This document shows, one piece after another, positions 1 to 64,000 of a stretch of DNA of 64,000 nt. The translations under genes and the position numbers were made by a program. The notes beneath the pieces were generated by a model, which saw nothing but the letters and a program-made list of their open reading frames with translations, did no database searches and was not told where the DNA came from. The stretch is from Buttiauxella sp. A111 (GTDB lineage Bacteria > Pseudomonadota > Gammaproteobacteria > Enterobacterales > Enterobacteriaceae), in NCBI RefSeq assembly GCF_014189855.1, contig NZ_BJFN01000002.1:372001-436000 (forward strand), read 5' to 3'. Position 1 is the stretch's first letter. Every line of letters starts with the position of its first letter.

Positions 1-867
1 GTCCTGCGGGATTTCGAATGGCGCGTGTTTCCAGCCCAGCGCTTCACGAGTCAGAGCAATCTCTGCATCACCCAGCGGTGCGCCGTGGGAATCGTGTGTA
101 CCGGCTTTGTTTGGAGAACCGAAACCGATGATGGTTTTGCACATCAGTAGTGAAGGTTTGTCGGTAACCGCTTTGGCTTCTTCAACTGCGCGTTTGATTG
201 CATCAGCATCGTGGCCGTCAACGCCGCGTACGACATGCCAGCCGTAAGCTTCGAAACGTTTAGCCGTATCGTCTGTGAACCAGCCTTCAACGTGGCCGTC
301 GATAGAGATACCGTTGTCATCATAGAAAGCAACCAGTTTACCCAGACCCAGCGTACCCGCCAGAGAGCAAACTTCATGGGAAATGCCTTCCATCATGCAG
401 CCATCACCCAGGAATGCCCAGGTGAAGTGGTCAACAATATCGTGGCCAGGACGGTTGAACTGTGCCGCCATGGTGCGTTCTGCAATTGCCATACCGACTG
501 CGTTCGCAACACCCTGACCCAGTGGGCCAGTGGTGGTTTCTACACCTGCGGTGTAGCCCACTTCCGGGTGACCCGGAGTTTTGGAATGCAGCTGACGGAA
601 GTTTTTCAGTTCTTCAATCGGCAGGTCATAACCTGTGAGGTGCAACAGGCTGTAAATCAGCATTGAACCATGGCCGTTAGAAAGAACGAAACGGTCGCGG
701 TCAGCCCATGCAGGGTTCTGCGGGTTATGGTTCAGGAAATCGCGCCACAGGACTTCGGCAATGTCGGCCATACCCATAGGGGCACCCGGGTGACCGGATT
801 TGGCTTTTTGTACTGCGTCCATGCTGAGTGCACGAATAGCATTGGCAAGCTCTTTACGAGAGGACAT
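1..867 (-). CDS. tktA: Transketolase 1, N-terminal 289 residues (gene runs off the left edge)
   Basis: Thiamine-diphosphate enzyme of the non-oxidative pentose phosphate pathway, moving two-carbon ketol units between sugar phosphates in the cytosol. The visible part begins [19 protein letters not shown] and carries SGHPGAPMG near residue 25, SNGHGSML near 63, and the TPP-binding [12 protein letters not shown] followed about 30 residues later by the Asn of YDDNGIS. The start ATG is complementary to 865-867. The C-terminal pyrimidine-binding and transketolase-C domains lie outside the window. The paralogue tktB would look similar; the neighbours loiP-speB-speA match the tktA locus of E. coli, so tktA is chosen. 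Confidence 0.96.
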
Positions 868-1132
868 TTTGACTCCAGATCGGATGGTTGAAGGTCAGGC
901 CTTGACTACTATGCGTTATGGGCTACGCCCAAAAAATTGCCATCAATGTACCGCAAGCCGTGTGCCATGTACATGGAGCATCCTTTTGTCCGGTTAAGAA
1001 ATCTCTGGAACCTGCTCGCAAGTTGCGCAAGTTGCTGCGCGAGTCTGGCTAACTTCTTTATACTAAAGAGACTGGCCCGTTTTCTGTGGCTAAATCATTT
1101 CTGAGCAGTTGTCATTTATTAAGGATATTGGC

Positions 1133-1891
1133 ATGAAGATGCGCCCAATTTTACTGAGCCTGAGCGTTGCTGCCCTACTGAGCGGTTGCCAGAATATGGA
1201 TTCCAATGGCCTGCTGGCTTCCGGTGCGGAAGCATTTCAGGCGTACACACTAAGTGATGCTCAAGTCAAAGCGCTGAGCGATAAATCCTGTGCCGAGCTG
1301 GACAGCAAAGCTTCTATCGCCCCAGCCAGCAGCGAGTATGCGCAACGCCTGAACAAAATAGCCTCAGCACTGGGCGACAACATCAACGGCATGCCGGTGA
1401 ACTACAAGGTTTACGTCACCAAAGATGTGAATGCCTTTGCGATGGCCAACGGCTGTATTCGTGTATACAGCGGCCTGATGGACATGATGAACGATAACGA
1501 AGTCGAAGCGGTTATCGGCCACGAAATGGGTCACGTCGCACTGGGTCACGTGAAGAAAGGGATGCAAGTGGCGCTAGGCACTAATGCGGCGCGTGTTGCA
1601 GCAGCTTCAGCGGGAGGTGTGGTGGGCAGTTTGTCACAGTCTCAGCTTGGCGATTTAGGTGAAAAACTGGTGAATGCACAGTTCTCCCAGCGCCAGGAGT
1701 CTGAAGCCGATGACTACTCGTATGATTTGTTGAAAAAACGTGGGATTAACCCAATTGGTCTGGCAACCAGCTTTGAGAAATTAGCCAAAGAGGAAGGGGG
1801 CCGCCAAAGCTCAATGCTCGACGACCACCCGGCTTCTGCTGAACGTGCGCAACATATTCGCGACCGTATGGCAGCAGATGGGCTGAAATAA
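1133..1891 (+). CDS. loiP: LoiP (YggG) outer-membrane metallopeptidase lipoprotein
   Basis: M48-family zinc metalloprotease, a lipoprotein of the outer membrane facing the periplasm; in E. coli it is induced by low osmolarity and works with BepA. The start at 1133 gives 252 residues, the length of the E. coli protein, and a lipoprotein signal ending in the lipobox LLSGC. An in-frame start at 1109 would only add eight residues in front of the signal and is not preferred; an AAGGA ribosome site lies before 1133. The zinc motif HEMGH is at about residues 130-134, and the third ligand is expected in the ESEADDYSYDLL helix. Transcribed divergently from tktA across a 265-bp gap. Confidence 0.95.
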   Translation: MKMRPILLSLSVAALLSGCQNMDSNGLLASGAEAFQAYTLSDAQVKALSDKSCAELDSKASIAPASSEYAQRLNKIASALGDNINGMPVNYKVYVTKDVNAFAMANGCIRVYSGLMDMMNDNEVEAVIGHEMGHVALGHVKKGMQVALGTNAARVAAASAGGVVGSLSQSQLGDLGEKLVNAQFSQRQESEADDYSYDLLKKRGINPIGLATSFEKLAKEEGGRQSSMLDDHPASAERAQHIRDRMAADGLK

Positions 1892-1894
1892 CCA

Positions 1895-1931
1895 TACCCT
1901 CACCCCAACCCTCTCCCTCAGGGAGAGGGTG
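1895..1931. repeat. Single GC-rich palindromic repeat (CCCTCACCC type)
   Basis: Begins CCCTCACCCCAACCC and continues into an imperfect palindrome CTCTCCCTCAGGGAGAG. It sits just after the loiP stop codon and before the end of speB, so it lies between converging genes and could fold as a transcript-end hairpin. It is the shortest member of the repeat family seen again at 3051, 10312, 29866, 37041 and 60495. Confidence 0.8.
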
Positions 1932-1955
1932 CAAAACAAGGATGCCGTAGCTCGA

Positions 1956-2876
1956 TTACTCGCCTTTTTTAGCAGCCTGAATGTACAGCATTTCCAGCGC
2001 TAAAGTTGCACCTGCCAACGCCGTGATTTCAGACTGGTCATAAGCTGGAGCCACTTCCACGACATCCATACCCACGATGTTGAGATCTTTCAAACCACGA
2101 ACCAGCTTCAGCGCACGGTCAGTTGTCAGGCCGCCAATTACCGGAGTCCCGGTACCTGGTGCGAAAGCAGGATCAATACAGTCGATGTCAAATGTCAGGT
2201 AAACCGGCATATCCCCAACAATCTGCTTCACCTGCGCCAGCACGTCGTCAACGGTACGGTCATTCACCTGACCCGCGTCCAGCACGGTAAAACCGTTGTC
2301 TTTGTCGAACTCGGTACGAATACCAATCTGCACAGAATGGTTCGGATCGATCAGACCTTCTTTTGGCGCGGTGTAGAACATTGTGCCGTGGTCAAACTCG
2401 CAGCCGTTCGCGTAGGTGTCAGTGTGCGCATCAAAATGTACCAGTGCCATTTTGCCAAAGTGCTTAGCGTGAGCACGCAGCAGCGGCAGAGTCACGAAGT
2501 GGTCGCCACCGAAGGAGAGCATACGTTTACCGGCAGCCAGCAGTTTTTCTGCATGGGCTTGCAGACGTTCGCTCATATCACGCGCGTCACCAAAAGCGTA
2601 AACCAGGTCGCCACAGTCAACAACGTTCAGGCGCTCACGCATGTCGAAGTTCCACGGGAAGCGGTTGCCTTCCCATGCCAGGTTGGTAGAAACCTGGCGA
2701 ATAGCCGCAGGGCCGTGGCGCCCACCCGCACGACCAGACGTTGCCGCGTCAAAAGGCACGCCTGTAATAACCCAATCAGCATCACTGTCATAGGGCATGA
2801 AGTTCAGCGGAAAACGTAAAAAACCGAAGGCATTGGATACCAGAGAATTGTCGTACTGATGGCCTAATGTGCTCAT
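1956..2876 (-). CDS. speB: Agmatinase
   Basis: Manganese ureohydrolase converting agmatine to putrescine and urea, the step after arginine decarboxylase in the biosynthetic polyamine route. It is 306 residues, the usual length. The arginase-family metal motifs are present: GGDHFVTLP near residue 124, DAHTDTY near 149, and [16 protein letters not shown] near 230. The start is the ATG complementary to 2874-2876. It lies downstream of speA on the same strand, but a terminator and a promoter occupy the gap, so it need not depend on speA transcription. Confidence 0.97.
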
Positions 2877-2891
2877 TACCTGACCTCATGT

Positions 2892-2921
2892 GATGTAGGT
2901 GAATAGTTGAATTTATGTCAA
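2892..2921 (-). promoter_or_regulatory. Candidate speB promoter
   Basis: On the minus strand a perfect -35 hexamer TTGACA (complement of 2916-2921) is followed after 18 bp by TACATC (complement of 2892-2897). The start site would fall about 10-15 bp before the speB ATG. The -35 uses the T-run of the terminator immediately upstream. The -10 is a weak match, so this is inference. Confidence 0.45.
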
Positions 2922-2963
2922 AAAAAATCCCTTCCGCGTCGTTAAACCCGACGAGGAAGGGAC
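2920..2963 (-). terminator. Intrinsic terminator between speA and speB
   Basis: Reading the minus strand, TCCCTTCC pairs with GGAAGGGA and an inner CGTCG/CGACG extends the stem; a run of eight T follows. It would stop read-through from speA before speB, or act as an attenuator for it. Confidence 0.8.
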
Positions 2964-3050
2964 TGTATTCATTCAGACTGCTTGTTGGCGCGAATTATCG
3001 CCGTAATTTCGCTCGGGTTCAATAGTGCGTAATTTATACATTCATTAGCG

Positions 3051-3168
3051 CCCTCACCTCGACCCTCTCCCCCAGGAGAGGGAGAAAACCATGCTGTCCC
3101 CTCTCCCTCGGAAAAGCAATAACGCCGATCAATCCCCTCTCCCTCAGGGAGAGGGCTAGGGTGAGGAT
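3051..3168. repeat. Composite palindromic repeat cluster between speA and speB
   Basis: Opens with CCCTCACC near 3053, closes with GGGTGAGG near 3160, and holds three CTCTCCC-type palindromic units separated by A-rich linkers. The outer motifs are inverted relative to one another. The cluster ends two bases before the speA stop codon. Confidence 0.8.
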
Positions 3169-3170
3169 GG

Positions 3171-5147
3171 TTATTCGTCTTCTAAATAAGTATAGCCGTA
3201 CAAACCCGCTTCAAACTCTTCAAGGAACTGCTGCTGCAAACCTTCATCCAGATCGGTCTGTTTCACCTGATCGCGGAAATGAGTCAGCAGCGTGTTCGGG
3301 TCGAGCTGTACATACTGGAGCATATCCGCAACGGTATCGCCTTCATCAGAAAGCTCAACTTCTACGCTACCGTCAGGGAATACAAACACATCAACCGCTT
3401 CAGTATCGCCGAACAGGTTGTGCATGTTGCCCAGAATTTCCTGGTAAGCACCCACCATAAAGAAGCCCAGCAGAGGCGGGTTTTCCGCATCGTATTCTGG
3501 CATTGGCATGGTGGTCGCAATACCGTCACCGTCGATATAGTGATCGATAGCACCGTCGGAATCACAGGTGATATCCAGCAGCACAGCGCGGCGCTCAGGG
3601 ATCTGGTTCAGCCCTTCTAACGGCAGTACCGGGAACAGCTGGTCGATACCCCATGCATCCGGCATTGACTGGAATAGCGAGAAGTTGACGTAAATTTTAT
3701 CCGCCATACGTTCTTGCAGCTCGTCAATAATCGGACGGTGCGCACGGTTGCTTGGATCCAGCAGGCGCTGAATTTCATGGCACATGCTCAGATAAAGTTG
3801 CTCTGCCCAGGCACGTTCCTGCAAGGAGAAGTTCCCCGCCGAATAGCCGGTGTGGATATCATGCAGATCGTTCTGGCTATCGTGCAGCCATTCGCGCAGC
3901 GAGCGACGGTTATTCGGCTCGTGCATTTCACCCCAGGTTTCCCACATGCTTTGCAGCGCGCGCGATGCATCTTCAGCAGGAGCCGTTGGCGTGGTGTATT
4001 CGTTGCGCTCGACACCGATGATGTTAGAAACCAGCACGGTGTGGTGCGCAGTCACCGCACGGCCAGACTCAGTAATCACCGTTGGGTGCGGCAAACCATG
4101 CTCTTCACATGCGTCGCCAATCGCCCAGATGATGTTGTTGGCATATTCGTTCAGACCATAGTTGACCGAACAATCGGACTGAGAACGCGTGCCTTCGTAG
4201 TCAACACCCAGACCGCCGCCCACATCGAAGCACTCAATGTTGACGCCCATCTTGTGCAGTTCAACGTAGAAGCGCGCTGATTCACGTACGCCAGTGGCGA
4301 TATCGCGAATATTCGCCATTTGCGAACCGAGGTGGAAGTGCAGTAATTGCAGGCTGTCGATACGACCCGCTTCACGCAACATTTCAACCAGTTGCAGAAC
4401 CTGAACCGCCGCCAGACCAAATTTGGATTTCTCGCCGCCTGAAGACTGCCATTTACCGGAACCTTGCGACGCCAGACGCGCACGCACACCAAGACGCGGC
4501 ACCACATTCAGACGCTCGGCTTCTTCCAGCACGATGCGAATTTCTGACATCTTCTCGATGACCAGATAAACCTTGTGGCCCATCTTCTCGCCGATCAACG
4601 CCAGGCGGATGTATTCACGGTCTTTATAGCCGTTACACACAATAACTGAACGCGTCATGCCCGCATGCGCTAACACAGCCATCAATTCAGCTTTAGAACC
4701 GGCTTCAAGACCTAGCGGTTCGCCAGAATGAATCAACGATTCAATGACGCGGCGGTGCTGGTTCACCTTGATTGGGTAAACGAGGAAGTAGTCACCGTTA
4801 TAGCCGTAAGATTCACGAGCACGTTTGAACGCGGCATTAATCGAACGCAGGCGATGCTGTAAAATCTGCGGGAAACAGAACAGTGCAGGCAAACGCTGCC
4901 CCTGCGCTTCACGGGCTTTTACGAGTTCAGCGAGATCAACACGCGCTTCCGGTACATCTGGGTCCGGGCAAACGGTAATGTGACCGAGTTCGTTGACGTC
5001 GTAATAGTTATTGCCCCACCAGGCAATATTGTAAGTACGCAGCATTTTGCTGGCTTCCTGGGAGCTCATGGCAACCTCCTGCATGGAGCGGTGTACATCC
5101 TGCTCGCCCACTGACGAACCCGAAACAGAAGAGATTTTGTCAGACAT
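3171..5147 (-). CDS. speA: Biosynthetic arginine decarboxylase
   Basis: PLP enzyme (alanine-racemase fold III) converting arginine to agmatine, which SpeB turns into putrescine. Taking the ATG complementary to 5145-5147 gives 658 residues, the E. coli length; an upstream in-frame codon would add ten residues with no match. The PLP-lysine context is [14 protein letters not shown] near residue 127, the glycine-rich PLP phosphate site is [12 protein letters not shown] near 300, and the C terminus is [15 protein letters not shown] ribosome site precedes the start. The start overlaps the last codons of the small gene yqgB, so the two are probably co-transcribed and translationally coupled. Confidence 0.98.
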
Positions 5148-5286
5148 GGCGAACCTCAAATTTATACGAATGTGCAAAACAGTTGACTACTATCGCAGGG
5201 GTATCCCGCAATAACAACCCATTAACAGCGCGTAGCGGCAGCATAAGACGCTGACAGACTAACTGTGCGACCGGTTTCTTTTTCAT
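5140..5286 (-). CDS. yqgB: YqgB-like 48-residue protein overlapping speA
   Basis: Small reading frame starting MKKKPVAQL and containing AIVVNCF, the two stretches I recall from E. coli YqgB (43 residues, reported in acid stress). Start at the ATG complementary to 5284-5286; the TGA stop lies inside the speA start region, so the last 8 bases overlap speA. The C terminus is longer than in E. coli and its last codons read through the speA ribosome site, so translation of yqgB would run across the speA initiation region. Identification rests on short motifs and position upstream of speA, so the middle of the protein is uncertain. Confidence 0.72.
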
Positions 5287-5792
5287 ATCATTGTAAACAC
5301 GTTACCGAACTCCGTTTAACGGGTCGGTGAAACCACGAGAATACTCCTGTCAAAGACAAGAGAGCCCTTGTTCAGTTATCACGGAGATCAATGACCGGCC
5401 CGAGAGTCCTGAGAAGCGCCGAGATGGGTATAACATCGGCAGGAATAGATGCACGGAATGCAGGTTGCGAGGAGTAAATGCGCACCAGAACGGTGAGCCA
5501 GATTCTGTGAATTACAGCGGTTTTTCAATCCTGACACCTCCACGCATACCAGAAGCATGCGACAAGCCAAAGCTAAGAAATTTGCTCAACCCGGCTGGAA
5601 GTGGGCAACACGAAGAAATGTGTGCTTGTTGAATGAGCCGCGCGCGCCGCTTTATACCGACAACGGCTAAAAAATGCAAAACAAAAATCCCCACTTTGCG
5701 GCGCTGTCAGTAAAAATTTCCATGCCAGATTATCGACAGAAACTTGCGAGCACAAAAATCACTGGTAATCTGATTAATGGATAACCTAGAAT
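5287..5792. other. Long speA-metK divergent intergenic region, largely unexplained
   Basis: About 500 bp between yqgB and the MetJ boxes. It must hold the yqgB-speA promoter and probably a long speA leader. E. coli carries dubious small genes here (yqgC, yqgD). Several 60- to 100-codon open frames exist on both strands but none has a convincing ribosome site or a sequence I recognise. No tRNA, terminator or repeat-family member was seen. Confidence 0.5.
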
Positions 5793-5840
5793 AGACGTCC
5801 AGATGTTAATCCATCTATACCGATTAACTGTTAGACTGCC
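5793..5840 (+). promoter_or_regulatory. Array of six tandem MetJ boxes upstream of metK
   Basis: Six contiguous 8-bp units: AGACGTCC, AGATGTTA, ATCCATCT, ATACCGAT, TAACTGTT, AGACTGCC. The first and last are closest to the consensus AGACGTCT. MetJ with S-adenosylmethionine binds such tandem arrays cooperatively and represses methionine genes, so the product of MetK feeds back on its own gene. The array ends 107 bp before the metK ATG. Confidence 0.88.
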
Positions 5841-5947
5841 TGAAATTAATCCTGTGGCTAAAACTCCAGATATCAGTACATCGCACTGATACGAGCGCCA
5901 GTTAGCAGCAGTCTGCACTAACCTAATTCTCTTAGGGTGAATAAAAC

Positions 5948-7102
5948 ATGGCCAAACACCTCTTTACGTCCGAGTCTGTATCAGAAGGACATCCCGATAA
6001 AATCGCTGACCAAATTTCTGACGCGGTTCTTGATGCTATCCTCGAGCAGGATCCAAAAGCACGCGTAGCATGCGAAACTTACGTCAAAACAGGCATGGTG
6101 CTGGTCGGTGGCGAAATCACCACCAGCGCATGGGTTGATATCGAAGAAATCACCCGCCAGACCGTCCGCGAAATCGGTTATGTGCATTCTGATATGGGCT
6201 TTGATGCCAACTCTTGTGCTGTTCTGAGTGCTATCGGCAAACAGTCACCGGACATTAACCAGGGCGTTGACCGTACCGATCCACTGGAACAAGGCGCTGG
6301 CGACCAGGGTCTGATGTTTGGTTATGCGACCAACGAAACTGACGTGCTGATGCCTGCACCAATCACTTACGCACACCTTCTGGTTCAACGCCAGGCTGAA
6401 GTTCGTAAGAATGGCTCACTGCCGTGGCTGCGCCCGGACGCTAAAAGCCAGATCACTTTCCAGTACGACGACGGTAAAATCGTCGGTATTGACGCAGTGG
6501 TTCTGTCTACCCAGCATTCCGAAGACGTTCAGCTTAAAACACTGCAAGAAGCAGTGATGGAAGAGATCATCAAACCGGTTCTGCCAGCAGAATGGTTGAA
6601 CGCTTCCACCAAATTCCACATCAACCCGACTGGTCGTTTCGTTATCGGCGGCCCAATGGGTGACTGCGGCCTGACCGGTCGTAAAATTATCGTTGATACC
6701 TACGGCGGCATGGCTCGTCACGGTGGCGGTGCGTTCTCCGGTAAAGATCCTTCTAAAGTTGACCGTTCTGCAGCGTACGCGGCGCGTTATGTGGCGAAAA
6801 ACATCGTTGCTGCGGGCCTTGCTGACCGTTGTGAAATCCAGGTTTCCTACGCAATTGGCGTGGCAGAGCCAACGTCAATCATGGTTGAAACCTTCGGTAC
6901 TGAGAAAATCTCTACCGAACAACTGACCCTGTTGGTACGCGAGTTCTTCGACCTGCGTCCATATGGCCTGATTCAGATGCTGGATCTGCTGCACCCAATC
7001 TACAAAGAAACCGCGGCATACGGTCACTTTGGTCGTGAGCATTTCCCTTGGGAAAAAACCGACAAAGCAGAATTGCTGCGTGAAGCTGCCGGTCTGAAAT
7101 AA
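5948..7102 (+). CDS. metK: S-adenosylmethionine synthase
   Basis: Makes S-adenosylmethionine from methionine and ATP in the cytosol. The 384 residues match the family length. Signatures seen: [16 protein letters not shown] near residue 14, the hexapeptide GAGDQG near 116, and the P-loop-like [15 protein letters not shown] near 258. Translation starts at the ATG in GGGTGAATAAAACATG. It stands alone, repressed by MetJ through the array upstream, and is closed by an intrinsic terminator. Confidence 0.98.
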
Positions 7103-7125
7103 CCCGCCAACAGCTAAACTATCAA

Positions 7126-7150
7126 GGCCAGCCTAACGCTGGCCTTTTTT
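7126..7150 (+). terminator. metK intrinsic terminator
   Basis: GGCCAGC (7126-7132) pairs with GCTGGCC (7138-7144) around a five-base loop and is followed by six T. Confidence 0.92.
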
Positions 7151-7209
7151 CTGTCGAAAACACTCTTCTCCCTTCTGAAAACATTCTGTCTCCATAATCA
7201 AACACCTCA

Positions 7210-7225
7210 ATGAAAGCGGTTACAC
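7210..7225 (+). promoter_or_regulatory. Distal GalR/GalS operator before galP
   Basis: ATGAAAGCGGTTACAC differs from the GalR/GalS consensus GTGNAANCGNTTNCAC at one position. It lies 183 bp upstream of a second operator, within a 340-bp AT-rich intergenic region that otherwise shows no gene. Confidence 0.7.
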
Positions 7226-7392
7226 ACCAGTTCACCAATCGTTAATTAAGATGATTCTTTATTGCAACATTGCATTGTCGTGCTAGTTACATAGCATTTC
7301 AGAATAGTCCTGAGTATAAATTTTTGGTTTAATTTTACACACATAACCCACTGTTTTATATCAAAAAATATCACATACACTTCTTGACACTT

Positions 7393-7408
7393 GTGTAACC
7401 GATTACAC
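7393..7408 (+). promoter_or_regulatory. Proximal GalR/GalS operator before galP
   Basis: GTGTAACCGATTACAC fits GTGNAANCGNTTNCAC at every defined position. It lies 85 bp before the galP start and just upstream of a CRP site, which suits repression released by galactose. Confidence 0.85.
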
Positions 7409-7411
7409 TAA

Positions 7412-7427
7412 CGTGAGTTTAATCACA
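7412..7427 (+). promoter_or_regulatory. CRP site for galP
   Basis: CGTGA-GTTTAA-TCACA is one base from TGTGA-N6-TCACA. A TAGATA hexamer at 7454-7459 could be the -10 of the activated promoter, placing the site near -40 to -47. Confidence 0.65.
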
Positions 7428-7492
7428 CAAATTCATGCGGCGTTACCCTACCCTAGATACAGATACGAAGAATCACTCAACTGGAGAGCTGT

Positions 7493-8887
7493 ATGCCTAA
7501 TACAAAAAAACAAGGGCGCTCGAACAAAAGCATGACCTTTTTCGTCTGTTTCCTTGCAGCCCTGGCCGGTTTGTTATTTGGCCTGGATATCGGTGTTATC
7601 GCCGGTGCACTACCGTTTATTGCTAAAGATTTCCAGATTACTGCGCACCAGCAAGAATGGGTCGTCAGTTCGATGATGTTTGGTGCGGCTGTTGGCGCTG
7701 TTGGTAGCGGCTGGCTCTCTTTCCGCATCGGGCGCAAATACAGCCTGATGATTGGCGCAGTGCTTTTCGTTGCCGGTTCGCTTTGCTCTGCATTCGCGCC
7801 GAATACTGAAATCCTGATCCTCTCCCGCGTACTGCTGGGCCTGGCGGTCGGTGTTGCGTCATATACCGCACCGCTTTATCTGTCTGAAATTGCCCCAGAA
7901 AAAATTCGCGGCAGCATGATTTCGATGTACCAGTTGATGATTACCATCGGTATTCTCGGCGCTTACCTTTCTGACACCGCCTTCAGCTACAGCGGTTCAT
8001 GGCGCTGGATGTTGGGGGTTATCACCATTCCTGCTCTGATTTTACTGGTAGGCGTGTTCTTCCTGCCGGACAGCCCGCGCTGGTTCGCTGCGAAACGCCG
8101 TTTCCACGATGCCGAGCGCGTACTGATGCGTCTGCGTGATACCAGTGCAGAAGCAAAACGCGAACTGGAAGAAATCCGCGAAAGCCTGAAGGTTAAACAA
8201 AGCGGCTGGTCACTGTTTAAAGACAACAGTAACTTCCGTCGTGCGGTGTTCCTCGGCATCCTGCTTCAGGTTATGCAGCAGTTCACCGGTATGAACGTGA
8301 TTATGTATTACGCACCGAAGATCTTTGAAATCGCAGGCTTTACCAACACCACTCAGCAAATGTGGGGCACCGTCATCGTTGGGCTTATCAACGTACTGGC
8401 GACCTTTATTGCTATCGGTCTGGTAGACAGATGGGGTCGTAAACCTACGCTGGTGCTGGGCTTCATGGTGATGGCGGTGGGTATGGGCGTATTGGGCACT
8501 ATGCTGCACATCGGGATTCATTCTCAGGGTGCGCAATACTTCGCCATCGCGATGCTGTTGATGTTCATCGTAGGTTTTGCAATGAGTGCTGGCCCGCTGA
8601 TTTGGGTACTGTGTTCTGAAATTCAGCCGCTGAAAGGCCGTGATTTTGGTATCACTTGCTCGACCGCCACCAACTGGATTGCGAACATGATTGTCGGTGC
8701 AACATTCCTGACCATGCTTAACACTCTGGGCAATGCGAATACCTTCTGGGTCTATGCGGCGCTAAACCTGTTCTTTATTGTACTGACTCTGTGGTTAATT
8801 CCAGAAACCAAACACGTTTCCCTGGAACACATTGAACGTAACTTAATGAAAGGCCGTCGCTTACGCGAGATTGGCGCTCACGAGTAA
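7493..8887 (+). CDS. galP: Galactose:H+ symporter GalP
   Basis: Inner-membrane sugar porter of the major facilitator superfamily with twelve membrane segments, taking up galactose and glucose with protons. It has 464 residues like E. coli GalP. Sugar-porter motifs are present: GRKYSLM after TM2, [14 protein letters not shown] before TM5, PDSPRW after TM6, [14 protein letters not shown] in TM7, DRWGRKP between TM8 and TM9 and PETKH after TM12. SD sequence GGAGAG precedes the ATG. The operators upstream indicate GalR/GalS and CRP control. Confidence 0.97.
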
Positions 8888-8897
8888 ATCACTCCCG

Positions 8898-8920
8898 CCC
8901 CTATCCACTGCGGATAGGGG
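8898..8920 (+). terminator. Stem-loop after galP
   Basis: CCCCTATCC pairs perfectly with GGATAGGGG around a five-base loop, 10 bp after the galP stop. The T-run that follows is poor, so it may stabilise the 3' end more than terminate. Confidence 0.6.
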
Positions 8921-8958
8921 CTTGCACCCTGCCCCACCTCGCACTATTCTTGCCCGCT

Positions 8959-9474
8959 ATGAAATCCCCAAGACTCCCCATCGCAATCCAACAGGCCGTT
9001 ATGCGCTGCCTGCGGGAAAAACTCCAACAGGCCAATCAACACCTGGGACGAAATTATCCCGAACCGAAACTGGTCTATCAGCAGCGTGGCACAGCTGCGG
9101 GCACCGCGTGGATGGATAGCTACGAAATTCGTCTAAACCCCGTGCTGCTGATGGAAAATCAGCAAACCTTCATTGATGAAGTTGTCCCGCACGAACTGGC
9201 TCATTTGTTGGTCTGGAAACACTTTGGTCGCGTTGCACCACACGGCAAAGAGTGGAAATGGATGATGGAAAGCGTGCTTGGCGTTCCTGCAAGGCGCACA
9301 CACAAATTTGAAGTGCAATCGGTGCGTAAGAATACCTTCCCTTATCGCTGCCGCTGCCAATTACACCAACTTACGGTCAGGCGACATAACCGTGTTGTAC
9401 GTGGTGAAGCGGAATACCGCTGTGTTCAATGCGGCGACCTGTTAAAGCCAGACGCTACAACTCCCTGTAATTAA
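8959..9474 (+). CDS. sprT: SprT family zinc-metalloprotease-like protein
   Basis: Cytosolic SprT-domain protein of unclear physiological role, related to the DNA-protein crosslink protease Spartan. The ATG at 8959 gives 171 residues and begins [15 protein letters not shown] like the E. coli protein; a TTG three codons upstream is not needed. The HELAH metal site is at residues 78-82, and a C-terminal zinc-ribbon-like set of cysteines (RCRC and CVQCG) follows. It lies between galP and endA as in E. coli, with a C terminus a few residues longer. Confidence 0.93.
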
Positions 9475-9566
9475 AAATATTAATCTTAAAATTTCCTGAT
9501 TTAGCTGATTGAATCCCAAAAATGCATCAGGTAGGGTTCAGGCACGTTTTAGTAAGGATTCTGGAA

Positions 9567-10274
9567 ATGTCTCGCAAATATTCTTTGGCTGTTGCAGTTA
9601 TTGCAGCCCTCTCCTCTTTTTCTGCACTCAGTGCTGGTATCAATAATTTTTCTCAAGCCAAAGCCGCTGGCGCCAAAGTGAATGCCGACGCGCCGGGCGA
9701 CTTCTATTGTGGATGTAAAATCAGCTGGGAAGGGAAAAAGGGTATTCCCGATCTTGAGTCCTGCGGCTACAAAGTCCGGAAGAATGAAAATCGCGCGACG
9801 CGTATCGAGTGGGAGCACGTCGTACCGGCCTGGCAGTTCGGTCATCAGCGCCAGTGTTGGCAAGATGGCGGCCGTAAAAACTGTGCCAAAGACCCGGAAT
9901 ATCGCAAGATGGAAAGCGATATGCACAACCTGCAACCCGCTGTAGGCGAAGTGAATGCTGATCGTAACAACTTCATGTACAGCCAGTGGAACGGTGGTGA
10001 GGGGCAATACGGACAGTGTGAAATGAAAGTCGACTTTAAAGATAAGATTGCCGAGCCACCAGCGCGGGCTCGCGGCGCTATCGCCCGCACCTACTTCTAC
10101 ATGCGTGACCAGTATCAGCTCAACCTTTCTCGCCAACAGACCCAGCTATTTGAGGCCTGGAATAAACAATATCCGGTCACGGCCTGGGAGTGCGAACGCG
10201 ATGAGCGCATCGCTAAAGTTCAGGGCAATCATAACCCTTATGTGCTGCGGGCTTGCCAGGCACAAAACAGCTAA
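9567..10274 (+). CDS. endA: Periplasmic endonuclease I
   Basis: Secreted non-specific double-strand DNase. The ATG at 9567, preceded by AAGGA, gives 235 residues, the E. coli length, with an N-terminal signal peptide ending near LSAGI; the longer in-frame start at 9522 would mask the signal. Eight or more cysteines (YCGC, SCGY, QCWQ, NCAK and others) fit the disulfide-bonded periplasmic fold. The active-site segment [14 protein letters not shown] and the metal-site context [12 protein letters not shown] are conserved. Confidence 0.96.
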
Positions 10275-10311
10275 CCTACACTAGCGGTCATATTCATTAC
10301 CGCGCGATGTT

Positions 10312-10402
10312 TTCTCCCTCTCCCAAAAGAGAGGGCTGGAGTGAGAGTTGTGATAGCTAATTCCCCCTCACCCTAACCCTCTCCCAAAGGAGAGGGGATT
10401 AA
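10312..10402. repeat. Two palindromic repeat units between endA and rsmE
   Basis: The first unit has CCCTCTCCC with AGAGAGGG, followed by a degenerate GGAGTGAGAG edge; the second opens CCCTCACCCTAACCC and contains CTCTCCCAAAGGAGAG. It is an arrangement of the same family as 3051-3168 but with the outer motifs in the opposite order. It separates endA from rsmE and may act as the endA transcript end. Confidence 0.75.
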
Positions 10403-10436
10403 AACAGTTCGCCTTAGCAACTGGATCCTATAAATC

Positions 10437-11168
10437 ATGCGTATTCCCCGCATTCATCATCCTGAACACCTCACCGTCGGCCAGGACGTCGCACTTTGCG
10501 AAGATGCTGCGAACCACGTCGGTCGCGTATTGCGCATGAGCGCAGGCCACGCACTGCAATTATTTGATGGAAGTAATCAGATCTTTGACGCAGAAATCGT
10601 TCAGGCAGATAAGAAAAGTGTGCGAGTGAAGGTACTTAGTGCCACCCTCGATAACCGCGAATCTCCACTGCACCTACATCTCGGTCAGGTCATGTCTCGC
10701 GGTGAGAAAATGGAGTTCACGATTCAGAAAGCCGTCGAACTCGGCGTGAATGTGATTACCCCTTTGTTTTCTGAACGCTGTGGCGTAAAACTGGATGCCG
10801 AGCGTCTGCATAAGAAGCTCACGCAATGGCAGAAAATTGCCGTTGCTGCCTGCGAACAATGCGGCCGCAATATCGTGCCAGAAATTCGCCCGGCAATGGA
10901 CCTCGAAGCGTGGTGTGCAGAACTTGATAACAGCCTGAAGCTGAACCTCCATCCTCGCGCCAACGCAAGTATCAACACGTTGCCGCAACCTGTTGAACGT
11001 GTACGTCTGCTGATTGGCCCTGAAGGCGGTTTAACGGCTGATGAAATTGCGATGACCGCACGCCATCAGTTTACTGATATTCTGTTGGGACCTCGCGTTC
11101 TGCGTACTGAGACTACCGCGCTCACCGCCATTACCGCGCTGCAAGTGCGTTTTGGCGACCTGGGCTAA
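10437..11168 (+). CDS. rsmE: 16S rRNA m3U1498 methyltransferase
   Basis: SPOUT-class enzyme that uses S-adenosylmethionine to methylate U1498 of 16S rRNA in the 30S subunit. It has 243 residues with an N-terminal PUA-like RNA-binding part and the trefoil-knot signature [13 protein letters not shown] near residue 192, then [13 protein letters not shown] close to the C terminus. The ribosome site is weak. It precedes gshB by 50 bp on the same strand, as in E. coli. Confidence 0.96.
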
Positions 11169-11218
11169 AAACTGGTACAAGGCTTACGCCTTATAGCCAG
11201 CTTTAAAGGAGAAAAACA

Positions 11219-12166
11219 ATGATCAAGCTCGGCATCGTGATGGACCCCATCGCAAACATTAACATCAAGAAAGACTCCAGTTTTGCCATGTTGCTTGAAG
11301 CACAGCGCCGTGGATACGAACTCCACTATATGGAAATGGCAGATCTGTATTTGATCAACGGTGAAGCGCACGCACGCACACGTCTGGTCAGTGTCGAGCA
11401 GAACTACGATAAATGGGTCGAATTTGGTAGTGAGCAAGATATCCAGCTTGCCGATCTCGACGTTATTTTAATGCGTAAAGATCCGCCTTTTGATACCGAA
11501 TTTATCTACGCGACCTACATTCTTGAGCGCGCAGAAGAACAAGGCACGCTGATCGTTAACAAACCGCAAAGCCTGCGCGACTGTAACGAAAAGCTGTTCA
11601 CCGCCTGGTTTGCTGATTTGACCCCAGAAACGCTGGTAACCCGCAACAAAGCGCAGCTTAAAGCTTTCTGGCAAAAACACGGCGACATCATTCTCAAGCC
11701 GCTGGACGGCATGGGCGGCACATCAATCTTCCGCGTTAAAGAAGGCGATCCTAACATCGGCGTCATTGCTGAAACGCTGACTGAACTCGGTAATCGTTAC
11801 TGCATGGCGCAAAACTACCTGCCTGCTATTGTCGATGGCGACAAACGTGTTCTGGTCGTCGACGGCGAACCCGTTCCGTATTGCCTGGCGCGTATTCCAC
11901 AAGGTGGCGAAACCCGTGGCAATCTGGCCGCCGGTGGCCGTGGCGAACCGCGTCCATTGACTGACAGCGATTGGGAAATTGCCCGCCGCGTCGGCCCAAC
12001 ATTGAAAGCCAAAGGGCTCATCTTTGTTGGTCTGGATATTATCGGCGATCGCCTGACCGAGATTAACGTCACCAGCCCAACATGCATTCGCGAAATCGAA
12101 GCCGAATTCCCGGTATCGATCACAGGAATGTTGTTCGACGCTATCGAGAAACGTCTGGCTAAATAA
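11219..12166 (+). CDS. gshB: Glutathione synthetase
   Basis: ATP-grasp enzyme joining gamma-glutamylcysteine to glycine, the last step of glutathione synthesis. It is 315 residues (E. coli 316). The N-terminal domain starts MIKLGIVMDPI; ATP-grasp elements include LKPLDGMGGTSIF near residue 159, the glycine-rich loop GETRGNLAAGGRGEP near 230 and the metal-binding ITEINVTSPT-like strand near 285. A strong AAAGGAG ribosome site lies 8 bp before the ATG. Confidence 0.97.
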   Translation: MIKLGIVMDPIANINIKKDSSFAMLLEAQRRGYELHYMEMADLYLINGEAHARTRLVSVEQNYDKWVEFGSEQDIQLADLDVILMRKDPPFDTEFIYATYILERAEEQGTLIVNKPQSLRDCNEKLFTAWFADLTPETLVTRNKAQLKAFWQKHGDIILKPLDGMGGTSIFRVKEGDPNIGVIAETLTELGNRYCMAQNYLPAIVDGDKRVLVVDGEPVPYCLARIPQGGETRGNLAAGGRGEPRPLTDSDWEIARRVGPTLKAKGLIFVGLDIIGDRLTEINVTSPTCIREIEAEFPVSITGMLFDAIEKRLAK

Positions 12167-12191
12167 TTGTGCACGCTCCCTTTAGGGAAAA

Positions 12192-12214
12192 GACCCATAC
12201 CTTTGGTATGGGTC
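12192..12214 (+). terminator. Perfect hairpin between gshB and yqgE
   Basis: GACCCATACC (12192-12201) pairs exactly with GGTATGGGTC (12205-12214) around a 3-base loop. No T-run follows, so it may be a processing or stability element more than a Rho-independent terminator. Confidence 0.55.
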
Positions 12215-12302
12215 AAGTGTCCGGAGTAGTTTAATAGTGATAAACTGACTATTCCTCGCGCGTTTAATGCCGCTTTTTCAACCGGAACCAGAACCTCTGA
12301 CA

Positions 12303-12866
12303 ATGAATTTACAGCATCACTTTCTAATTGCCATGCCGGCGCTCCAGGATCCTCTGTTTAAGCGAGCAGTCGTTTATATTTGTGAATATAGCGACGAAGG
12401 CGCTATGGGGATAATCATCAATAAACCCCTCGAAAACCTTCAGGTTGACGGTGTTCTTGAAAAATTAAAAATCGAACCAGAACCGCGCGACCCATCCATT
12501 CGTCTTGATAAACCTGTTTTTATCGGTGGCCCATTAGCGGAAGACCGGGGCTTTATTTTGCACTCGCCACCGAATTGTTTTGCTTCAAGCATCCGTATTT
12601 CTGATGAAACGGTGATCACCACTTCCCGTGATGTGCTCGAAACTATCGGCACAGCCAACCAACCTACGGATGTGATCGTGGCACTGGGTTACTCTTCCTG
12701 GGAAAAAGGGCAACTGGAACAAGAGATTTTGGACAATGCCTGGTTAACTGCGCCAGCAGATGCGTCGATTATTTTCCACACCCCAATTTCCGAACGCTGG
12801 CGTGAAGCCGCGAAATTAATCGGCATTGATATTCATAATATGCCAAGCGAAGCGGGGCACGCATAA
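12303..12866 (+). CDS. yqgE: YqgE, DUF179/UPF0301 protein
   Basis: Conserved cytosolic protein of about 187 residues whose biochemical role is not established. The start at 12303 gives [23 protein letters not shown], matching the family; a start 12 codons earlier would add a proline-rich tail with no match. Family motifs seen are [10 protein letters not shown] near residue 38 and the [14 protein letters not shown] segment near 128. It overlaps yqgF by one base (TAATG), implying translational coupling, as in E. coli. Confidence 0.93.
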
Positions 12867-13285
12867 TGAGCAGTGGGACATTGTTAGCCTTTGATTTCGG
12901 TACTAAAAGTATTGGTGTCGCCATCGGGCAGCGTATTACCGGAACGGCGCGCCCTTTAACCGCGCTGAAAGCACAAGATGGCACGCCGGACTGGAATGCT
13001 ATCGAAAAAATCCTTAAAGAGTGGCAACCCGATGAAGTCATCGTTGGCTTACCCCTGAATATGGATGGCACCGAACAGCCACTTACCGTCCGCGCGCGTA
13101 AGTTTGCCAACCGTCTGCATGGGCGTTTTGGCGTAAAAGTTTCTCTGCAAGATGAGCGCCTGAGCACCGTTGAAGCCCGTGCAGGCTTGTTTGAACACGG
13201 CGGTTTCCGGGCTTTAAACAAAGGTAGCATTGACTCAGCCTCCGCAGTCATCATTCTTGAAAGCTGGTTTGACTATAACCCTTGA
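12866..13285 (+). CDS. yqgF: RuvX/YqgF, Holliday-junction-resolvase-like nuclease
   Basis: RNase H-fold protein needed for processing of the pre-16S rRNA 5' end; also called RuvX. It has 139 residues (E. coli 138). The first acidic motif is [15 protein letters not shown] at residues 7-21 and the second is LSTVEA with nearby DERL near 97. The start codon shares a base with the yqgE stop. Confidence 0.95.
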
Positions 13286-13294
13286 TTGTTACCT

Positions 13295-14308
13295 CTACGG
13301 CGGAAGGCGCACTCGCGACTCCGCCGTTGCAAACTGACCTTTCCTAAGAAACATCGCCTCGCTTTGCGCAAAACTCTGCATGCCATACTGCTGGCCGGTT
13401 TGAATTAGCCCGGGTAATTGATGCGTTTTCCCCTCGCGGATAAGACTCGCCACAGCAGGGGTATTTACCAATAATTCAAACAACGCCCCCCTTCCACCTT
13501 GAGCGTCAGGCTGTAATTTCTGCGCGAGCACAGCTTTTAAGCTACCGGCCAGCTGGCTACGCACCATGCTTTTTTCCTCTGCAGGAAAGACATCCACCAG
13601 CCGTTCCACCGCTTGTGCGGCACCGCGAGTATGCAATGTTGCCAGTACCAGATGGCCGGTTTCCGCAGCAGTGAGCGCCAGACGGATAGTTTCGCTATCG
13701 CGTAATTCCCCCAGCAAAATCACGTCCGGGTCTTCACGTAATGCGGCACGTAAAGCGGCGGCAAAAGAGCGGCAATGCGTGCCGGGCTCACGCTGCTGAA
13801 TCAGACAGTGATGAGAGGAATGAACAAACTCAATCGGATCTTCCAGCGTCAGAATATGCCCATCAAGCCGATGGTTGAGATGATCAACCATTGCCGCAAG
13901 CGTGGTGGATTTACCGCTGCCCGTCGCACCTGTGACCAGAATCAGGCCATCTGGCGACTGTAGCAATTCGGGTATCAGTGGCGGGACATTTAACGCCTCA
14001 AGTTTGGGGCAGTTTGAAGACAATAACCGCAAGGCAAGAGAGTGCCCATGCAACTGGTGAAAAGCGTTAGCCCGCAATCGCACCCCTGATTGTAGGGTCA
14101 CGGCAAAATCCACCTGCCCGGTTTCTTGCAGTTGCACCTTTTGTGCTTTCGACATCCAGTCTTCCAGCAAAACATCCGGCTCAGGAGCGCCTCCAGGCAG
14201 CAGTTCTAGCCGCCCTTGCCTGCGCCAGCGAGCAGGAAGGTGCGCGCACAGGTGTAGATCAGAGACATTATGCTTTACACTAAGGGCCACAATTTCTTCG
14301 ATATCCAT
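13295..14308 (-). CDS. yggR: YggR, PilT-family ATPase-like protein
   Basis: Secretion/retraction ATPase homologue. The ATG complementary to 14306-14308, preceded by GGAAAGTG, gives 337 residues; E. coli YggR is a little shorter (326 from memory). Walker A GATGSGKSTTLAAM lies near residue 130, the Asp box near LTLEDPIEF, Walker B near DVILLGELRD and the His box near TGHLVLATLHT. No pilus genes are nearby, so a twitching role is not supported by context. It converges on yqgF with a 9-bp gap and diverges from yggS with only 15 bp between starts. Confidence 0.93.
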   Translation of the reverse strand: MDIEEIVALSVKHNVSDLHLCAHLPARWRRQGRLELLPGGAPEPDVLLEDWMSKAQKVQLQETGQVDFAVTLQSGVRLRANAFHQLHGHSLALRLLSSNCPKLEALNVPPLIPELLQSPDGLILVTGATGSGKSTTLAAMVDHLNHRLDGHILTLEDPIEFVHSSHHCLIQQREPGTHCRSFAAALRAALREDPDVILLGELRDSETIRLALTAAETGHLVLATLHTRGAAQAVERLVDVFPAEEKSMVRSQLAGSLKAVLAQKLQPDAQGGRGALFELLVNTPAVASLIREGKTHQLPGLIQTGQQYGMQSFAQSEAMFLRKGQFATAESRVRLPP

Positions 14309-14323
14309 ATCACTTTCCAACCT

Positions 14324-15028
14324 ATGAATGAAATAACGCACAATCTGGCACAGGTTCAGCACAAAATCTTAGCGGCAACTAAACGCTGCGGCCGTGCTCC
14401 AGAGGAAGTTACTTTGCTTGCAGTAAGCAAAACGAAGCCTGCGAGCGCCCTCGCAGAAGCGATTGCTGCCGGGCAACGCGCTTTCGGTGAAAACTACGTG
14501 CAAGAAGGCGTGGATAAAATTCGTTACTTTGCCGAGAACAGCGAAGCCACACTGGAATGGCACTTTATCGGTCCTTTACAGTCGAACAAAAGCCGTCTGG
14601 TCGCAGAACATTTTGACTGGTGCCACACCGTCGACAGGCTTCGTATTGCCACCCGTTTAAGCGAACAGCGCCCGGCCGAGCTTCCACCGCTTAACGTGCT
14701 GATCCAAATAAACATTAGTGATGAACAAAGCAAATCTGGTATTGCGCTAAGTGAGCTTGATGCGCTGGCGGCTGACGTCGCTGCACTACCGGGTTTGGTG
14801 TTACGAGGTTTAATGGCGATCCCTGCCCCTGAACCTGATTACGAGCATCAGTTAGCGGTTTGCCAGAAAATGGCAGCCGCTTTCACATCGCTCAAAAACC
14901 GCTATGCAACGGTTGATACGTTGTCTCTGGGCATGACCGATGACATGGACGCCGCGATTGCCGCAGGCAGCACCATGGTGCGCATTGGAACCGCTATTTT
15001 CGGCGCGCGGGATTACTCCGCCAGCTAA
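14324..15028 (+). CDS. yggS: YggS, PLP homeostasis protein
   Basis: COG0325/YBL036C-family protein that binds PLP and balances vitamin B6 and amino-acid pools; it has no known enzymatic activity. The ATG at 14324 gives 234 residues, the E. coli length, beginning MNEITHNLAQVQHK. The PLP lysine is in LAVSKTKPA near residue 36, with FGENYVQEG near 55 and GLMAIP near 163. It heads the yggS-yggT-yggU-rdgB-hemW cluster, and its promoter must lie inside yggR because the starts are only 15 bp apart. Confidence 0.96.
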   Translation: MNEITHNLAQVQHKILAATKRCGRAPEEVTLLAVSKTKPASALAEAIAAGQRAFGENYVQEGVDKIRYFAENSEATLEWHFIGPLQSNKSRLVAEHFDWCHTVDRLRIATRLSEQRPAELPPLNVLIQINISDEQSKSGIALSELDALAADVAALPGLVLRGLMAIPAPEPDYEHQLAVCQKMAAAFTSLKNRYATVDTLSLGMTDDMDAAIAAGSTMVRIGTAIFGARDYSAS

Positions 15029-15115
15029 ACCGTAGCCCAATAGATTTCAGGTTGTAGGACGCAAAACTTAGCATCTACAGCCTGAATGATGCAGGGCTTA
15101 TTATTGAGGAACACC

Positions 15116-15670
15116 ATGCTAACGTTGACTTTCCTGGTCAAAACACTGATTGAACTGTATGTGATGGTGCTGTTAATTCGCATCTGGATGCAGTGGTCGC
15201 GTTGTGATTTTTACAATCCTTTTGCCCAATTTATCGTCAAGATTACCCAACCGATTGTCGGGCCATTGCGCCGGATAATCCCTTCGATTGGGCCAATTGA
15301 TACCTCTTCGTTGCTGGTGGCGTTTATTCTCACCACGCTGAAGTATCCTGTTCTGCTACTGATTCAGGTAGGCGCGCTGTCGCTTGACCCAATGAATCTG
15401 CTGGTTGGCCTGTTATCGTTGCTCAAGTCCGCCGGTACGCTGGTGTTCTGGGTCATTATTATTCGTTCGCTGATGAGCTGGATTAGCCAGGGTCGCAGTC
15501 CAATTGAATACGTGCTGATGCAATTGACCGAACCGATGATGGCACCAATTCGCCGCGTTATTCCGGCAATGGGCGGCATTGATTTCTCCGCGATGGTCGT
15601 GATTTTGATTCTGTATGCACTGAATTACCTTGGCATGGATCTGTTCCCGGGGCTGTGGTATTTGCTGTGA
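15116..15670 (+). CDS. yggT: YggT-family integral membrane protein
   Basis: Inner-membrane protein of two YGGT repeats, each with two hydrophobic helices. The repeats are visible as [27 protein letters not shown] near residue 31 and, after [25 protein letters not shown], near 125. The ATG at 15116 preceded by TGAGGA gives 184 residues (E. coli 188). A role in osmotic or K+ tolerance has been reported for some homologues; nothing here adds to that. Its TGA overlaps the yggU GTG. Confidence 0.93.
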
Positions 15671-15957
15671 GTGCAGTGAGTCAAACCGCAGACGGGCTGG
15701 TTTTACGGCTGTATATTCAGCCTAAAGCCAGCCGGGATAGCATTATTGGGTTGCATGGCGACGAACTAAAAGTCGCCATCACCGCGCCGCCAATTGACGG
15801 CAAAGCCAACGCCCATCTGGTAAAATATCTGGCTAAACAGTTCCGCGTCGCCAAAAGCCAGGTTGTGGTTGAGAAAGGCGAGTTGGGCCGTCATAAGCAA
15901 GTTAAGATTATCGACCCGCAACAAATCCCGACGGAAGTCGCGGCATTGCTCGAATAA
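15667..15957 (+). CDS. yggU: YggU, DUF167 protein
   Basis: Small conserved protein of 96 residues, the E. coli length, function unknown. The start is taken as the GTG at 15667, which overlaps the yggT stop as GTGA and aligns with the E. coli N terminus MSAV; a start further upstream would extend into yggT. DUF167 signatures seen are [23 protein letters not shown] and KGELGRHK. Confidence 0.93.
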
Positions 15958-15985
15958 TTACCGAATTTCACAGGATTATCTCACT

Positions 15986-16579
15986 ATGCAAAAAGTTGTC
16001 CTCGCGACCGGTAACGCCGGTAAAGTGCGTGAACTTGCCGATTTACTGGGCAATTTTGGTCTGGATGTTGTGGCACAAACTGAGTTAGGCGTGGAGTCTG
16101 CCGAAGAAACTGGCCTGACGTTTATCGAAAACGCCATTCTGAAAGCCCGTCACGCGGCGCAGATTACGGGTTTGCCTGCCATCGCTGATGATTCTGGTCT
16201 GGCTGTCGATGTTTTGGGCGGCGCACCGGGTATTTACTCGGCACGTTACGCAGGCATTGACGCAACGGATCAGCAGAATCTGGAAAAGCTACTGGCTACA
16301 CTGAAAGATGTGCCGGACGAACAACGCAAAGCGCGGTTCCATTGTGTGCTGGTGTATATGCGTCATGCAGAAGATCCAACACCGCTGGTGTGTCACGGCA
16401 GTTGGGAAGGTCGGATTACCCGCGAGGCCGCAGGGGCTGGCGGCTTTGGCTACGACCCGATTTTCTTTGTCCCTACCGAGGGCAAAACTGCGGCTGAACT
16501 CACTCGTGATGAAAAACGCGCGATTTCCCACCGTGGGCAAGCACTAAAACTGTTACTGGAAGCAATGAAAAATGGCTAA
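15986..16579 (+). CDS. rdgB: dITP/XTP pyrophosphatase
   Basis: HAM1-family house-cleaning enzyme hydrolysing non-canonical purine triphosphates (dITP, XTP) to monophosphates. The ATG at 15986 gives 197 residues, the E. coli length, with the N-terminal nucleotide motif [12 protein letters not shown] and the catalytic [24 protein letters not shown] near residue 68, then FGYDPIFF near 154 and SHRGQAL near the end. It overlaps hemW by 8 bp. Confidence 0.97.
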
Positions 16580-17708
16580 TTTGCCACCACTGAGTCTCTA
16601 TATTCACATCCCGTGGTGCGTGCAGAAGTGCCCCTACTGTGACTTCAATTCTCATGCACTAAAAGGCGACGTCCCGCACGACGAGTATGTCGCCCACCTG
16701 TTGCGCGATCTGGATAACGACGCGCCAATGGCACAAGGACGTGAAATAAAGACCATCTTTATTGGTGGCGGTACGCCTAGCTTGCTTTCAAGCGAGGCGA
16801 TGCAAACGTTGCTCGATGGCGTGCGTGCGCGTCTGCCGCTGGCAGCAGATGCAGAAATTACCATGGAAGCGAACCCTGGCACCGTTGAGGCCGACCGTTT
16901 CGTTGGCTATCAACGTGCTGGCGTGAACCGCATTTCTATCGGTGTGCAGAGTTTTAGCGAGACAAAACTCAAACGCCTGGGCCGTATCCATGATGCGGGT
17001 GAAGCGAAACGTGCGGCAAATCTGGCTAGTGGATTAGGGCTGCGTAGTTTCAATCTGGATTTGATGCACGGTTTGCCAGACCAGTCGCTAGAAGAAGCGC
17101 TGGATGATTTGCGCCAGGCTATTGAGCTTAATCCCCCGCATCTTTCCTGGTATCAGTTGACGATTGAACCGAACACGCTGTTTAGCTCTCGTCCGCCAAA
17201 ACTGCCGGACGACGACGCGCTGTGGGATATTTTCGAACAGGGCGACAAACTGCTAACGGCTGCGGGATATCAGCAATATGAAACCTCGGCATACGCAAAA
17301 CCGGGTTATCAGTGTCAGCACAACCTGAACTACTGGCGTTTTGGCGACTACCTGGGAATTGGCTGTGGCGCACACGGTAAAGTGACGTTCGAAGACGGGC
17401 GCATTATGCGTACCGCCAAAACACGCCACCCGCGCGGCTATATGGAAGGCAAATACCTCGATCGCCAGCACGATGTTGAGCAAGCCGATAAACCGTTCGA
17501 GTTCTTTATGAACCGTTTCCGCCTGCTGGAAGCCGCACCGCGCAATGAATTTAGTCTGTATACCGGGCTGGACGAAACCGTGATTCGTGCACAGTTAGAT
17601 GAAGCCATTGCCAAAGATTACCTGATTGAAACTGAGGAATATTGGCAAATTACCGAGCACGGGAAGCTATTTTTGAATTCGCTGCTGGAACTGTTTTTAG
17701 CTGAATAA
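16572..17708 (+). CDS. hemW: HemW, radical-SAM heme chaperone
   Basis: Oxygen-independent coproporphyrinogen III oxidase-like protein that delivers heme; it is a radical SAM protein of 378 residues like E. coli HemW. The cluster motif is C16-VQK-C20-PY-C23, lacking the extra cysteine context of genuine HemN (HemN has CxxxCxxC plus C). GGGTPSLL near residue 67 and the HemN C-terminal domain follow. It is the last gene of the region syntenic with E. coli 66 min; an ERIC element begins 18 bp after its stop. Confidence 0.95.
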
Positions 17709-17725
17709 AAATCAACACTATCAAA

Positions 17726-17852
17726 AATACCCTAAATAATTCGAGTTGCAGAAAGGCGGCAAGAGAGTGAGTCCCCAGGAGCTTACACAAGTAAGTGACT
17801 GGGGTGAGGGAGCGCAGCCAACGCATCTGCAGCTTGAAGTATGACGGGTATT
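17726..17852. repeat. ERIC element (127 bp)
   Basis: Full-length enterobacterial repetitive intergenic consensus element with AATACCC/GGGTATT ends and the core AGTCCCCAGGAGCTTAC followed by AAGTAAGTGACTGGGGTGAG. Its right end overlaps the setA stop codon by two bases. It marks the exact place where gene order departs from E. coli. Confidence 0.95.
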
Positions 17853-19029
17853 AGATATTTTTGACCCTACTGGTCAAAATCAACGCCAACACCGCCAATC
17901 CCGCAATCAGCCAATACACCGAATAGTGCCCAAAACTCTCCGCCAGCGCGCCTTGTAACACCCCGGCCAGAATTACGCCTGTCGAAATACTGTTGGTAAA
18001 CAGCGTGGTCGCGGACCCCGGCCTACCCGGCATTAAATCCTGGAACCATAGCATTCCAATCCCGGCGACAATGCCAATAAACACCGCGTTAAACAGCTGG
18101 AGCAACAGCAGCGCCGTGCGACTGTGGAACAGAATCAGCCCGACGTAGAACAACACACCTGCGGCAACGGCAATCACCATCATGCGTCGCTTACCAAAAC
18201 GCTTCACATAATAGCCCGCAAGGATCATCGCCGGGATTTCAAGCCCCGCCGCCGTCCCCATCAGTAGCCCCGCCAGCGACTCTGGAAGACCTAAATCACT
18301 GCTGACCCACAGCGGCATATCAATGATGTACATGGTGTTGCAGGTCCACATCAGCATCGATGCGATAAACAACATACGGACGTTCTTGTCTTTCCAGCCG
18401 CTGACCTGCGTCAGCGCAACATCGGCAGGTTGCTCAATCCGCTCAACCGACGGAAGTGCGAAGAAAATTATCCCCAGCGAAATAACAAAAATCCCCGCCG
18501 CGATAAGAAACATGGTGGTAAAGCCGTAGTTTAACGCCAGCATAAACGACAATGGCGGGCCAATGACCCAGGCAAGCGACAGTTGTGCACGCATTATCGA
18601 GCTGAACATCACGACTTCACGCGCGGAGCTATCAGCATACTCGCGAGCCAGGGCGAAGATTTGCGGCATCGCCGTGTTAGCAATGGAAGCGAACATGACG
18701 CCCACGGTGATTAACGTCAGGTAGTGACGGTTAAAAGCAAATAAAATGCAGTTTGCCACGGCCATCGCGCAGCAAATCATAATCAGTTTGCGCCTGTCCC
18801 CCCGGCTATCTGAACGCTTCGCCAGCATCAGGCTGACCAGAATCCCGGCTATCGCATTGACGGTATAAAATAACCCGACCCAGAACGGCCGCACTTGCAC
18901 TTCACGCGTTAAAAACAGGCTCAGCGTGGGCGCCTGAAGTGCCCCTGCAATCCCCATCATAAATGCCACAACCATAAATGCCGTGTACACCGGATTGAGG
19001 CGTCGTCCTTTTGTCAGAAACCAGGCCAT
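17851..19029 (-). CDS. setA: Sugar efflux transporter SetA
   Basis: Major-facilitator exporter of glucose and lactose analogues with twelve predicted membrane segments, 392 residues as in E. coli. Conserved stretches include GALQAPTLSLFLTREV, SDSRGDRRKL after TM2, AREYADSSAREVVMFSS, and GKRRMMVIAVAAG. Downstream of sgrS on the same strand with 60 bp between, so it is probably co-transcribed with the glucose-phosphate stress RNA, as in E. coli. Two bases of its stop codon belong to the end of the ERIC element. Confidence 0.95.
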   Translation of the reverse strand: MAWFLTKGRRLNPVYTAFMVVAFMMGIAGALQAPTLSLFLTREVQVRPFWVGLFYTVNAIAGILVSLMLAKRSDSRGDRRKLIMICCAMAVANCILFAFNRHYLTLITVGVMFASIANTAMPQIFALAREYADSSAREVVMFSSIMRAQLSLAWVIGPPLSFMLALNYGFTTMFLIAAGIFVISLGIIFFALPSVERIEQPADVALTQVSGWKDKNVRMLFIASMLMWTCNTMYIIDMPLWVSSDLGLPESLAGLLMGTAAGLEIPAMILAGYYVKRFGKRRMMVIAVAAGVLFYVGLILFHSRTALLLLQLFNAVFIGIVAGIGMLWFQDLMPGRPGSATTLFTNSISTGVILAGVLQGALAESFGHYSVYWLIAGLAVLALILTSRVKNI

Positions 19030-19088
19030 GCAGAGAGATCCTTTTACTCGAGCGGGTGATAAATGTGCAAGCCGTCCACTATACCGAA

Positions 19089-19344
19089 TAAAAAAGCCAG
19101 CGGTAAAAAACCGCTGGCTGGGTGAACATCACCAATTCTCAGTCACACATGAATCAACGAGTTAGTACTTCACGGTTGCGGAAGTAGTGACTTCCCACTG
19201 CATTAAGTCCTCGAGCATCCTCAGACGTTGCGACGCTGTCTGGCGAGCCAGCCATCCAGCAGAAACACGTTGTGTTGCGGCAAAATACTGTTGATAAAAC
19301 TTAACAACCGGTGACCGTTTCATATGTACCTCCTCGCTTTCATC
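19089..19344 (-). ncRNA. sgrS: SgrS small RNA (glucose-phosphate stress)
   Basis: Hfq-dependent RNA that base-pairs with ptsG mRNA and also encodes SgrT. The 5' end is inferred from GATGAAAGCGAGGAGG, which parallels the E. coli GATGAAGCAAGGGGG. The conserved pairing segment is GTGTGACTGAGAATTGGTG (complement of 19130-19148), one base different from E. coli as I recall it. The 3' terminator is a GCCAGCGGT/ACCGCTGGC stem (19096-19118) followed by TTTTTT. Length about 256 nt; the excess over the 227 nt of E. coli equals the longer sgrT frame. Confidence 0.92.
19162..19323 (-). CDS. sgrT: SgrT, PtsG-inhibiting peptide, 53 residues
   Basis: Small protein translated from SgrS that blocks glucose transport through PtsG. 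It keeps the pattern FYQQYFAAT...WLARQTASQRLRMLEDLMQWE that I recall from E. coli SgrT (43 residues), with a longer N terminus MKRSPVVK and tail VTTSATVKY. The ATG complementary to 19321-19323 has an excellent ribosome site, AGGAGG, stronger than the GGGGG of E. coli, so translation may be efficient. The stop lies 13 bases before the ptsG-pairing segment, so translating ribosomes would reach it. Confidence 0.9.
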   Translation of the reverse strand: MKRSPVVKFYQQYFAATQRVSAGWLARQTASQRLRMLEDLMQWEVTTSATVKY

Positions 19345-19351
19345 GTTGATG

Positions 19352-19380
19352 ATTATTGGCGTAATATGAGGAAAGTTAAA
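19352..19380 (-). promoter_or_regulatory. sgrS promoter
   Basis: Minus-strand -10 AATAAT (complement of 19352-19357) with a 17-bp spacer to the weak -35 TTTAAC (complement of 19375-19380), positioned correctly for the inferred SgrS 5' end at 19344. The poor -35 suits an activator-dependent promoter; SgrR is the known activator and diverges from here, starting at 19412. Confidence 0.65.
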
Positions 19381-19411
19381 TTGATGAGTTTCTGCCGGGA
19401 GTTCCTCTTTT

Positions 19412-21082
19412 ATGTCTACAGGTCGTCTACAGCAACAATTCATTCGCCTCTGGCAAAGCTTCGAAGGCAAGCCGCAAGAAACGACGCTGAATGATTTGGC
19501 CGAACTGCTGAATTGCTCCCGCCGCCATATGCGAACGTTGCTCAGCGCGATGCAGGAAAATGGCTGGTTAAACTGGCAAGCCGAAGCCGGGCGCGGCAAG
19601 CGATCAAAGCTTGAGTTTCTGTACACTGGCCTTGCGCTTCAGCAACAGCGCGCAGAAGATCTTCTCGAGCAGGACCGAATTGATCAACTGGTGCAAATCG
19701 TTGGCGATAAAGCAGCCGTTCGCCAAATGCTGATTTCTCACCTCGGCAGAAGCTTTCGACAAGGACGGCATATTCTGCGCGTTCTCTACTATCGCCCACT
19801 GCTAAATCTGTTGCCTGGCTCAGCTTTACGTCGTTCCGAAACCCATATTGCCCGGCAAATTTTCAGCGGGCTTATCCGTATAAATGAGGAAAATGGGGAA
19901 CTGGAGGCGGATATTGCCCACCACTGGCAACAAATTTCCCCATTACATTGGCGTTTTTATCTTCGCCCCGGCATTCATTTTCACCATGGCCGTGAGTTGG
20001 ATATGCTGGATGTGACGACATCCTTGCAACGTATCAGCACTTTGCCGCTTTATTCGCATATTAAGGAAATTACCTCGCCTACGGCCTGGACGCTGGATAT
20101 CACCCTCTCACAACCCGACAAATGGCTACCGTGGTTACTGGGCAGCGTCAATGCGATGATCCTGCCGCGTGAATGGCAGACCTTATCCAACTTTGCTCGT
20201 CAGCCCGTCGGTACCGGCCCGTATTCGGTGGTACGCAACAATACCAACCAGCTGAAAATTCAGGCCTACGATGATTACTTCGGTTATCGGGCATTGATTG
20301 ACGAGGTGAATTTTTGGGTGCTGCCGGAAATTGGTGAAGAGGTCAGTTGTGCGGTGCAATTGTCAGGAATGCCCGACAGCGAGAAAGCCATCGAAAGTCG
20401 TCTTGAAGAAGGCTGCTACTATATTTTGTTCGATAGCCGCTCAACACTGGGTAGCAATACAGAAGTGCGCCGATGGTTGAGCCATGTTCTGGCACCGATC
20501 CATCTGCTTTTCAGCGCAGGTGCACAAAATCAGCAATATTGGTTCCCAGCTTACGGGCTGCTACCGCGCTGGCACCACACTCGCCCACAGCCAGTACTGG
20601 AAAAACCTGCCGGGCTGGAGTCCGTAACGCTGACTTTTTATCGCGATCACGTTGAACATCGGGTGATCAGTAAGGTTATGGAAGAACTGCTGGCCCGCAT
20701 TGGCATTGAACTTGTGGTGCAAGAAGTCAGTTATGAAGAGTGGCATCAGGGCGATGCTGAAAGTGATATCTGGCTTAATAGCGCGAACTTCACTCTGCCG
20801 TTAGAGTTTTCACTCTATTCACATCTTTATGAAGTGCCGTTGATTCAAAAATGCCTCGCCATTGACTGGGAAACAGATACCAGTAAATGGCACAACGGTG
20901 AGCTTTCTCTGCCTGAGTGGTGCCAGAGTCGCGTGGAAAATAATGATATCTTGCCGTTAATCCACCACTGGTTGCGCATTGAAGGTCAACGCAGTATGCG
21001 TGGCGTGAGAATGAACACGTTGGGATGGTTTGACTTTAAGTCGGCATGGTTTGCACCGCCAGAACCAATACCCCTTTCGTAA
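19412..21082 (+). CDS. sgrR: SgrR, transcriptional activator of sgrS
   Basis: Two-part regulator: an N-terminal winged helix-turn-helix (residues about 5-100, with [20 protein letters not shown]) and a large C-terminal domain of the solute-binding protein family 5 type that senses glucose-phosphate stress metabolites. It has 556 residues (E. coli 551). It is encoded divergently from sgrS, which it activates, and sits just upstream of the thiamin transporter operon. Confidence 0.95.
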
Positions 21083-21114
21083 TATTTACATAATCACTAC
21101 AATGCACGCGTTCT

Positions 21115-21195
21115 CAACGGGGTGCTAAGGCGAAAGTCTGGCTGAGATAATACCCGTCGAACCTGATCCGGATAACGCCGGCGAAGGGATTTGAG
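21115..21195 (+). promoter_or_regulatory. TPP riboswitch before thiBPQ
   Basis: Classic thi-box: GGGGTGC at the 5' side, GGCTGAGATAATACCCG in the pyrimidine-sensor helix arm and CGAACCTGATCCGGATAACG followed by CGGCGAAGGGA in the other arm. A short TTTGAG/CTCAAA hairpin follows at 21190-21209 without a T-run, so control is probably at translation or by Rho. TPP would reduce expression of the thiamin ABC importer. Confidence 0.96.
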
Positions 21196-21243
21196 GCTCA
21201 TTTCTCAAAGTCCTTTGCCACCCCTAATCCCAAGAGGTGCAAA

Positions 21244-22227
21244 GTGTTCAAAAAATTATTGCCGTTGCTTGCGCTCATCGCAGCACCTGTTTTTGCCAAA
21301 CCCCTGCTGACTGTTTATACCTACGACTCTTTTGCTGCCGACTGGGGCCCAGGGCCTGCGGTGAAAAAGGCCTTTGAAGCTGACTGCAATTGCGAGCTGA
21401 AATTCGTCGCACTCGAAGACGGTGTGTCGCTGCTCAACCGCATCCGGATGGAAGGTAAAAACAGTAAAGCCGACGTCGTTCTGGGCTTAGATAACAACCT
21501 TCTGGAAGCGGCCACGCAGACCAAATTATTTGCACCGAGCAAAACGGACACCAGCGCGTTGAAAATCCCAGGCGGCTGGAGCAACGATACCTTCGTGCCG
21601 TTCGATTACGGTTACTTCGCCTTTGTGTACGATAAAAACAAACTGAAAAACCCGCCAAAAAGCCTCAAAGAACTGGTCGAAAGCGACCAAAAGTGGAAAG
21701 TGATTTATCAGGACCCACGCACCAGCACGCCAGGCCTGGGCCTGCTGTTATGGATGCAAAAAGTGTATGGTGACAAGTCGCCTGAAGCGTGGCAGAAGCT
21801 GGCGAAGAAAACGGTCACCGTGACTAAAGGCTGGAGCGAAGCCTACGGCCTGTTCCTGAAAGGCGAAGGCGATTTGGTGATGAGCTACACCACCTCTCCG
21901 GCTTATCACATAATCGAAGAGAAAAAAGATAACTACGCAGCGGCGAATTTTAGCGAAGGCCATTATTTGCAGGTGGAAGTTGCCGGACGTCTGGCTTCAA
22001 GCAAACAGCCTGAACTGGCTGAAAAGTTCATGACTTTTATCACATCACCCGGCTTCCAGAATACCGTTGCGACGGGAAACTGGATGTACCCAGTGACCGA
22101 TGTGAAATTGCCTGAAGGCTTTAATGGCCTGGTCAAACCGCAGAACACCCTGGAATACAGCGCAGAAGACGTCTCTAAACAACGCGCCAACTGGATTAGC
22201 GAATGGCAACGCGCCGTCAGCCGCTAA
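21244..22227 (+). CDS. thiB: Thiamin/TPP-binding periplasmic protein
   Basis: Solute-binding component of the ThiBPQ importer for thiamin, TMP and TPP. It starts at GTG (21244) with AGAGGTG as ribosome site; the signal peptide runs to about residue 18 (PVFAKP). It has 327 residues like E. coli. Preceded by a TPP riboswitch. The thiP start lies inside its last codons, an overlap of 25 bp. Confidence 0.97.
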   Translation: MFKKLLPLLALIAAPVFAKPLLTVYTYDSFAADWGPGPAVKKAFEADCNCELKFVALEDGVSLLNRIRMEGKNSKADVVLGLDNNLLEAATQTKLFAPSKTDTSALKIPGGWSNDTFVPFDYGYFAFVYDKNKLKNPPKSLKELVESDQKWKVIYQDPRTSTPGLGLLLWMQKVYGDKSPEAWQKLAKKTVTVTKGWSEAYGLFLKGEGDLVMSYTTSPAYHIIEEKKDNYAAANFSEGHYLQVEVAGRLASSKQPELAEKFMTFITSPGFQNTVATGNWMYPVTDVKLPEGFNGLVKPQNTLEYSAEDVSKQRANWISEWQRAVSR

Positions 22228-23813
22228 TTCCCGGCTGGCTGATTCCAGGGCTTTGTGCCGCCACACTTGTGGTGGTCGTAGCCCTGGCGGCTTTTATAGC
22301 GCTGTGGTTTAACGCGCCGCAAACGGATATCCGCGCCCTGGTGCAGGATAGCTATTTGTGGCACGTACTGCGTTTCTCGTTTTGGCAGGCGTTTCTCTCC
22401 GCCGCACTTTCCGTGTTCCCGGCTATTTTTCTGGCTCGTGCGCTCTATCGTCGCCGTTTTCCGGGCCGTTTAGCCCTATTACGTCTTTGTGCCATGACGC
22501 TGGTTTTACCGGTGTTGGTGGCGGTATTCGGTATTCTGACGGTGTACGGGCGTGAAGGTTGGCTGGCCTCGCTTTGCGCAAAGTTAGGGATAGAGTGGAC
22601 GTTCTCGCCGTATGGTTTAAAAGGCATTTTACTCGCCCACGTCTTCTTTAACCTGCCGATGGCGACACGTCTGCTGCTTCAGGCGTTAGAAAATATCCCC
22701 AGCGAGCAGCGTCAGGTTGCTGCGCAACTCGGTATGCAGGGGTGGAATTTCTTCCGCTTTGTCGAATGGCCGTGGTTGCGACGCCAAATTCTTCCGGCTG
22801 CCGCACTCATTTTTATGCTCTGTTTCGCAAGCTTCGCCACTGTGCTTTCGCTGGGAGGTGGACCGCAAGCGACCACTATCGAACTGGCTATCTTCCAGGC
22901 GCTGAGCTACGACTACGACCCCGCTCGAGCAGCCTTGCTTGCGATGGTGCAGATGGTCTGCTGTTTGGCTCTGGTGCTATTAAGTCAGCGGCTTAGCAAA
23001 GCGATTCCGGTGGGGAATAGCCAGATGCATGGCTGGCGCGACCGCCAGGATAACATTCGACGTAAACTGTGCGACGGGGGACTTATCACCTTCGCGCTGT
23101 TGCTGTTATTACCCCCGTTATTGGCAGTGATTATTGATGGCTTTAATAGTGGCTTTAGCGCCGTGTTGTCACAGCCGGTGCTTTGGCAGGCTTTATTGAC
23201 TTCGTTAAGGATCGCCGTGGGTGCCGGGCTGATTTGTGTGGTTATCACGGTAATGTTGCTGTGGAGCTCGCGAGAATTGCGCCTGCGTAACCGTGCCTTT
23301 GCCGGACAAGCGTTGGAACTTAGCGGCATGTTGATTCTGGCCATGCCAGGTATCGTGCTGGCAACCGGCTTTTTCCTGCTGCTCAATAACACCGTGGGTT
23401 TACCGCAAACGGCTGATGGCATTGTGATTTTCACCAATGCGTTGATGGCGATCCCCTACGCGCTAAAAGTGCTGGAAAACCCCATGCTGGACGTTGCTGA
23501 ACGCTATACCAGGCTTTGTCAGTCGCTAAATATTAGTGGCGTAAACCGTCTGCGTTTTATCGAGTTACGCGCGCTCAAACGCCCACTGGCGCAGGCACTG
23601 GCGTTTGCTTGTGTGTTATCGATTGGCGATTTCGGTGTCGTGGCTTTGTTTGGCAATGAAGATTTCCGCACGCTGCCGTTTTATCTCTATCAACAAATTG
23701 GTTCATATCGTAGCCAGGACGGAGCCGTAACCGCGCTTATCCTGCTGATACTGTGCTTTGCTTTATTCACTTTGATTGAAAAACTTCCGGGACGCCATGC
23801 TGATTCTCAATGA
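22203..23813 (+). CDS. thiP: Thiamin ABC transporter permease
   Basis: Inner-membrane permease of 536 residues with two binding-protein-dependent transport domains, about twelve membrane segments. The EAA-type cytoplasmic loops are visible as [19 protein letters not shown] near residue 180 and [20 protein letters not shown] near 440. The N terminus [16 protein letters not shown] matches E. coli exactly as I recall. Overlaps both neighbours (25 bp with thiB, 17 bp with thiQ), so the three are translated as a coupled unit. Confidence 0.97.
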
Positions 23814-24495
23814 TATAACCTGGCTCTATCACCATTTGCCGATGCGTTTTTCGATGAAGATTAACTGTGGTGAACGCGTTGCGGTGCTGGGGCCAAGTGG
23901 TGCGGGGAAAAGTACGCTGCTCAGTTTGGTTGCGGGTTTTCTCACCCCCGCCAGTGGGCAGATTATACTACATGGCGAAGACCATACGCGTACCGCTCCG
24001 GCACAGCGTCCAGTGTCGATGCTGTTCCAGGAAAACAATCTTTTCATGCACCTGACGGTGCGCCAGAACATTGGCCTCGGGTTAAATCCAGGGCTTAAAC
24101 TCAACGCGGCACAACAAAAGCGGCTCACGACGATTGCCAGCCAGATGGCGATTAGCGATTTACTCGATCGGCTTCCGTCACAACTCTCAGGCGGTCAGCG
24201 CCAGCGTGTCGCCCTCGCCCGTTGTCTGGTGCGTGAACAGCCTATTTTGTTGCTTGATGAACCGTTCTCGGCACTCGACCCGGCGCTGCGCCAGGAAATG
24301 CTCGCGTTGCTTGATGACCTGTGTCGCCAGCAACAATTGACGCTGTTGATGGTGTCACACAGTATTGAAGATGCGGCACGAATCGCCGAAAGAAGCCTGG
24401 TGGTGGTTGATGGCCGTATCGCCTGGGATGGCGACACGGCAACGTTATTGAGCGGAGAAGCCAGTGCATCCGCACTGTTGGGGATCAACCGTTAA
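23797..24495 (+). CDS. thiQ: Thiamin ABC transporter ATPase
   Basis: ATP-binding subunit that powers ThiBP. The ATG at 23797 gives 232 residues, the E. coli length; an in-frame start seven codons earlier lies further into thiP and has no match. Walker [10 protein letters not shown] near residue 32, signature LSGGQRQR near 129, Walker B ILLLDEP near 149 and the switch His in MVSHS near 185 are all intact. Its stop codon overlaps the yabI stop on the other strand. Confidence 0.97.
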
Positions 24496-25265
24496 GCGTG
24501 GCCCGTAAGCACTTTCCACAAAATATCACGATAAATCGGCATTAACGGGTGCATTTGAATGGCGACAAATCCACCTACCGCCAGCGCTGCCATGAGTGGC
24601 GCTAACCAGTGTAAACGCGCGCGTGGCAGGTATTTCGTCAGGCGATCGGATGTTGCTTTGCCACTACGCCACCAGCGCCAGCATAACCATGCCGCCAGCC
24701 AGATAAACAACGCCACCAGCAGTAAGAGCCACTTAAAGCTGCTGCTCTGCATATCCGCAGGAATATCTATCGCCGCACCCGCCAAAATCCCCGGTAAAAA
24801 ATAGACCGGCGGCCAGAAAATGCAGCCAATAATGTTCGGAATAATAAATTTAGAAACGGGGAGATCCAGCATGCCCGCCACCATTGGCACCAGTGGTCGC
24901 GTCGGGCCCACAAAGCGGCCGACCAGGATAGTAAACATGCTGTGCTGATGTAGTGCATGTTCGGTTTTATCCAGCAACGCTTTGTTCTTTTTCATAAATG
25001 ACCAGCGATGCAGTGGCCCTTTGAAGCGCCCACCTAGCCAGAATGAAATCCAGTCGCCAAGCAAGCAACCGACAATCCCCGCAGCCCAGGCGTGATAAAA
25101 ATCGACCTGCCCTCCACCAATTAGCGCACCTAGCCCTGCCATCATCACGGTGCCGGGAAGGATAAGCCCAACCAGTGCCAGTGATTCGAGGAAGGCCACC
25201 AGCATCACCGCAAAAAGCGAATACATTACTGATTGAGTAATAAAGTGTTCCAGCAAAGCTTCCAT
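24492..25265 (-). CDS. yabI: YabI, DedA-family membrane protein
   Basis: DedA/SNARE-associated inner-membrane protein; the family supports envelope integrity and lipid-carrier transport, and the specific role of YabI is not known. The start complementary to 25263-25265 gives 257 residues, [12 protein letters not shown], aligned with E. coli MQALLEHF. Family features: [15 protein letters not shown] near residue 25, the glycine-rich GLGALIGGG, and [15 protein letters not shown] near 117. It converges on thiQ with a four-base overlap of stop regions. Confidence 0.94.
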
Positions 25266-25349
25266 AAAGCGTCCGTCGAGAAACGAGTTGGCGATTCTCC
25301 TGAGAGATGGGATAGCCGTCAAGCCATGATTTGTACCACCTAATTATAG

Positions 25350-25474
<125 letters not shown>

Positions 25475-25476
25475 AG

Positions 25477-26322
25477 CTATTCACAGCCTGCACGAAACTC
25501 GCTCGGACTGGCACCCGTGCATTTCTTAAAAACGCGCGAAAAATAGAGCTGATCTTCAAAACCGACATTGCGCCCGACGCTGGCAATCGGCATGCGGGTG
25601 GTGCTTAACAATAATTTGGCCTGCAGGATGCGCTGGTCTTCACGCCAACTCAAAACACTGACGCCAAGCTGCTGACGGAACAGATGTGACAAGCGTGACG
25701 GCGACAGACAGACGTGCTGAGCGACGCTGGCAATATCAAAACGGTGGTCGGCCAGATGGTCACTGATGAACTGACAGGCATCCCGTACACGGTTATCGAG
25801 CGGAGGATTGAGCGAAGCACTCAAGACTTCCATGCGTCGCAACAACAACTGTTCTAACAAATTGATTGCCAGTAATTCCGCATAGCGCCCTTCCGCCTGC
25901 CCGGCGTCAATAATCTGACCAAACAGCTGAGAAAAACTGTGCTGATGCGCGTCATCCGGGCGGAAAAAACCCGTTTGCGCAAAGATGGGATCCCAGTTTA
26001 ACCACTCCTGCCAGTAAGCCCGCGGACGGAAGTACACCCACTGGTGATACCACTCTTTGCTGGAAGGCTCCCGACCATAGTGATGCACTTCTCCAGGCGG
26101 AAACAGCAGAATGTCACCGGGTCGGCAGACGTAGTTTTTCCCCTGGTTATTGATAACACCTTCACCCCGCACCGTTAAATTCAGGATGTAACCTTTCATT
26201 CCTAATGGCCTGTCGATGAAAAAATCCAACGGGCCTTCAGCTTCAATCGGCGTTAATCCTGCGACTAAATGGGCGTTAAAAGAGTACCCAGGCAACAACG
26301 GGTCATTTTGCATTTCAGGCAT
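25477..26322 (-). CDS. araC: AraC, arabinose operon regulator
   Basis: Dual activator/repressor of araBAD. N-terminal arabinose-binding and dimerisation cupin (about residues 1-170), linker, and a C-terminal pair of helix-turn-helix motifs ([20 protein letters not shown] and [24 protein letters not shown]). The ATG at 26322 is preferred because MPEMQNDP aligns with E. coli MAEAQNDP and its spacing to GCGAG is better; ATG at 26325 and TTG at 26328 are alternatives. The protein is 281 residues ending RAGCE, shorter than E. coli (292) but I recall the same end in Salmonella. Confidence 0.96.
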
Positions 26323-26352
26323 CATCAAGCTCGCTTTTCAAAGGGGATAACA

Positions 26353-26369
26353 GAAACAATTTGTCCATA
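26353..26369 (+). promoter_or_regulatory. araO2 half-site
   Basis: GAAACAATTTGTCCATA lies in the start region of araC and matches E. coli araO2 (CAATTGTCCATA). Its end is 211 bp from the end of araI1 in the same orientation, the loop size known from E. coli. Confidence 0.8.
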
Positions 26370-26510
26370 TCCCTGCAGTTTCACACCCGCACTATGCTGC
26401 CTAAACAACAAACAGCCCGATTTATATCATAAAGCCGCAATTTAACTGGTCGCATGCTTTTCATCAGTCGATGACAGGTTTTGCGAAGATAACCAAAGTG
26501 TTTATAAAAG

Positions 26511-26527
26511 TAGCAGAAATGTCCACA
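26511..26527 (+). promoter_or_regulatory. araO1 operator half-site
   Basis: TAGCAGAAATGTCCACA matches the AraC half-site pattern TAGC-N7-TCCATA and the E. coli araO1 right half. A second half is likely in GTGTTTATAAAAG just upstream. It controls araC transcription on the other strand. Confidence 0.75.
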
Positions 26528-26531
26528 TCGA

Positions 26532-26553
26532 TTATTTGCGGGGCGTCACACTT
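26532..26553 (+). promoter_or_regulatory. CRP site between araC and araBAD
   Basis: Contains TTTGCGGGGCGTCACAC; the right half TCACA is consensus, the left half TTTGC weak, exactly as in the E. coli ara control region. Confidence 0.8.
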
Positions 26554-26563
26554 CTCAACGGCA

Positions 26564-26601
26564 CAGCACATTTCTCCATAACTACAGCGAATACGACCTG
26601 A
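26564..26601 (+). promoter_or_regulatory. araI1-araI2 activation sites
   Basis: Two direct AraC half-sites, CAGCACATTTCTCCATA (26564-26580) and CAGCGAATACGACCTGA (26585-26601), separated by 4 bp so that they repeat every 21 bp. The second overlaps the -35 of the araBAD promoter, the layout needed for activation with arabinose. Confidence 0.9.
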
Positions 26602-26627
26602 CGGTTTTTCTGCATAAAAACTAATGT
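26598..26627 (+). promoter_or_regulatory. araBAD promoter
   Basis: -35 CTGACG (26598-26603), 18-bp spacer, -10 TAATGT (26622-26627). The -35 and spacer length are the same as in E. coli pBAD. Confidence 0.8.
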
Positions 26628-26662
26628 CATTTTCATAGATAACCAGGTCAGGGAGTTTAAAA

Positions 26663-28342
26663 ATGTCGATCGCGCTGGGCCTCGATTTTGGTAGTGATTC
26701 TGTTCGTGCGCTGGCTGTAGATTGCGAAAATGGAGCAGAACTTGCGACAAGCGTGGAGTGGTATCCCCGCTGGCAGGAAAATCGCTACTGCGACGCTGCT
26801 AATAATCAATTTCGCCACCATCCCCGAGACTACATAGAGTCCATGGAACGGGCAGTGAAAACCGTTCTTGCTGAACTGACCGCTGAGCAACGTGCCCGCG
26901 TGTGTGGTATTGGCGTTGACAGCACCGGCTCCACCCCTGCCCCCATTGATGCTGAAGGTAATGTGTTGGCTCTGAAGCCAGAATTTACCGACAACCCCAA
27001 TGCCATGTTTGTACTGTGGAAAGATCATACCGCGGTTGAAGAAGCCGAAGCGATTACCCGCTTATGCCACCAGCCGGGCAACAATGATTACTCCCGCTAC
27101 ATTGGCGGTATTTATTCCAGCGAATGGTTCTGGGCGAAAATTCTTCACGTCACCCGCGCCGACCCAAAAGTGGCGCAAGCTGCGGTGTCGTGGGTTGAGC
27201 TGTGCGACTGGGTTCCAGCTCTGCTTTCCGGTACCACACGCCCGCAAGATATTCGCCGTGGCCGCTGTAGCGCCGGGCATAAATCACTGTGGCATGAAAG
27301 CTGGGGCGGCCTACCTCCGGCCAGCTTCTTTGATGAGTTAGATCCCGTCATTAACCAAAATCTGGCTTACCCGATGTTCACCGAAACCTGGACTGCGGAT
27401 ATTCCGGTAGGAACGCTTTCTGCCGAATGGTCTGAGCGCCTGGGCCTGCCGCAAAGCGTGGTGATTTCCGGTGGGGCGTTTGATTGCCACATGGGGGCGG
27501 TTGGGGCTGGCGCACAACCCAATACGCTGGTGAAAGTCATCGGCACTTCTACCTGCGACATCTTAATCGCTGATAAACCGACCGTTGGCGAGCGTGCGGT
27601 GAAAGGGATTTGCGGGCAAGTTGACGGCAGCGTGGTGCCTGATTTCATTGGCCTTGAAGCCGGGCAATCTGCTTTTGGTGATATTTACGCCTGGTTTGGA
27701 CGCGTACTGGGATGGCCGCTGGAACAACTGGCGCAGCAACACCCTGAACTGCACGAACAGATTAATGCCAGTAAAAAACAACTGCTCCCGGCGCTGACAG
27801 AAGCCTGGGCAAAAAATCCAACGCTGGAACATCTGCCCGTCGTGCTCGATTGGTTTAACGGTCGCCGCACGCCGAATGCTAATCAGCGGCTGAAAGGCGT
27901 GATTACCGATTTGAATCTGGCAACCGATGCGCCTGCACTGTTCGGTGGCCTGATTGCCGCCACCGCCTTTGGTGCCCGCGCAATTATGGAGTGCTTTACC
28001 GAACAAGGTATTCCCGTCACCAACGTCATGGCACTGGGCGGAATTGCGCGTAAATCGCCAGTGATCATGCAGGTGTGCTGTGACGTGCTTAACCGCCCAT
28101 TGCAAATCGTCGCCTCGGATCAGTGTTGCGCACTGGGTGCGGCCATTTTTGCCGCCGTAGCAGCCGGTGTTCACACCGATATTTCCCAGGCGCAGCTTGC
28201 GATGGCGAGCCAAATCGAAAACACCTTGCAACCGACTCCTCAACGCGCTGAGCGCTTTGAACAGCTTTATCAACGCTATCAGCAGTGGGCTGTCAGCGCG
28301 GAACAACACTATCTCCCTGTAGCGGCGAACAGCGCCCATTAA
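26663..28342 (+). CDS. araB: L-ribulokinase
   Basis: FGGY-family kinase that phosphorylates L-ribulose to L-ribulose 5-phosphate. It is 559 residues (E. coli 566). The N-terminal phosphate-binding loop is [16 protein letters not shown], with [13 protein letters not shown] near residue 78 and the second ATPase lobe motif [15 protein letters not shown] near 455. First gene of araBAD, with AGGGAG as ribosome site 9 bp before the ATG; the araA start follows 10 bp after its stop. Confidence 0.97.
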
Positions 28343-28352
28343 GGACATGACG

Positions 28353-29855
28353 ATGAACATTTTTGAACAATATGAAGTGTGGTTTGTAATTGGCAGCCAG
28401 CATCTCTACGGTGCGGAAACGTTGCGTCAGGTTAATCAGCACGCCGAGCAGGTCGTCAATGCGCTGAACAAAGATGCCAAACTGCCGTGCAAACTGGTGC
28501 TGAAACCGCTGGGTACAACCCCTGACGAAATCACCGCTATTTGCCGTGATGCCAGTTACAGCGATAAATGCGCCGGTTTGGTCGTGTGGCTCCATACTTT
28601 CTCGCCTGCAAAAATGTGGATCAATGGCCTGAGCATTCTCACCAAGCCACTGCTGCAATTCCACACCCAGTTCAATGCGCAAATCCCGTGGGGTAGCATT
28701 GATATGGACTTTATGAACCTGAACCAGACCGCTCACGGCGGCCGTGAGTTCGGATTCATCGGCGCGCGTATGCGTCAGCAACACACCGTGGTGACAGGCC
28801 ACTGGCAAGATCCGCAGGCGCATCAACGTATTGGGGCCTGGATGCGCCAGGCGGTATCAAAACAAGATACTCGCCAGCTTAAAGTGGTTCGGTTCGGCGA
28901 CAACATGCGTGAAGTTGCAGTGACGGACGGCGATAAAGTCGCAGCGCAGATGAAGTTTGGGTTTGCCGTGAACACCTATGCTGTGGGCGACCTGGTTCAA
29001 GTGGTCAATGCCGTCAGCGACGGTGATGTGAACGCGCTGATCGACGAATATGAGAGCAGCTACCGCTTGACTGCCGCCGCACAAATTAACGGCGCGAAAC
29101 GTCAGAATGTGATTGATGCCGCGCGCATTGAACTGGGGATGAAACAGTTCCTTGAACAAGGTGGGTTTAGCGCATTTACCACCACATTTGAGGACCTGCA
29201 CGGCCTGAAACAACTTCCAGGTCTTGCCGTGCAACGCCTGATGCAGCAAGGCTACGGTTTTGCGGGCGAAGGCGACTGGAAAACTGCCGCACTGCTTCGC
29301 ATCATGAAAGTGATGTCAACGGGCCTTGAGGGCGGCACCTCCTTTATGGAGGACTACACCTATCACTTCGAAAACGGCAACGATATGGTGCTCGGTTCCC
29401 ATATGCTGGAAGTTTGCCCGTCGATCGCGACAGCTGAAAAACCAATTCTCGATGTGCAGCATTTGGGGATTGGCGGCAAAGACGATCCCGCACGCCTGAT
29501 CTTCTCCACCCAAACCGGCCCTGCACTGAATGCCAGCCTTATCGATCTCGGCGATCGTTTCCGTTTGCTGGTGAACTGTGTTGATACCGTCGAAGCCCCA
29601 CATCAGTTGCCAAAACTACCCGTCGCGAATGCGCTATGGAAAGCGCAGCCTGATCTGCCAACCGCGTCTGAGGCATGGATTCTGGCCGGCGGCGCACACC
29701 ACACGGTGTTTAGCCAGGCTCTGACACTTGATGATATGCGCCTGTTCAGTGAGTTACACGGCGTTGAGCTGACCGTTATTGATAACGACACTCGCTTGCC
29801 TGCGTTTAAAGATTCACTGCGCTGGAACGAGGTTTATTACAGTTTTAAACGCTAG
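28353..29855 (+). CDS. araA: L-arabinose isomerase
   Basis: Manganese enzyme converting L-arabinose to L-ribulose in the cytosol. The ATG at 28353 gives 500 residues as in E. coli; the in-frame ATG two codons earlier is too close to the AAGGA site. The N terminus is [20 protein letters not shown]. Active-site segments FMEDYTYHF near residue 331 and [10 protein letters not shown] near 347 carry the expected Glu and His ligands. Confidence 0.98.
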
Positions 29856-29865
29856 TTATATTTCC

Positions 29866-30027
29866 CCTCACCCCGGCCCTCTCCCAAAGGAGAGGGGGAA
29901 AGCAAAATCTCGCTCGGTCAATCCCCTCTCCCTCAGGGTAAGGAGAAAACCGAGCAATCCCCTCTCCTTCTGGGTAAGGGGAAAACCGGGCAATCCCCTC
30001 TCCCTCTGGGTAAGGGTTAGGGTGAGG
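29866..30027. repeat. Palindromic repeat cluster inside the araA-araD gap
   Basis: Opens CCCTCACCCCGGCCC and closes GGGTTAGGGTGAGGG. Between them are four CTCTCC-type palindromic units at roughly 40-bp spacing separated by A-rich linkers such as GGGGAAAACCGGGCAATC. It lies within an operon, so the transcript between araA and araD would contain several hairpins. Confidence 0.85.
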
Positions 30028-30053
30028 GTGGACTTACAAGTTAAGGATCAAAA

Positions 30054-30749
30054 ATGCTAGAAGATCTGAAACGTCAGGTGCTGGAAGCGAACCTCGCGCT
30101 GCCCAAACATAATCTGGTTACCCTGACCTGGGGCAACGTCAGCGCCGTTGATCGTGAACACGGCGTATTGATCATCAAACCCTCGGGAGTTGATTACAGC
30201 ATTATGACTGCCGAAGATATGGTGGTTGTGAGTCTTGAAACAGGCGAAGTGGTTGAAGGGGATAAAAAACCGTCATCAGATACTCCCACTCACCGCTTGC
30301 TGTATCTTCAATTTCCGCATATTGGCGGCATTGTGCACACCCACTCACGCCATGCGACAATCTGGGCTCAGGCGGGGAAATCCATCCCGGCAACCGGAAC
30401 CACTCACGCCGATTACTTCTACGGCCCCATTCCTTGCACCCGCAAAATGACCGATGAAGAGATCAATGGTGATTACGAATGGCAAACCGGTGAAGTTATC
30501 GTGAAAACCTTTGCTGAGCGTGGGATCGACGCCGCACAAATGCCTGGCGTACTGGTGCATTCACACGGCCCATTCGCCTGGGGAAAAGATCCGGTGGATG
30601 CCGTACACAATGCCATTGTGTTGGAAGAAGTCGCTTATATGGGCATATTCTGCCGCCAACTCGCACCTGAATTACCCGATATGCAACAAACGCTGCTGGA
30701 TAAACATTATTTGCGAAAACATGGCTCAAAGGCTTATTACGGGCAGTGA
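30054..30749 (+). CDS. araD: L-ribulose-5-phosphate 4-epimerase
   Basis: Class II aldolase-fold zinc enzyme making D-xylulose 5-phosphate from L-ribulose 5-phosphate, ending the arabinose pathway. It has 231 residues as in E. coli. Conserved elements: [11 protein letters not shown] near residue 24, [10 protein letters not shown] near 74, [16 protein letters not shown] near 90 with the zinc histidines, and HSHGPFAWG near 170. Separated from araA by about 200 bp holding the repeat cluster, unlike the compact end of the operon upstream. Confidence 0.97.
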
Positions 30750-30750
30750 A

Positions 30751-30770
30751 CACTGTATATAAAAGCAGTA
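30751..30770 (+). promoter_or_regulatory. LexA box before polB
   Basis: CACTGTATATAAAAGCAGTA differs from the SOS consensus TACTG-(TA)5-CAGTA at three positions and keeps both CTG and CAG arms. A consensus -10 TATAAT lies at 30789-30794, so bound LexA would cover the -35. polB is an SOS gene in E. coli. Confidence 0.9.
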
Positions 30771-30824
30771 AAAAAGAACGAAGTGGTCTATAATCAGTCC
30801 ACTTTTGTTTTATGAGAATACAGC

Positions 30825-33185
30825 GTGACACAAGCTCGTCAGGGGTTTCTTTTAACGCGTCACTGGCGAGATACCCCGCTCGGTACTGAAGTTGAGTTTT
30901 GGCTGGCAACGGACGATGGCCCAATGAAGGTGCGTCTGCCACGCCAGGAATCCGTCGCATTCATTCCGCAGTCGCAACAGTCCGAAGCGGCACGCTTGCT
31001 CGCGAACGAAAGCCATTATCGGCTTACCCCATTGCCTCTCAAAGATTTCCAGCGCCAACCAGTCTGCGGGCTTTACTGCCGCCAGCATCGCCAGCTTATA
31101 CGTATTGAAAAGCTGCTGCGTGATGGCGGTGTCAGAGTTTACGAAGCCGATATTCGTCCGCCTGAACGTTTTTTGATGGAGCGCTTTATTACTGCTCCCG
31201 TCTGGTTTAGCGGTGAATCGCAAAACAACCTGATAGTTGAAACAAAGCTGAAACCCGCGCCGGATTACCGCCCACCGTTAAAATGGGTGTCGCTGGATAT
31301 CGAAACCAATCGCCATGGCGAGCTATATTGCATCGGCCTTGAAGGCTGCGGGCAGCGCGTTGTCTACATGCTTGGCCCCGAAAATGGTGACGCCAGCGGA
31401 CTGGATTTTACGCTGGAATATGTCGCCAGCCGCCCACTCCTTATCGAAAAACTCAATGAGTGGTTCACTCAACACGACCCTGATGTATTAATCGGTTGGA
31501 ACGTGGTGCAGTTTGACTTACGCGTGCTGCAAAAAATGGCCGATCGTTATCAAGTCCCGCTGCGTCTGGGGCGCGAAAATAATCTGCTGGAGTGGCGTGA
31601 GCACGGCTTCAAACAAGGGGTGTTTTTCGCGCAGGCTGCGGGCCGCGTCATCATCGATGGCATCGAAGCTTTGCGATCTGCTTTCTGGAATTTCTCGTCA
31701 TTTTCCCTGGAAACCGTTTCGCGGGAACTGCTCGGCGAAGGTAAAGCGATCGATAACCCGTGGCAACGGATGGACGAAATTGACCGGCGTTTCGCTGAAG
31801 ATAAGCCCGCACTGGCGAAATACAATCTGAAAGATTGCGAACTGGTTACGCGGATTTTTCATAAAACTGAGCTAATGCCATTCCTGCTCGAGCGGGCAAC
31901 AGTCAACGGTTTACCTCTCGACCGGCACGGCGGATCTGTTGCCGCGTTTGGCCACCTTTATATTCCACGCATGCACCGTGCCGGTTATGTAGCCCCCAAT
32001 CTCGGGGAAGTGCCACCACAGGCCAGCCCCGGCGGTTACGTGATGGATTCACGTCCCGGCCTTTATGACTCGGTATTAGTGCTGGATTATAAAAGCCTTT
32101 ATCCGTCGATTATCCGCACTTTTCTTATCGACCCCGTCGGCCTGGTAGAGGGTATGGCGCACCCGGAACCTGAACATTCAGTTGACGGTTTTCTTGGTGC
32201 ACATTTTTCCAGAACCCTAAATTGCCTGCCGGAAATCGTCGGGCAAATCTGGTCTGGTCGTGACGAGGCCAAACGCCACGGTAATAAGCCGTTATCTCAG
32301 GCGCTGAAAATCATCATGAACGCCTTTTATGGTGTATTAGGCACCAGCGCATGCCGTTTCTTTGATCCGCGCCTGGCCTCATCAATAACCATGCGTGGGC
32401 ATCAAATCATGTTGCAAACCAAAGCGCTAATTGAAGCTCAGGGTTATGACGTGATTTACGGTGATACCGATTCGACGTTTGTCTGGCTCAAAAAAGCGCA
32501 TTCGGAAGAGGATGCTGCACGGATCGGGAAACAGTTAGTCGAGCACGTGAATGCGTGGTGGAAAGCGCATCTGCAAGAGACCCAAATGCTGGACAGCAAG
32601 CTTGAGCTCGAGTTTGAATCTCATTTCTGCCGCTTCCTGATGCCGACGATTCGCGGCACCGTTGAAGGCTCGAAAAAGCGCTACGCCGGAATGATTCAGG
32701 AAAATGGATCACAGCGCATGGTGTTTAAAGGGCTGGAAACCGTGCGTACGGACTGGACGCCGCTGGCGCAAGCCTTCCAACAAACACTTTATTTGCGCGT
32801 GTTTCGCAATGAGCCATACCAGGATTACATCCGTGAAACCATCGCCAGTTTGATGGCGGGTGAGCTGGATGAGCAATTGGTTTACCGTAAACGGCTGCGT
32901 CGTCCGTTAAGCGAGTATCAAAAAAATGTCCCACCGCATGTCCGCGCCGCGCGTCTTGCTGATGAGCATAATCAACGACTTGGCCGTTCACCACAGTATC
33001 AAAACCGCGGCACCATCAAATATGTGATAACCACCAATGGCCCTGAACCGGTGGATTATCAGGAATCGCCGCTGGACTACGATCATTATCTGACGCGTCA
33101 ACTCCAGCCGGTGGCCGAAGGAATTTTACCTTTCCTTGAAGATGACTTTGCTACACTGATGACAGGGCAATTGGGGCTATTTTGA
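30825..33185 (+). CDS. polB: DNA polymerase II
   Basis: Family B DNA polymerase induced by DNA damage, used in replication restart and lesion bypass. It has 786 residues (E. coli 783) and starts at GTG (30825). 3'-5' exonuclease Exo I motif [11 protein letters not shown] near residue 156, Exo II near [11 protein letters not shown], Exo III in [10 protein letters not shown]; polymerase motif [12 protein letters not shown] near 421 and motif [11 protein letters not shown] near 545. The C terminus LMTGQLGLF is the beta-clamp-binding peptide. LexA box upstream. Confidence 0.97.
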
Positions 33186-33330
33186 CGGTGACGAATGCGT
33201 CGGCTTCCAGTACCATAGCGCCCTCCTGAAGTACCCTTAAATCTACTTTTTGACAACCGCCCCCCTTTTATGTGCGGTCGTTATGCTATTGCCTGCAAAT
33301 CTTAGTAACTGATAATAGAGCCGAAATCTT

Positions 33331-36237
33331 ATGCCTTTTACACTTGGTCAACGTTGGATCAGCGATACTGAAAGCGAACTGGGACTGGGAACTGTGGTCG
33401 CTTTAGACCCACGGATGGTTACCCTGCTCTACCCTGCCACCGGTGAAAATCGCCTGTATGCCAGAAATGACTCGCCTATCACCCGTGTGATGTTCAACCC
33501 AGGCGACACCATTACCAGCCATGAAGGCTGGCAGCTGAAAGTTGATGAAGTTAAAGAAGAAAACGGCTTACTTGCCTACATTGGAACGCGTCTGGACACA
33601 GAAGAAGCGGGTACGATGCTGCGCGAAGTTTTCCTCGACAGCAAACTGGTGTTCAGTAAGCCACAAGATCGTCTTTTCGCCGGGCAAATTGACAGGATGG
33701 ACCGTTTCGCCTTGCGTTATCGTTCCCGCGTTTACCAAAGCGAACAGTATCGTCAGCCATGGAGCGGTCTGCGCGGCATGCGCACCAGCCTGATCCCACA
33801 CCAGTTGAACATTGCCCACGATGTAGGTCGTCGCCATGCGCCACGCGTATTGTTGGCGGACGAAGTTGGTTTAGGTAAAACCATCGAAGCCGGGATGATC
33901 CTGCACCAGCAACTGCTGGCTGGCAGCGCTGAACGCGTGCTGATCGTGGTGCCGGAAACCCTGCAACACCAGTGGCTGGTTGAGATGCTTCGCCGCTTCA
34001 ACCTGCGTTTTGCTCTGTTTGATGACGAACGTTACGCCGAAGCCCAACACGACAGCGATAATCCATTCGAAACAGAACAATTGGTTATCTGTTCTCTGGA
34101 TTTTGTGCGCCGCAGCAAGCAACGTCTTGAGCACCTGTGCGAGGCCGAATGGGATTTGCTGGTTGTCGATGAAGCCCACCATTTAGTGTGGAGCGAAAAG
34201 GCCCCAAGCCGCGAATATCAGGCAATCGAGCAGCTCGCTGAACATATTCCAGGTATCTTGCTGTTAACCGCAACGCCGGAACAGTTGGGTATGGAAAGCC
34301 ACTTCGCGCGTCTACGTTTGCTGGACCCAAGTCGCTTCCATGATTTCGAGCAATTTGTCGAAGAGCAGCAGCATTATCGCCCCGTAGCTGATGCCGTTGC
34401 ATTACTGCTGGCTGGCAATCATCTGACTAACGATCAGCTCAACATGCTGAGTGAACTGATTGGCGAGCAGGATATCGAGCCGCTGCTGCAAACCGCGAAC
34501 AGCAACCGTGAAGGGAGCGATGCAGCGCGTCAGGAACTGATTTCCATGCTGATGGACCGCCACGGTACCAGCCGTGTGTTGTTCCGTAATACGCGTAATG
34601 GCGTGAAAGGCTTCCCGAAACGCGAGCTGCATACCATTCGTTTGCCACTGCCGATGCAGTACCAAACTGCGATTAAAGTGTCGGGCATTATGGCGGCACG
34701 TAAATCCGTGGAAGAACGCGCACGCGATATGCTCTATCCAGAGCAGATTTATCAGGAATTTGAAGGCGATAGCGGCACGTGGTGGAACTTCGATCCGCGT
34801 GTGGAATGGCTGATGGGCTATCTGACCAGCCACCGCTCTCACAAGGTTCTGGTGATTTGTGCCAAAGCCGCCACCGCACTTCAGCTTGAGCAAGTGCTGC
34901 GTGAGCGTGAAGGTATTCGTGCCGCGGTGTTCCATGAAGGCATGTCCATTATTGAACGTGACCGTGCGGCAGCCTGGTTTGCCGAAGAAGACACCGGTGC
35001 TCAAGTACTGCTGTGCTCCGAGATTGGTTCCGAAGGCCGTAACTTCCAGTTCGCCAGTAACCTGGTGATGTTCGATCTGCCGTTTAACCCAGATTTGCTG
35101 GAACAGCGTATTGGCCGTCTTGACCGTATCGGTCAGGCGCACGATATTCAGATTCATGTGCCTTTCCTCGAGAAAACTGCACAGTCCGTGCTGGTGAAAT
35201 GGTTCCACGAAGGTCTGGACGCATTCGAGCACACCTGCCCGACCGGTCGCGCGATTTACGACAACGTTTATCCGCAACTGATTGAATATCTGGCTGCACC
35301 TGAAAATACGGATGGCTTCGATGCGCTTATCAAGCAGTGCCGTGAACAACACGATGCGCTGAAGCTGCAACTGGAACAGGGTCGTGACCGCTTGCTGGAA
35401 ATCCACTCCAATGGCGGTGAGAAATCTCAAGCGCTGGCTCAGGCTATTTCTGAGCAGGATAACGACACTAACCTGGTGAGCTTTGCCCTGAACTTGTTCG
35501 ACATCGTCGGCATAAATCAGGACGATCGCGGTGACAATATGGTTGTGCTGACACCAGGCGATCATATGCTGGTGCCGGACTTCCCTGGTCTGCCGGAAGA
35601 TGGTTGCACCATTACGTTTGAACGTGATGTGGCGCTGTCTCGCGAAGATGCACAGTTTGTGACCTGGGAACACCCGATCATCCGCAATGGTCTGGACCTG
35701 ATTCTTTCAGGTGATACCGGTAGCTGTGCGTTGTCACTGTTGAAAAACAAAGCGCTGCCAGTGGGAACACTGTTGCTGGAACTGGTGTATGTCGTTGAGG
35801 CGAAAGCGCCGAAACAACTGCAACTTAACCGCTTCCTGCCACCTACGCCAGTTCGTATGTTGGTCGACAAAAACGGCACCAACCTCGCCGCACAGGTCGA
35901 GTTTGAAAGCTTCAACCGCCAGTTAAGCACGGTGAATCGCCATACTGGCAGCAAGCTAGTAAACGCGGTGCAGCAGGACGTTCACGCGATTTTGCAATTG
36001 GCAGAAGAGAAAGTGGAAGCGGCTGCGCAAGTACTGATTAAAGCGGCTCGCGAAGAAGCAGATGAAAAGTTGAGTGCAGAACTGTCTCGCCTGGAAGCGT
36101 TAAAAGCGGTCAACCCAAACATTCGTGATGATGAACTCGAAGCTATCGAGAGCAATCGTCAACAAGTGCTGGAAAGCCTCTCGCAAGCTAACTGGCGACT
36201 GGATGCATTGCGTCTGATCGTGGTGACACATCAGTAA
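33331..36237 (+). CDS. rapA: RNA polymerase-associated SWI2/SNF2 ATPase RapA
   Basis: Recycles RNA polymerase after transcription using ATP. It has 968 residues, the E. coli length. Two N-terminal Tudor-like domains are followed by the SNF2 helicase core: Walker [14 protein letters not shown] near residue 175, DEAH box [10 protein letters not shown] near 278, motif [12 protein letters not shown] near 310, and motifs [13 protein letters not shown] and [11 protein letters not shown] near 570-605. An ERIC element starts 13 bp after the stop. Confidence 0.97.
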
Positions 36238-36249
36238 AATCCATTCCGC

Positions 36250-36376
36250 TTTACTCAAATCATTCGAGTTGCAGCAAGGCGGCAAGAGAGAGAATCCCCA
36301 GGAGCTTACCAAAAGTAAGTGACTGGGGTGAACGAAAGCAGCCAACGCAGTTGCAGCTTGAAGGATGCAGAGTAAA
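36250..36376. repeat. ERIC element (127 bp) reaching the rluA start codon
   Basis: Ends TTTACTC and GAGTAAA; core GAATCCCCAGGAGCTTAC and AAGTAAGTGACTGGGGTGAA. The last A of the element is the A of the rluA ATG, so the ribosome-binding region of rluA (GAAGGA, 36359-36364) is inside the repeat. Confidence 0.94.
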
Positions 36377-37035
36377 TGTTAATGGAACCCTATAATCCGC
36401 CGCTTGAACCCTGGTTGAATATTCTCTACCAGGATCAGCATATTATGGTCGTCAACAAGCCTTCGGGCTTGTTGTCGGTGCCCGGGCGTCTTGATGAGCA
36501 CAAAGACAGCGTGATGACGCGTATTCAGCGCGATTTTCCGCAGGCTGAATCCGTACATCGTCTGGATATGGCGACCAGTGGCGTGATTGCTGTTGCGCTG
36601 ACCAAAGCGGCAGAACGCGAGTTAAAGCGTCAATTCCGTGAACGTGAGCCGAAGAAGCAATATGTGGCGCGAGTGTGGGGTCATCCAAAACCGGAAACGG
36701 GCCTGGTGGATTTACCGCTGATTTGCGACTGGCCGAACAGGCCAAAGCAGATGGTTTGTCATGAAACCGGCAAAGCGGCACAGACGGAGTATGAAGTGCT
36801 GGAGTATGCCGCGGACAATACCGCGCGAGTGCTGCTAAAACCGATTACCGGGCGTTCGCATCAACTGCGCGTGCATATGCTGGCGTTGGGCCATCCGATT
36901 CTGGGGGACCGCTTCTATGCCACGCCTGAAGCGCTGGCAATGGCTCCGCGTTTGCAACTCCATGCGGAAATGCTGACCATTACTCACCCTGAGTATGGAA
37001 CGCCGATGACGTTTCGCGCACCGGCTGACTTCTGA
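36376..37035 (+). CDS. rluA: Dual rRNA/tRNA pseudouridine synthase A
   Basis: Makes pseudouridine 746 in 23S rRNA and 32 in several tRNAs. It has 219 residues as in E. coli, starting MLMEPYNPP (E. coli MGMENYNPP); a second ATG two codons on is possible. The catalytic motif is SVHRLDMATSGV with the Asp near residue 64, plus RSHQLRVHM near 160. All of its 5' untranslated sequence back to rapA is ERIC sequence. The end is followed by a repeat cluster before converging djlA. Confidence 0.96.
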   Translation: MLMEPYNPPLEPWLNILYQDQHIMVVNKPSGLLSVPGRLDEHKDSVMTRIQRDFPQAESVHRLDMATSGVIAVALTKAAERELKRQFREREPKKQYVARVWGHPKPETGLVDLPLICDWPNRPKQMVCHETGKAAQTEYEVLEYAADNTARVLLKPITGRSHQLRVHMLALGHPILGDRFYATPEALAMAPRLQLHAEMLTITHPEYGTPMTFRAPADF

Positions 37036-37040
37036 TTTTC

Positions 37041-37160
37041 CCCTCACCCCGGCCCTCTCCCGGAGGGCGAGGGGGAAAATCGAGTGATTCCCTCTCCAGG
37101 GAGACGAGGGGGAAAACAGAGTAATTCCCTCTCCTGGGGGAGAGGGTTAGGGTGAGGGGC
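37041..37160. repeat. Palindromic repeat cluster between rluA and djlA
   Basis: Opens CCCTCACCCCGGCCC and closes GGGTTAGGGTGAGGG, enclosing three palindromic units at about 41-bp period (GAGTGATTCCCTCTCC and GAGTAATTCCCTCTCC mark the repeats). It lies between the ends of converging genes. Confidence 0.85.
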
Positions 37161-37167
37161 ATTCGTG

Positions 37168-37974
37168 TTACTTAAATCCTTTGGCAGTCTTAATCAGATC
37201 GTACGCTTTCTGAATTTCCTGCGCCTTCTGTTTGGCCATCTCCATCATTTCTGGCGGTAAACCTTTGGCAACCAGTTTGTCAGGATGGTGTTCACTCATT
37301 AATTTGCGGTATGCGCGCTTAATGGTCGTTGCATCATCGCTGCTCTTAACACCCAGAACATTACACGCATCTTCAAGCGTTGGCCCACGCTGTTGCTGGA
37401 ATCCACCTTGCGATTGGCTGTAACCACCGCCGAATTGCTGGCCGCCTTCCATCATGCGTAAGAACTGATCGAACTGCATACGCGAAATGCCGAGCTCTTC
37501 AGCAATAACGTACAGGACTTCTCGTTCGTTAGGATGCAGAGAACCGTCAGCAAATGCCGCCTGAATTTGAATTTCAAGAAACATCCGAATAAGGTCAAAT
37601 CGCCCAAAACATACGCTGCGTAACTGACGCATTTTCTCACGCAGCGGGTAGCCATTTTCTTTACCCACCCGGAACGCATGCTGCGCGGCACTACGTGCAT
37701 CACCATGTAATTGCATACGATCCATTAATAGTGATGCAATTTGGATATCCGCTTCTGTGACGCGCCCTTTTGACTTCGTCAGGTGACCCATCACTTCAAA
37801 TGTGGTGCTAAAAAACAATGATTGACGCTGCTGTTGGTTAGAAAACCAGGACTGACGGCGGCTGCGCATCTTGTCGATGGCATGGCCAATCAGCAACCCT
37901 ATCACTACACCCCAGAAGCCACCGCCCATAATAAGTGCTATTGCGACACCGAGTACTTTTCCCCAATACTGCAT
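37168..37974 (-). CDS. djlA: DjlA, membrane-anchored DnaJ-like co-chaperone
   Basis: Type III membrane J-protein that stimulates DnaK and, when abundant, the Rcs phosphorelay. It has 268 residues (E. coli 271). One N-terminal membrane segment with glycines ([21 protein letters not shown]), a TerB-like central domain (residues about 55-170) and a C-terminal J domain with the HPD tripeptide in [14 protein letters not shown] near residue 232. A Gln/Gly linker ([13 protein letters not shown]) joins the last two. Confidence 0.96.
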
Positions 37975-38123
37975 ATACTCCCCAAATCGTCATGTCGTCG
38001 GCTAGAATTTGCTTTATCATACCCGTCATTGATAGCAGTGCCTAACGGCAGACTATTGAACGGGCAGGATTAACACTAGCGCTGTAGTGATGAGTAAGTT
38101 AGTCTCTGACCGTTTGCCGACGC

Positions 38124-38164
38124 TATACCCTATAGCATTCAATATGAAGCAAAGCGGCAAGTGA
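38124..38164. repeat. Probable decayed ERIC left end
   Basis: TATACCCTATAGCATTC followed by GAAGCAAAGCGGCAAG resembles the first 40 bp of the ERIC at 17726 (ATACCCTAAATAATTCG and CAGAAAGGCGGCAAG). The core and right end are missing. Confidence 0.5.
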
Positions 38165-38205
38165 CAAAATATCCCGTCATTTAGTTAACCCAATGACAGG
38201 AACCA

Positions 38206-38228
38206 CAAATCTGTTCGGAACAGATTTG
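38206..38228. promoter_or_regulatory. Perfect 11-bp inverted repeat with one central base, upstream of lptD
   Basis: CAAATCTGTTC, one G, then GAACAGATTTG. The symmetry is complete. No known enterobacterial operator with this sequence comes to mind. It lies 130 bp before the lptD start codon and could be a protein site or a transcript hairpin. Confidence 0.6.
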
Positions 38229-38357
38229 AACGCTGCTTAGAGCGGCCCCGAAAGGGTGAGGCTCACGATGAGTCAAATAACTCAGTGCCGCCAACGCCTC
38301 TACATCTCGAATGATGATGGGTATAAGCCATTGATGACGGAACAACGAATAACACGT

Positions 38358-40712
38358 ATGAAAAAACGTATTCCCACCTTGCTGGCCACCTTGATTGGCG
38401 CAGCGCTGTATAGTCAACAAGGCATGGCGGCTGATCTCGCGTCGCAATGTATGCTTGGCGTCCCAAGTTACAACCGTCCGTTGGTTGAAGGGGACACCAA
38501 CAACCTGCCTGTCACTATAAATGCCGATCACGCAAAAGGAAATTATCCTGACGATGCGGTGTTTAGTGGCAATGTGGATGTACAGCAAGGCAATAGCCGC
38601 CTGCAATCTGACGAAGTTCTGCTGCACCAGAAACAAGTTGAAGGTCAACCTGATCCTATTCGCACCGTCGATGCTGTTGGCAACGTACATTACGACGATA
38701 ATCAGGTCATTCTTAAAGGGCCAAAAGCCTGGTCAAACCTGAACACCAAAGATACTAACGTCTGGGAAGGCGACTACCAGATGGTTGATCGTCAGGGCCG
38801 CGGTACTGCTGACCTGATGAAACAGCGTGGAAATAACCGCTATACCATTCTGGAAAATGGCACCTTTACTTCTTGCTTACCGGGTTCGAATACCTGGAGC
38901 GTCGTAGGTAGTGAAGTCATTCAGGACCGTGAAGAAGAAGTCGCGGAAATCTGGAACGCCCGCTTTAAGGTGGGTCCGGTTCCGGTGTTTTACAGCCCTT
39001 ATTTACAGCTGCCGATCGGTGACAAACGCCGTTCCGGTTTCCTGATCCCAAATGCGAAATACAGTAGCAATAGCGGTCTTGAGTTCACGCTGCCGTATTA
39101 CTGGAACATCGCACCAAACTTTGATGCCACGATTACTCCGCACTATATGGAAGAGCGTGGCATGCAGTGGCAGAACGAATTCCGTTATCTGACCAAAGCC
39201 GGTTCAGGCATCATCGAGTTCGATTACCTGCTTTCAGATAAAGAATATAAAGACGATACGGCCAAAAACCCGGAAGGGGATGAGCGCCGCTGGTTATTCT
39301 ACTGGAACCACAGTGGGGTGATGGATCAGGTGTGGCGTTTCAACATTGACTACACCAAAGTCAGCGATCCTAATTACTTTAACGATTTTAGTTCGCAATA
39401 CGGCTCCAGTACCGACGGCTACGCAACACAGAAATTTAGTGCCGGTTATGCTGACACAAACTTCGACGCCACGCTTTCGGCCAAACAGTTCCAGGTCTTT
39501 GATTCACAGAGAGGGAATAATTCCTACAGCGCATTGCCGCAGTTGGATATGAATTTCTATCAAAATGATGTAGGACCCTTTGATACGCGTATTTATGGCC
39601 AGGCCGTTCATTTTACTAACGTCAATGACAGCCAGCCCGAAGCGACCCGTCTTCATATTGAGCCCGTCATTAGCCTGCCATTATCAAACGGTTGGGCGAG
39701 TCTGAATACTGAAGCTAAACTGATGGCGACGCATTACCAGCAGAGCAATCTGGATGCATACAACAATGCGAATCCTAATAATCAGTTGGATGAAACGGTT
39801 AACCGTGTTCTGCCGCAGTTCAAAATGGATGGTAAGCTGATTTTTGACCGCGCGATGGACTCAGCCGCAGGTTGGGAACAAACGCTGGAACCGCGCGTAC
39901 AATATCTGTATGTGCCGTATCGCGATCAGAGCAATATCAATAACTACGACTCCGCTTTGCTGCAATCAGATTACAGTGGCTTATTCCGCGACCGTTCTTA
40001 TGGTGGTCTTGACCGTATCGCATCAGCCAATCAGTTGACGACTGGTGTGACAACTCGTATTTATGACGAGGCTGCCGTTGAACGTTTTAACGTTTCTGTG
40101 GGTCAAATCTACTACTTCACTGAATCGCGGACTGGCGATGACAATATTCAGTGGGAAAAAGATAAGAAAACCGGGTCAATGGTATGGGCTGGTGATACCT
40201 ATTGGCGTATGACTGACCGTTGGGGTTTACGTGGTGGCGTACAGTACGATGCGCGTCTGAATAACGTTGCAACTGGCAGCGGTGCTGTCGAATATCGTCG
40301 TGATATCGACCGTTTGATGCAATTCAACTACCGTTACGCAAGCCCTGAATACATTCGCGCAACGGTACCAGGGATTGATACCAACGCTTCACAGTATAAA
40401 GACGGCATCTCGCAAGTTGGGATGACGGCAAGTTGGCCGATCGTTGACCGCTGGTCTGTCGTTGGGGCTTATTACTACGACACTAATGCGCAACAAACTG
40501 CTGATTCTATGCTGGCGGTGCAGTACAACTCTTGCTGTTATGCGATTCGTGTGGGTTACGAGCGTAAAATTAATGGCTGGGAAAACAACGAAAGCAAATA
40601 CGACAACGCAATTAGCTTTAACATCGAGTTACGTGGCCTGAGCTCCAACTACGGCCTGGGCACACAGCAGATGCTGCGTTCGAACATTCTGCCGTATCAA
40701 AGCTCGATGTAA
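38358..40712 (+). CDS. lptD: LPS-assembly protein LptD
   Basis: Outer-membrane beta-barrel that, with the lipoprotein LptE, inserts lipopolysaccharide in the outer leaflet. The ATG at 38358 gives 784 residues, the E. coli length, and a signal peptide ending QGMAAD; longer in-frame starts have no match. N-terminal beta-jellyroll (OstA-like, residues about 50-200) receives LPS from LptA. Cysteines at about 31, 173 and in the pair SCC near 724 form the inter-domain disulfides. Heads the lptD-surA-pdxA-rsmA-apaG-apaH cluster. Confidence 0.97.
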
Positions 40713-40768
40713 TTCGCTTTGACTAGAAAACGTAATCCGCTTCGCGGCTAAGTAAAAATGGAAAAAGT

Positions 40769-42061
40769 ATGAAGAATTGGAGAACGCTGCTTCTCGGTAT
40801 CGTCCTGGTGACGAATACCTCTTTCGCGGCCCCACAAGTGGTCGACAAAGTTGCAGCCGTAGTGAATAACGGTGTAGTACTGGAAAGTGACGTTGATGGC
40901 ATGATGCAATCAGTGAAGACGGGTGCCCAACAAGCCGGGCAGCAGCTTCCTGACGACAACACGCTGCGCCACCAAATTATTGAACGTCTGATCATGGATC
41001 AAATCATCCTGCAGATGGGTCAAAAAATGGGCGTCAAAGTGACCGATGAGCAGGTTGATAAAGCCATTGCTGATATCGCGGCACAAAACAAAATGAGCAT
41101 GGACCAGATGCGTAGCCGTCTGGCCTATGATGGCGTCAATTACAACACTTACCGTGCCCAGATCCGCAAGGAGATGACGATTTCGGAAGTTCGTAATAAC
41201 GAAGTACGTCGTCGCGTAACGATTCTGCCGCAAGAAGTCGACGCTCTCGCGCAGCAAGTGGGTAGCCAAAACGACAGCAGCACCGAGCTCAACTTAAGCC
41301 ACATCCTGATTCCATTGCCAGAAAACCCAACATCGACTCAGGTAGATGATGCGGAAAAGCAAGCGCGTGATATTGCTTCACAAGCACAAAGCGGTGCTGA
41401 TTTCGGCAAACTGGCTATCACCTACTCTGCTGACCAACAAGCCCTGAAAGGCGGTCAAATGGGTTGGGGACGCATTCAGGAATTACCGTCCATTTTCGCT
41501 CAGGCATTAAGCACGGCGAAAAAAGGTGATGTGATCGGGCCGATTCGTTCAGGTGTGGGTTTCCACATTCTGAAAGTGAACGACCTGCGTGGTCAAAGCC
41601 AGAGCATTTCTGTGACCGAAGTTCACGCTCGCCATATTTTGCTGAAATCCTCGCCAATTATGAGCGACGATCAAGCGCGTGCTAAGTTGAATGCGATTGC
41701 GGCTGATATTAAGAGCGGCAAAACAACCTTCGCTGAGGCGGCAAAATCGTTCTCTGAAGACCCTGGTTCTGCTAACCAGGGTGGCGATTTAGGTTGGGCA
41801 TCTACCGACATTTATGATCCCGCTTTCCGTGATGCGCTGTCAAAAATGCAAAAAGGTCAGATTAGTGCACCTGTTCACTCTTCATTTGGTTGGCACCTGA
41901 TTGAACTGATGGACACTCGCAAGGTTGATAAGACCGATGTCGCTCAGAAAGATCGTGCCTATCGTATGCTGTTCAACCGTAAGTTCTCTGAAGAAGCACA
42001 AACCTGGATGCAGGAACAGCGTGCATCTGCTTACGTGAAAATTTTAGGTAGCAATGGTTAA
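40769..42061 (+). CDS. surA: Periplasmic chaperone/peptidyl-prolyl isomerase SurA
   Basis: Chaperone for outer-membrane proteins including LptD. It has 430 residues (E. coli 428) with a 20-residue signal peptide (TSFAAPQ). The N-terminal SurA domain is followed by two parvulin domains at about residues 172-275 and 284-385, seen through [10 protein letters not shown] and [10 protein letters not shown], and a C-terminal helix region. Overlaps pdxA by 8 bp. Confidence 0.97.
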
Positions 42062-43043
42062 TTTCCATCGTGTGGTCATCACTCCCGGCGAACCCGCCGG
42101 GATTGGCCCCGACCTGGTCATCGCACTGGCAAGCCGCGAATGGCCTGTTGAACTGGTCGTCGTGGCTTCGCCTGAACTTCTCAAGGAACGTGCTGCCCTC
42201 CTCGGCCTTCCTCTCAAGCTTCGAACTTACCAACCCGATACCCCTGCAAGCCCGCAACCTGCTGGCACACTTACGGTTGTTCCCATCGAATTACGCGCTC
42301 CAGTCGTTCCGGGGCAGTTGGATGTGAGAAACGGTGAGTATGTGGTTGAAACACTGGCTCGAGCTTGTGATGGGTGTATTAACGGTGAATTTGCCGCACT
42401 CATCACGGGGCCCGTTCACAAGGGCATAATCAACGATGCGGGTATTCCGTTTATTGGTCATACCGAGTTTTTCGAAGAACGCTCGCACAGTGAAAAAGTC
42501 GTGATGATGCTGGCAACCGAAGAGTTACGGGTTGCTTTAGCCACCACGCATCTGCCGCTAAAAGCCATTTCTGATGCGATAACGCCAGATTTATTACGCC
42601 AGATAATCACCATCCTGTATCATGACCTGCAAACCAAGTTTGGTATTGCGCAGCCGCATGTGCTGGTTTGTGGCCTCAACCCCCATGCCGGGGAAGGCGG
42701 CCACATGGGCACCGAAGAAATTGATACCATCATTCCAGTACTGAATGAAATGCGTGGTCTGGGAATGAAACTTTCTGGCCCGCTACCGGCAGATACGCTG
42801 TTTCAACCAAAGTATCTTGATAACGCCGATGCAGTACTGGCGATGTACCACGATCAAGGCTTACCGGTACTGAAATACCAGGGCTTTGGCCGGGCGGTAA
42901 ATATCACGCTAGGCTTACCTTTTATCCGCACTTCAGTTGACCATGGAACCGCGCTAGAACTCGCCGGTCTGGGGAAAGCTGAGGTCGGCAGTTTTATTAC
43001 GGCGCTTAATCTCGCCATCAAAATGATTACTAATACTCAATGA
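42054..43043 (+). CDS. pdxA: 4-hydroxythreonine-4-phosphate dehydrogenase
   Basis: NAD-dependent, divalent-metal enzyme of de novo pyridoxal phosphate synthesis. It has 329 residues as in E. coli. Conserved elements are [14 protein letters not shown] near residue 8, [12 protein letters not shown] near 121, GHTEFF near 135, [11 protein letters not shown] near 206 and [23 protein letters not shown] near 278 with the metal histidine. The stop overlaps the rsmA start as ATGA. Confidence 0.97.
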
Positions 43044-43864
43044 ATACTCGTGTCCACCAGGGCCATTTAGCCCGTAAACGTTTTGGACAAAACTTCCTTA
43101 ATGACCAGTTCGTTATCGACAGTATTGTCTCTGCAATTAATCCACAAAAAGGCCAGGCAATGGTTGAAATCGGCCCCGGCCTCGGCGCATTAACCGAGCC
43201 TGTGGGTGAACGCCTGGATGAAATGACCGTTATCGAGCTGGACCGCGATCTTGCAGCCCGTCTGCAAACGCATCCTTTCCTGGCACCCAAACTGACAATT
43301 TATCAGCAAGATGCCATGACCATGGATTTTGGAGAGCTGTCGCAAAAAATCGGTCAGCCGTTGCGCGTATTTGGCAATCTGCCGTATAACATCTCCACGC
43401 CATTGATGTTCCATCTCTTTAGCTATACTGATGCCATTGCTGATATGCACTTTATGCTGCAAAAAGAGGTGGTAAACCGTTTAGTTGCTGGCCCAAACAG
43501 TAAAGCGTATGGTCGTTTATCTGTCATGGCGCAGTATTATTGCAATGTCATCCCAGTGCTTGAAGTGCCACCAACGGCTTTCACACCGGCACCAAAAGTG
43601 GATTCTGCCGTTGTTCGTCTGGTTCCACATGCAACAATACCGCACCCCGTGAACGAACTGCGTGTTTTAAGCCGCATCACCACGGAAGCCTTTAATAAAC
43701 GTCGCAAAACGATTCGTAATAGCCTTGGCCATCTCTTTAGCGTTGAAGTGATGACGGAGCTTGGAATCGACCCAACCCTGCGTGCTGAGAACATCTCAGT
43801 CGCACAGTATTGCCAACTGGCAAACTATTTGGCTGAGCATCCGCAGCAGCCGAAGGAGAGTTAA
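43040..43864 (+). CDS. rsmA: 16S rRNA dimethyladenosine transferase
   Basis: KsgA/RsmA dimethylates A1518 and A1519 near the 3' end of 16S rRNA, a late checkpoint in 30S assembly. It has 274 residues (E. coli 273). Motif [14 protein letters not shown] near residue 38, catalytic motif [14 protein letters not shown] near 112, and the C-terminal helical domain. Only 2 bp separate it from apaG. Confidence 0.97.
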
Positions 43865-43866
43865 CG

Positions 43867-44244
43867 ATGTTAAATTCGCCCCGCGTATGCATTCAGGTAC
43901 AAAGCGTCTATATCGAATCCCAGTCCTCTCCTGAGCACGAGCGTTTCGTCTTTGCTTATACCGTTACCATTCGTAACCTGGGGCGAACACCGGTGCAATT
44001 GCTTGGCCGTTATTGGCTTATCACCAATGGCAACGGCCATGAAACTGAAGTTCAGGGCGAAGGCGTGATTGGCGTCCAGCCGCATATTGAACCGGGCAAC
44101 GAATACAGCTATACAAGCGGTGCTGTTCTTGAAACACCGCTTGGCACCATGCAAGGCCATTACGAAATGGTTGACTCTCAGGGCGACGCTTTCCGCGTTG
44201 CTATTCCCGTGTTCCGTCTGGCTATTCCAGCCTTCATTCACTAA
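43867..44244 (+). CDS. apaG: ApaG/CorD
   Basis: Small protein (125 residues, the E. coli length) with a fibronectin-III-like fold, linked to Co2+ and Mg2+ handling but of unknown mechanism. Recognised by [25 protein letters not shown]-type N terminus, [13 protein letters not shown] near residue 48 and the [10 protein letters not shown] segment near 78. Four bases separate its stop from the apaH start. Confidence 0.95.
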
Positions 44245-44248
44245 TACA

Positions 44249-45100
44249 ATGTCTACATACCTGATTGGCGATGTTCACGGCTGTTACGATGAACTGGTCG
44301 CCCTACTACAACAGGTTGATTTTAAGCCTGGCGAAGATATTTTATGGCTTACGGGTGATCTCGTCGCTCGTGGGCCAGCTTCACTCGAAGTCCTGCGTTT
44401 TGTGCGCGGGCTTGGCGATAGCGTACGTCTCGTGCTCGGCAACCACGACCTGCATCTGCTCGCGGTTTATGCAGGCATCAGCCGCAATAAACCCAAAGAT
44501 CGCGTATCCCAATTACTTGAAGCGCCCGATGCGGACGAACTGCTTAACTGGTTACGCCGCCAGCCTCTGCTTCAGGTTGATGAAGATAAAAAGATTGTGA
44601 TGGCTCACGCCGGGGTAACCCCGCAGTGGGATCTCAATACCGCGATGGCCTGTGCGCGTGATGTCGAAGCGGTGTTATCCAGCGACAGCTACCCGTTATT
44701 CCTCGACGCGATGTACGGCGATATGCCGAATAACTGGTCGCCTGAACTTTCAGGGTTAGCACGCCTGCGGTTTATTACCAATTCATTGACCCGTATGCGT
44801 TATTGCTTCCCGAACGGGCAACTGGATATGTACTGCAAAGATTCGCCAGAAAGCGCTCCCGCTCCGTTGAAACCGTGGTTTGCGATCCCAGGGCCGGTAA
44901 CCGATGAGTATTCAGTTATCTTCGGGCATTGGGCGTCACTGGAAGGCAAAGGTACACCTGAAGGGATTTACGGGTTAGATACAGGTTGCTGCTGGGGCGG
45001 AGACTTAACCTGTCTGCGCTGGGAAGATAAAATGGTTTTCGTTCAGCCATCGAATCGACAGCAAGATGTCGGCGGCGGTGAAACAGCCATTGCTTCATAA
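44249..45100 (+). CDS. apaH: Diadenosine tetraphosphatase, symmetrical
   Basis: Hydrolyses Ap4A to two ADP and also decaps Np4-capped RNA. The ATG at 44249 gives 283 residues (E. coli 280). PPP-family phosphatase motifs: GDVHGC at residues 7-12, the second motif in [10 protein letters not shown] and GNHDLH near 61, with later His ligands in MAHAGV near 118 and FGHWAS near 226. An intrinsic terminator follows at once. Confidence 0.97.
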
Positions 45101-45104
45101 AAAA

Positions 45105-45134
45105 AGCCCGGTGATAAATCAAACCGGGCTTTTT
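45105..45134. terminator. Bidirectional terminator between apaH and folA
   Basis: AGCCCGGT (45105-45112) pairs with ACCGGGCT (45123-45130), with A6 before and T5 after, so it can serve both converging genes. Confidence 0.9.
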
Positions 45135-45142
45135 GCTTTTAC

Positions 45143-45622
45143 TTAACGACGTTCCAGCACTTCGAAACAGTAACTGTGTGAGTTACTTTCATCTGCGTCG
45201 TGGAATTCACTGAAAGTAGACTGCCACTCATCCGGTTCGTAATCCGGGAAGTGCGTGTCGCCTTCCACTTCTGCGTCGATATGCGTCAGATACAGACGCT
45301 GTGCTTTTGGCAGGAACTGTTCGTAAACACGTCCGCCACCAATCACCATAATCTCTTCTGCGTCGCCACAAGCCTTAATGGCATCCTCTACAGACGATAC
45401 CCACTGAACGCGATCATCGGCACCAGGATTGCTGCTAATGACGATATTCTTGCGTCCAGGCAGCGGTCGGCCGATAGACTCCCAGGTCAAACGCCCCATA
45501 ACCACAGGTTTATTCAGTGTATTACGTTTAAACCAGGCCAGATCGGCAGGCAAGTCCCAGGGCATGGCGTTTTCCATGCCAATTACACGATCTACCGCTA
45601 ATGCAGCAATCAGACTGATCAT
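45143..45622 (-). CDS. folA: Dihydrofolate reductase
   Basis: NADPH-dependent reduction of dihydrofolate, the target of trimethoprim. It has 159 residues as in E. coli. Catalytic Asp27 lies in LPADLAWF; Met20 loop GMENAMPW, and the NADPH-phosphate site GRLTWES and IGGGRVYEQ are seen. From memory E. coli has Asn23 and His45 where this protein has Asp23 and Leu45; I regard these as ordinary differences between genera. No classical resistance change (at residues 21, 28 or 30) is seen. Confidence 0.97.
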
Positions 45623-45657
45623 TCTATTAACCCAAGGATGGTGAAAAATTTGCCGCC

Positions 45658-45686
45658 ACTATACGGAAAGCATATTCTTTCGTCGA
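45658..45686 (-). promoter_or_regulatory. Candidate folA promoter
   Basis: Minus-strand -35 TCGACG (complement of 45681-45686), 17-bp spacer and -10 TATAGT (complement of 45658-45663), about 36 bp before the start codon. Confidence 0.5.
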
Positions 45687-45893
45687 CTGTCCGCACGCCT
45701 GTCTGTAAGAATTTTTTTGTTCTGCGACTGTAAACCCGTAACGTATTGCTTCCTGATAGAGCAGGAACAATGAGTTAGCGTAAAAGTGCCAGAAGTAACG
45801 TAAAAAATTCTTAACTACGCTTCGCCACCGACTATGAGTCAATGTAATAGCTGCGGTATAGTTCACCTTTATCCCTCTTTGCCGGACAATCCC

Positions 45894-46508
45894 ATGCTGG
45901 AAACCACACTTTTTGTCGCCACCATTGCCACTCTGGGGATGCTTTCTCCTGGCCCCGATTTCTTTCTGGTAATTAAAAATGCAGCCCGCTACCCGCGCGC
46001 GGCGGCGATGATGACTTCCATTGGGGTCATTAGCGGAGTTGCGACCCATATGGCGTATTGTGTGGCAGGCCTGGCAGTTCTTATCACCACGACGCCCTGG
46101 TTATTCGGTTTGCTGAAATACGCCGGTGCCGCGTATCTGATCTGGATTGGCATCCACGCTTTGCTTGCTCGCGGCAGCAGTAAAATGGATGTCAGTAATG
46201 TTGAACGCCAGCAAACCACGCTCAAAAAAGCCTTCTTGCAGGGTTATTTATGCAACTTGCTGAATCCAAAGGCGACACTGTTCTTCCTTTCGGTATTCAC
46301 CCAGGTGTTAAGCGTAAATTCCGGCACCATGGAAAAACTCTGGTACGCAGGAGTGATTCTGGCGTTGTCCGTCGTCTGGTGGCCGCTTTTGGTAGTGCTG
46401 ATTCAGAGCGAACCGGTTCGCCGCGGCCTGACTAAAGCGCAGAAGATTGTCGATAAGTTGCTGGGTGGGATGCTGATAGCGCTAGGAATTAAAGTGGCTT
46501 TAAGCTGA
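45894..46508 (+). CDS. LysE/RhtB-family amino-acid exporter
   Basis: Inner-membrane protein of 204 residues with about six hydrophobic segments. The N-terminal signature MLSPGPDFFLVIKNA is that of the LysE/RhtB family, and NPKATLFFLSVFTQV near residue 135 is also typical. RhtC-like threonine/homoserine export is the nearest recalled match, but the substrate cannot be told from sequence. The ATG at 45894 starts at the first membrane segment; a start 20 codons earlier adds no match. E. coli has no gene between folA and kefC, so this is an extra gene here. Confidence 0.88.
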   Translation: MLETTLFVATIATLGMLSPGPDFFLVIKNAARYPRAAAMMTSIGVISGVATHMAYCVAGLAVLITTTPWLFGLLKYAGAAYLIWIGIHALLARGSSKMDVSNVERQQTTLKKAFLQGYLCNLLNPKATLFFLSVFTQVLSVNSGTMEKLWYAGVILALSVVWWPLLVVLIQSEPVRRGLTKAQKIVDKLLGGMLIALGIKVALS

Positions 46509-46531
46509 TTGTCACTCAATCAGGCAGAAAT

Positions 46532-46561
46532 AAAAAAGCTCCCGATTTGGGAGCTTTTTTT
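46532..46561. terminator. Bidirectional terminator between the LysE-family gene and kefC
   Basis: GCTCCC (46538-46543) and GGGAGC (46549-46554) with A6 before and T7 after; serves both converging genes. Confidence 0.9.
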
Positions 46562-46562
46562 G

Positions 46563-48419
46563 TTACTCAGGTTTCACAGGTGGCTCATCCGCCAATTTCC
46601 CTGAATGAACACCCTCTTCCGTTCCTTGCCAGCCATGGCGCTGAATCACATTGAGATGTGCACGATCTTCGTTAATCACATCAGTAAGCATGGCGCTAGT
46701 GCGCTTGAGAACATCAGCACGTGCTGACCAGTCTGGAGCTGGCACCATCTCTTCCACCATTTGCATATTGAACCGACGGAAATGGTCAGCTCGTTCTCGT
46801 GCCTCGTAGCTCCCCACGCCCAGCCCTTCGAGCGCTCTGCGCCCAACTTTCAACGCCCCTTCAAATGTCTCACGCTCAGGTTGGTCGATCCCCAACTGGC
46901 GCAGCCGAATAAAGTGGTCGAGATCGCGTGCGCGGGCAATCACTTTCAGATGTGGGAAATGCTCCTGCACCAATTCGGCTAACTGCATATTGGCATCAGG
47001 ATCGTCGATGGCGTTGATCAGCACTTCGGCTTTTGCCGCACCCGCAGATTCCAGTAAATCCACGCGGGTCGCATCGCCATAAAACACCTTGGTACCAAAT
47101 TTACGCAGCGTTTCGATATGGTCTGGATCGTGATCGAGAACCACCATTTTCACTCCGCTGGTCAGCAGCAAGCGCCCGGCAATTTGACCAAAACGCCCGA
47201 AGCCGGCAACAATCACGCGCGGTTGTTCTTCATCGATTTCATCGGCTTCACGCGCCTGTTCTTTGCCAGATTTTTCCAGACGATTGAGCAATACCAGCAG
47301 CAGTGGCGTTGCCGCCATAGAGAGTGCGACGGCAAGCGTAAGCGATTTTGCCCAACTGTCGTCCAACACCTCTGCCATTCTCGCTGTACCAAAAATGACG
47401 AAGGCAAACTCACTTCCCTGCCCCAGCAGAACGGCAAACCAGCGACGCTGTTTGCGCGGGACGTTAAGGGTTTTTGCCACGGTCCAAAGCGTAATAGTTT
47501 TAATCGCCAGGAAACCGAACAGCAGCACGATAATTCTCAGCGGATTATCCAGCAGCGTACCAAAATCTATCGACATCCCCACGCCGATGAAAAACAGCCC
47601 CAGCAGCAATCCTTTGAAGGGTTCGATATCGCTTTCCAGCGCATGGCGATACTCAGAACTTGCCAGTAAAACCCCCGCGAGAAACGCGCCCATCGCCATT
47701 GAAAGTCCCGCTTCCTCGAGCAATAAACCAAAGCCGAATACCATAAATAACGCCATGGCACTGAAAACTTCCCGCAGGCCAGAACGTGCCACAAACCGCA
47801 ATAATGGACGCGTAACATAGCGGCCTAATAACACGACTATCGCCAGAGCCCCCACCACTTTAAGAGCAGAAATTGAAAATGCGGCAAAGGTCGTGGTTGT
47901 GCCACTGCTGGCGAGTAAGGGGATCATGGCGACCAGCGGAATGGCGGCAATATCCTGAAAGAGCAGTACTGCAAATGCACTGCGCCCCATTTGCGAAACA
48001 GTCAGATTGCGTTCGTTCATCGCCTGCATCGCGATGGCGGTGGAGGAAAGTGCCAGCGTCAGGCCGATTAAGACCGCCACTTGCCAGCGTAATCCTAAGA
48101 ACATGCAGAACAAGCCGAGCAGTAATCCACACGCCACCATTTGCAGCATACCGCCGCCAAATACCGACACACGCAGGGTCCATAAACGTTGCGGGTCCAG
48201 CTCCAGACCGATGACGAATAGCATCAACACCACGCCTATCTCCGCAAAGTGCAGAATAGTTTCGGCGTCAGTCACCAGCCGCAAACCCCACGGCCCGATA
48301 ATACAGCCTGCGATAAGGTAGCCGAGTACCGATCCCAACCCAAGACGCACCGCAATCGGCACAATGATTGCTGCGGAGCCGAGATAAATCAGCGCCTGAA
48401 TCATGCTGTGGCTATCCAT
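46563..48419 (-). CDS. kefC: Glutathione-regulated K+ efflux antiporter KefC
   Basis: CPA2-family K+/H+ antiporter gated by glutathione and activated by glutathione adducts, protecting against electrophiles. The ATG complementary to 48417-48419 gives 618 residues (E. coli 620). About 12-13 membrane segments lie in residues 5-380, then a KTN domain with the nucleotide fold motif [15 protein letters not shown] near 405, and a C-terminal tail. It overlaps kefF by 8 bp. Confidence 0.97.
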
Positions 48420-48942
48420 GATTCGCCTCCTTCCAGTCGAGCAAGCGTTGCTTATACATTTCGGCTTGAACCTCGAGGGTGTTTTCGTCGCAAACAAAGG
48501 TGTAATGGATGGTGAAATGCGGCAGCCAGTTCATACCGCAATACAACGCGGTGGCTTGTAATGGCTGGCCGAGTACATCAAAGCCAGGATGGTCGCCGAG
48601 TTCGAAGTGGTTATCACCGCCACCGGTCGTGACAGCCCACATCACGTTTTTACCGTGTAATGCCGTACCACCGTGACCATACGCCCAGCCGTGAGAAAGC
48701 ACTTTATCGATCCACAGTTTCATCAATGGCGGCGTGCTGTACCACTGCATCGGATGTTGCCAGATAACCAGATCGGCGCGGCTTAATGCTTCCTGTTCAG
48801 CAGCAATATCAATATTGAAATCGGGATATAAAGCATAAAGAGAACGCACTTCCACATCTGGCAAAAGTGAGGCCTGCTCTATCATTTTTCGGTTTGCATG
48901 GGAGTGATGCGGGTAAGGGTGTGCATAAATAATCAAAATCAT
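48412..48942 (-). CDS. kefF: KefF, quinone reductase and activator of KefC
   Basis: FMN-dependent NAD(P)H:quinone oxidoreductase of the flavodoxin-like fold that binds KefC and is needed for its full activity. It has 176 residues, the E. coli length. N-terminal [35 protein letters not shown] near residue 78 and [10 protein letters not shown] near 111 form the FMN site. First gene of the kefFC unit. Confidence 0.96.
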
Positions 48943-49022
48943 AGGGTAGGTTGTCCGTATGCGTAATCATCACAGTGTAGTCGCTTAACGATATCCAGCC
49001 TACATGTGTGATCTACATAACA

Positions 49023-49050
49023 AAAAAAGGCCCACCGAAGTGAGCCTTAT
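49023..49050 (-). terminator. carAB intrinsic terminator
   Basis: On the minus strand AAGGCTCAC, loop TTCG, GTGGGCCTT, then T7. It lies 20 bp after the carB stop. Confidence 0.9.
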
Positions 49051-49070
49051 TAAACTGAACAACCCGAAGA

Positions 49071-52000
49071 TTACTTAGTGATCTGCGCGTGCATTTCCTG
49101 AACTGAAATGACTTTTTCAGTCGCATCAGAGTTCAGCGCCATCGCGGTGGCAAAGCCGCCGTTCAGCGTGGTGTCGTAATGCACTTTATATTGCAGCGCA
49201 CTGCGGCGGATGAGTTTGGAATCCTCAATCGCCTGACGACCAGCCGTGGTGTTGATGATGTAGGTATATTCGCCATTCTTGATACGGTCCTGAATGTGCG
49301 GACGGCCTTCATGCACCTTGTTCACCAGACGTGGGTTAATACCCGCTTCACCCAGCACAACCGCAGTGCCGTGAGTCGCGTCCAGCTCAAAGCCCTGTTT
49401 CAGCAGTTTGGCAGCAAGATCCACAACGCGTTTTTTGTCGCCTTCACGAACCGAGAGCAGCGCGCGGCCTGGTTTACGCATGGTGGACTGGCTACCCAGC
49501 ATCGCTTTCGAGAAAGCTTCAGCAAAGGTGCGGCCCACGCCCATCACTTCACCGGTAGAGCGCATTTCTGGCCCTAACAGCGGGTCAACGCCCGGGAATT
49601 TGTTGAACGGCAGTACCACTTCTTTCACGGAGTAGTAAGGCGGGATGATTTCTTTGGTCATGCCCTGCTGAACCAGCGTTTGCCCAACCATCACGCGCGC
49701 GGCCACTTTCGCCAGCGCCATGCCGGTTGCTTTGGAAACAAACGGTACGGTACGCGCAGCACGCGGGTTCACTTCAATCAGGTAGACTTCGTTATCTTTC
49801 ACCGCAAACTGCACGTTCATCAAACCGCGAACTTGCAGCTCGAAAGCCAGTTTCTGCACCTGTTGGCGCATCACGTCCTGGATTTCCTGGCTCAGTGTAT
49901 AAGCTGGCAGAGAACATGCAGAGTCACCGGAGTGAACGCCAGCCTGTTCGATATGCTCCATGATGCCGCCAATCAGCACGGTTTCGCCGTCGCAGATGGC
50001 ATCAACATCCACTTCTACCGCGTCGTCGAGGAAGCGGTCCAGCAACACTGGCGCGTCGTTAGACACGCTAACCGCAGTCTGGAAGTAACGACGTAAATCG
50101 ACTTCGTCGTAAACGATTTCCATCGCGCGTCCACCCAGTACGTAGGATGGGCGAACCACCAGCGGATAACCAATCTGCGCGGCTTTTTCGACGGCCATTT
50201 CGATGGTAGTTACCGTGGCGTTGGCAGGCTGTTTCAGTTTCAGACGGTCAACAGCGTGCTGGAAACGTTCACGGTCTTCAGCACGGTCGATAGCGTCAGG
50301 GCTGGTGCCGATAATCGGTACGCCTGCGGCTTCCAGTTCACGCGCCAGTTTCAGCGGGGTCTGGCCGCCGTACTGCACGATAACGCCTTTAGGTTTCTCA
50401 ACACGCACGATTTCCAGCACATCTTCGAAGGTCACTGGCTCGAAGTACAGACGGTCGGACGTGTCATAGTCGGTAGAAACGGTTTCTGGGTTGCAGTTAA
50501 CCATGATGGTTTCATAACCATCTTCGCGCAGCGCCAGAGAGGCGTGTACGCAGCAGTAGTCAAACTCGATACCCTGGCCGATACGGTTCGGGCCACCGCC
50601 CAGTACCATGATTTTGTCACGGTCGTTGTTCGGGTTCGCTTCGCACTCATCTTCATAAGTGGAGTACATATACGCGGTGTCGGTTGAGAATTCCGCCGCA
50701 CAAGTATCAACGCGCTTATAAACCGGGTGCAGCTTATATTGCTCACGCAGTTTACGGATTTCTGATTCACGAACGCCCGCCAGTTTAGCCAGACGCGCAT
50801 CCGCAAAGCCTTTACGCTTGAGCATACGCAGGAAGTCATGGTCCAGGCCGGTGATACCGACTTCTTGCACTTTCTCTTCCAGACGCACCAGCTCTTCAAT
50901 CTGTACCAGGAACCAGCGGTCAATATTGGTCAGGTTGAATACGCCATCGACTGACAGACCTGCACGGAATGCGTCGGCCACGTACCAGATACGCTCGGCA
51001 CCGGCATCTTTCAGCTCGCGGCGGATTTTGGTCAGGGCTTCCGGGTCATCCAGATTCACTTTCGGGTCAAAACCGGTCGCGCCCACTTCAAGACCACGCA
51101 GTGCTTTTTGCAGTGATTCCTGTTGTGTGCGGCCAATCGCCATCACTTCACCGACAGATTTCATCTGCGTCGTCAGGCGGTCATTGGCACCGACGAATTT
51201 TTCGAAGTTAAAGCGTGGAATTTTAGTCACAACGTAGTCAATGGACGGTTCGAACGAAGCTGGCGTTTTGCCGCCAGTGATGTCGTTCATCAGTTCATCA
51301 AGGGTGTAACCGACAGCCAGTTTGGCCGCCACTTTAGCAATCGGGAAGCCGGTAGCTTTGGATGCCAGCGCTGAAGAGCGCGACACGCGCGGGTTCATCT
51401 CGATAACAATCAGACGGCCCGTTTTCGGGTTAACCGAGAACTGCACGTTAGAGCCACCCGTTTCCACGCCGATTTCACGCAGTACCGCCATCGAGGCGTT
51501 ACGCATGATTTGGTACTCTTTGTCGGTCAGTGTTTGAGCCGGTGCCACGGTGATGGAGTCACCCGTGTGAATACCCATCGGGTCAAGGTTTTCGATAGAG
51601 CAAACGATGATGCAGTTGTCGTTTTTATCACGCACCACTTCCATCTCGTACTCTTTCCAACCGATCAGCGATTCGTCAATCAGCAGCTCTTTGGTTGGGG
51701 AAAGATCCAGACCACGCTCGCAGATTTCTTCGAACTCTTCACGGTTGTAAGCGATACCGCCGCCGGTGCCACCCATGGTGAATGAAGGACGGATGATGCA
51801 CGGATAACCGACATCCGCAGCGACAGCCAGCGCTTCTTCCATGTTGTGAGCGATGCCGGAGCGCGCAGTATCAAGGCCAATTTTTTTCATTGCCACGTCG
51901 AAACGACGACGGTCTTCGGCTTTATCAATGGCGTCAGCGGTGGCACCAATCATGGTGACGCCAAACTCAGCCAGCACGCCCTGACGTTCCAGCTCCAACG

Positions 52001-52295
52001 CACAGTTCAGTGCAGTCTGGCCGCCCATGGTTGGCAGCACAGCATCCGGGCGTTCTTTCTCAATGATTTTGCGTACGACTTCCCAGTGAATCGGCTCGAT
52101 GTAGGTCGCATCCGCCATTTCTGGGTCGGTCATGATTGTCGCCGGGTTGGAGTTCACCAGAACAACACGGTAACCCTCTTCACGCAGCGCTTTACACGCC
52201 TGAGCACCGGAATAGTCGAACTCACACGCCTGGCCGATAACAATTGGGCCTGCGCCGAGGATCAGGATGCTTTTTATATCTGTACGTTTTGGCAT
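49071..52295 (-). CDS. carB: Carbamoyl-phosphate synthase large subunit
   Basis: Uses ammonia delivered by CarA, bicarbonate and two ATP to make carbamoyl phosphate for arginine and pyrimidine synthesis. It has 1074 residues (E. coli 1073). Two homologous ATP-grasp halves: the first opens [20 protein letters not shown] near residue 10 and the second [19 protein letters not shown] near 560. The allosteric methylglyoxal-synthase-like domain (UMP, IMP and ornithine sites) occupies the last 140 residues. Encoded 15 bp after carA. Confidence 0.98.
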
Positions 52296-52310
52296 TTTCT
52301 TAGCTCCTGA

Positions 52311-53459
52311 TTATTTCGCGGACTGACGGTAGTGCTTAATTAATTCGATAAAGTGGTCAAACAGCGGCGCCGCATCGTGCGGACCAGGGCTTGCTTCTGG
52401 GTGCCCCTGGAAGCTGAATGCTGCTTTATCTGTGCGATGAATACCTTGCAGAGTGCCATCGAACAATGACTTGTGGGTCACGCGCAGATTCGCTGGCAGC
52501 GTGGCTTCGTCTACCGCAAAACCGTGGTTCTGAGCGGTAATCATCACGCAATCACGGTCGAGGTCTTTAACCGGGTGGTTGCCACCGTGATGACCGAACT
52601 TCATCTTCACCGTTTTCGCGCCGCTCGCCAGAGCCAGCAACTGGTGGCCCAGACAAATACCGAACACCGGTACGTCGGTTTCGAGGAAAGATTTAATTGC
52701 GCTGATGGCGTAATCGCATGGTGCCGGGTCACCAGGACCATTAGACAGGAAGATGCCGTCTGGATTTAACTTCAGCACATCTTCAGCGGATGTTTGTGCC
52801 GGAACCACCGTCAGACGGCAGCCGCGGTCAACCAACATACGCAGAATGTTGCGTTTCACGCCGTAATCGTAAGCGACAACATGGAACGGCAAATCTTCTT
52901 CTTTAGCCGCTTCAGGCAATTCACCTTCCAGCGTCCAGCTCCCCTGCTGCCAGGCGTAAGATTCCTTCGTGGTCACTTCTTTCGCCAGATCCATACCGTT
53001 GAGGCCTGGGAATGCTTTCGCTTTTTCCAGCGCCAGTGCCGCGTCTAAGTTATCTCCGGCGATGATGCAGCCGTTCTGTGCACCTTTCTCGCGCAGAATA
53101 CGGGTCAACTTACGGGTATCGATATCGGCGATGGCCACAATGTTATGGCGCTTGAGGTAGGAAGAAAGGTCTTCGGTATTGCGGTAGTTGCTGGCAATCA
53201 GTGGTAGGTCACGGATAACGAGGCCTTGCGCATGTACCTGGGAGGATTCTTCGTCAGCAGAATTGGTGCCAACATTGCCGATATGAGGATAAGTAAGAGT
53301 GACGATTTGGCGGGAATAGGAAGGATCAGTGAGGATTTCTTGATAACCGGTCATAGAAGTGTTGAAAACGACTTCCCCCACTGCCGACCCCGATGCCCCA
53401 ATGGCCCGACCGTGGAATTGGGTTCCGTCTTCCAGAACCAATATTGCTGACTTAATCAA
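52311..53459 (-). CDS. carA: Carbamoyl-phosphate synthase small subunit
   Basis: Class I glutamine amidotransferase that releases ammonia from glutamine for CarB. The start is taken as the TTG complementary to 53457-53459, preceded by GGAGG; this gives 382 residues, [12 protein letters not shown], and the same rare TTG start is used in E. coli. The catalytic triad is Cys in [12 protein letters not shown] near residue 269 with His and Glu in GHPEAS near 353-355. Confidence 0.97.
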
Positions 53460-53469
53460 AACGCCCTCC

Positions 53470-53508
53470 AGGGAATAAACAGTCAATTTATTTGCATATT
53501 AATTCAAA
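53470..53508 (-). promoter_or_regulatory. ArgR operator (two ARG boxes) at the carAB P2 promoter
   Basis: On the minus strand TTTGAATTAATATGCAAA (complement of 53491-53508) and, after 3 bp, ATTGACTGTTTATTCCCT (complement of 53470-53487). The 3-bp gap between 18-bp boxes is the usual arrangement for hexameric ArgR. The site ends 10 bp before the carA start codon. Confidence 0.82.
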
Positions 53509-53566
53509 ACCATTTCCTGAATCAATGCAAAACAGCCTGTCATTTGGATTTTTGACAAACGGCGGC

Positions 53567-53595
53567 ATTCTAGTGAGAGGCCGGGGAAAAGTCTA
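53567..53595 (-). promoter_or_regulatory. carAB P1 promoter (pyrimidine-responsive)
   Basis: Minus-strand -35 TAGACT (complement of 53590-53595), 17-bp spacer, -10 TAGAAT (complement of 53567-53572), followed by GCCGCCGTTTG as in the E. coli P1 start region that I recall. Confidence 0.7.
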
Positions 53596-53681
53596 CCATA
53601 AGCGCAACTTTTTATGTGTTTTTTGCCACTCTGAGTGGAAAAAGTGGAATTGACCGATGAAATCAACAACTAACTTATAGC

Positions 53682-53697
53682 GCGTAAACGGTTGCGG
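53682..53697 (-). promoter_or_regulatory. PurR operator upstream of carAB P1
   Basis: Minus strand CCGCAACCGTTTACGC matches the PurR core GCAANCGNTTNC exactly. It lies about 110 bp upstream of P1, comparable to the PurR site of E. coli carAB. The rest of the 467-bp carA-dapB gap beyond the listed sites shows nothing I recognise. Confidence 0.75.
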
Positions 53698-53850
53698 ACC
53701 TGGATGAATAGGAAACTAACGATTTCGGGAGTGAAAAGTGGACCAAATGGTCAAAATTAATCATGAGATAGCAAAAACAGACAGGATAAACAAACTTAAT
53801 GAGGGTTAGGAGATGAAAAATATGAAATACACTTATAAAATCACAAAATA

Positions 53851-53874
53851 AAAAGGGCAATAAAATATTGCCCC
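53851..53874 (-). terminator. dapB intrinsic terminator
   Basis: On the minus strand GGGCAATA pairs with TATTGCCC around a short loop, then TTTTTATTTT. It lies about 55 bp after the dapB stop. Confidence 0.88.
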
Positions 53875-53926
53875 ATCAATCAACACCTTATGATTGAAAT
53901 AACCACATCACGATGGGTAATAAGAT

Positions 53927-54838
<912 letters not shown>

Positions 54839-54963
54839 TCAGGTTAACTAGCCCAAAGCAGCCCCGCCACTCGAAAACACCGATAATAAGAAATTAATGA
54901 CAAACTGCTAAAGTTATCAGTAAAACCTATGGTTCACCTGATAATCAAAGGGTTTTAAGTCAG

Positions 54964-55974
54964 TCATTTTGCAAACCCGCACGACTCCCTTACCACCAGC
55001 GTAGGCGGGAGGATTATCCGTTTTGGCGGTTCGTCGTTGCCCTGAATTCGGCTATACAATAACTCCCCCGCTTTGCGTCCAATTTCTTTGGCCGCGACTG
55101 AAACCGTCGTCAGCGCAGGCTGTACCAGGGATGCTTCGGTGATGTCGTCGAATCCTATCAGCGCAAAATCCACACCCGGCTGGCGGCCCATTTTCCGTAG
55201 CGTCTGCATCACGCCCAGCGCCACAATATCCTGATAACAGACTGCCGCTGTGATTTCCGGATAACGGCTAAACAGCTCTTCAGCCACCCGCGCGCCGTCA
55301 CTTTGGCTGGCGAGCGATGAAACAACCCATTCGCTTTTCGGTTGGATACGATGCTCCAGCAATTTACTGCTGTAGCCCCCAATACGCTGGGCGCGGCTAA
55401 TGGAGTTTTCACTGCCGCCGATAAATGCGATATGACGATGGCCCAGACGCAGCAAATGCTGTGTCGCCAGTTGCGTACCCAAAAAGTTGTCAGTGCCGAC
55501 GAAATCGAAATCAACGTCGTCCATGGGGCGCACCACCATAATCGCCGGGATGTTCCGCCGCTTCAGAGTTTCGAAAAACAGCGGCGGCGTCTCCCTTGCC
55601 GCGCACAACACCATTCCACAGGCGTTGTTACGCATCAGAGAATCGACAAACTTTTGCTGGCGCTCACCCGACTCCTCGCTATTAGCGAGAAACAGCAGCA
55701 AGTCGTGGCGCTCCATTTCCTGACTCAACCCGGCAGTCATTTCGCCATAAAACGGGTTGGTGATGTCGTGCAGTAATAATCCGACCTGGTTGCTGGTGCG
55801 ATTACGTAGATTCGCAGCCGTCTGGTTGTAAACATAACCCAGATCGTCCAGGGCTTTGAGTACGCGACTTCGGGTGGCGTCAGATATTCGGCCTCGATTA
55901 CGCAACACCATCGAAACGGTAGCGGTTGAAACTGCCGCCTGTTTTGCAACCTGGGCAAGGGTAACGGTGCTCAT
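54964..55974 (-). CDS. LacI-family transcriptional repressor of the adjoining sugar island
   Basis: Helix-turn-helix repressor with a periplasmic-binding-protein-like effector domain; 336 residues from the ATG complementary to 55972-55974 (AGGAG ribosome site; a GTG two codons earlier is an alternative). The HTH is LAQVAKQAAVSTATVSMVL at residues 6-24, the hinge helix near residue 50, and the effector core continues to the end. I do not recognise a named orthologue; it resembles the MalI branch only loosely. Divergent from the PTS operon. Palindromes at 56007, 56129 and 62056 are the likely operators, so it probably represses itself, the PTS operon and the cupin pair. Confidence 0.9.
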   Translation of the reverse strand: MSTVTLAQVAKQAAVSTATVSMVLRNRGRISDATRSRVLKALDDLGYVYNQTAANLRNRTSNQVGLLLHDITNPFYGEMTAGLSQEMERHDLLLFLANSEESGERQQKFVDSLMRNNACGMVLCAARETPPLFFETLKRRNIPAIMVVRPMDDVDFDFVGTDNFLGTQLATQHLLRLGHRHIAFIGGSENSISRAQRIGGYSSKLLEHRIQPKSEWVVSSLASQSDGARVAEELFSRYPEITAAVCYQDIVALGVMQTLRKMGRQPGVDFALIGFDDITEASLVQPALTTVSVAAKEIGRKAGELLYSRIQGNDEPPKRIILPPTLVVRESCGFAK

Positions 55975-56006
55975 CGACACTCCTCACAATTAAGCATTTC
56001 CCAATA

Positions 56007-56022
56007 GATTAATCGAATAACC
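56007..56022. promoter_or_regulatory. Island operator 1 (upstream of the LacI-type gene)
   Basis: GATTAATCGAATAACC, a near match to the perfect palindrome at 62056 (GGTTAATCGATTAACC), 33 bp upstream of the repressor start codon; suggests autoregulation. Confidence 0.75.
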
Positions 56023-56041
56023 AAAAAATTACTCTCTGCCA

Positions 56042-56057
56042 TGTGAAAGCCATCACA
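56042..56057. promoter_or_regulatory. CRP site in the divergent region
   Basis: TGTGA-AAGCCA-TCACA fits the CRP consensus at all ten defined bases. It lies between the operators for the two divergent genes, so cAMP-CRP could activate one or both. Confidence 0.85.
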
Positions 56058-56096
56058 GATAACTCGGTTTTTCGCAATCCATTGCTAAAAGTGGTG

Positions 56097-56113
56097 GGTT
56101 AATCGCGTTTACC
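56097..56113. promoter_or_regulatory. Degenerate island operator
   Basis: GGTTAATCGCGTTTACC carries both arms of the island palindrome but with an extra base in the centre. Whether it binds the repressor is uncertain. Confidence 0.4.
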
Positions 56114-56128
56114 ACACTGTTCAAAATG

Positions 56129-56144
56129 GGTTAATCGATTAATC
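56129..56144. promoter_or_regulatory. Island operator 2 (upstream of the PTS operon)
   Basis: GGTTAATCGATTAATC, one base from the perfect palindrome at 62056, 28 bp before the start codon of the first PTS-operon gene. Confidence 0.8.
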
Positions 56145-56172
56145 TTAATCTATCAGAAACAGGGAGAATATT

Positions 56173-57921
56173 ATGCATTCGGCATCATACGATAAGTATC
56201 CCGAAGTCAGGGTTTCAGGGTTTGACCACCAGGCATCGCAGGGCTGGTCAGCTATCAAACACATGCTCGATGAGCAACTCACACGCACCGAAAAAACCGT
56301 ACTGGTGATTGACTGCTACCCCGGTGTTCAACTTGACGAGCTGCATTCACAGCTCATTACGCAGTTGCATCCTGATCTGGTTATCAACGCAGAATCAGCG
56401 CGGTTGAGTGAGCAACATCTGCATGACTTGCTGGCGTATAACCTGACCGATGACCGCGTCTTCGGCGTGCTTTCCTGCCACGAATTAACAGAGTTTTTTT
56501 GCCCTGAGAAACTGGCTCACGCGCAGCAGCAAGTTGCTGAAGTCAACAACGGCCTGGTCGTGATTTACGGCCCCGGGGCTGCATTGATTCACCAGGGTGA
56601 CATGCTGGTCTATGCAGACCTTGCGCGCTGGGAAATCCAGCAGCGTTTTCGTCGGGGTGAATTGGGCAACTGGGGTGTAGATAATTGTGATGAAGATATT
56701 CTGCGCCGCTATAAACGTGCCTTTTTCATTGAGTGGCGCGTGTTTGACCGCCATAAAACCCCGCTGCTAAAACGGGCAGATTTCCTGCTCGATACCAACA
56801 ACCCTGAACAACCCGCCATGGTCAGTGGTGAAGCGCTACGCCACGGCCTGCAACAAACCACGCAACAACCTTTCCGCGTGGTGCCATTCTTCGACCCGGG
56901 TGTCTGGGGCGGCCAATGGATGAAAGACAAATTCAATCTCGATCCCTCAAAGCCAAATTACGCATGGTGTTTTGACTGTGTGCCCGAGGAGAACAGCCTG
57001 TTACTGCGTTTTGGTGATGTGCGGATCGAGATCCCCTCTCAGGATCTGGTGTTGCTCTACCCTCGCCCGTTGCTTGGTGAGCGCGTTCATGCCCGATTTG
57101 GTGCGGAATTCCCGATCCGTTTCGATTTCCTCGATACCATCGGCGGGCAGAATTTAAGTTTCCAGGTTCATCCGATAACGGAGTACATCCAGCAGCATTT
57201 CGGGATGCACTACACGCAGGATGAAAGCTACTACCTGCTGGAAGCGGAACCGGGTGCGGAAGTTTACCTCGGAACCAAAACGGGAATCGATCCGCAAGAA
57301 ATGCTCGACTCACTCGCGGCCGCACAACGCGGAGAAAAGGCGTTTGATGATGAGAAGTTTGTAAACCGTTTCCCGGCCCGTAAACACGATCATTTCCTGA
57401 TCCCTGCGGGCACCGTTCACTGCTCTGGATCTGGCGCGATGGTGCTGGAAATCAGCGCCACGCCGTACATTTTCACCTTTAAATTATGGGACTGGGGCCG
57501 GTTAGGTCTTGATGGTCTGCCGCGTCCAGTACATCTGGAACATGGCGCACAAGTCATTGACTGGCAACGTGATACCCAATGGGTGACCGAGCACCTGGTG
57601 AACCATTTCGAGCCGATTGCCGAAGGCGACGGCTGGCGCGAAGAACGTACCGGTCTGCATGAACGGGAGTTTATTGAAACACGTCGCCACTGGTTTACGC
57701 AGCCCGTAACGCACCATACCAACGGCGGGGTCAACGTGCTGAACCTGGTAGAAGGTGACGAAGCGCTGGTTGAAAGCCCAAGCGGCGCATTCGAACCGTT
57801 TGTCGTGCACTACGCCGAAACCTTCATCATTCCCGCAGCCGTTGGGGAATACCGCATTTCACCGTACGGTCACGGTGCTCATCAACAACTCGCCACCATG
57901 AAAGCCTGGGTAAGGGGATAA
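56173..57921 (+). CDS. Class I mannose-6-phosphate isomerase-like protein with extra N-terminal domain
   Basis: 582 residues, much longer than ManA (about 390). The C-terminal half, from about residue 235 (PFFDPGVWGGQWM), is phosphomannose-isomerase-like: zinc ligands are expected in LSFQVHP near 331-334, the Glu of the following DESYYLL region and the His of IPAGTVHCSG near 416. The first 200 residues (VLVIDCYPG near 41, VYADLARWEIQ near 152, RYKRAFFIEWRVFD near 180) form a domain I cannot name; it has no canonical Walker A loop. GGGAG precedes the ATG. First gene of the operon, 2 bp before EIIA. It probably converts an imported aldose 6-phosphate, but the substrate is unknown. Confidence 0.85.
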   Translation: MHSASYDKYPEVRVSGFDHQASQGWSAIKHMLDEQLTRTEKTVLVIDCYPGVQLDELHSQLITQLHPDLVINAESARLSEQHLHDLLAYNLTDDRVFGVLSCHELTEFFCPEKLAHAQQQVAEVNNGLVVIYGPGAALIHQGDMLVYADLARWEIQQRFRRGELGNWGVDNCDEDILRRYKRAFFIEWRVFDRHKTPLLKRADFLLDTNNPEQPAMVSGEALRHGLQQTTQQPFRVVPFFDPGVWGGQWMKDKFNLDPSKPNYAWCFDCVPEENSLLLRFGDVRIEIPSQDLVLLYPRPLLGERVHARFGAEFPIRFDFLDTIGGQNLSFQVHPITEYIQQHFGMHYTQDESYYLLEAEPGAEVYLGTKTGIDPQEMLDSLAAAQRGEKAFDDEKFVNRFPARKHDHFLIPAGTVHCSGSGAMVLEISATPYIFTFKLWDWGRLGLDGLPRPVHLEHGAQVIDWQRDTQWVTEHLVNHFEPIAEGDGWREERTGLHEREFIETRRHWFTQPVTHHTNGGVNVLNLVEGDEALVESPSGAFEPFVVHYAETFIIPAAVGEYRISPYGHGAHQQLATMKAWVRG

Positions 57922-57923
57922 AA

Positions 57924-58352
57924 ATGATTAATGTGATTCTGGCAACACACGGCTCACTGGCAGAGGCGCTTCTCACCAGTTCGCGCATGGTATACGGCGA
58001 ATTACCGCATGTTTTCCCCGTCATGCTCACGGAAAACAAAGGCATCAATAGTTTTGCTGATGAGTTTGCCGCTGTTTTGAAAGAGGCAAGTAAAGGAGCC
58101 GATGGCGTGTTGGTGCTATGCGATTTGCAAAGCGGTACGCCGTGGAACATCGCCTGTCATCACGCGTTTGACCCACAAACACAGCCGCCAATCGCGGTTC
58201 TCGGTGGGGTGAATTTCCCCATGTTGCTGCTGAGTGATGAAATAAAAGATCTGCAAGATGTTGAGCACGCTGCCGCGCAACTGCTGGAGCAAACGCAAGA
58301 AACGCTGGTACAGGCTCGTCTGGCTGAAGCTGCGCAATCGGATGATTTCTAA
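57924..58352 (+). CDS. PTS EIIA component, mannose class
   Basis: 142-residue cytosolic phosphocarrier. The active His is in MINVILATHG (residue 9), and the fold continues through LCDLQSGTPWN near 69 and LGGVNFPMLL near 91, typical of the mannose-fructose-sorbose family EIIA. Encoded separately from EIIB, unlike ManX where the two are fused. It accepts phosphate from HPr and passes it to the EIIB that follows 9 bp downstream. Confidence 0.93.
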   Translation: MINVILATHGSLAEALLTSSRMVYGELPHVFPVMLTENKGINSFADEFAAVLKEASKGADGVLVLCDLQSGTPWNIACHHAFDPQTQPPIAVLGGVNFPMLLLSDEIKDLQDVEHAAAQLLEQTQETLVQARLAEAAQSDDF

Positions 58353-58361
58353 GGAGGCACG

Positions 58362-58856
58362 ATGAGTATTTCATTTGTACGTATCGATGATCGGGTGATC
58401 CACGGCCAGTTAGTGACTCGCTGGGCAAAAGAGCTGCCGTGCCAGGGGATCATCGCGATTGACGATGCCGTCGCCGCGGATCCTCTGCTTTCTTCGGTCA
58501 TGAAAGGTGCGGTTCAGGACATCAAAGTTTGGCTGTTTGATACCGCAACGGCGATTGAAAAACTGCCCAAGATCATCGCCAGCGAAAAGCACTATTTCGT
58601 GATTGGCAAATCCCCGGTCACGCTAAAACGCATCGAAGAAGCGGGGATTAGCCTGCAAAACAGCAATAAAAAAATCAACGTTGGCCCGATGAGCGCACGT
58701 GCCACCACCACAACCATTGGCCCTAATCAGTCTGTAAACCCGGAAGAGATAGCCGCGTTCGACTACCTCTCAAGCCGCGGGCACCAGATTGAATTTCGTC
58801 TGGTTCCCGATGCCAGCTGCTACAGCTGGCAGGACGCTCGCCAAAAACTCAAATAA
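58362..58856 (+). CDS. PTS EIIB component, mannose class
   Basis: 164 residues. The phosphorylated His is residue 14 in FVRIDDRVIHGQLVTRW, the signature of mannose-class EIIB. It has a strong ribosome site, TAAGGAGG. The order A-B-C-D resembles the sorbose (sorFBAM) and levan (levDEFG) systems. Confidence 0.94.
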   Translation: MSISFVRIDDRVIHGQLVTRWAKELPCQGIIAIDDAVAADPLLSSVMKGAVQDIKVWLFDTATAIEKLPKIIASEKHYFVIGKSPVTLKRIEEAGISLQNSNKKINVGPMSARATTTTIGPNQSVNPEEIAAFDYLSSRGHQIEFRLVPDASCYSWQDARQKLK

Positions 58857-58867
58857 AGGAGTGCATT

Positions 58868-59665
58868 ATGGCTTTTGAAGCGGCTTTGATCGGCATTCTC
58901 TGTTACCTCGGTGCGTTAAGTAGCCCATGGCTGCTGGGGCTTACTGGTGGCTGGTATTTGATTACTCGCCCATTGGTTTCAGGAATGTTGGTAGGATTTA
59001 TTCTCGGCGATGTTCAAACCGGGATTATCATTGGTGTGGCGGTTCAGGCTGTGTACATCGCGATGGTAACCCCCGGTGGATCTATGCCTGCCGATCTGAA
59101 CTTTGTGGCTTTCCCGGCAATCGCGCTGGGTATTCTTTCCAATAAAGGCCCGGAAGTCGCCGTGGCGTTAGCCGCCACCATCGGTATTGCAGGGACTGTG
59201 TTGTTCAACGCCATGATGGTACTGAACTCGTGGTGGAACCACCGCGCAGACGTTGCACTTGAGAAAGGCGACGAACGCGGTGTGTACCTCAACAGCGCCA
59301 TCTGGCCACAAGCCACCAATTTTGTGATGCGCTTTGTGCCGACGTTTATTGCCGTCTATTTTGGCGCGCAGTATATCAATGCCTTTATGGACAGCCTGCC
59401 GCATATCGTCCTTTCCACGATGAACGTGCTGGGTGGCATTCTGCCAGCGGTCGGGATCGCGATTCTTCTCAAACAAATCATCAAAAATTACAGCATGTTG
59501 ATTTACTTCCTGGTGGGGTTTATCTGCATCGTTTTCCTGAAATTAAACATGGTGGCGCTGGTGATTGTCGGGGCGCTGCTGGCGTTAATTCACTACAACT
59601 ACAAACCCGAGCCGCAGGCTGAACGTGTAGCCTCAAGCGCCACTGATGATGAGGATGAATTCTGA
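58868..59665 (+). CDS. PTS EIIC component, mannose class
   Basis: Integral membrane sugar permease of 265 residues with about seven to eight hydrophobic segments. Family signature near residue 55: QAVYIAMVTPGGSMPAD, and VAGILG-like glycine-rich segments. The acidic C terminus (ATDDEDEF) is cytosolic by expectation. AAAGGAG precedes the ATG; its TGA shares a base with the EIID ATG. Confidence 0.94.
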   Translation: MAFEAALIGILCYLGALSSPWLLGLTGGWYLITRPLVSGMLVGFILGDVQTGIIIGVAVQAVYIAMVTPGGSMPADLNFVAFPAIALGILSNKGPEVAVALAATIGIAGTVLFNAMMVLNSWWNHRADVALEKGDERGVYLNSAIWPQATNFVMRFVPTFIAVYFGAQYINAFMDSLPHIVLSTMNVLGGILPAVGIAILLKQIIKNYSMLIYFLVGFICIVFLKLNMVALVIVGALLALIHYNYKPEPQAERVASSATDDEDEF

Positions 59666-60480
59666 TGGAAGAACGTAAACTCACTCGCCAGGATTTACGC
59701 CGCTGCTGGCGTAGCTGGATGATGTACAACCTCTCGTCCATGAGCTTTGAGCGCCTTGAGTCATTCGGTTTTTGTTTGAGCATGCTGCCGGTGGCGAAAA
59801 AACTCTATCCCGATGAGGAACAACGTAAGGAGATGCTCAAGCGCCACGCGTCGTTTTATAACACCGAGCCACAGTTGGGTGCGATCGTGAACGGCATGGT
59901 GCTGGGACTGGAAGAAAAGCGCGCCAATGGTGAACCGATTGACGGCGAAACTATCAACACCCTGAAAGTGGGATTGATGGGACCGGTGGCAGGCATTGGT
60001 GATTCGATGATCCCCGGCATGTTGATCCCGATTCTACTCAGTATCGGTATGGCGCTTGCGGCAGGCGGGAATATCCTCGGACCGCTGTTTTATTGCGTTG
60101 CCTGGCTTGCGATTATTATTCCCGGATCGTGGTTCCTGTTCCTGAAAGGTTACCGCATGGGTTCAACGTCTGTTGAAATGCTGGTGAGCAGCAAATCAAC
60201 GCGCCTGCGGGAAGCGCTATCGTTACTCGGCGTGTTCGTGATGGGCGGCGTGGCGGCAAGTTATGTGAAGCTGGGGACCGGGCTTGAGTTTGTCACCAAA
60301 GATGGCGTGAATATTCATGTGCAGCAGATGCTGGATGGAATTTTCCCGAATTTGTTACCGTTGCTGGTTGTGATTGGCACCTGGTATTTGATGGCTAAAC
60401 GCGGTGTTTCGCCGGTGAAAGCGATGTTGTTATTGCTGGTGCTGGCCGCGGCGGGTGTGGCAGTTGGGTTGTTTAGTTGA
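59665..60480 (+). CDS. PTS EIID component, mannose class
   Basis: 271 residues, the second membrane protein of the complex. N-terminal LTRQDLRRCWRSWMMYNLSSMSFERLESFGF and MGPVAGIGDSMIPG near residue 109 are typical of EIID, with membrane segments in the C-terminal half. Overlaps EIIC by one base. The operon ends here; a repeat cluster follows directly. Confidence 0.94.
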   Translation: MEERKLTRQDLRRCWRSWMMYNLSSMSFERLESFGFCLSMLPVAKKLYPDEEQRKEMLKRHASFYNTEPQLGAIVNGMVLGLEEKRANGEPIDGETINTLKVGLMGPVAGIGDSMIPGMLIPILLSIGMALAAGGNILGPLFYCVAWLAIIIPGSWFLFLKGYRMGSTSVEMLVSSKSTRLREALSLLGVFVMGGVAASYVKLGTGLEFVTKDGVNIHVQQMLDGIFPNLLPLLVVIGTWYLMAKRGVSPVKAMLLLLVLAAAGVAVGLFS

Positions 60481-60494
60481 TTGTAGTGTTAATT

Positions 60495-60669
60495 TCCCCC
60501 TCACCCCGACCCTCTCCCCCAGGAGAGGGGGAAAACATACTCGATCAGTCCCCTCTCCCTCAGGAGAGGGGGAAAACATACTCGATCAGTCCCCTCTCCC
60601 TCAGGAGAGGGGGAAAAACATACTCGATCAGTCCCCTCTCCCTCAGGGAGAGGGTTAGGGTGAGGGTGG
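60495..60669. repeat. Palindromic repeat cluster with 41-bp tandem units
   Basis: Opens CCCTCACCCCGACCC and closes GGGTTAGGGTGAGGG. In between, a unit marked by ATACTCGATCAGTCCCCTC recurs at 60537, 60578 and 60620 (periods 41 and 42), each unit holding a CTCTCCCTCAGGAGAG palindrome. Lies between the converging EIID and cupin genes. Confidence 0.9.
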
Positions 60670-60672
60670 TTT

Positions 60673-61455
60673 TTAAGGATGAAAATTCACCCACTTCTGA
60701 CTCACCATCCCCGGCTTAGAAATAAACTGAAACCGCGCCGGATCGTCTATAAACTGCTGATATAACGGCTCATCTGTAATACCAAACTCGGTATAACAAC
60801 GCGGCGACGTCACCTGTAAGCGCCCCGGCATGTAATGGCGATTATGCTGCCAGGCAATATGTTCATCCTGCAACAACGGATACCACGCCAACCCTTTGTA
60901 AGCGCGAACCGCCTCGTATTCAAAACCGTATTCTCTGTCGCACCAGGCACCAAACGTCAGCGGTTCATCCGGCGAAGCTGAAATCGTGGCGTGCGCCCAA
61001 CCCGGCGGCACCAGCACTTTCTCACCAGGGCCTGCGAGAACGGCAAAACAGCGCCCCGGATCGTCAGCAACATATTCCTGCATATAGATGATCGCTTTAC
61101 CCTGCCAGATTTCATACAGCTCAGGCGGGGACCAACCGCTATGGCTGCTGATGCGGTGAATATGCCCCTGGCTGCGTATGGGCTCATCACCCAAACGCCC
61201 GGAGGCGTACGTCACCACGCCAAACAGCAACATTCTTTTTTTGAGTTCTTCCCGATCCTGTAAACGTGCCACATCCATAACAATGGCATAAACATCTTCC
61301 GGCCCATCACAGTGCGGATCGCGTAACGAAGCGCGGATGCTTTCAAGTTTGCGGATCTCCGGCAACGGACCAATCACTTCTTCCCCGTAGCTAAAGCCCA
61401 TTGGCTGGTGATGCACTTGCATATCCAGCCCGAAGTGAAGGCGCGACTCAGCCAT
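60673..61455 (-). CDS. Cupin-type glucose-6-phosphate-isomerase-like protein, larger paralogue
   Basis: 260 residues from the ATG complementary to 61453-61455. Cupin of the archaeal-type phosphoglucose isomerase family. Candidate metal ligands are H98 and H100 in SQGHIHRI, a Glu in PPELYEIWQGK (112 or 115) and H155 in VPPGWAHATI. Second gene of a two-gene unit; its start overlaps the smaller paralogue by 8 bp. E. coli uses an unrelated PGI for glycolysis, so this protein likely serves the adjoining PTS sugar; the true substrate is unknown. Confidence 0.85.
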   Translation of the reverse strand: MAESRLHFGLDMQVHHQPMGFSYGEEVIGPLPEIRKLESIRASLRDPHCDGPEDVYAIVMDVARLQDREELKKRMLLFGVVTYASGRLGDEPIRSQGHIHRISSHSGWSPPELYEIWQGKAIIYMQEYVADDPGRCFAVLAGPGEKVLVPPGWAHATISASPDEPLTFGAWCDREYGFEYEAVRAYKGLAWYPLLQDEHIAWQHNRHYMPGRLQVTSPRCYTEFGITDEPLYQQFIDDPARFQFISKPGMVSQKWVNFHP

Positions 61456-62011
61456 TTTGCACCTCTTTTGCCTGGATTTTTCCATCCTGCAAAACCACGC
61501 GCGCTGCAAAACCCTGCGCCAGCGAGCCGTAATCGTGGCCCGCAATGCTCGGCCAAACAGCCAGTGCTGAGAGCACTTCGCTGCCGGTATTGATCAGCCG
61601 ATGCGCGGTATCCCCTGGAATAATATGCACCGAACCCGGTGAAACGTGCTCCAGCCACGCTTTGCGATGCTCGTTTTGCAGCAGCAGCAAGCCACTTCCC
61701 CGGATCCCGAAGTACACCTCCCCCTGCTCGCGGCGCTGATGGAAATGCCCGCGAGTCATATGGAATTCGTTGCCCACGCGGCCCGGATGCAGATGCGTCA
61801 TGCCAACATACAACTCACCTTCCCCTTGCAGGGAATTGAGCATTTCGACTTCATAAATCGGAGTATCGGATGGAATAGCCTGCCAGGCGGCGATATCGTG
61901 AAACACGCCGCTCAAATCACCGCTGCGGGTGACTTTTTTAATCACATTTTCAGCCGTGAATTGGCCTGTAAGGAACGCCACGCTCGGTGGTTTATTGAAG
62001 GTAATACTCAT
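61448..62011 (-). CDS. Cupin-type glucose-6-phosphate-isomerase-like protein, smaller paralogue
   Basis: 187 residues from the ATG complementary to 62009-62011 (CGGAG ribosome site), close to the length of archaeal cupin phosphoglucose isomerases. Metal-site pattern H89-F-H91-x6-E98 in TRGHFHQRREQGEVYFG and H137 in GDTAHRLINTG, one residue off the positions I recall for the Pyrococcus furiosus enzyme (88, 90, 97, 136). It looks catalytically intact. First gene of the cupin unit, with an island operator over its promoter. Confidence 0.88.
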   Translation of the reverse strand: MSITFNKPPSVAFLTGQFTAENVIKKVTRSGDLSGVFHDIAAWQAIPSDTPIYEVEMLNSLQGEGELYVGMTHLHPGRVGNEFHMTRGHFHQRREQGEVYFGIRGSGLLLLQNEHRKAWLEHVSPGSVHIIPGDTAHRLINTGSEVLSALAVWPSIAGHDYGSLAQGFAARVVLQDGKIQAKEVQNG

Positions 62012-62045
62012 CGTTTTTCTCCGGCCCAAGGAGAACTGCTGAATC

Positions 62046-62074
62046 AGCATAGCAAGGTTAATCGATTAACCGAA
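62046..62074 (-). promoter_or_regulatory. Promoter and island operator 3 of the cupin pair
   Basis: A perfect 16-bp palindrome GGTTAATCGATTAACC (62056-62071) sits between a candidate -35 TTCGGT (complement of 62069-62074) and -10 TATGCT (complement of 62046-62051) with a 17-bp spacer. A repressor bound there would block polymerase. It is the best copy of the island palindrome. Confidence 0.8.
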
Positions 62075-62114
62075 TAGTTGGACCGGAGAAAGTCGATCTG
62101 CGTCGCGTTAAATA

Positions 62115-63032
62115 TTACGGGGCCAGCGCCAGCACCTCTGCCACCCATGCCCGGAAACCTGCAACGTCTAAATCCATTGCTACCTGTGCATTGGGCTGTC
62201 GTTCTAACCGGCCTTCGAGATCGACAACCGTGGTTCCCGCCGTAAACTCGCCGTGGGTTTCCACCGCCACAAAACATGATTCCATGCGGAAAAGTTCAGG
62301 TTTTACCAACCAGGCGATAGCGCAGAGATCATGCATTCTCAGACCCGTAGACATACTTCCGCTGCGATAGTGGCTGAACAGCGCGTGCAGCATTTTCCCG
62401 GTTTGATTCAGTTCGGGAAGTGTTGCCAGATATTCTGGGCTAAGCATCGCCTGATTGGTCACATCGAGGCCGCACATCACGATCTCCAACCCGCTTTCAA
62501 ACACGCGCGCACCCGCTTCAGGGTCGATAGCCATATTGAATTCAGCGTTCGGTGTGAAATTACCGCGGCCCGCCGATCCGCCCATAATCACCAGACGTTT
62601 GATCTTCGGTTTGCACTCTGGGTACTGAGTGAGCAACAAAGCGATGTTGGTCAACGGGCCAATCGCCACCAGCGTGACGGGCTCAGCGCTTGCACATAAG
62701 CACTCGAAAATGGCCTGAAAAGCAGGTTTATCCAGCACCTTCCGCTGATGTTCAACGAACGCATAACCTTCCATACCGGACTCGCCATGAACATTAGCGG
62801 CGTCACGCAGTTTACGCACCAGCGGGGTTGCGGCACCTTGTGCAACCGGAATATTCTTCTGCCAGAAGTGCATTAATTGCAGAGCATTGCGCGTTGTTTT
62901 CTCAACGCTGACGTTGCCTGCGACTGTCGTCAGAAGTTTTAAATCCAGCTGAGGGGAAAAAATCGCGGCGGCTATCGCGACGGCATCATCAATGCCAGGG
63001 TCGGTATCGAGAATGATTGAAGTTTTGTCCAT
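62115..63032 (-). CDS. rihC: Ribonucleoside hydrolase RihC
   Basis: Non-specific purine/pyrimidine nucleoside hydrolase. It has 305 residues (E. coli 304). The Ca2+-binding motif [13 protein letters not shown] is at residues 7-19, with [16 protein letters not shown] near 119, [24 protein letters not shown] near 150 and the distal Asp ligand in [11 protein letters not shown] near 232. In E. coli rihC directly precedes dapB; here they are on the same strand but the sugar island lies between them. Confidence 0.93.
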
Positions 63033-63064
63033 AAATCGCGCTCTTCTCTTTTAAGCATATTAGG

Positions 63065-63093
63065 TACATAGGTGGCGATTAGCTTACTATGTA
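63065..63093. promoter_or_regulatory. Inverted repeat upstream of dgoR
   Basis: TACATAG (63065-63071) and CTATGTA (63087-63093) form a perfect 7-bp inverted repeat with 15 bp between, in the 97-bp gap between rihC and dgoR. Candidate operator for a GntR-type regulator. Confidence 0.45.
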
Positions 63094-63129
63094 GCTCGCT
63101 TCTATTTTTTGGTCTGGTCGAGAAAAACG

Positions 63130-63861
63130 ATGAAAACCCCACAGGCAAGCATTTCAGAATCCGTCACTCAACATCTTGCGCGACGAATTATGCACGGCGA
63201 TCTCGCGCCGGGGCTTTCACTGCCTGGTGAGAACGAACTGGCCGTCGAATATGAAGTCTCACGCACTTCCGTGCGCAATGCGCTCCAGGTTCTTGCGGCA
63301 AAAGGACTTATCTCTATTCAGGCCAAAAAACGCAGCACAGTGAACAGTCGCGAGCAGTGGAGCCTGCTGGATATCGACGTACTGGGCTGGCTGGCTGAAG
63401 GCGAACTTGACCTGAAACTGGTTGAGCAACTGATCGTGACGCGTCTGATTTTCGAGCCAAACGTGGCAACGCTTGCGGCACTCAATGCCAACGGTCACGA
63501 TCTGGCAGCAATGGAAGATGCACTCTTACTGATGCGTAAAGGCCAGCTTGAAGCACAAAAATCCTTGTTTGAAGAAGGCGATATGGCGTTTCACCATGCC
63601 TTATTACGCGCCACGCATAACCCCTTTCTTTTAGCACTCGGAAATGCACTTTCCGCAGCCATGGCGCTCTCCTTCCGGCAAACGCTTGAAAAAGACGTAC
63701 GCCAGACGAAAGCTGCCGTCGATGAACACTACCTGCTGTTTGATGCCATACGCCTTAAACAAATCGATAATGCTCGCCTACAAATGCGCAATATTCTGCT
63801 CAATGCCGCCAAAAAACGGATCTGGCAAGATCGGCCGGAAATGTTCGACCACATAATTTGA
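63130..63861 (+). CDS. dgoR: DgoR-like GntR-family repressor of galactonate catabolism
   Basis: GntR regulator of the FadR/FCD subfamily. The ATG at 63130 gives 243 residues; an in-frame start seven codons earlier lacks a ribosome site. N-terminal winged helix with GENELAVEYEVSRTSVRNALQVLAAKGLI at about residues 37-65, C-terminal helical FCD domain with metal/ligand residues in the MAFHHALLRATHNPFL region near 158. The product next door is DgoK, which supports a role in D-galactonate use, although other FCD regulators look similar. Confidence 0.85.
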   Translation: MKTPQASISESVTQHLARRIMHGDLAPGLSLPGENELAVEYEVSRTSVRNALQVLAAKGLISIQAKKRSTVNSREQWSLLDIDVLGWLAEGELDLKLVEQLIVTRLIFEPNVATLAALNANGHDLAAMEDALLLMRKGQLEAQKSLFEEGDMAFHHALLRATHNPFLLALGNALSAAMALSFRQTLEKDVRQTKAAVDEHYLLFDAIRLKQIDNARLQMRNILLNAAKKRIWQDRPEMFDHII

Positions 63862-63922
63862 TCCTCAACTGATGTAATTTCGATCTCCCTCACACTTCGT
63901 GGCGTTTTTTTGTTCTAGCATT

Positions 63923-63957
63923 CTTGTATTACAAGATTGCATGGTTTGTATTACTTG
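63923..63957. promoter_or_regulatory. Paired TTGTATTAC operator sites before dgoK
   Basis: CTTGTATTACAAG (63923-63935) is a perfect palindrome around a central T; a second, half-conserved copy TTTGTATTACTTG lies at 63945-63957. The centres are 22 bp apart, about two helical turns, and the second ends 2 bp before the dgoK ATG. Likely DgoR sites. Confidence 0.6.
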
Positions 63958-63958
63958 A

Positions 63959-64000
63959 ATGAACAACAACTGGATTGCCATCGATTGGGGAACCACTAAC
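63959..64000 (+). CDS. dgoK: 2-dehydro-3-deoxygalactonokinase, first 14 codons only
   Basis: The frame MNNNWIAIDWGTTN matches the N-terminal phosphate loop of DgoK (E. coli MTARYIAIDWGSTN from memory), which phosphorylates 2-dehydro-3-deoxy-D-galactonate. The gene runs off the right edge. Other sugar kinases share DxGTTN, so identity rests on the dgoR neighbour and the WIAIDWG context. Confidence 0.75.
   Translation, partial: MNNNWIAIDWGTTN

Follow-up and report, generated by a model that had tools for sequence, protein, structure and literature searches.

The window analysed here, a stretch of 64,000 nucleotides from Buttiauxella sp. A111, contains between dapB and rihC a block of genes that probably encodes an accessory, repressor-controlled pathway for mannose (mannose-6-phosphate), beyond the housekeeping manXYZ and manA genes of the host; the substrate is a prediction. 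As a testable regulon it would comprise one repressor, four predicted sites and eight genes, that of the repressor included (Table 1). The sequence-only reading had left the pathway unnamed; it described the PTS operon but omitted both the operator-like site Ox and the first gene, which encodes the 582 aa protein PMI582, and thereby missed the key to a pathway that genome context points to as one for mannose or mannose-6-phosphate.

Table 1. Features of the block (coordinates within the window)
Feature	Position	Strand	Basis or remark
LacI-family repressor, 336 aa	54964..55974	-	Pfam LacI HTH E=1.7e-14; Peripla_BP_1/3
Operator O1 (GATTAATCGAATAACC)	56007..56022	+	repressor side; 2 mismatches; kept in relatives
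CRP-like site TGTGAAAGCCATCACA	56042..56057	+	0-1 mismatch in 20/21 intergenic regions, absent in L030
Operator-like site Ox (GGTTAATCGCGTTTACC), 17 bp	56097..56113	+	one extra central base
Operator O2 (GGTTAATCGATTAATC)	56129..56144	+	1 mismatch; 44 bp upstream of PTS-operon start
PMI582, long phosphomannose isomerase, 582 aa	56173..57921	+	PMI type I fold, residues ~230-582
Mannose-class PTS EIIA	57924..58352	+	PF03610 E=4.4e-16
Mannose-class PTS EIIB	58362..58856	+	PF03830 E=1.2e-37
Mannose-class PTS EIIC	58868..59665	+	PF03609 E=6.9e-65; 27.5% identical to E. coli ManY
Mannose-class PTS EIID	59665..60480	+	PF03613 E=1.7e-90; 35.5% identical to E. coli ManZ
Tandem repeat, 41-bp x 3.5 copies	60510..60654	.	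between converging gene groups
cupL, cupin of phosphoglucose-isomerase family, 260 aa	60673..61455	-	PF06560 62.8 bits
cupS, cupin of phosphoglucose-isomerase family, 187 aa	61448..62011	-	PF06560 73.8 bits
Hairpin TTCTCC-TTGGGCC-GGAGA	62018..62035	-	conserved; covers presumed cupS ribosome-binding site
Operator O3 (GGTTAATCGATTAACC)	62056..62071	+	perfect, 0 mismatches; 45 bp upstream of cupS

Scanning the window for the palindrome with up to three mismatches returned exactly three sites, O1, O2 and O3, while the mean expected by chance is 0.19 and none of 100 shuffles gave three. Throughout the genome of the strain, a 4.89-Mb draft in 37 contigs, these sites and nothing else were found at two mismatches or fewer. 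Among 11 Buttiauxella genomes, each of the ten that bear the block shows three sites, no more and no fewer, and the single block-less one has none. Plain chance was rejected as an origin of the palindromes on the strength of the shuffles, the genome-wide scan and the 11 genomes. Ox is conserved about as well as O1 and O2, scored one base off; it lies 55 bp from the CRP-like site in 19 of 21 regions, and its distance to O2 is 32 bp in 20 of the 21. The operators, Ox and the CRP-like site are all conserved across relatives, with near-fixed spacing. The CRP-like site agrees with the CRP consensus halves at 10 out of 10 positions. A consensus scan for a sigma-70-like promoter gave no match (shuffle mean 4.8).

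The repressor combines a HTH with a periplasmic-binding-type effector domain (PF00356 and PF00532/PF13377, over cut-off), and its nearest NCBIfam model, the MalI subfamily (NF007449), gives 308.1 bits, under the cut-off of 310. In one relative the recognition helix of the repressor is changed and the palindrome is changed too. At three mismatches 17 further places appear in the genome (20 in total against 6 for a reversed-pattern control), and the motifs of LacI-family proteins resemble one another, so that the palindromes might be fortuitous or belong to another regulator. We consider this extremely improbable in view of the strict presence of three sites with the block and none without it, their conservation and near-fixed spacing, and the motif that changed along with the recognition helix. 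Uniqueness in the genome, presence and absence together with the block, positional conservation and this joint change all support a predicted regulon in which one LacI-type repressor acts through one motif on three gene groups. LacI-family factors typically bind CG-centred palindromes close to their own and their target genes, and the comparative evidence that this repressor may do so is strong. The operator that the sequence-only reading had proposed as joining repressor, PTS and cupins is supported by the same observations; the positions and grades it gave for the three palindromes held, its expectation that a genome-wide search would return only three good matches was confirmed at up to two mismatches, and the consensus match of its CRP site was likewise borne out.

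In E. coli K-12 the flanking genes dapB and rihC lie directly next to each other. A search of 5426 E. coli genomes matched the block only over a 44-bp stretch in two of them and the 582-aa gene in none, and in one further genome (G007) the same slot between dapB and rihC is occupied by another cassette, which includes a LacI-like gene. This near-absence from E. coli and the variable cassette support the block being accessory, as judged from the sequences compared. The earlier description of an accessory insertion between these two genes is thus upheld, as is the placing of the cupin genes on the minus strand beyond a repeat cluster. A search for RNA families between 54700 and 63200 gave a single sub-threshold match (whalefall-1, scoring 18.9 bits where the gathering score is 37).

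All four PTS subunits carry the expected domains over the Pfam cut-off: EIIA-man, PTSIIB_sorb, EII-Sor (IIC) and EIID. The host has its housekeeping manXYZ, 92-93% identical to that of E. coli, at another locus, as well as manA. The block PTS was therefore rejected as a ManXYZ orthologue or a copy of E. coli manXYZ, and at only 28-35% identity the sugar of ManXYZ is not transferable to it.

Both the fold and the ligand-type residues mark the C-terminal 350 residues of PMI582 as a type I phosphomannose isomerase. The protein matches PDB entry 1qwr by phmmer (E=3.1e-13) and by profile (E=5.5e-14), and 1qwr is also the best Foldseek match of its model (pLDDT 92.2; E=6.4e-24, target TM 0.83); the 50 Foldseek matches listed for the full-length model are PMI and other cupin entries. 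Residues Q331, H333, E351 and H416 are invariant in 44 relatives and, from the alignment with 1qwr, we take them to be the metal ligands. Pfam PMI_typeI_cat gives no match in PMI582 and reaches E<=0.01 in just 8 of the 44 relatives (best 0.0013), and the Pfam and NCBIfam searches run here gave the family no name. Residues 1-225 form a conserved N-terminal domain matching no known kind, with invariant D94, D149, R152, W153, E154, Q156, R158, K181, R189, D192 and K195. No Pfam family matches it over cut-off, and a search of PDB sequences found no relative, its profile hitting one chain only, at E=0.3. A degenerate uridine-kinase-like domain was considered and dropped after this PDB search and hhalign of a 30-sequence N-terminal profile against the single E. 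coli Udk sequence (3.3% probability, E=0.013), and FERM_N_2 at residues 37-91 was taken as a chance match (15.7 bits, cut-off 23.8, E=0.023).

Both cupins score well over the PF06560 (Pfam GPI) cut-off of 20.7 bits and show the H-x-H...E...H pattern, formed in cupL by H98, H100, E112 and H155 (invariant in 24 sequences) and in cupS by H89, H91, E98 and H137 (invariant in 22). The best Foldseek matches of the cupL model (pLDDT 93.6) are the Pyrococcus and Thermococcus PGI (best E 1.4e-12), and cupS matches PDB 1j3p at E=6.8e-38; cupL diverges further than cupS from proven PGIs. Both are of phosphoglucose-isomerase type, and the exact step assigned to each is a prediction. The hairpin in the cupS leader occurs only once in the genome when up to two mismatches are allowed, and its stem is present in five of six minimum-energy folds. 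The idea that it is thermodynamically exceptional found no support, with z from −1.86 to +1.20 for six leaders against shuffles.

Gammaproteobacterial PMI582 loci have a LacI relative in 35 of 35 cases, the PTS in 30 and both cupins in 23; the five PTS-bearing loci without nearby cupins (5/30) are from Pantoea, Mixta and Sodalis. Full-length cupL occurs in 31 of 295 Enterobacteriaceae genomes, each time with PMI582 on the same contig (31/31), although in one of these (G128) PMI582 is split in pieces over two contigs. The linkage of cupins to PMI582 recurs in Bacillota, Spirochaetes, Bacteroidetes/Chlorobi and others, and Parabacteroides has cupS-ROK-cupL-MFS with no PMI582 alongside. Cupins occurring without the PTS had been named in advance as a finding that would speak against the regulon. 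Such loci do exist outside gammaproteobacteria (15 of 45), which suggests, from gene linkage, that the cupins belong with PMI582 rather than with the PTS, but this does not undo the local regulon.

Relatives of PMI582 often have alpha-mannosidase and ROK kinase genes as neighbours. A GH38 relative is found in 7 of the 35 gammaproteobacterial loci and a GH38, GH92 or GH76 relative in 17 of the 45 others, 29 of which have a ROK kinase within 3 kb; the 28 without such a glycoside hydrolase in the search range include several short contigs. Among seven annotated plasmid records, four have GH92, GH76 or GH38 genes nearby and three have none. In Photobacterium (L052) a MngA-like PTS lies downstream of PMI582 with a MngB-like GH38 gene close by, the latter on the opposite strand and adjoining another PTS gene and another LacI relative, so that it may lie outside the regulon. 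PMI582 is followed in Aeromonas (L053) by a glucose-family PTS and a MngB-like GH38, a layout shared by Pluralibacter (L054), and the LacI-PMI582 gaps of these three loci hold operators with 2-3 mismatches. Upstream of cupS, two Enterobacter-type loci (L037, L038) have further operator copies with a MngA-like PTS gene and a GH38 gene behind them, and in L043 a MngB-like gene sits between the operators and PMI582. None of these MngA and MngB relatives reaches its NCBIfam equivalog cut-off. The window block has none of them, and domain and family searches found in it no epimerase, kinase or aldolase gene. The PTS clade of the block adjoins a ManA relative in Maledivibacter and a gene annotated as class I mannose-6-phosphate isomerase in Lactiplantibacillus, and in Priestia (L059) PMI582 itself adjoins a classical ManA.

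In the pathway that we favour, the LacI-family protein would occupy O1, Ox, O2 and O3 until an inducer, presumably the pathway sugar or its phosphate, releases it. A mannose-type hexose, most plausibly mannose, would then be imported and phosphorylated by EIIABCD, yielding mannose-6-phosphate for conversion to fructose-6-phosphate by PMI582. The protein cupS, and probably cupL, could interconvert fructose-6-phosphate and glucose-6-phosphate or aid with mannose-6-phosphate, and CRP-cAMP may place the PTS operon under glucose control.

With manXYZ and manA present in the host, a second mannose route would be superfluous if it did not differ in regulation, affinity or substrate, and the pairing of ManA with PMI582 in Priestia would be odd were both to perform the same step. 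Three isomerases also exceed what mannose needs, and in Parabacteroides the two cupins do without an adjoining PMI582. All this would fit the same regulon serving a rarer hexose, for example of the allose, altrose or talose type or an amino or deoxy analogue, whose 6-phosphate the three isomerases take stepwise into glycolysis. We nevertheless hold this to be unlikely, since α-mannosidase and mannosylglycerate-type genes stand beside PMI582, close to the same operators in L037, L038 and L043, and the block lacks an epimerase, kinase or aldolase gene. Still less likely, in our judgement, are cupins that are co-regulated without being pathway enzymes and that buffer glucose-6-phosphate and fructose-6-phosphate or repair side products. 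The PTS loci without nearby cupins and the divergence of cupL would agree with such a role; the invariant metal-ligand pattern of both proteins and the recurrence of their linkage to PMI582 across phyla argue against it. A wider proposal, which we regard as rather unlikely, is that PMI582 represents a so far undescribed family of bacterial isomerases and is bifunctional, its N-terminal domain adding another function, catalytic or sensing, and that it forms with cupL and cupS an old three-enzyme module, combined in several phyla with different transporters, for a mannose-derived hexose phosphate on a route off the usual maps.

The mannose reading would give a likely role to the widespread PMI582 family and connect the cupin isomerases of bacteria with the use of mannose. 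Close relatives differ in which sugar cassette, with its LacI-like regulator, they carry in the dapB-rihC gap. Local LacI-family sugar regulons have been described (Ravcheev et al. 2014, PMC4052901), likewise with local sugar repressors; the consulted portion of that paper has an entry 'Mannose and mannosides: ManR' with no detail there. A regulon of the present make-up was not found in the literature searched, including the consulted portions of PMC4052901, PMC12955436, PMC11226699 and PMC7075642. One close likeness is to E. coli manXYZ and manA, in that mannose-class EII subunits are followed by a step with the type I PMI fold. The block differs from that system in the low identity of its EII, in separate EIIA and EIIB, and in having its own LacI repressor, an extra N-terminal isomerase domain and two cupin isomerases. 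The E. coli mngA-mngB system, a PTS and hydrolase for 2-O-alpha-mannosyl-D-glycerate whose mngR is a GntR-type regulator, is not present in the block itself but has relatives next to PMI582 in Photobacterium and in some loci of Enterobacter type. With the archaeal cupin phosphoglucose isomerases of Pyrococcus and Thermococcus, finally, cupL and cupS have PF06560, the fold and the metal-ligand pattern in common, but here two different copies stand side by side in a bacterium, one that presumably has a classical pgi as well.

On comparative evidence the predicted regulon is real, in line with the sequence-only reading of the dapB-rihC block, which had proposed that one LacI-type repressor governs a phosphotransferase system (PTS) and a cupin pair through a common 16-bp palindrome.

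Coordinates of the features discussed (in the window unless a locus or genome is named)
Feature	Position	Strand	Remark
Window	G000:C2:372001-436000		own genome
LacI-family repressor	54964..55974	-	
PMI582 and mannose-class PTS EIIABCD operon	56173..60480	+	PMI582 is the first gene, 582 residues
cupL and cupS	60673..62011	-	260 and 187 residues, phosphoglucose-isomerase (PGI) family
O1	56007-56022		palindrome
CRP-like site	56042-56057		
Ox	56097-56113		17-bp operator-like site, true place
O2	56129-56144		palindrome
O3	62056-62071		palindrome
41-bp tandem repeat	60510-60654		3.5 copies, between converging gene groups
44-bp stretch matching E. coli	60623-60666		mostly within the 41-bp repeat
TTCTCCTTGGGCCGGAGA hairpin	62018-62035	-	over the presumed cupS ribosome-binding site
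L126, other cassette	G007:C29:9000-20000		Buttiauxella without the block
L061, large open frame	3194-7275		Spirochaetes
L073, large open frame	12123-14723		Fimbriimonas
L114, cupL paralogue cluster	4177-7912		Salmonella plasmid

The three palindromes lie where that reading had placed them, with 0, 1 and 2 mismatches, and nowhere else in the 4.89-Mb draft genome (37 contigs) is there a copy with at most two. Places with three mismatches number 17 elsewhere in the genome, for a total of 20 versus 6 with a reversed-pattern control. When 11 Buttiauxella genomes were searched for GGTTAATCGATTAAYC with one mismatch allowed, exactly three sites were found in each of the 10 that bear PMI582, on a single contig in nine and spread over two contigs in G006, and none in the 4.8 Mb of G007, which has no PMI582.

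As relatives we took the best 80 of 589 confirmed PMI582 loci from the scan, 35 of them gammaproteobacterial and 45 from other groups; the nearest named relatives of the protein, among the matches listed, are those of B. agrestis and B. izardii (91% protein identity). Two regions, the gap between LacI and PMI582 and the stretch upstream of cupS, were examined for sites with up to four mismatches, and the loci as a whole for sites with up to two. Within these best 80 loci, 33 of the 35 gammaproteobacterial ones (all except L050 and L054) have a site with at most two mismatches in the gap; of the 25 that possess cupS, 23 have one in front of that gene, the exceptions being L050 and L057. No such site lies outside these two regions in the roughly 0.7 Mb searched. 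An alignment of the gap from the window and 20 of the 35 loci, the remaining 15 being left out, gave 96-98% conservation for O1, O2 and Ox (the last scored one base off its true place), 85% for the CRP half-sites and 58% for the remainder. Spacing is also kept across these 21 regions, at 35 bp between O1 and CRP in 18, 55 bp between CRP and Ox in 19 and 32 bp between Ox and O2 in 20, the main exception being L030, which has no CRP site. Many of the species compared are closely related, so neither the site counts nor the spacing counts are independent. If CRP were bound at the usual class I distance from the start, transcription would begin inside or just behind Ox; a consensus promoter scan found no match.

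The recognition-helix region of LacI reads TVSMVLRN, or a near form, in the 34 gammaproteobacterial loci other than Vibrio L050. There the repressor is 44% identical and reads TVSQVLGG, the motif is missing and a CG-centred palindrome, GATATAACGATATATC, precedes PMI582 instead. This joint change of regulator and motif, in one case, would be the expected behaviour of a repressor-operator pair.

PMI582, the long phosphomannose isomerase, belongs to a family that the libraries searched do not name: neither Pfam nor NCBIfam gives a match at E<=0.01, and Pfam at E up to 10 yields a sub-threshold FERM_N_2 alone. Across 44 members the only Pfam families at E<=0.01 are PMI_typeI_cat (eight members) and a weak HTH_33 (one). 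Residues 229-457 match Bacillus ManA (PDB 1qwr, 3.1e-13). In a fold search of the PDB with an AlphaFold model built from 44 relatives (pLDDT 92.2), this protein again came first (E 6.4e-24, target TM 0.83), with the Archaeoglobus and Salmonella PMI next. Q331, H333, E351 and H416, invariant in the 44 sequences, are presumably the metal ligands, judging from the alignment to 1qwr and from PMI structures. For residues 1-225 a sequence search of the PDB gave no convincing relative, yet many charged residues in this N-terminal part are invariant.

Both cupins carry PF06560 and match archaeal PGI (cupS 6.8e-38, cupL 2e-6); the cupL model (pLDDT 93.6) is closest in fold to archaeal PGIs, and all of 24 cupL and 22 cupS sequences keep an H-x-H, E, H pattern. 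A search of 295 Enterobacteriaceae genomes matched cupL in 36: at full length in 31 (at least 72% identity), as a fragment in one (G225) and weakly in four (24-29%). PMI582 is on the same contig in all 31, with G128 holding it in pieces on two contigs. PMI582 itself is matched in 44 of the 295: at 60% identity or more in 34 (in pieces in G079 and G128), at 51-54% in two and by weak ManA-like matches only in eight. Those 34 comprise 31 with full-length cupL, one with the fragment and two with none, G132 and G079, whose assemblies are 81% and 85% complete. Among the best 80 loci, both cupins are near PMI582 in 23 of 35 gammaproteobacterial and 7 of 45 other loci, the latter being Priestia, two Clostridia-type MAGs, a Spirochaetes and a Chlorobiota MAG, Hymenobacter and Dysgonomonas; any cupin is found in 15 of the 45, and this PTS in none of these 15. 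The TTCTCCTTGGGCCGGAGA hairpin in the cupS leader, the sole copy in the genome, is kept across genera and possibly serves translational control. In L114 a cupL paralogue (27% identity) accompanies a ptsG-like PTS, 6-phospho-3-hexuloisomerase and 3-hexulose-6-phosphate synthase, an unusual sugar pathway.

The dapB-rihC slot looks like a site of sugar-cassette exchange, since in G007 the gap holds another cassette, with a LacI-like regulator, three Gfo/Idh oxidoreductase-like genes, a transporter-like gene and one further gene, kinds that were assigned by eye from translations. PMI582 has no DNA match in 5426 E. coli genomes, and the whole block matches them through a 44-bp stretch alone, in two genomes. 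A contig labelled Escherichia coli SCPM-O-B-8794 (L042) bears the block despite this, and its label is perhaps wrong.

As to the sugar, genome context points to mannose. GH38 relatives occur in 7 of the 35 gammaproteobacterial loci among the best 80. In Photobacterium L052 an MngA-like PTS gene (420 bits, cut-off 763) follows PMI582 and an MngB-like GH38 gene (672 bits, cut-off 1138) lies on the opposite strand; the latter may answer to another regulator because it adjoins a further PTS gene and another LacI relative. A glucose-family PTS IIBC and an MngB-like GH38 gene (633 bits) follow PMI582 in Aeromonas L053, and Pluralibacter L054 has the same PTS type with a GH38 relative. L037 and L038 carry, divergent from cupS, genes for an MngA-like PTS protein and a GH38 protein, preceded by additional copies of the operator at -172 and -231 relative to cupS. 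The GH38 gene is MngB-like in L037 (634 bits) and truncated by the end of the locus in L038. L043 has a shortened MngA-like and an MngB-like gene between the operators and PMI582. The 45 other loci of the best 80 have GH38, GH92 or GH76 relatives in 17 and a ROK relative within 3 kb in 29, some of these matches arising by construction, as several reference proteins came from the same loci. Annotated plasmid records with PMI582 show GH92, GH76 or GH38 neighbours in four of seven; one Deinococcus record has genes for an AGE epimerase and a ROK protein and no mannosidase, and the Listeria and other Deinococcus records have none of the three families among their annotated neighbours. An eighth plasmid record is unannotated in this stretch. 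The large open frames near PMI582 in L061 and L073, alike by tblastn and with no Pfam match, are perhaps an undescribed hydrolase family. The same PTS clade adjoins a ManA relative (above the Pfam and below the NCBIfam cut-off) in Maledivibacter and a gene annotated as class I mannose-6-phosphate isomerase on a Lactiplantibacillus plasmid; a Lacticaseibacillus plasmid bearing the clade shows no mannose-6-phosphate isomerase gene.

Against a simple mannose reading, the host genome already has manA, a manXYZ like that of E. coli, and two further EIID-bearing loci. PMI582 stands alongside a classical ManA in Priestia L059, Parabacteroides L113 has a cupS-ROK-cupL-MFS-GH2 run without an adjoining PMI582, and 5 of the 30 PTS-bearing gammaproteobacterial loci among the best 80 have no cupins nearby. 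The imported sugar may therefore be a hexose other than mannose. The L113 run, in which the MFS gene encodes a sugar porter, adjoins SusC/D genes. The block is best filed as a local LacI regulon directed at sugars of the mannose type, additional to the host's own manXYZ and manA, in which a pair of cupin isomerases accompanies a long phosphomannose isomerase.
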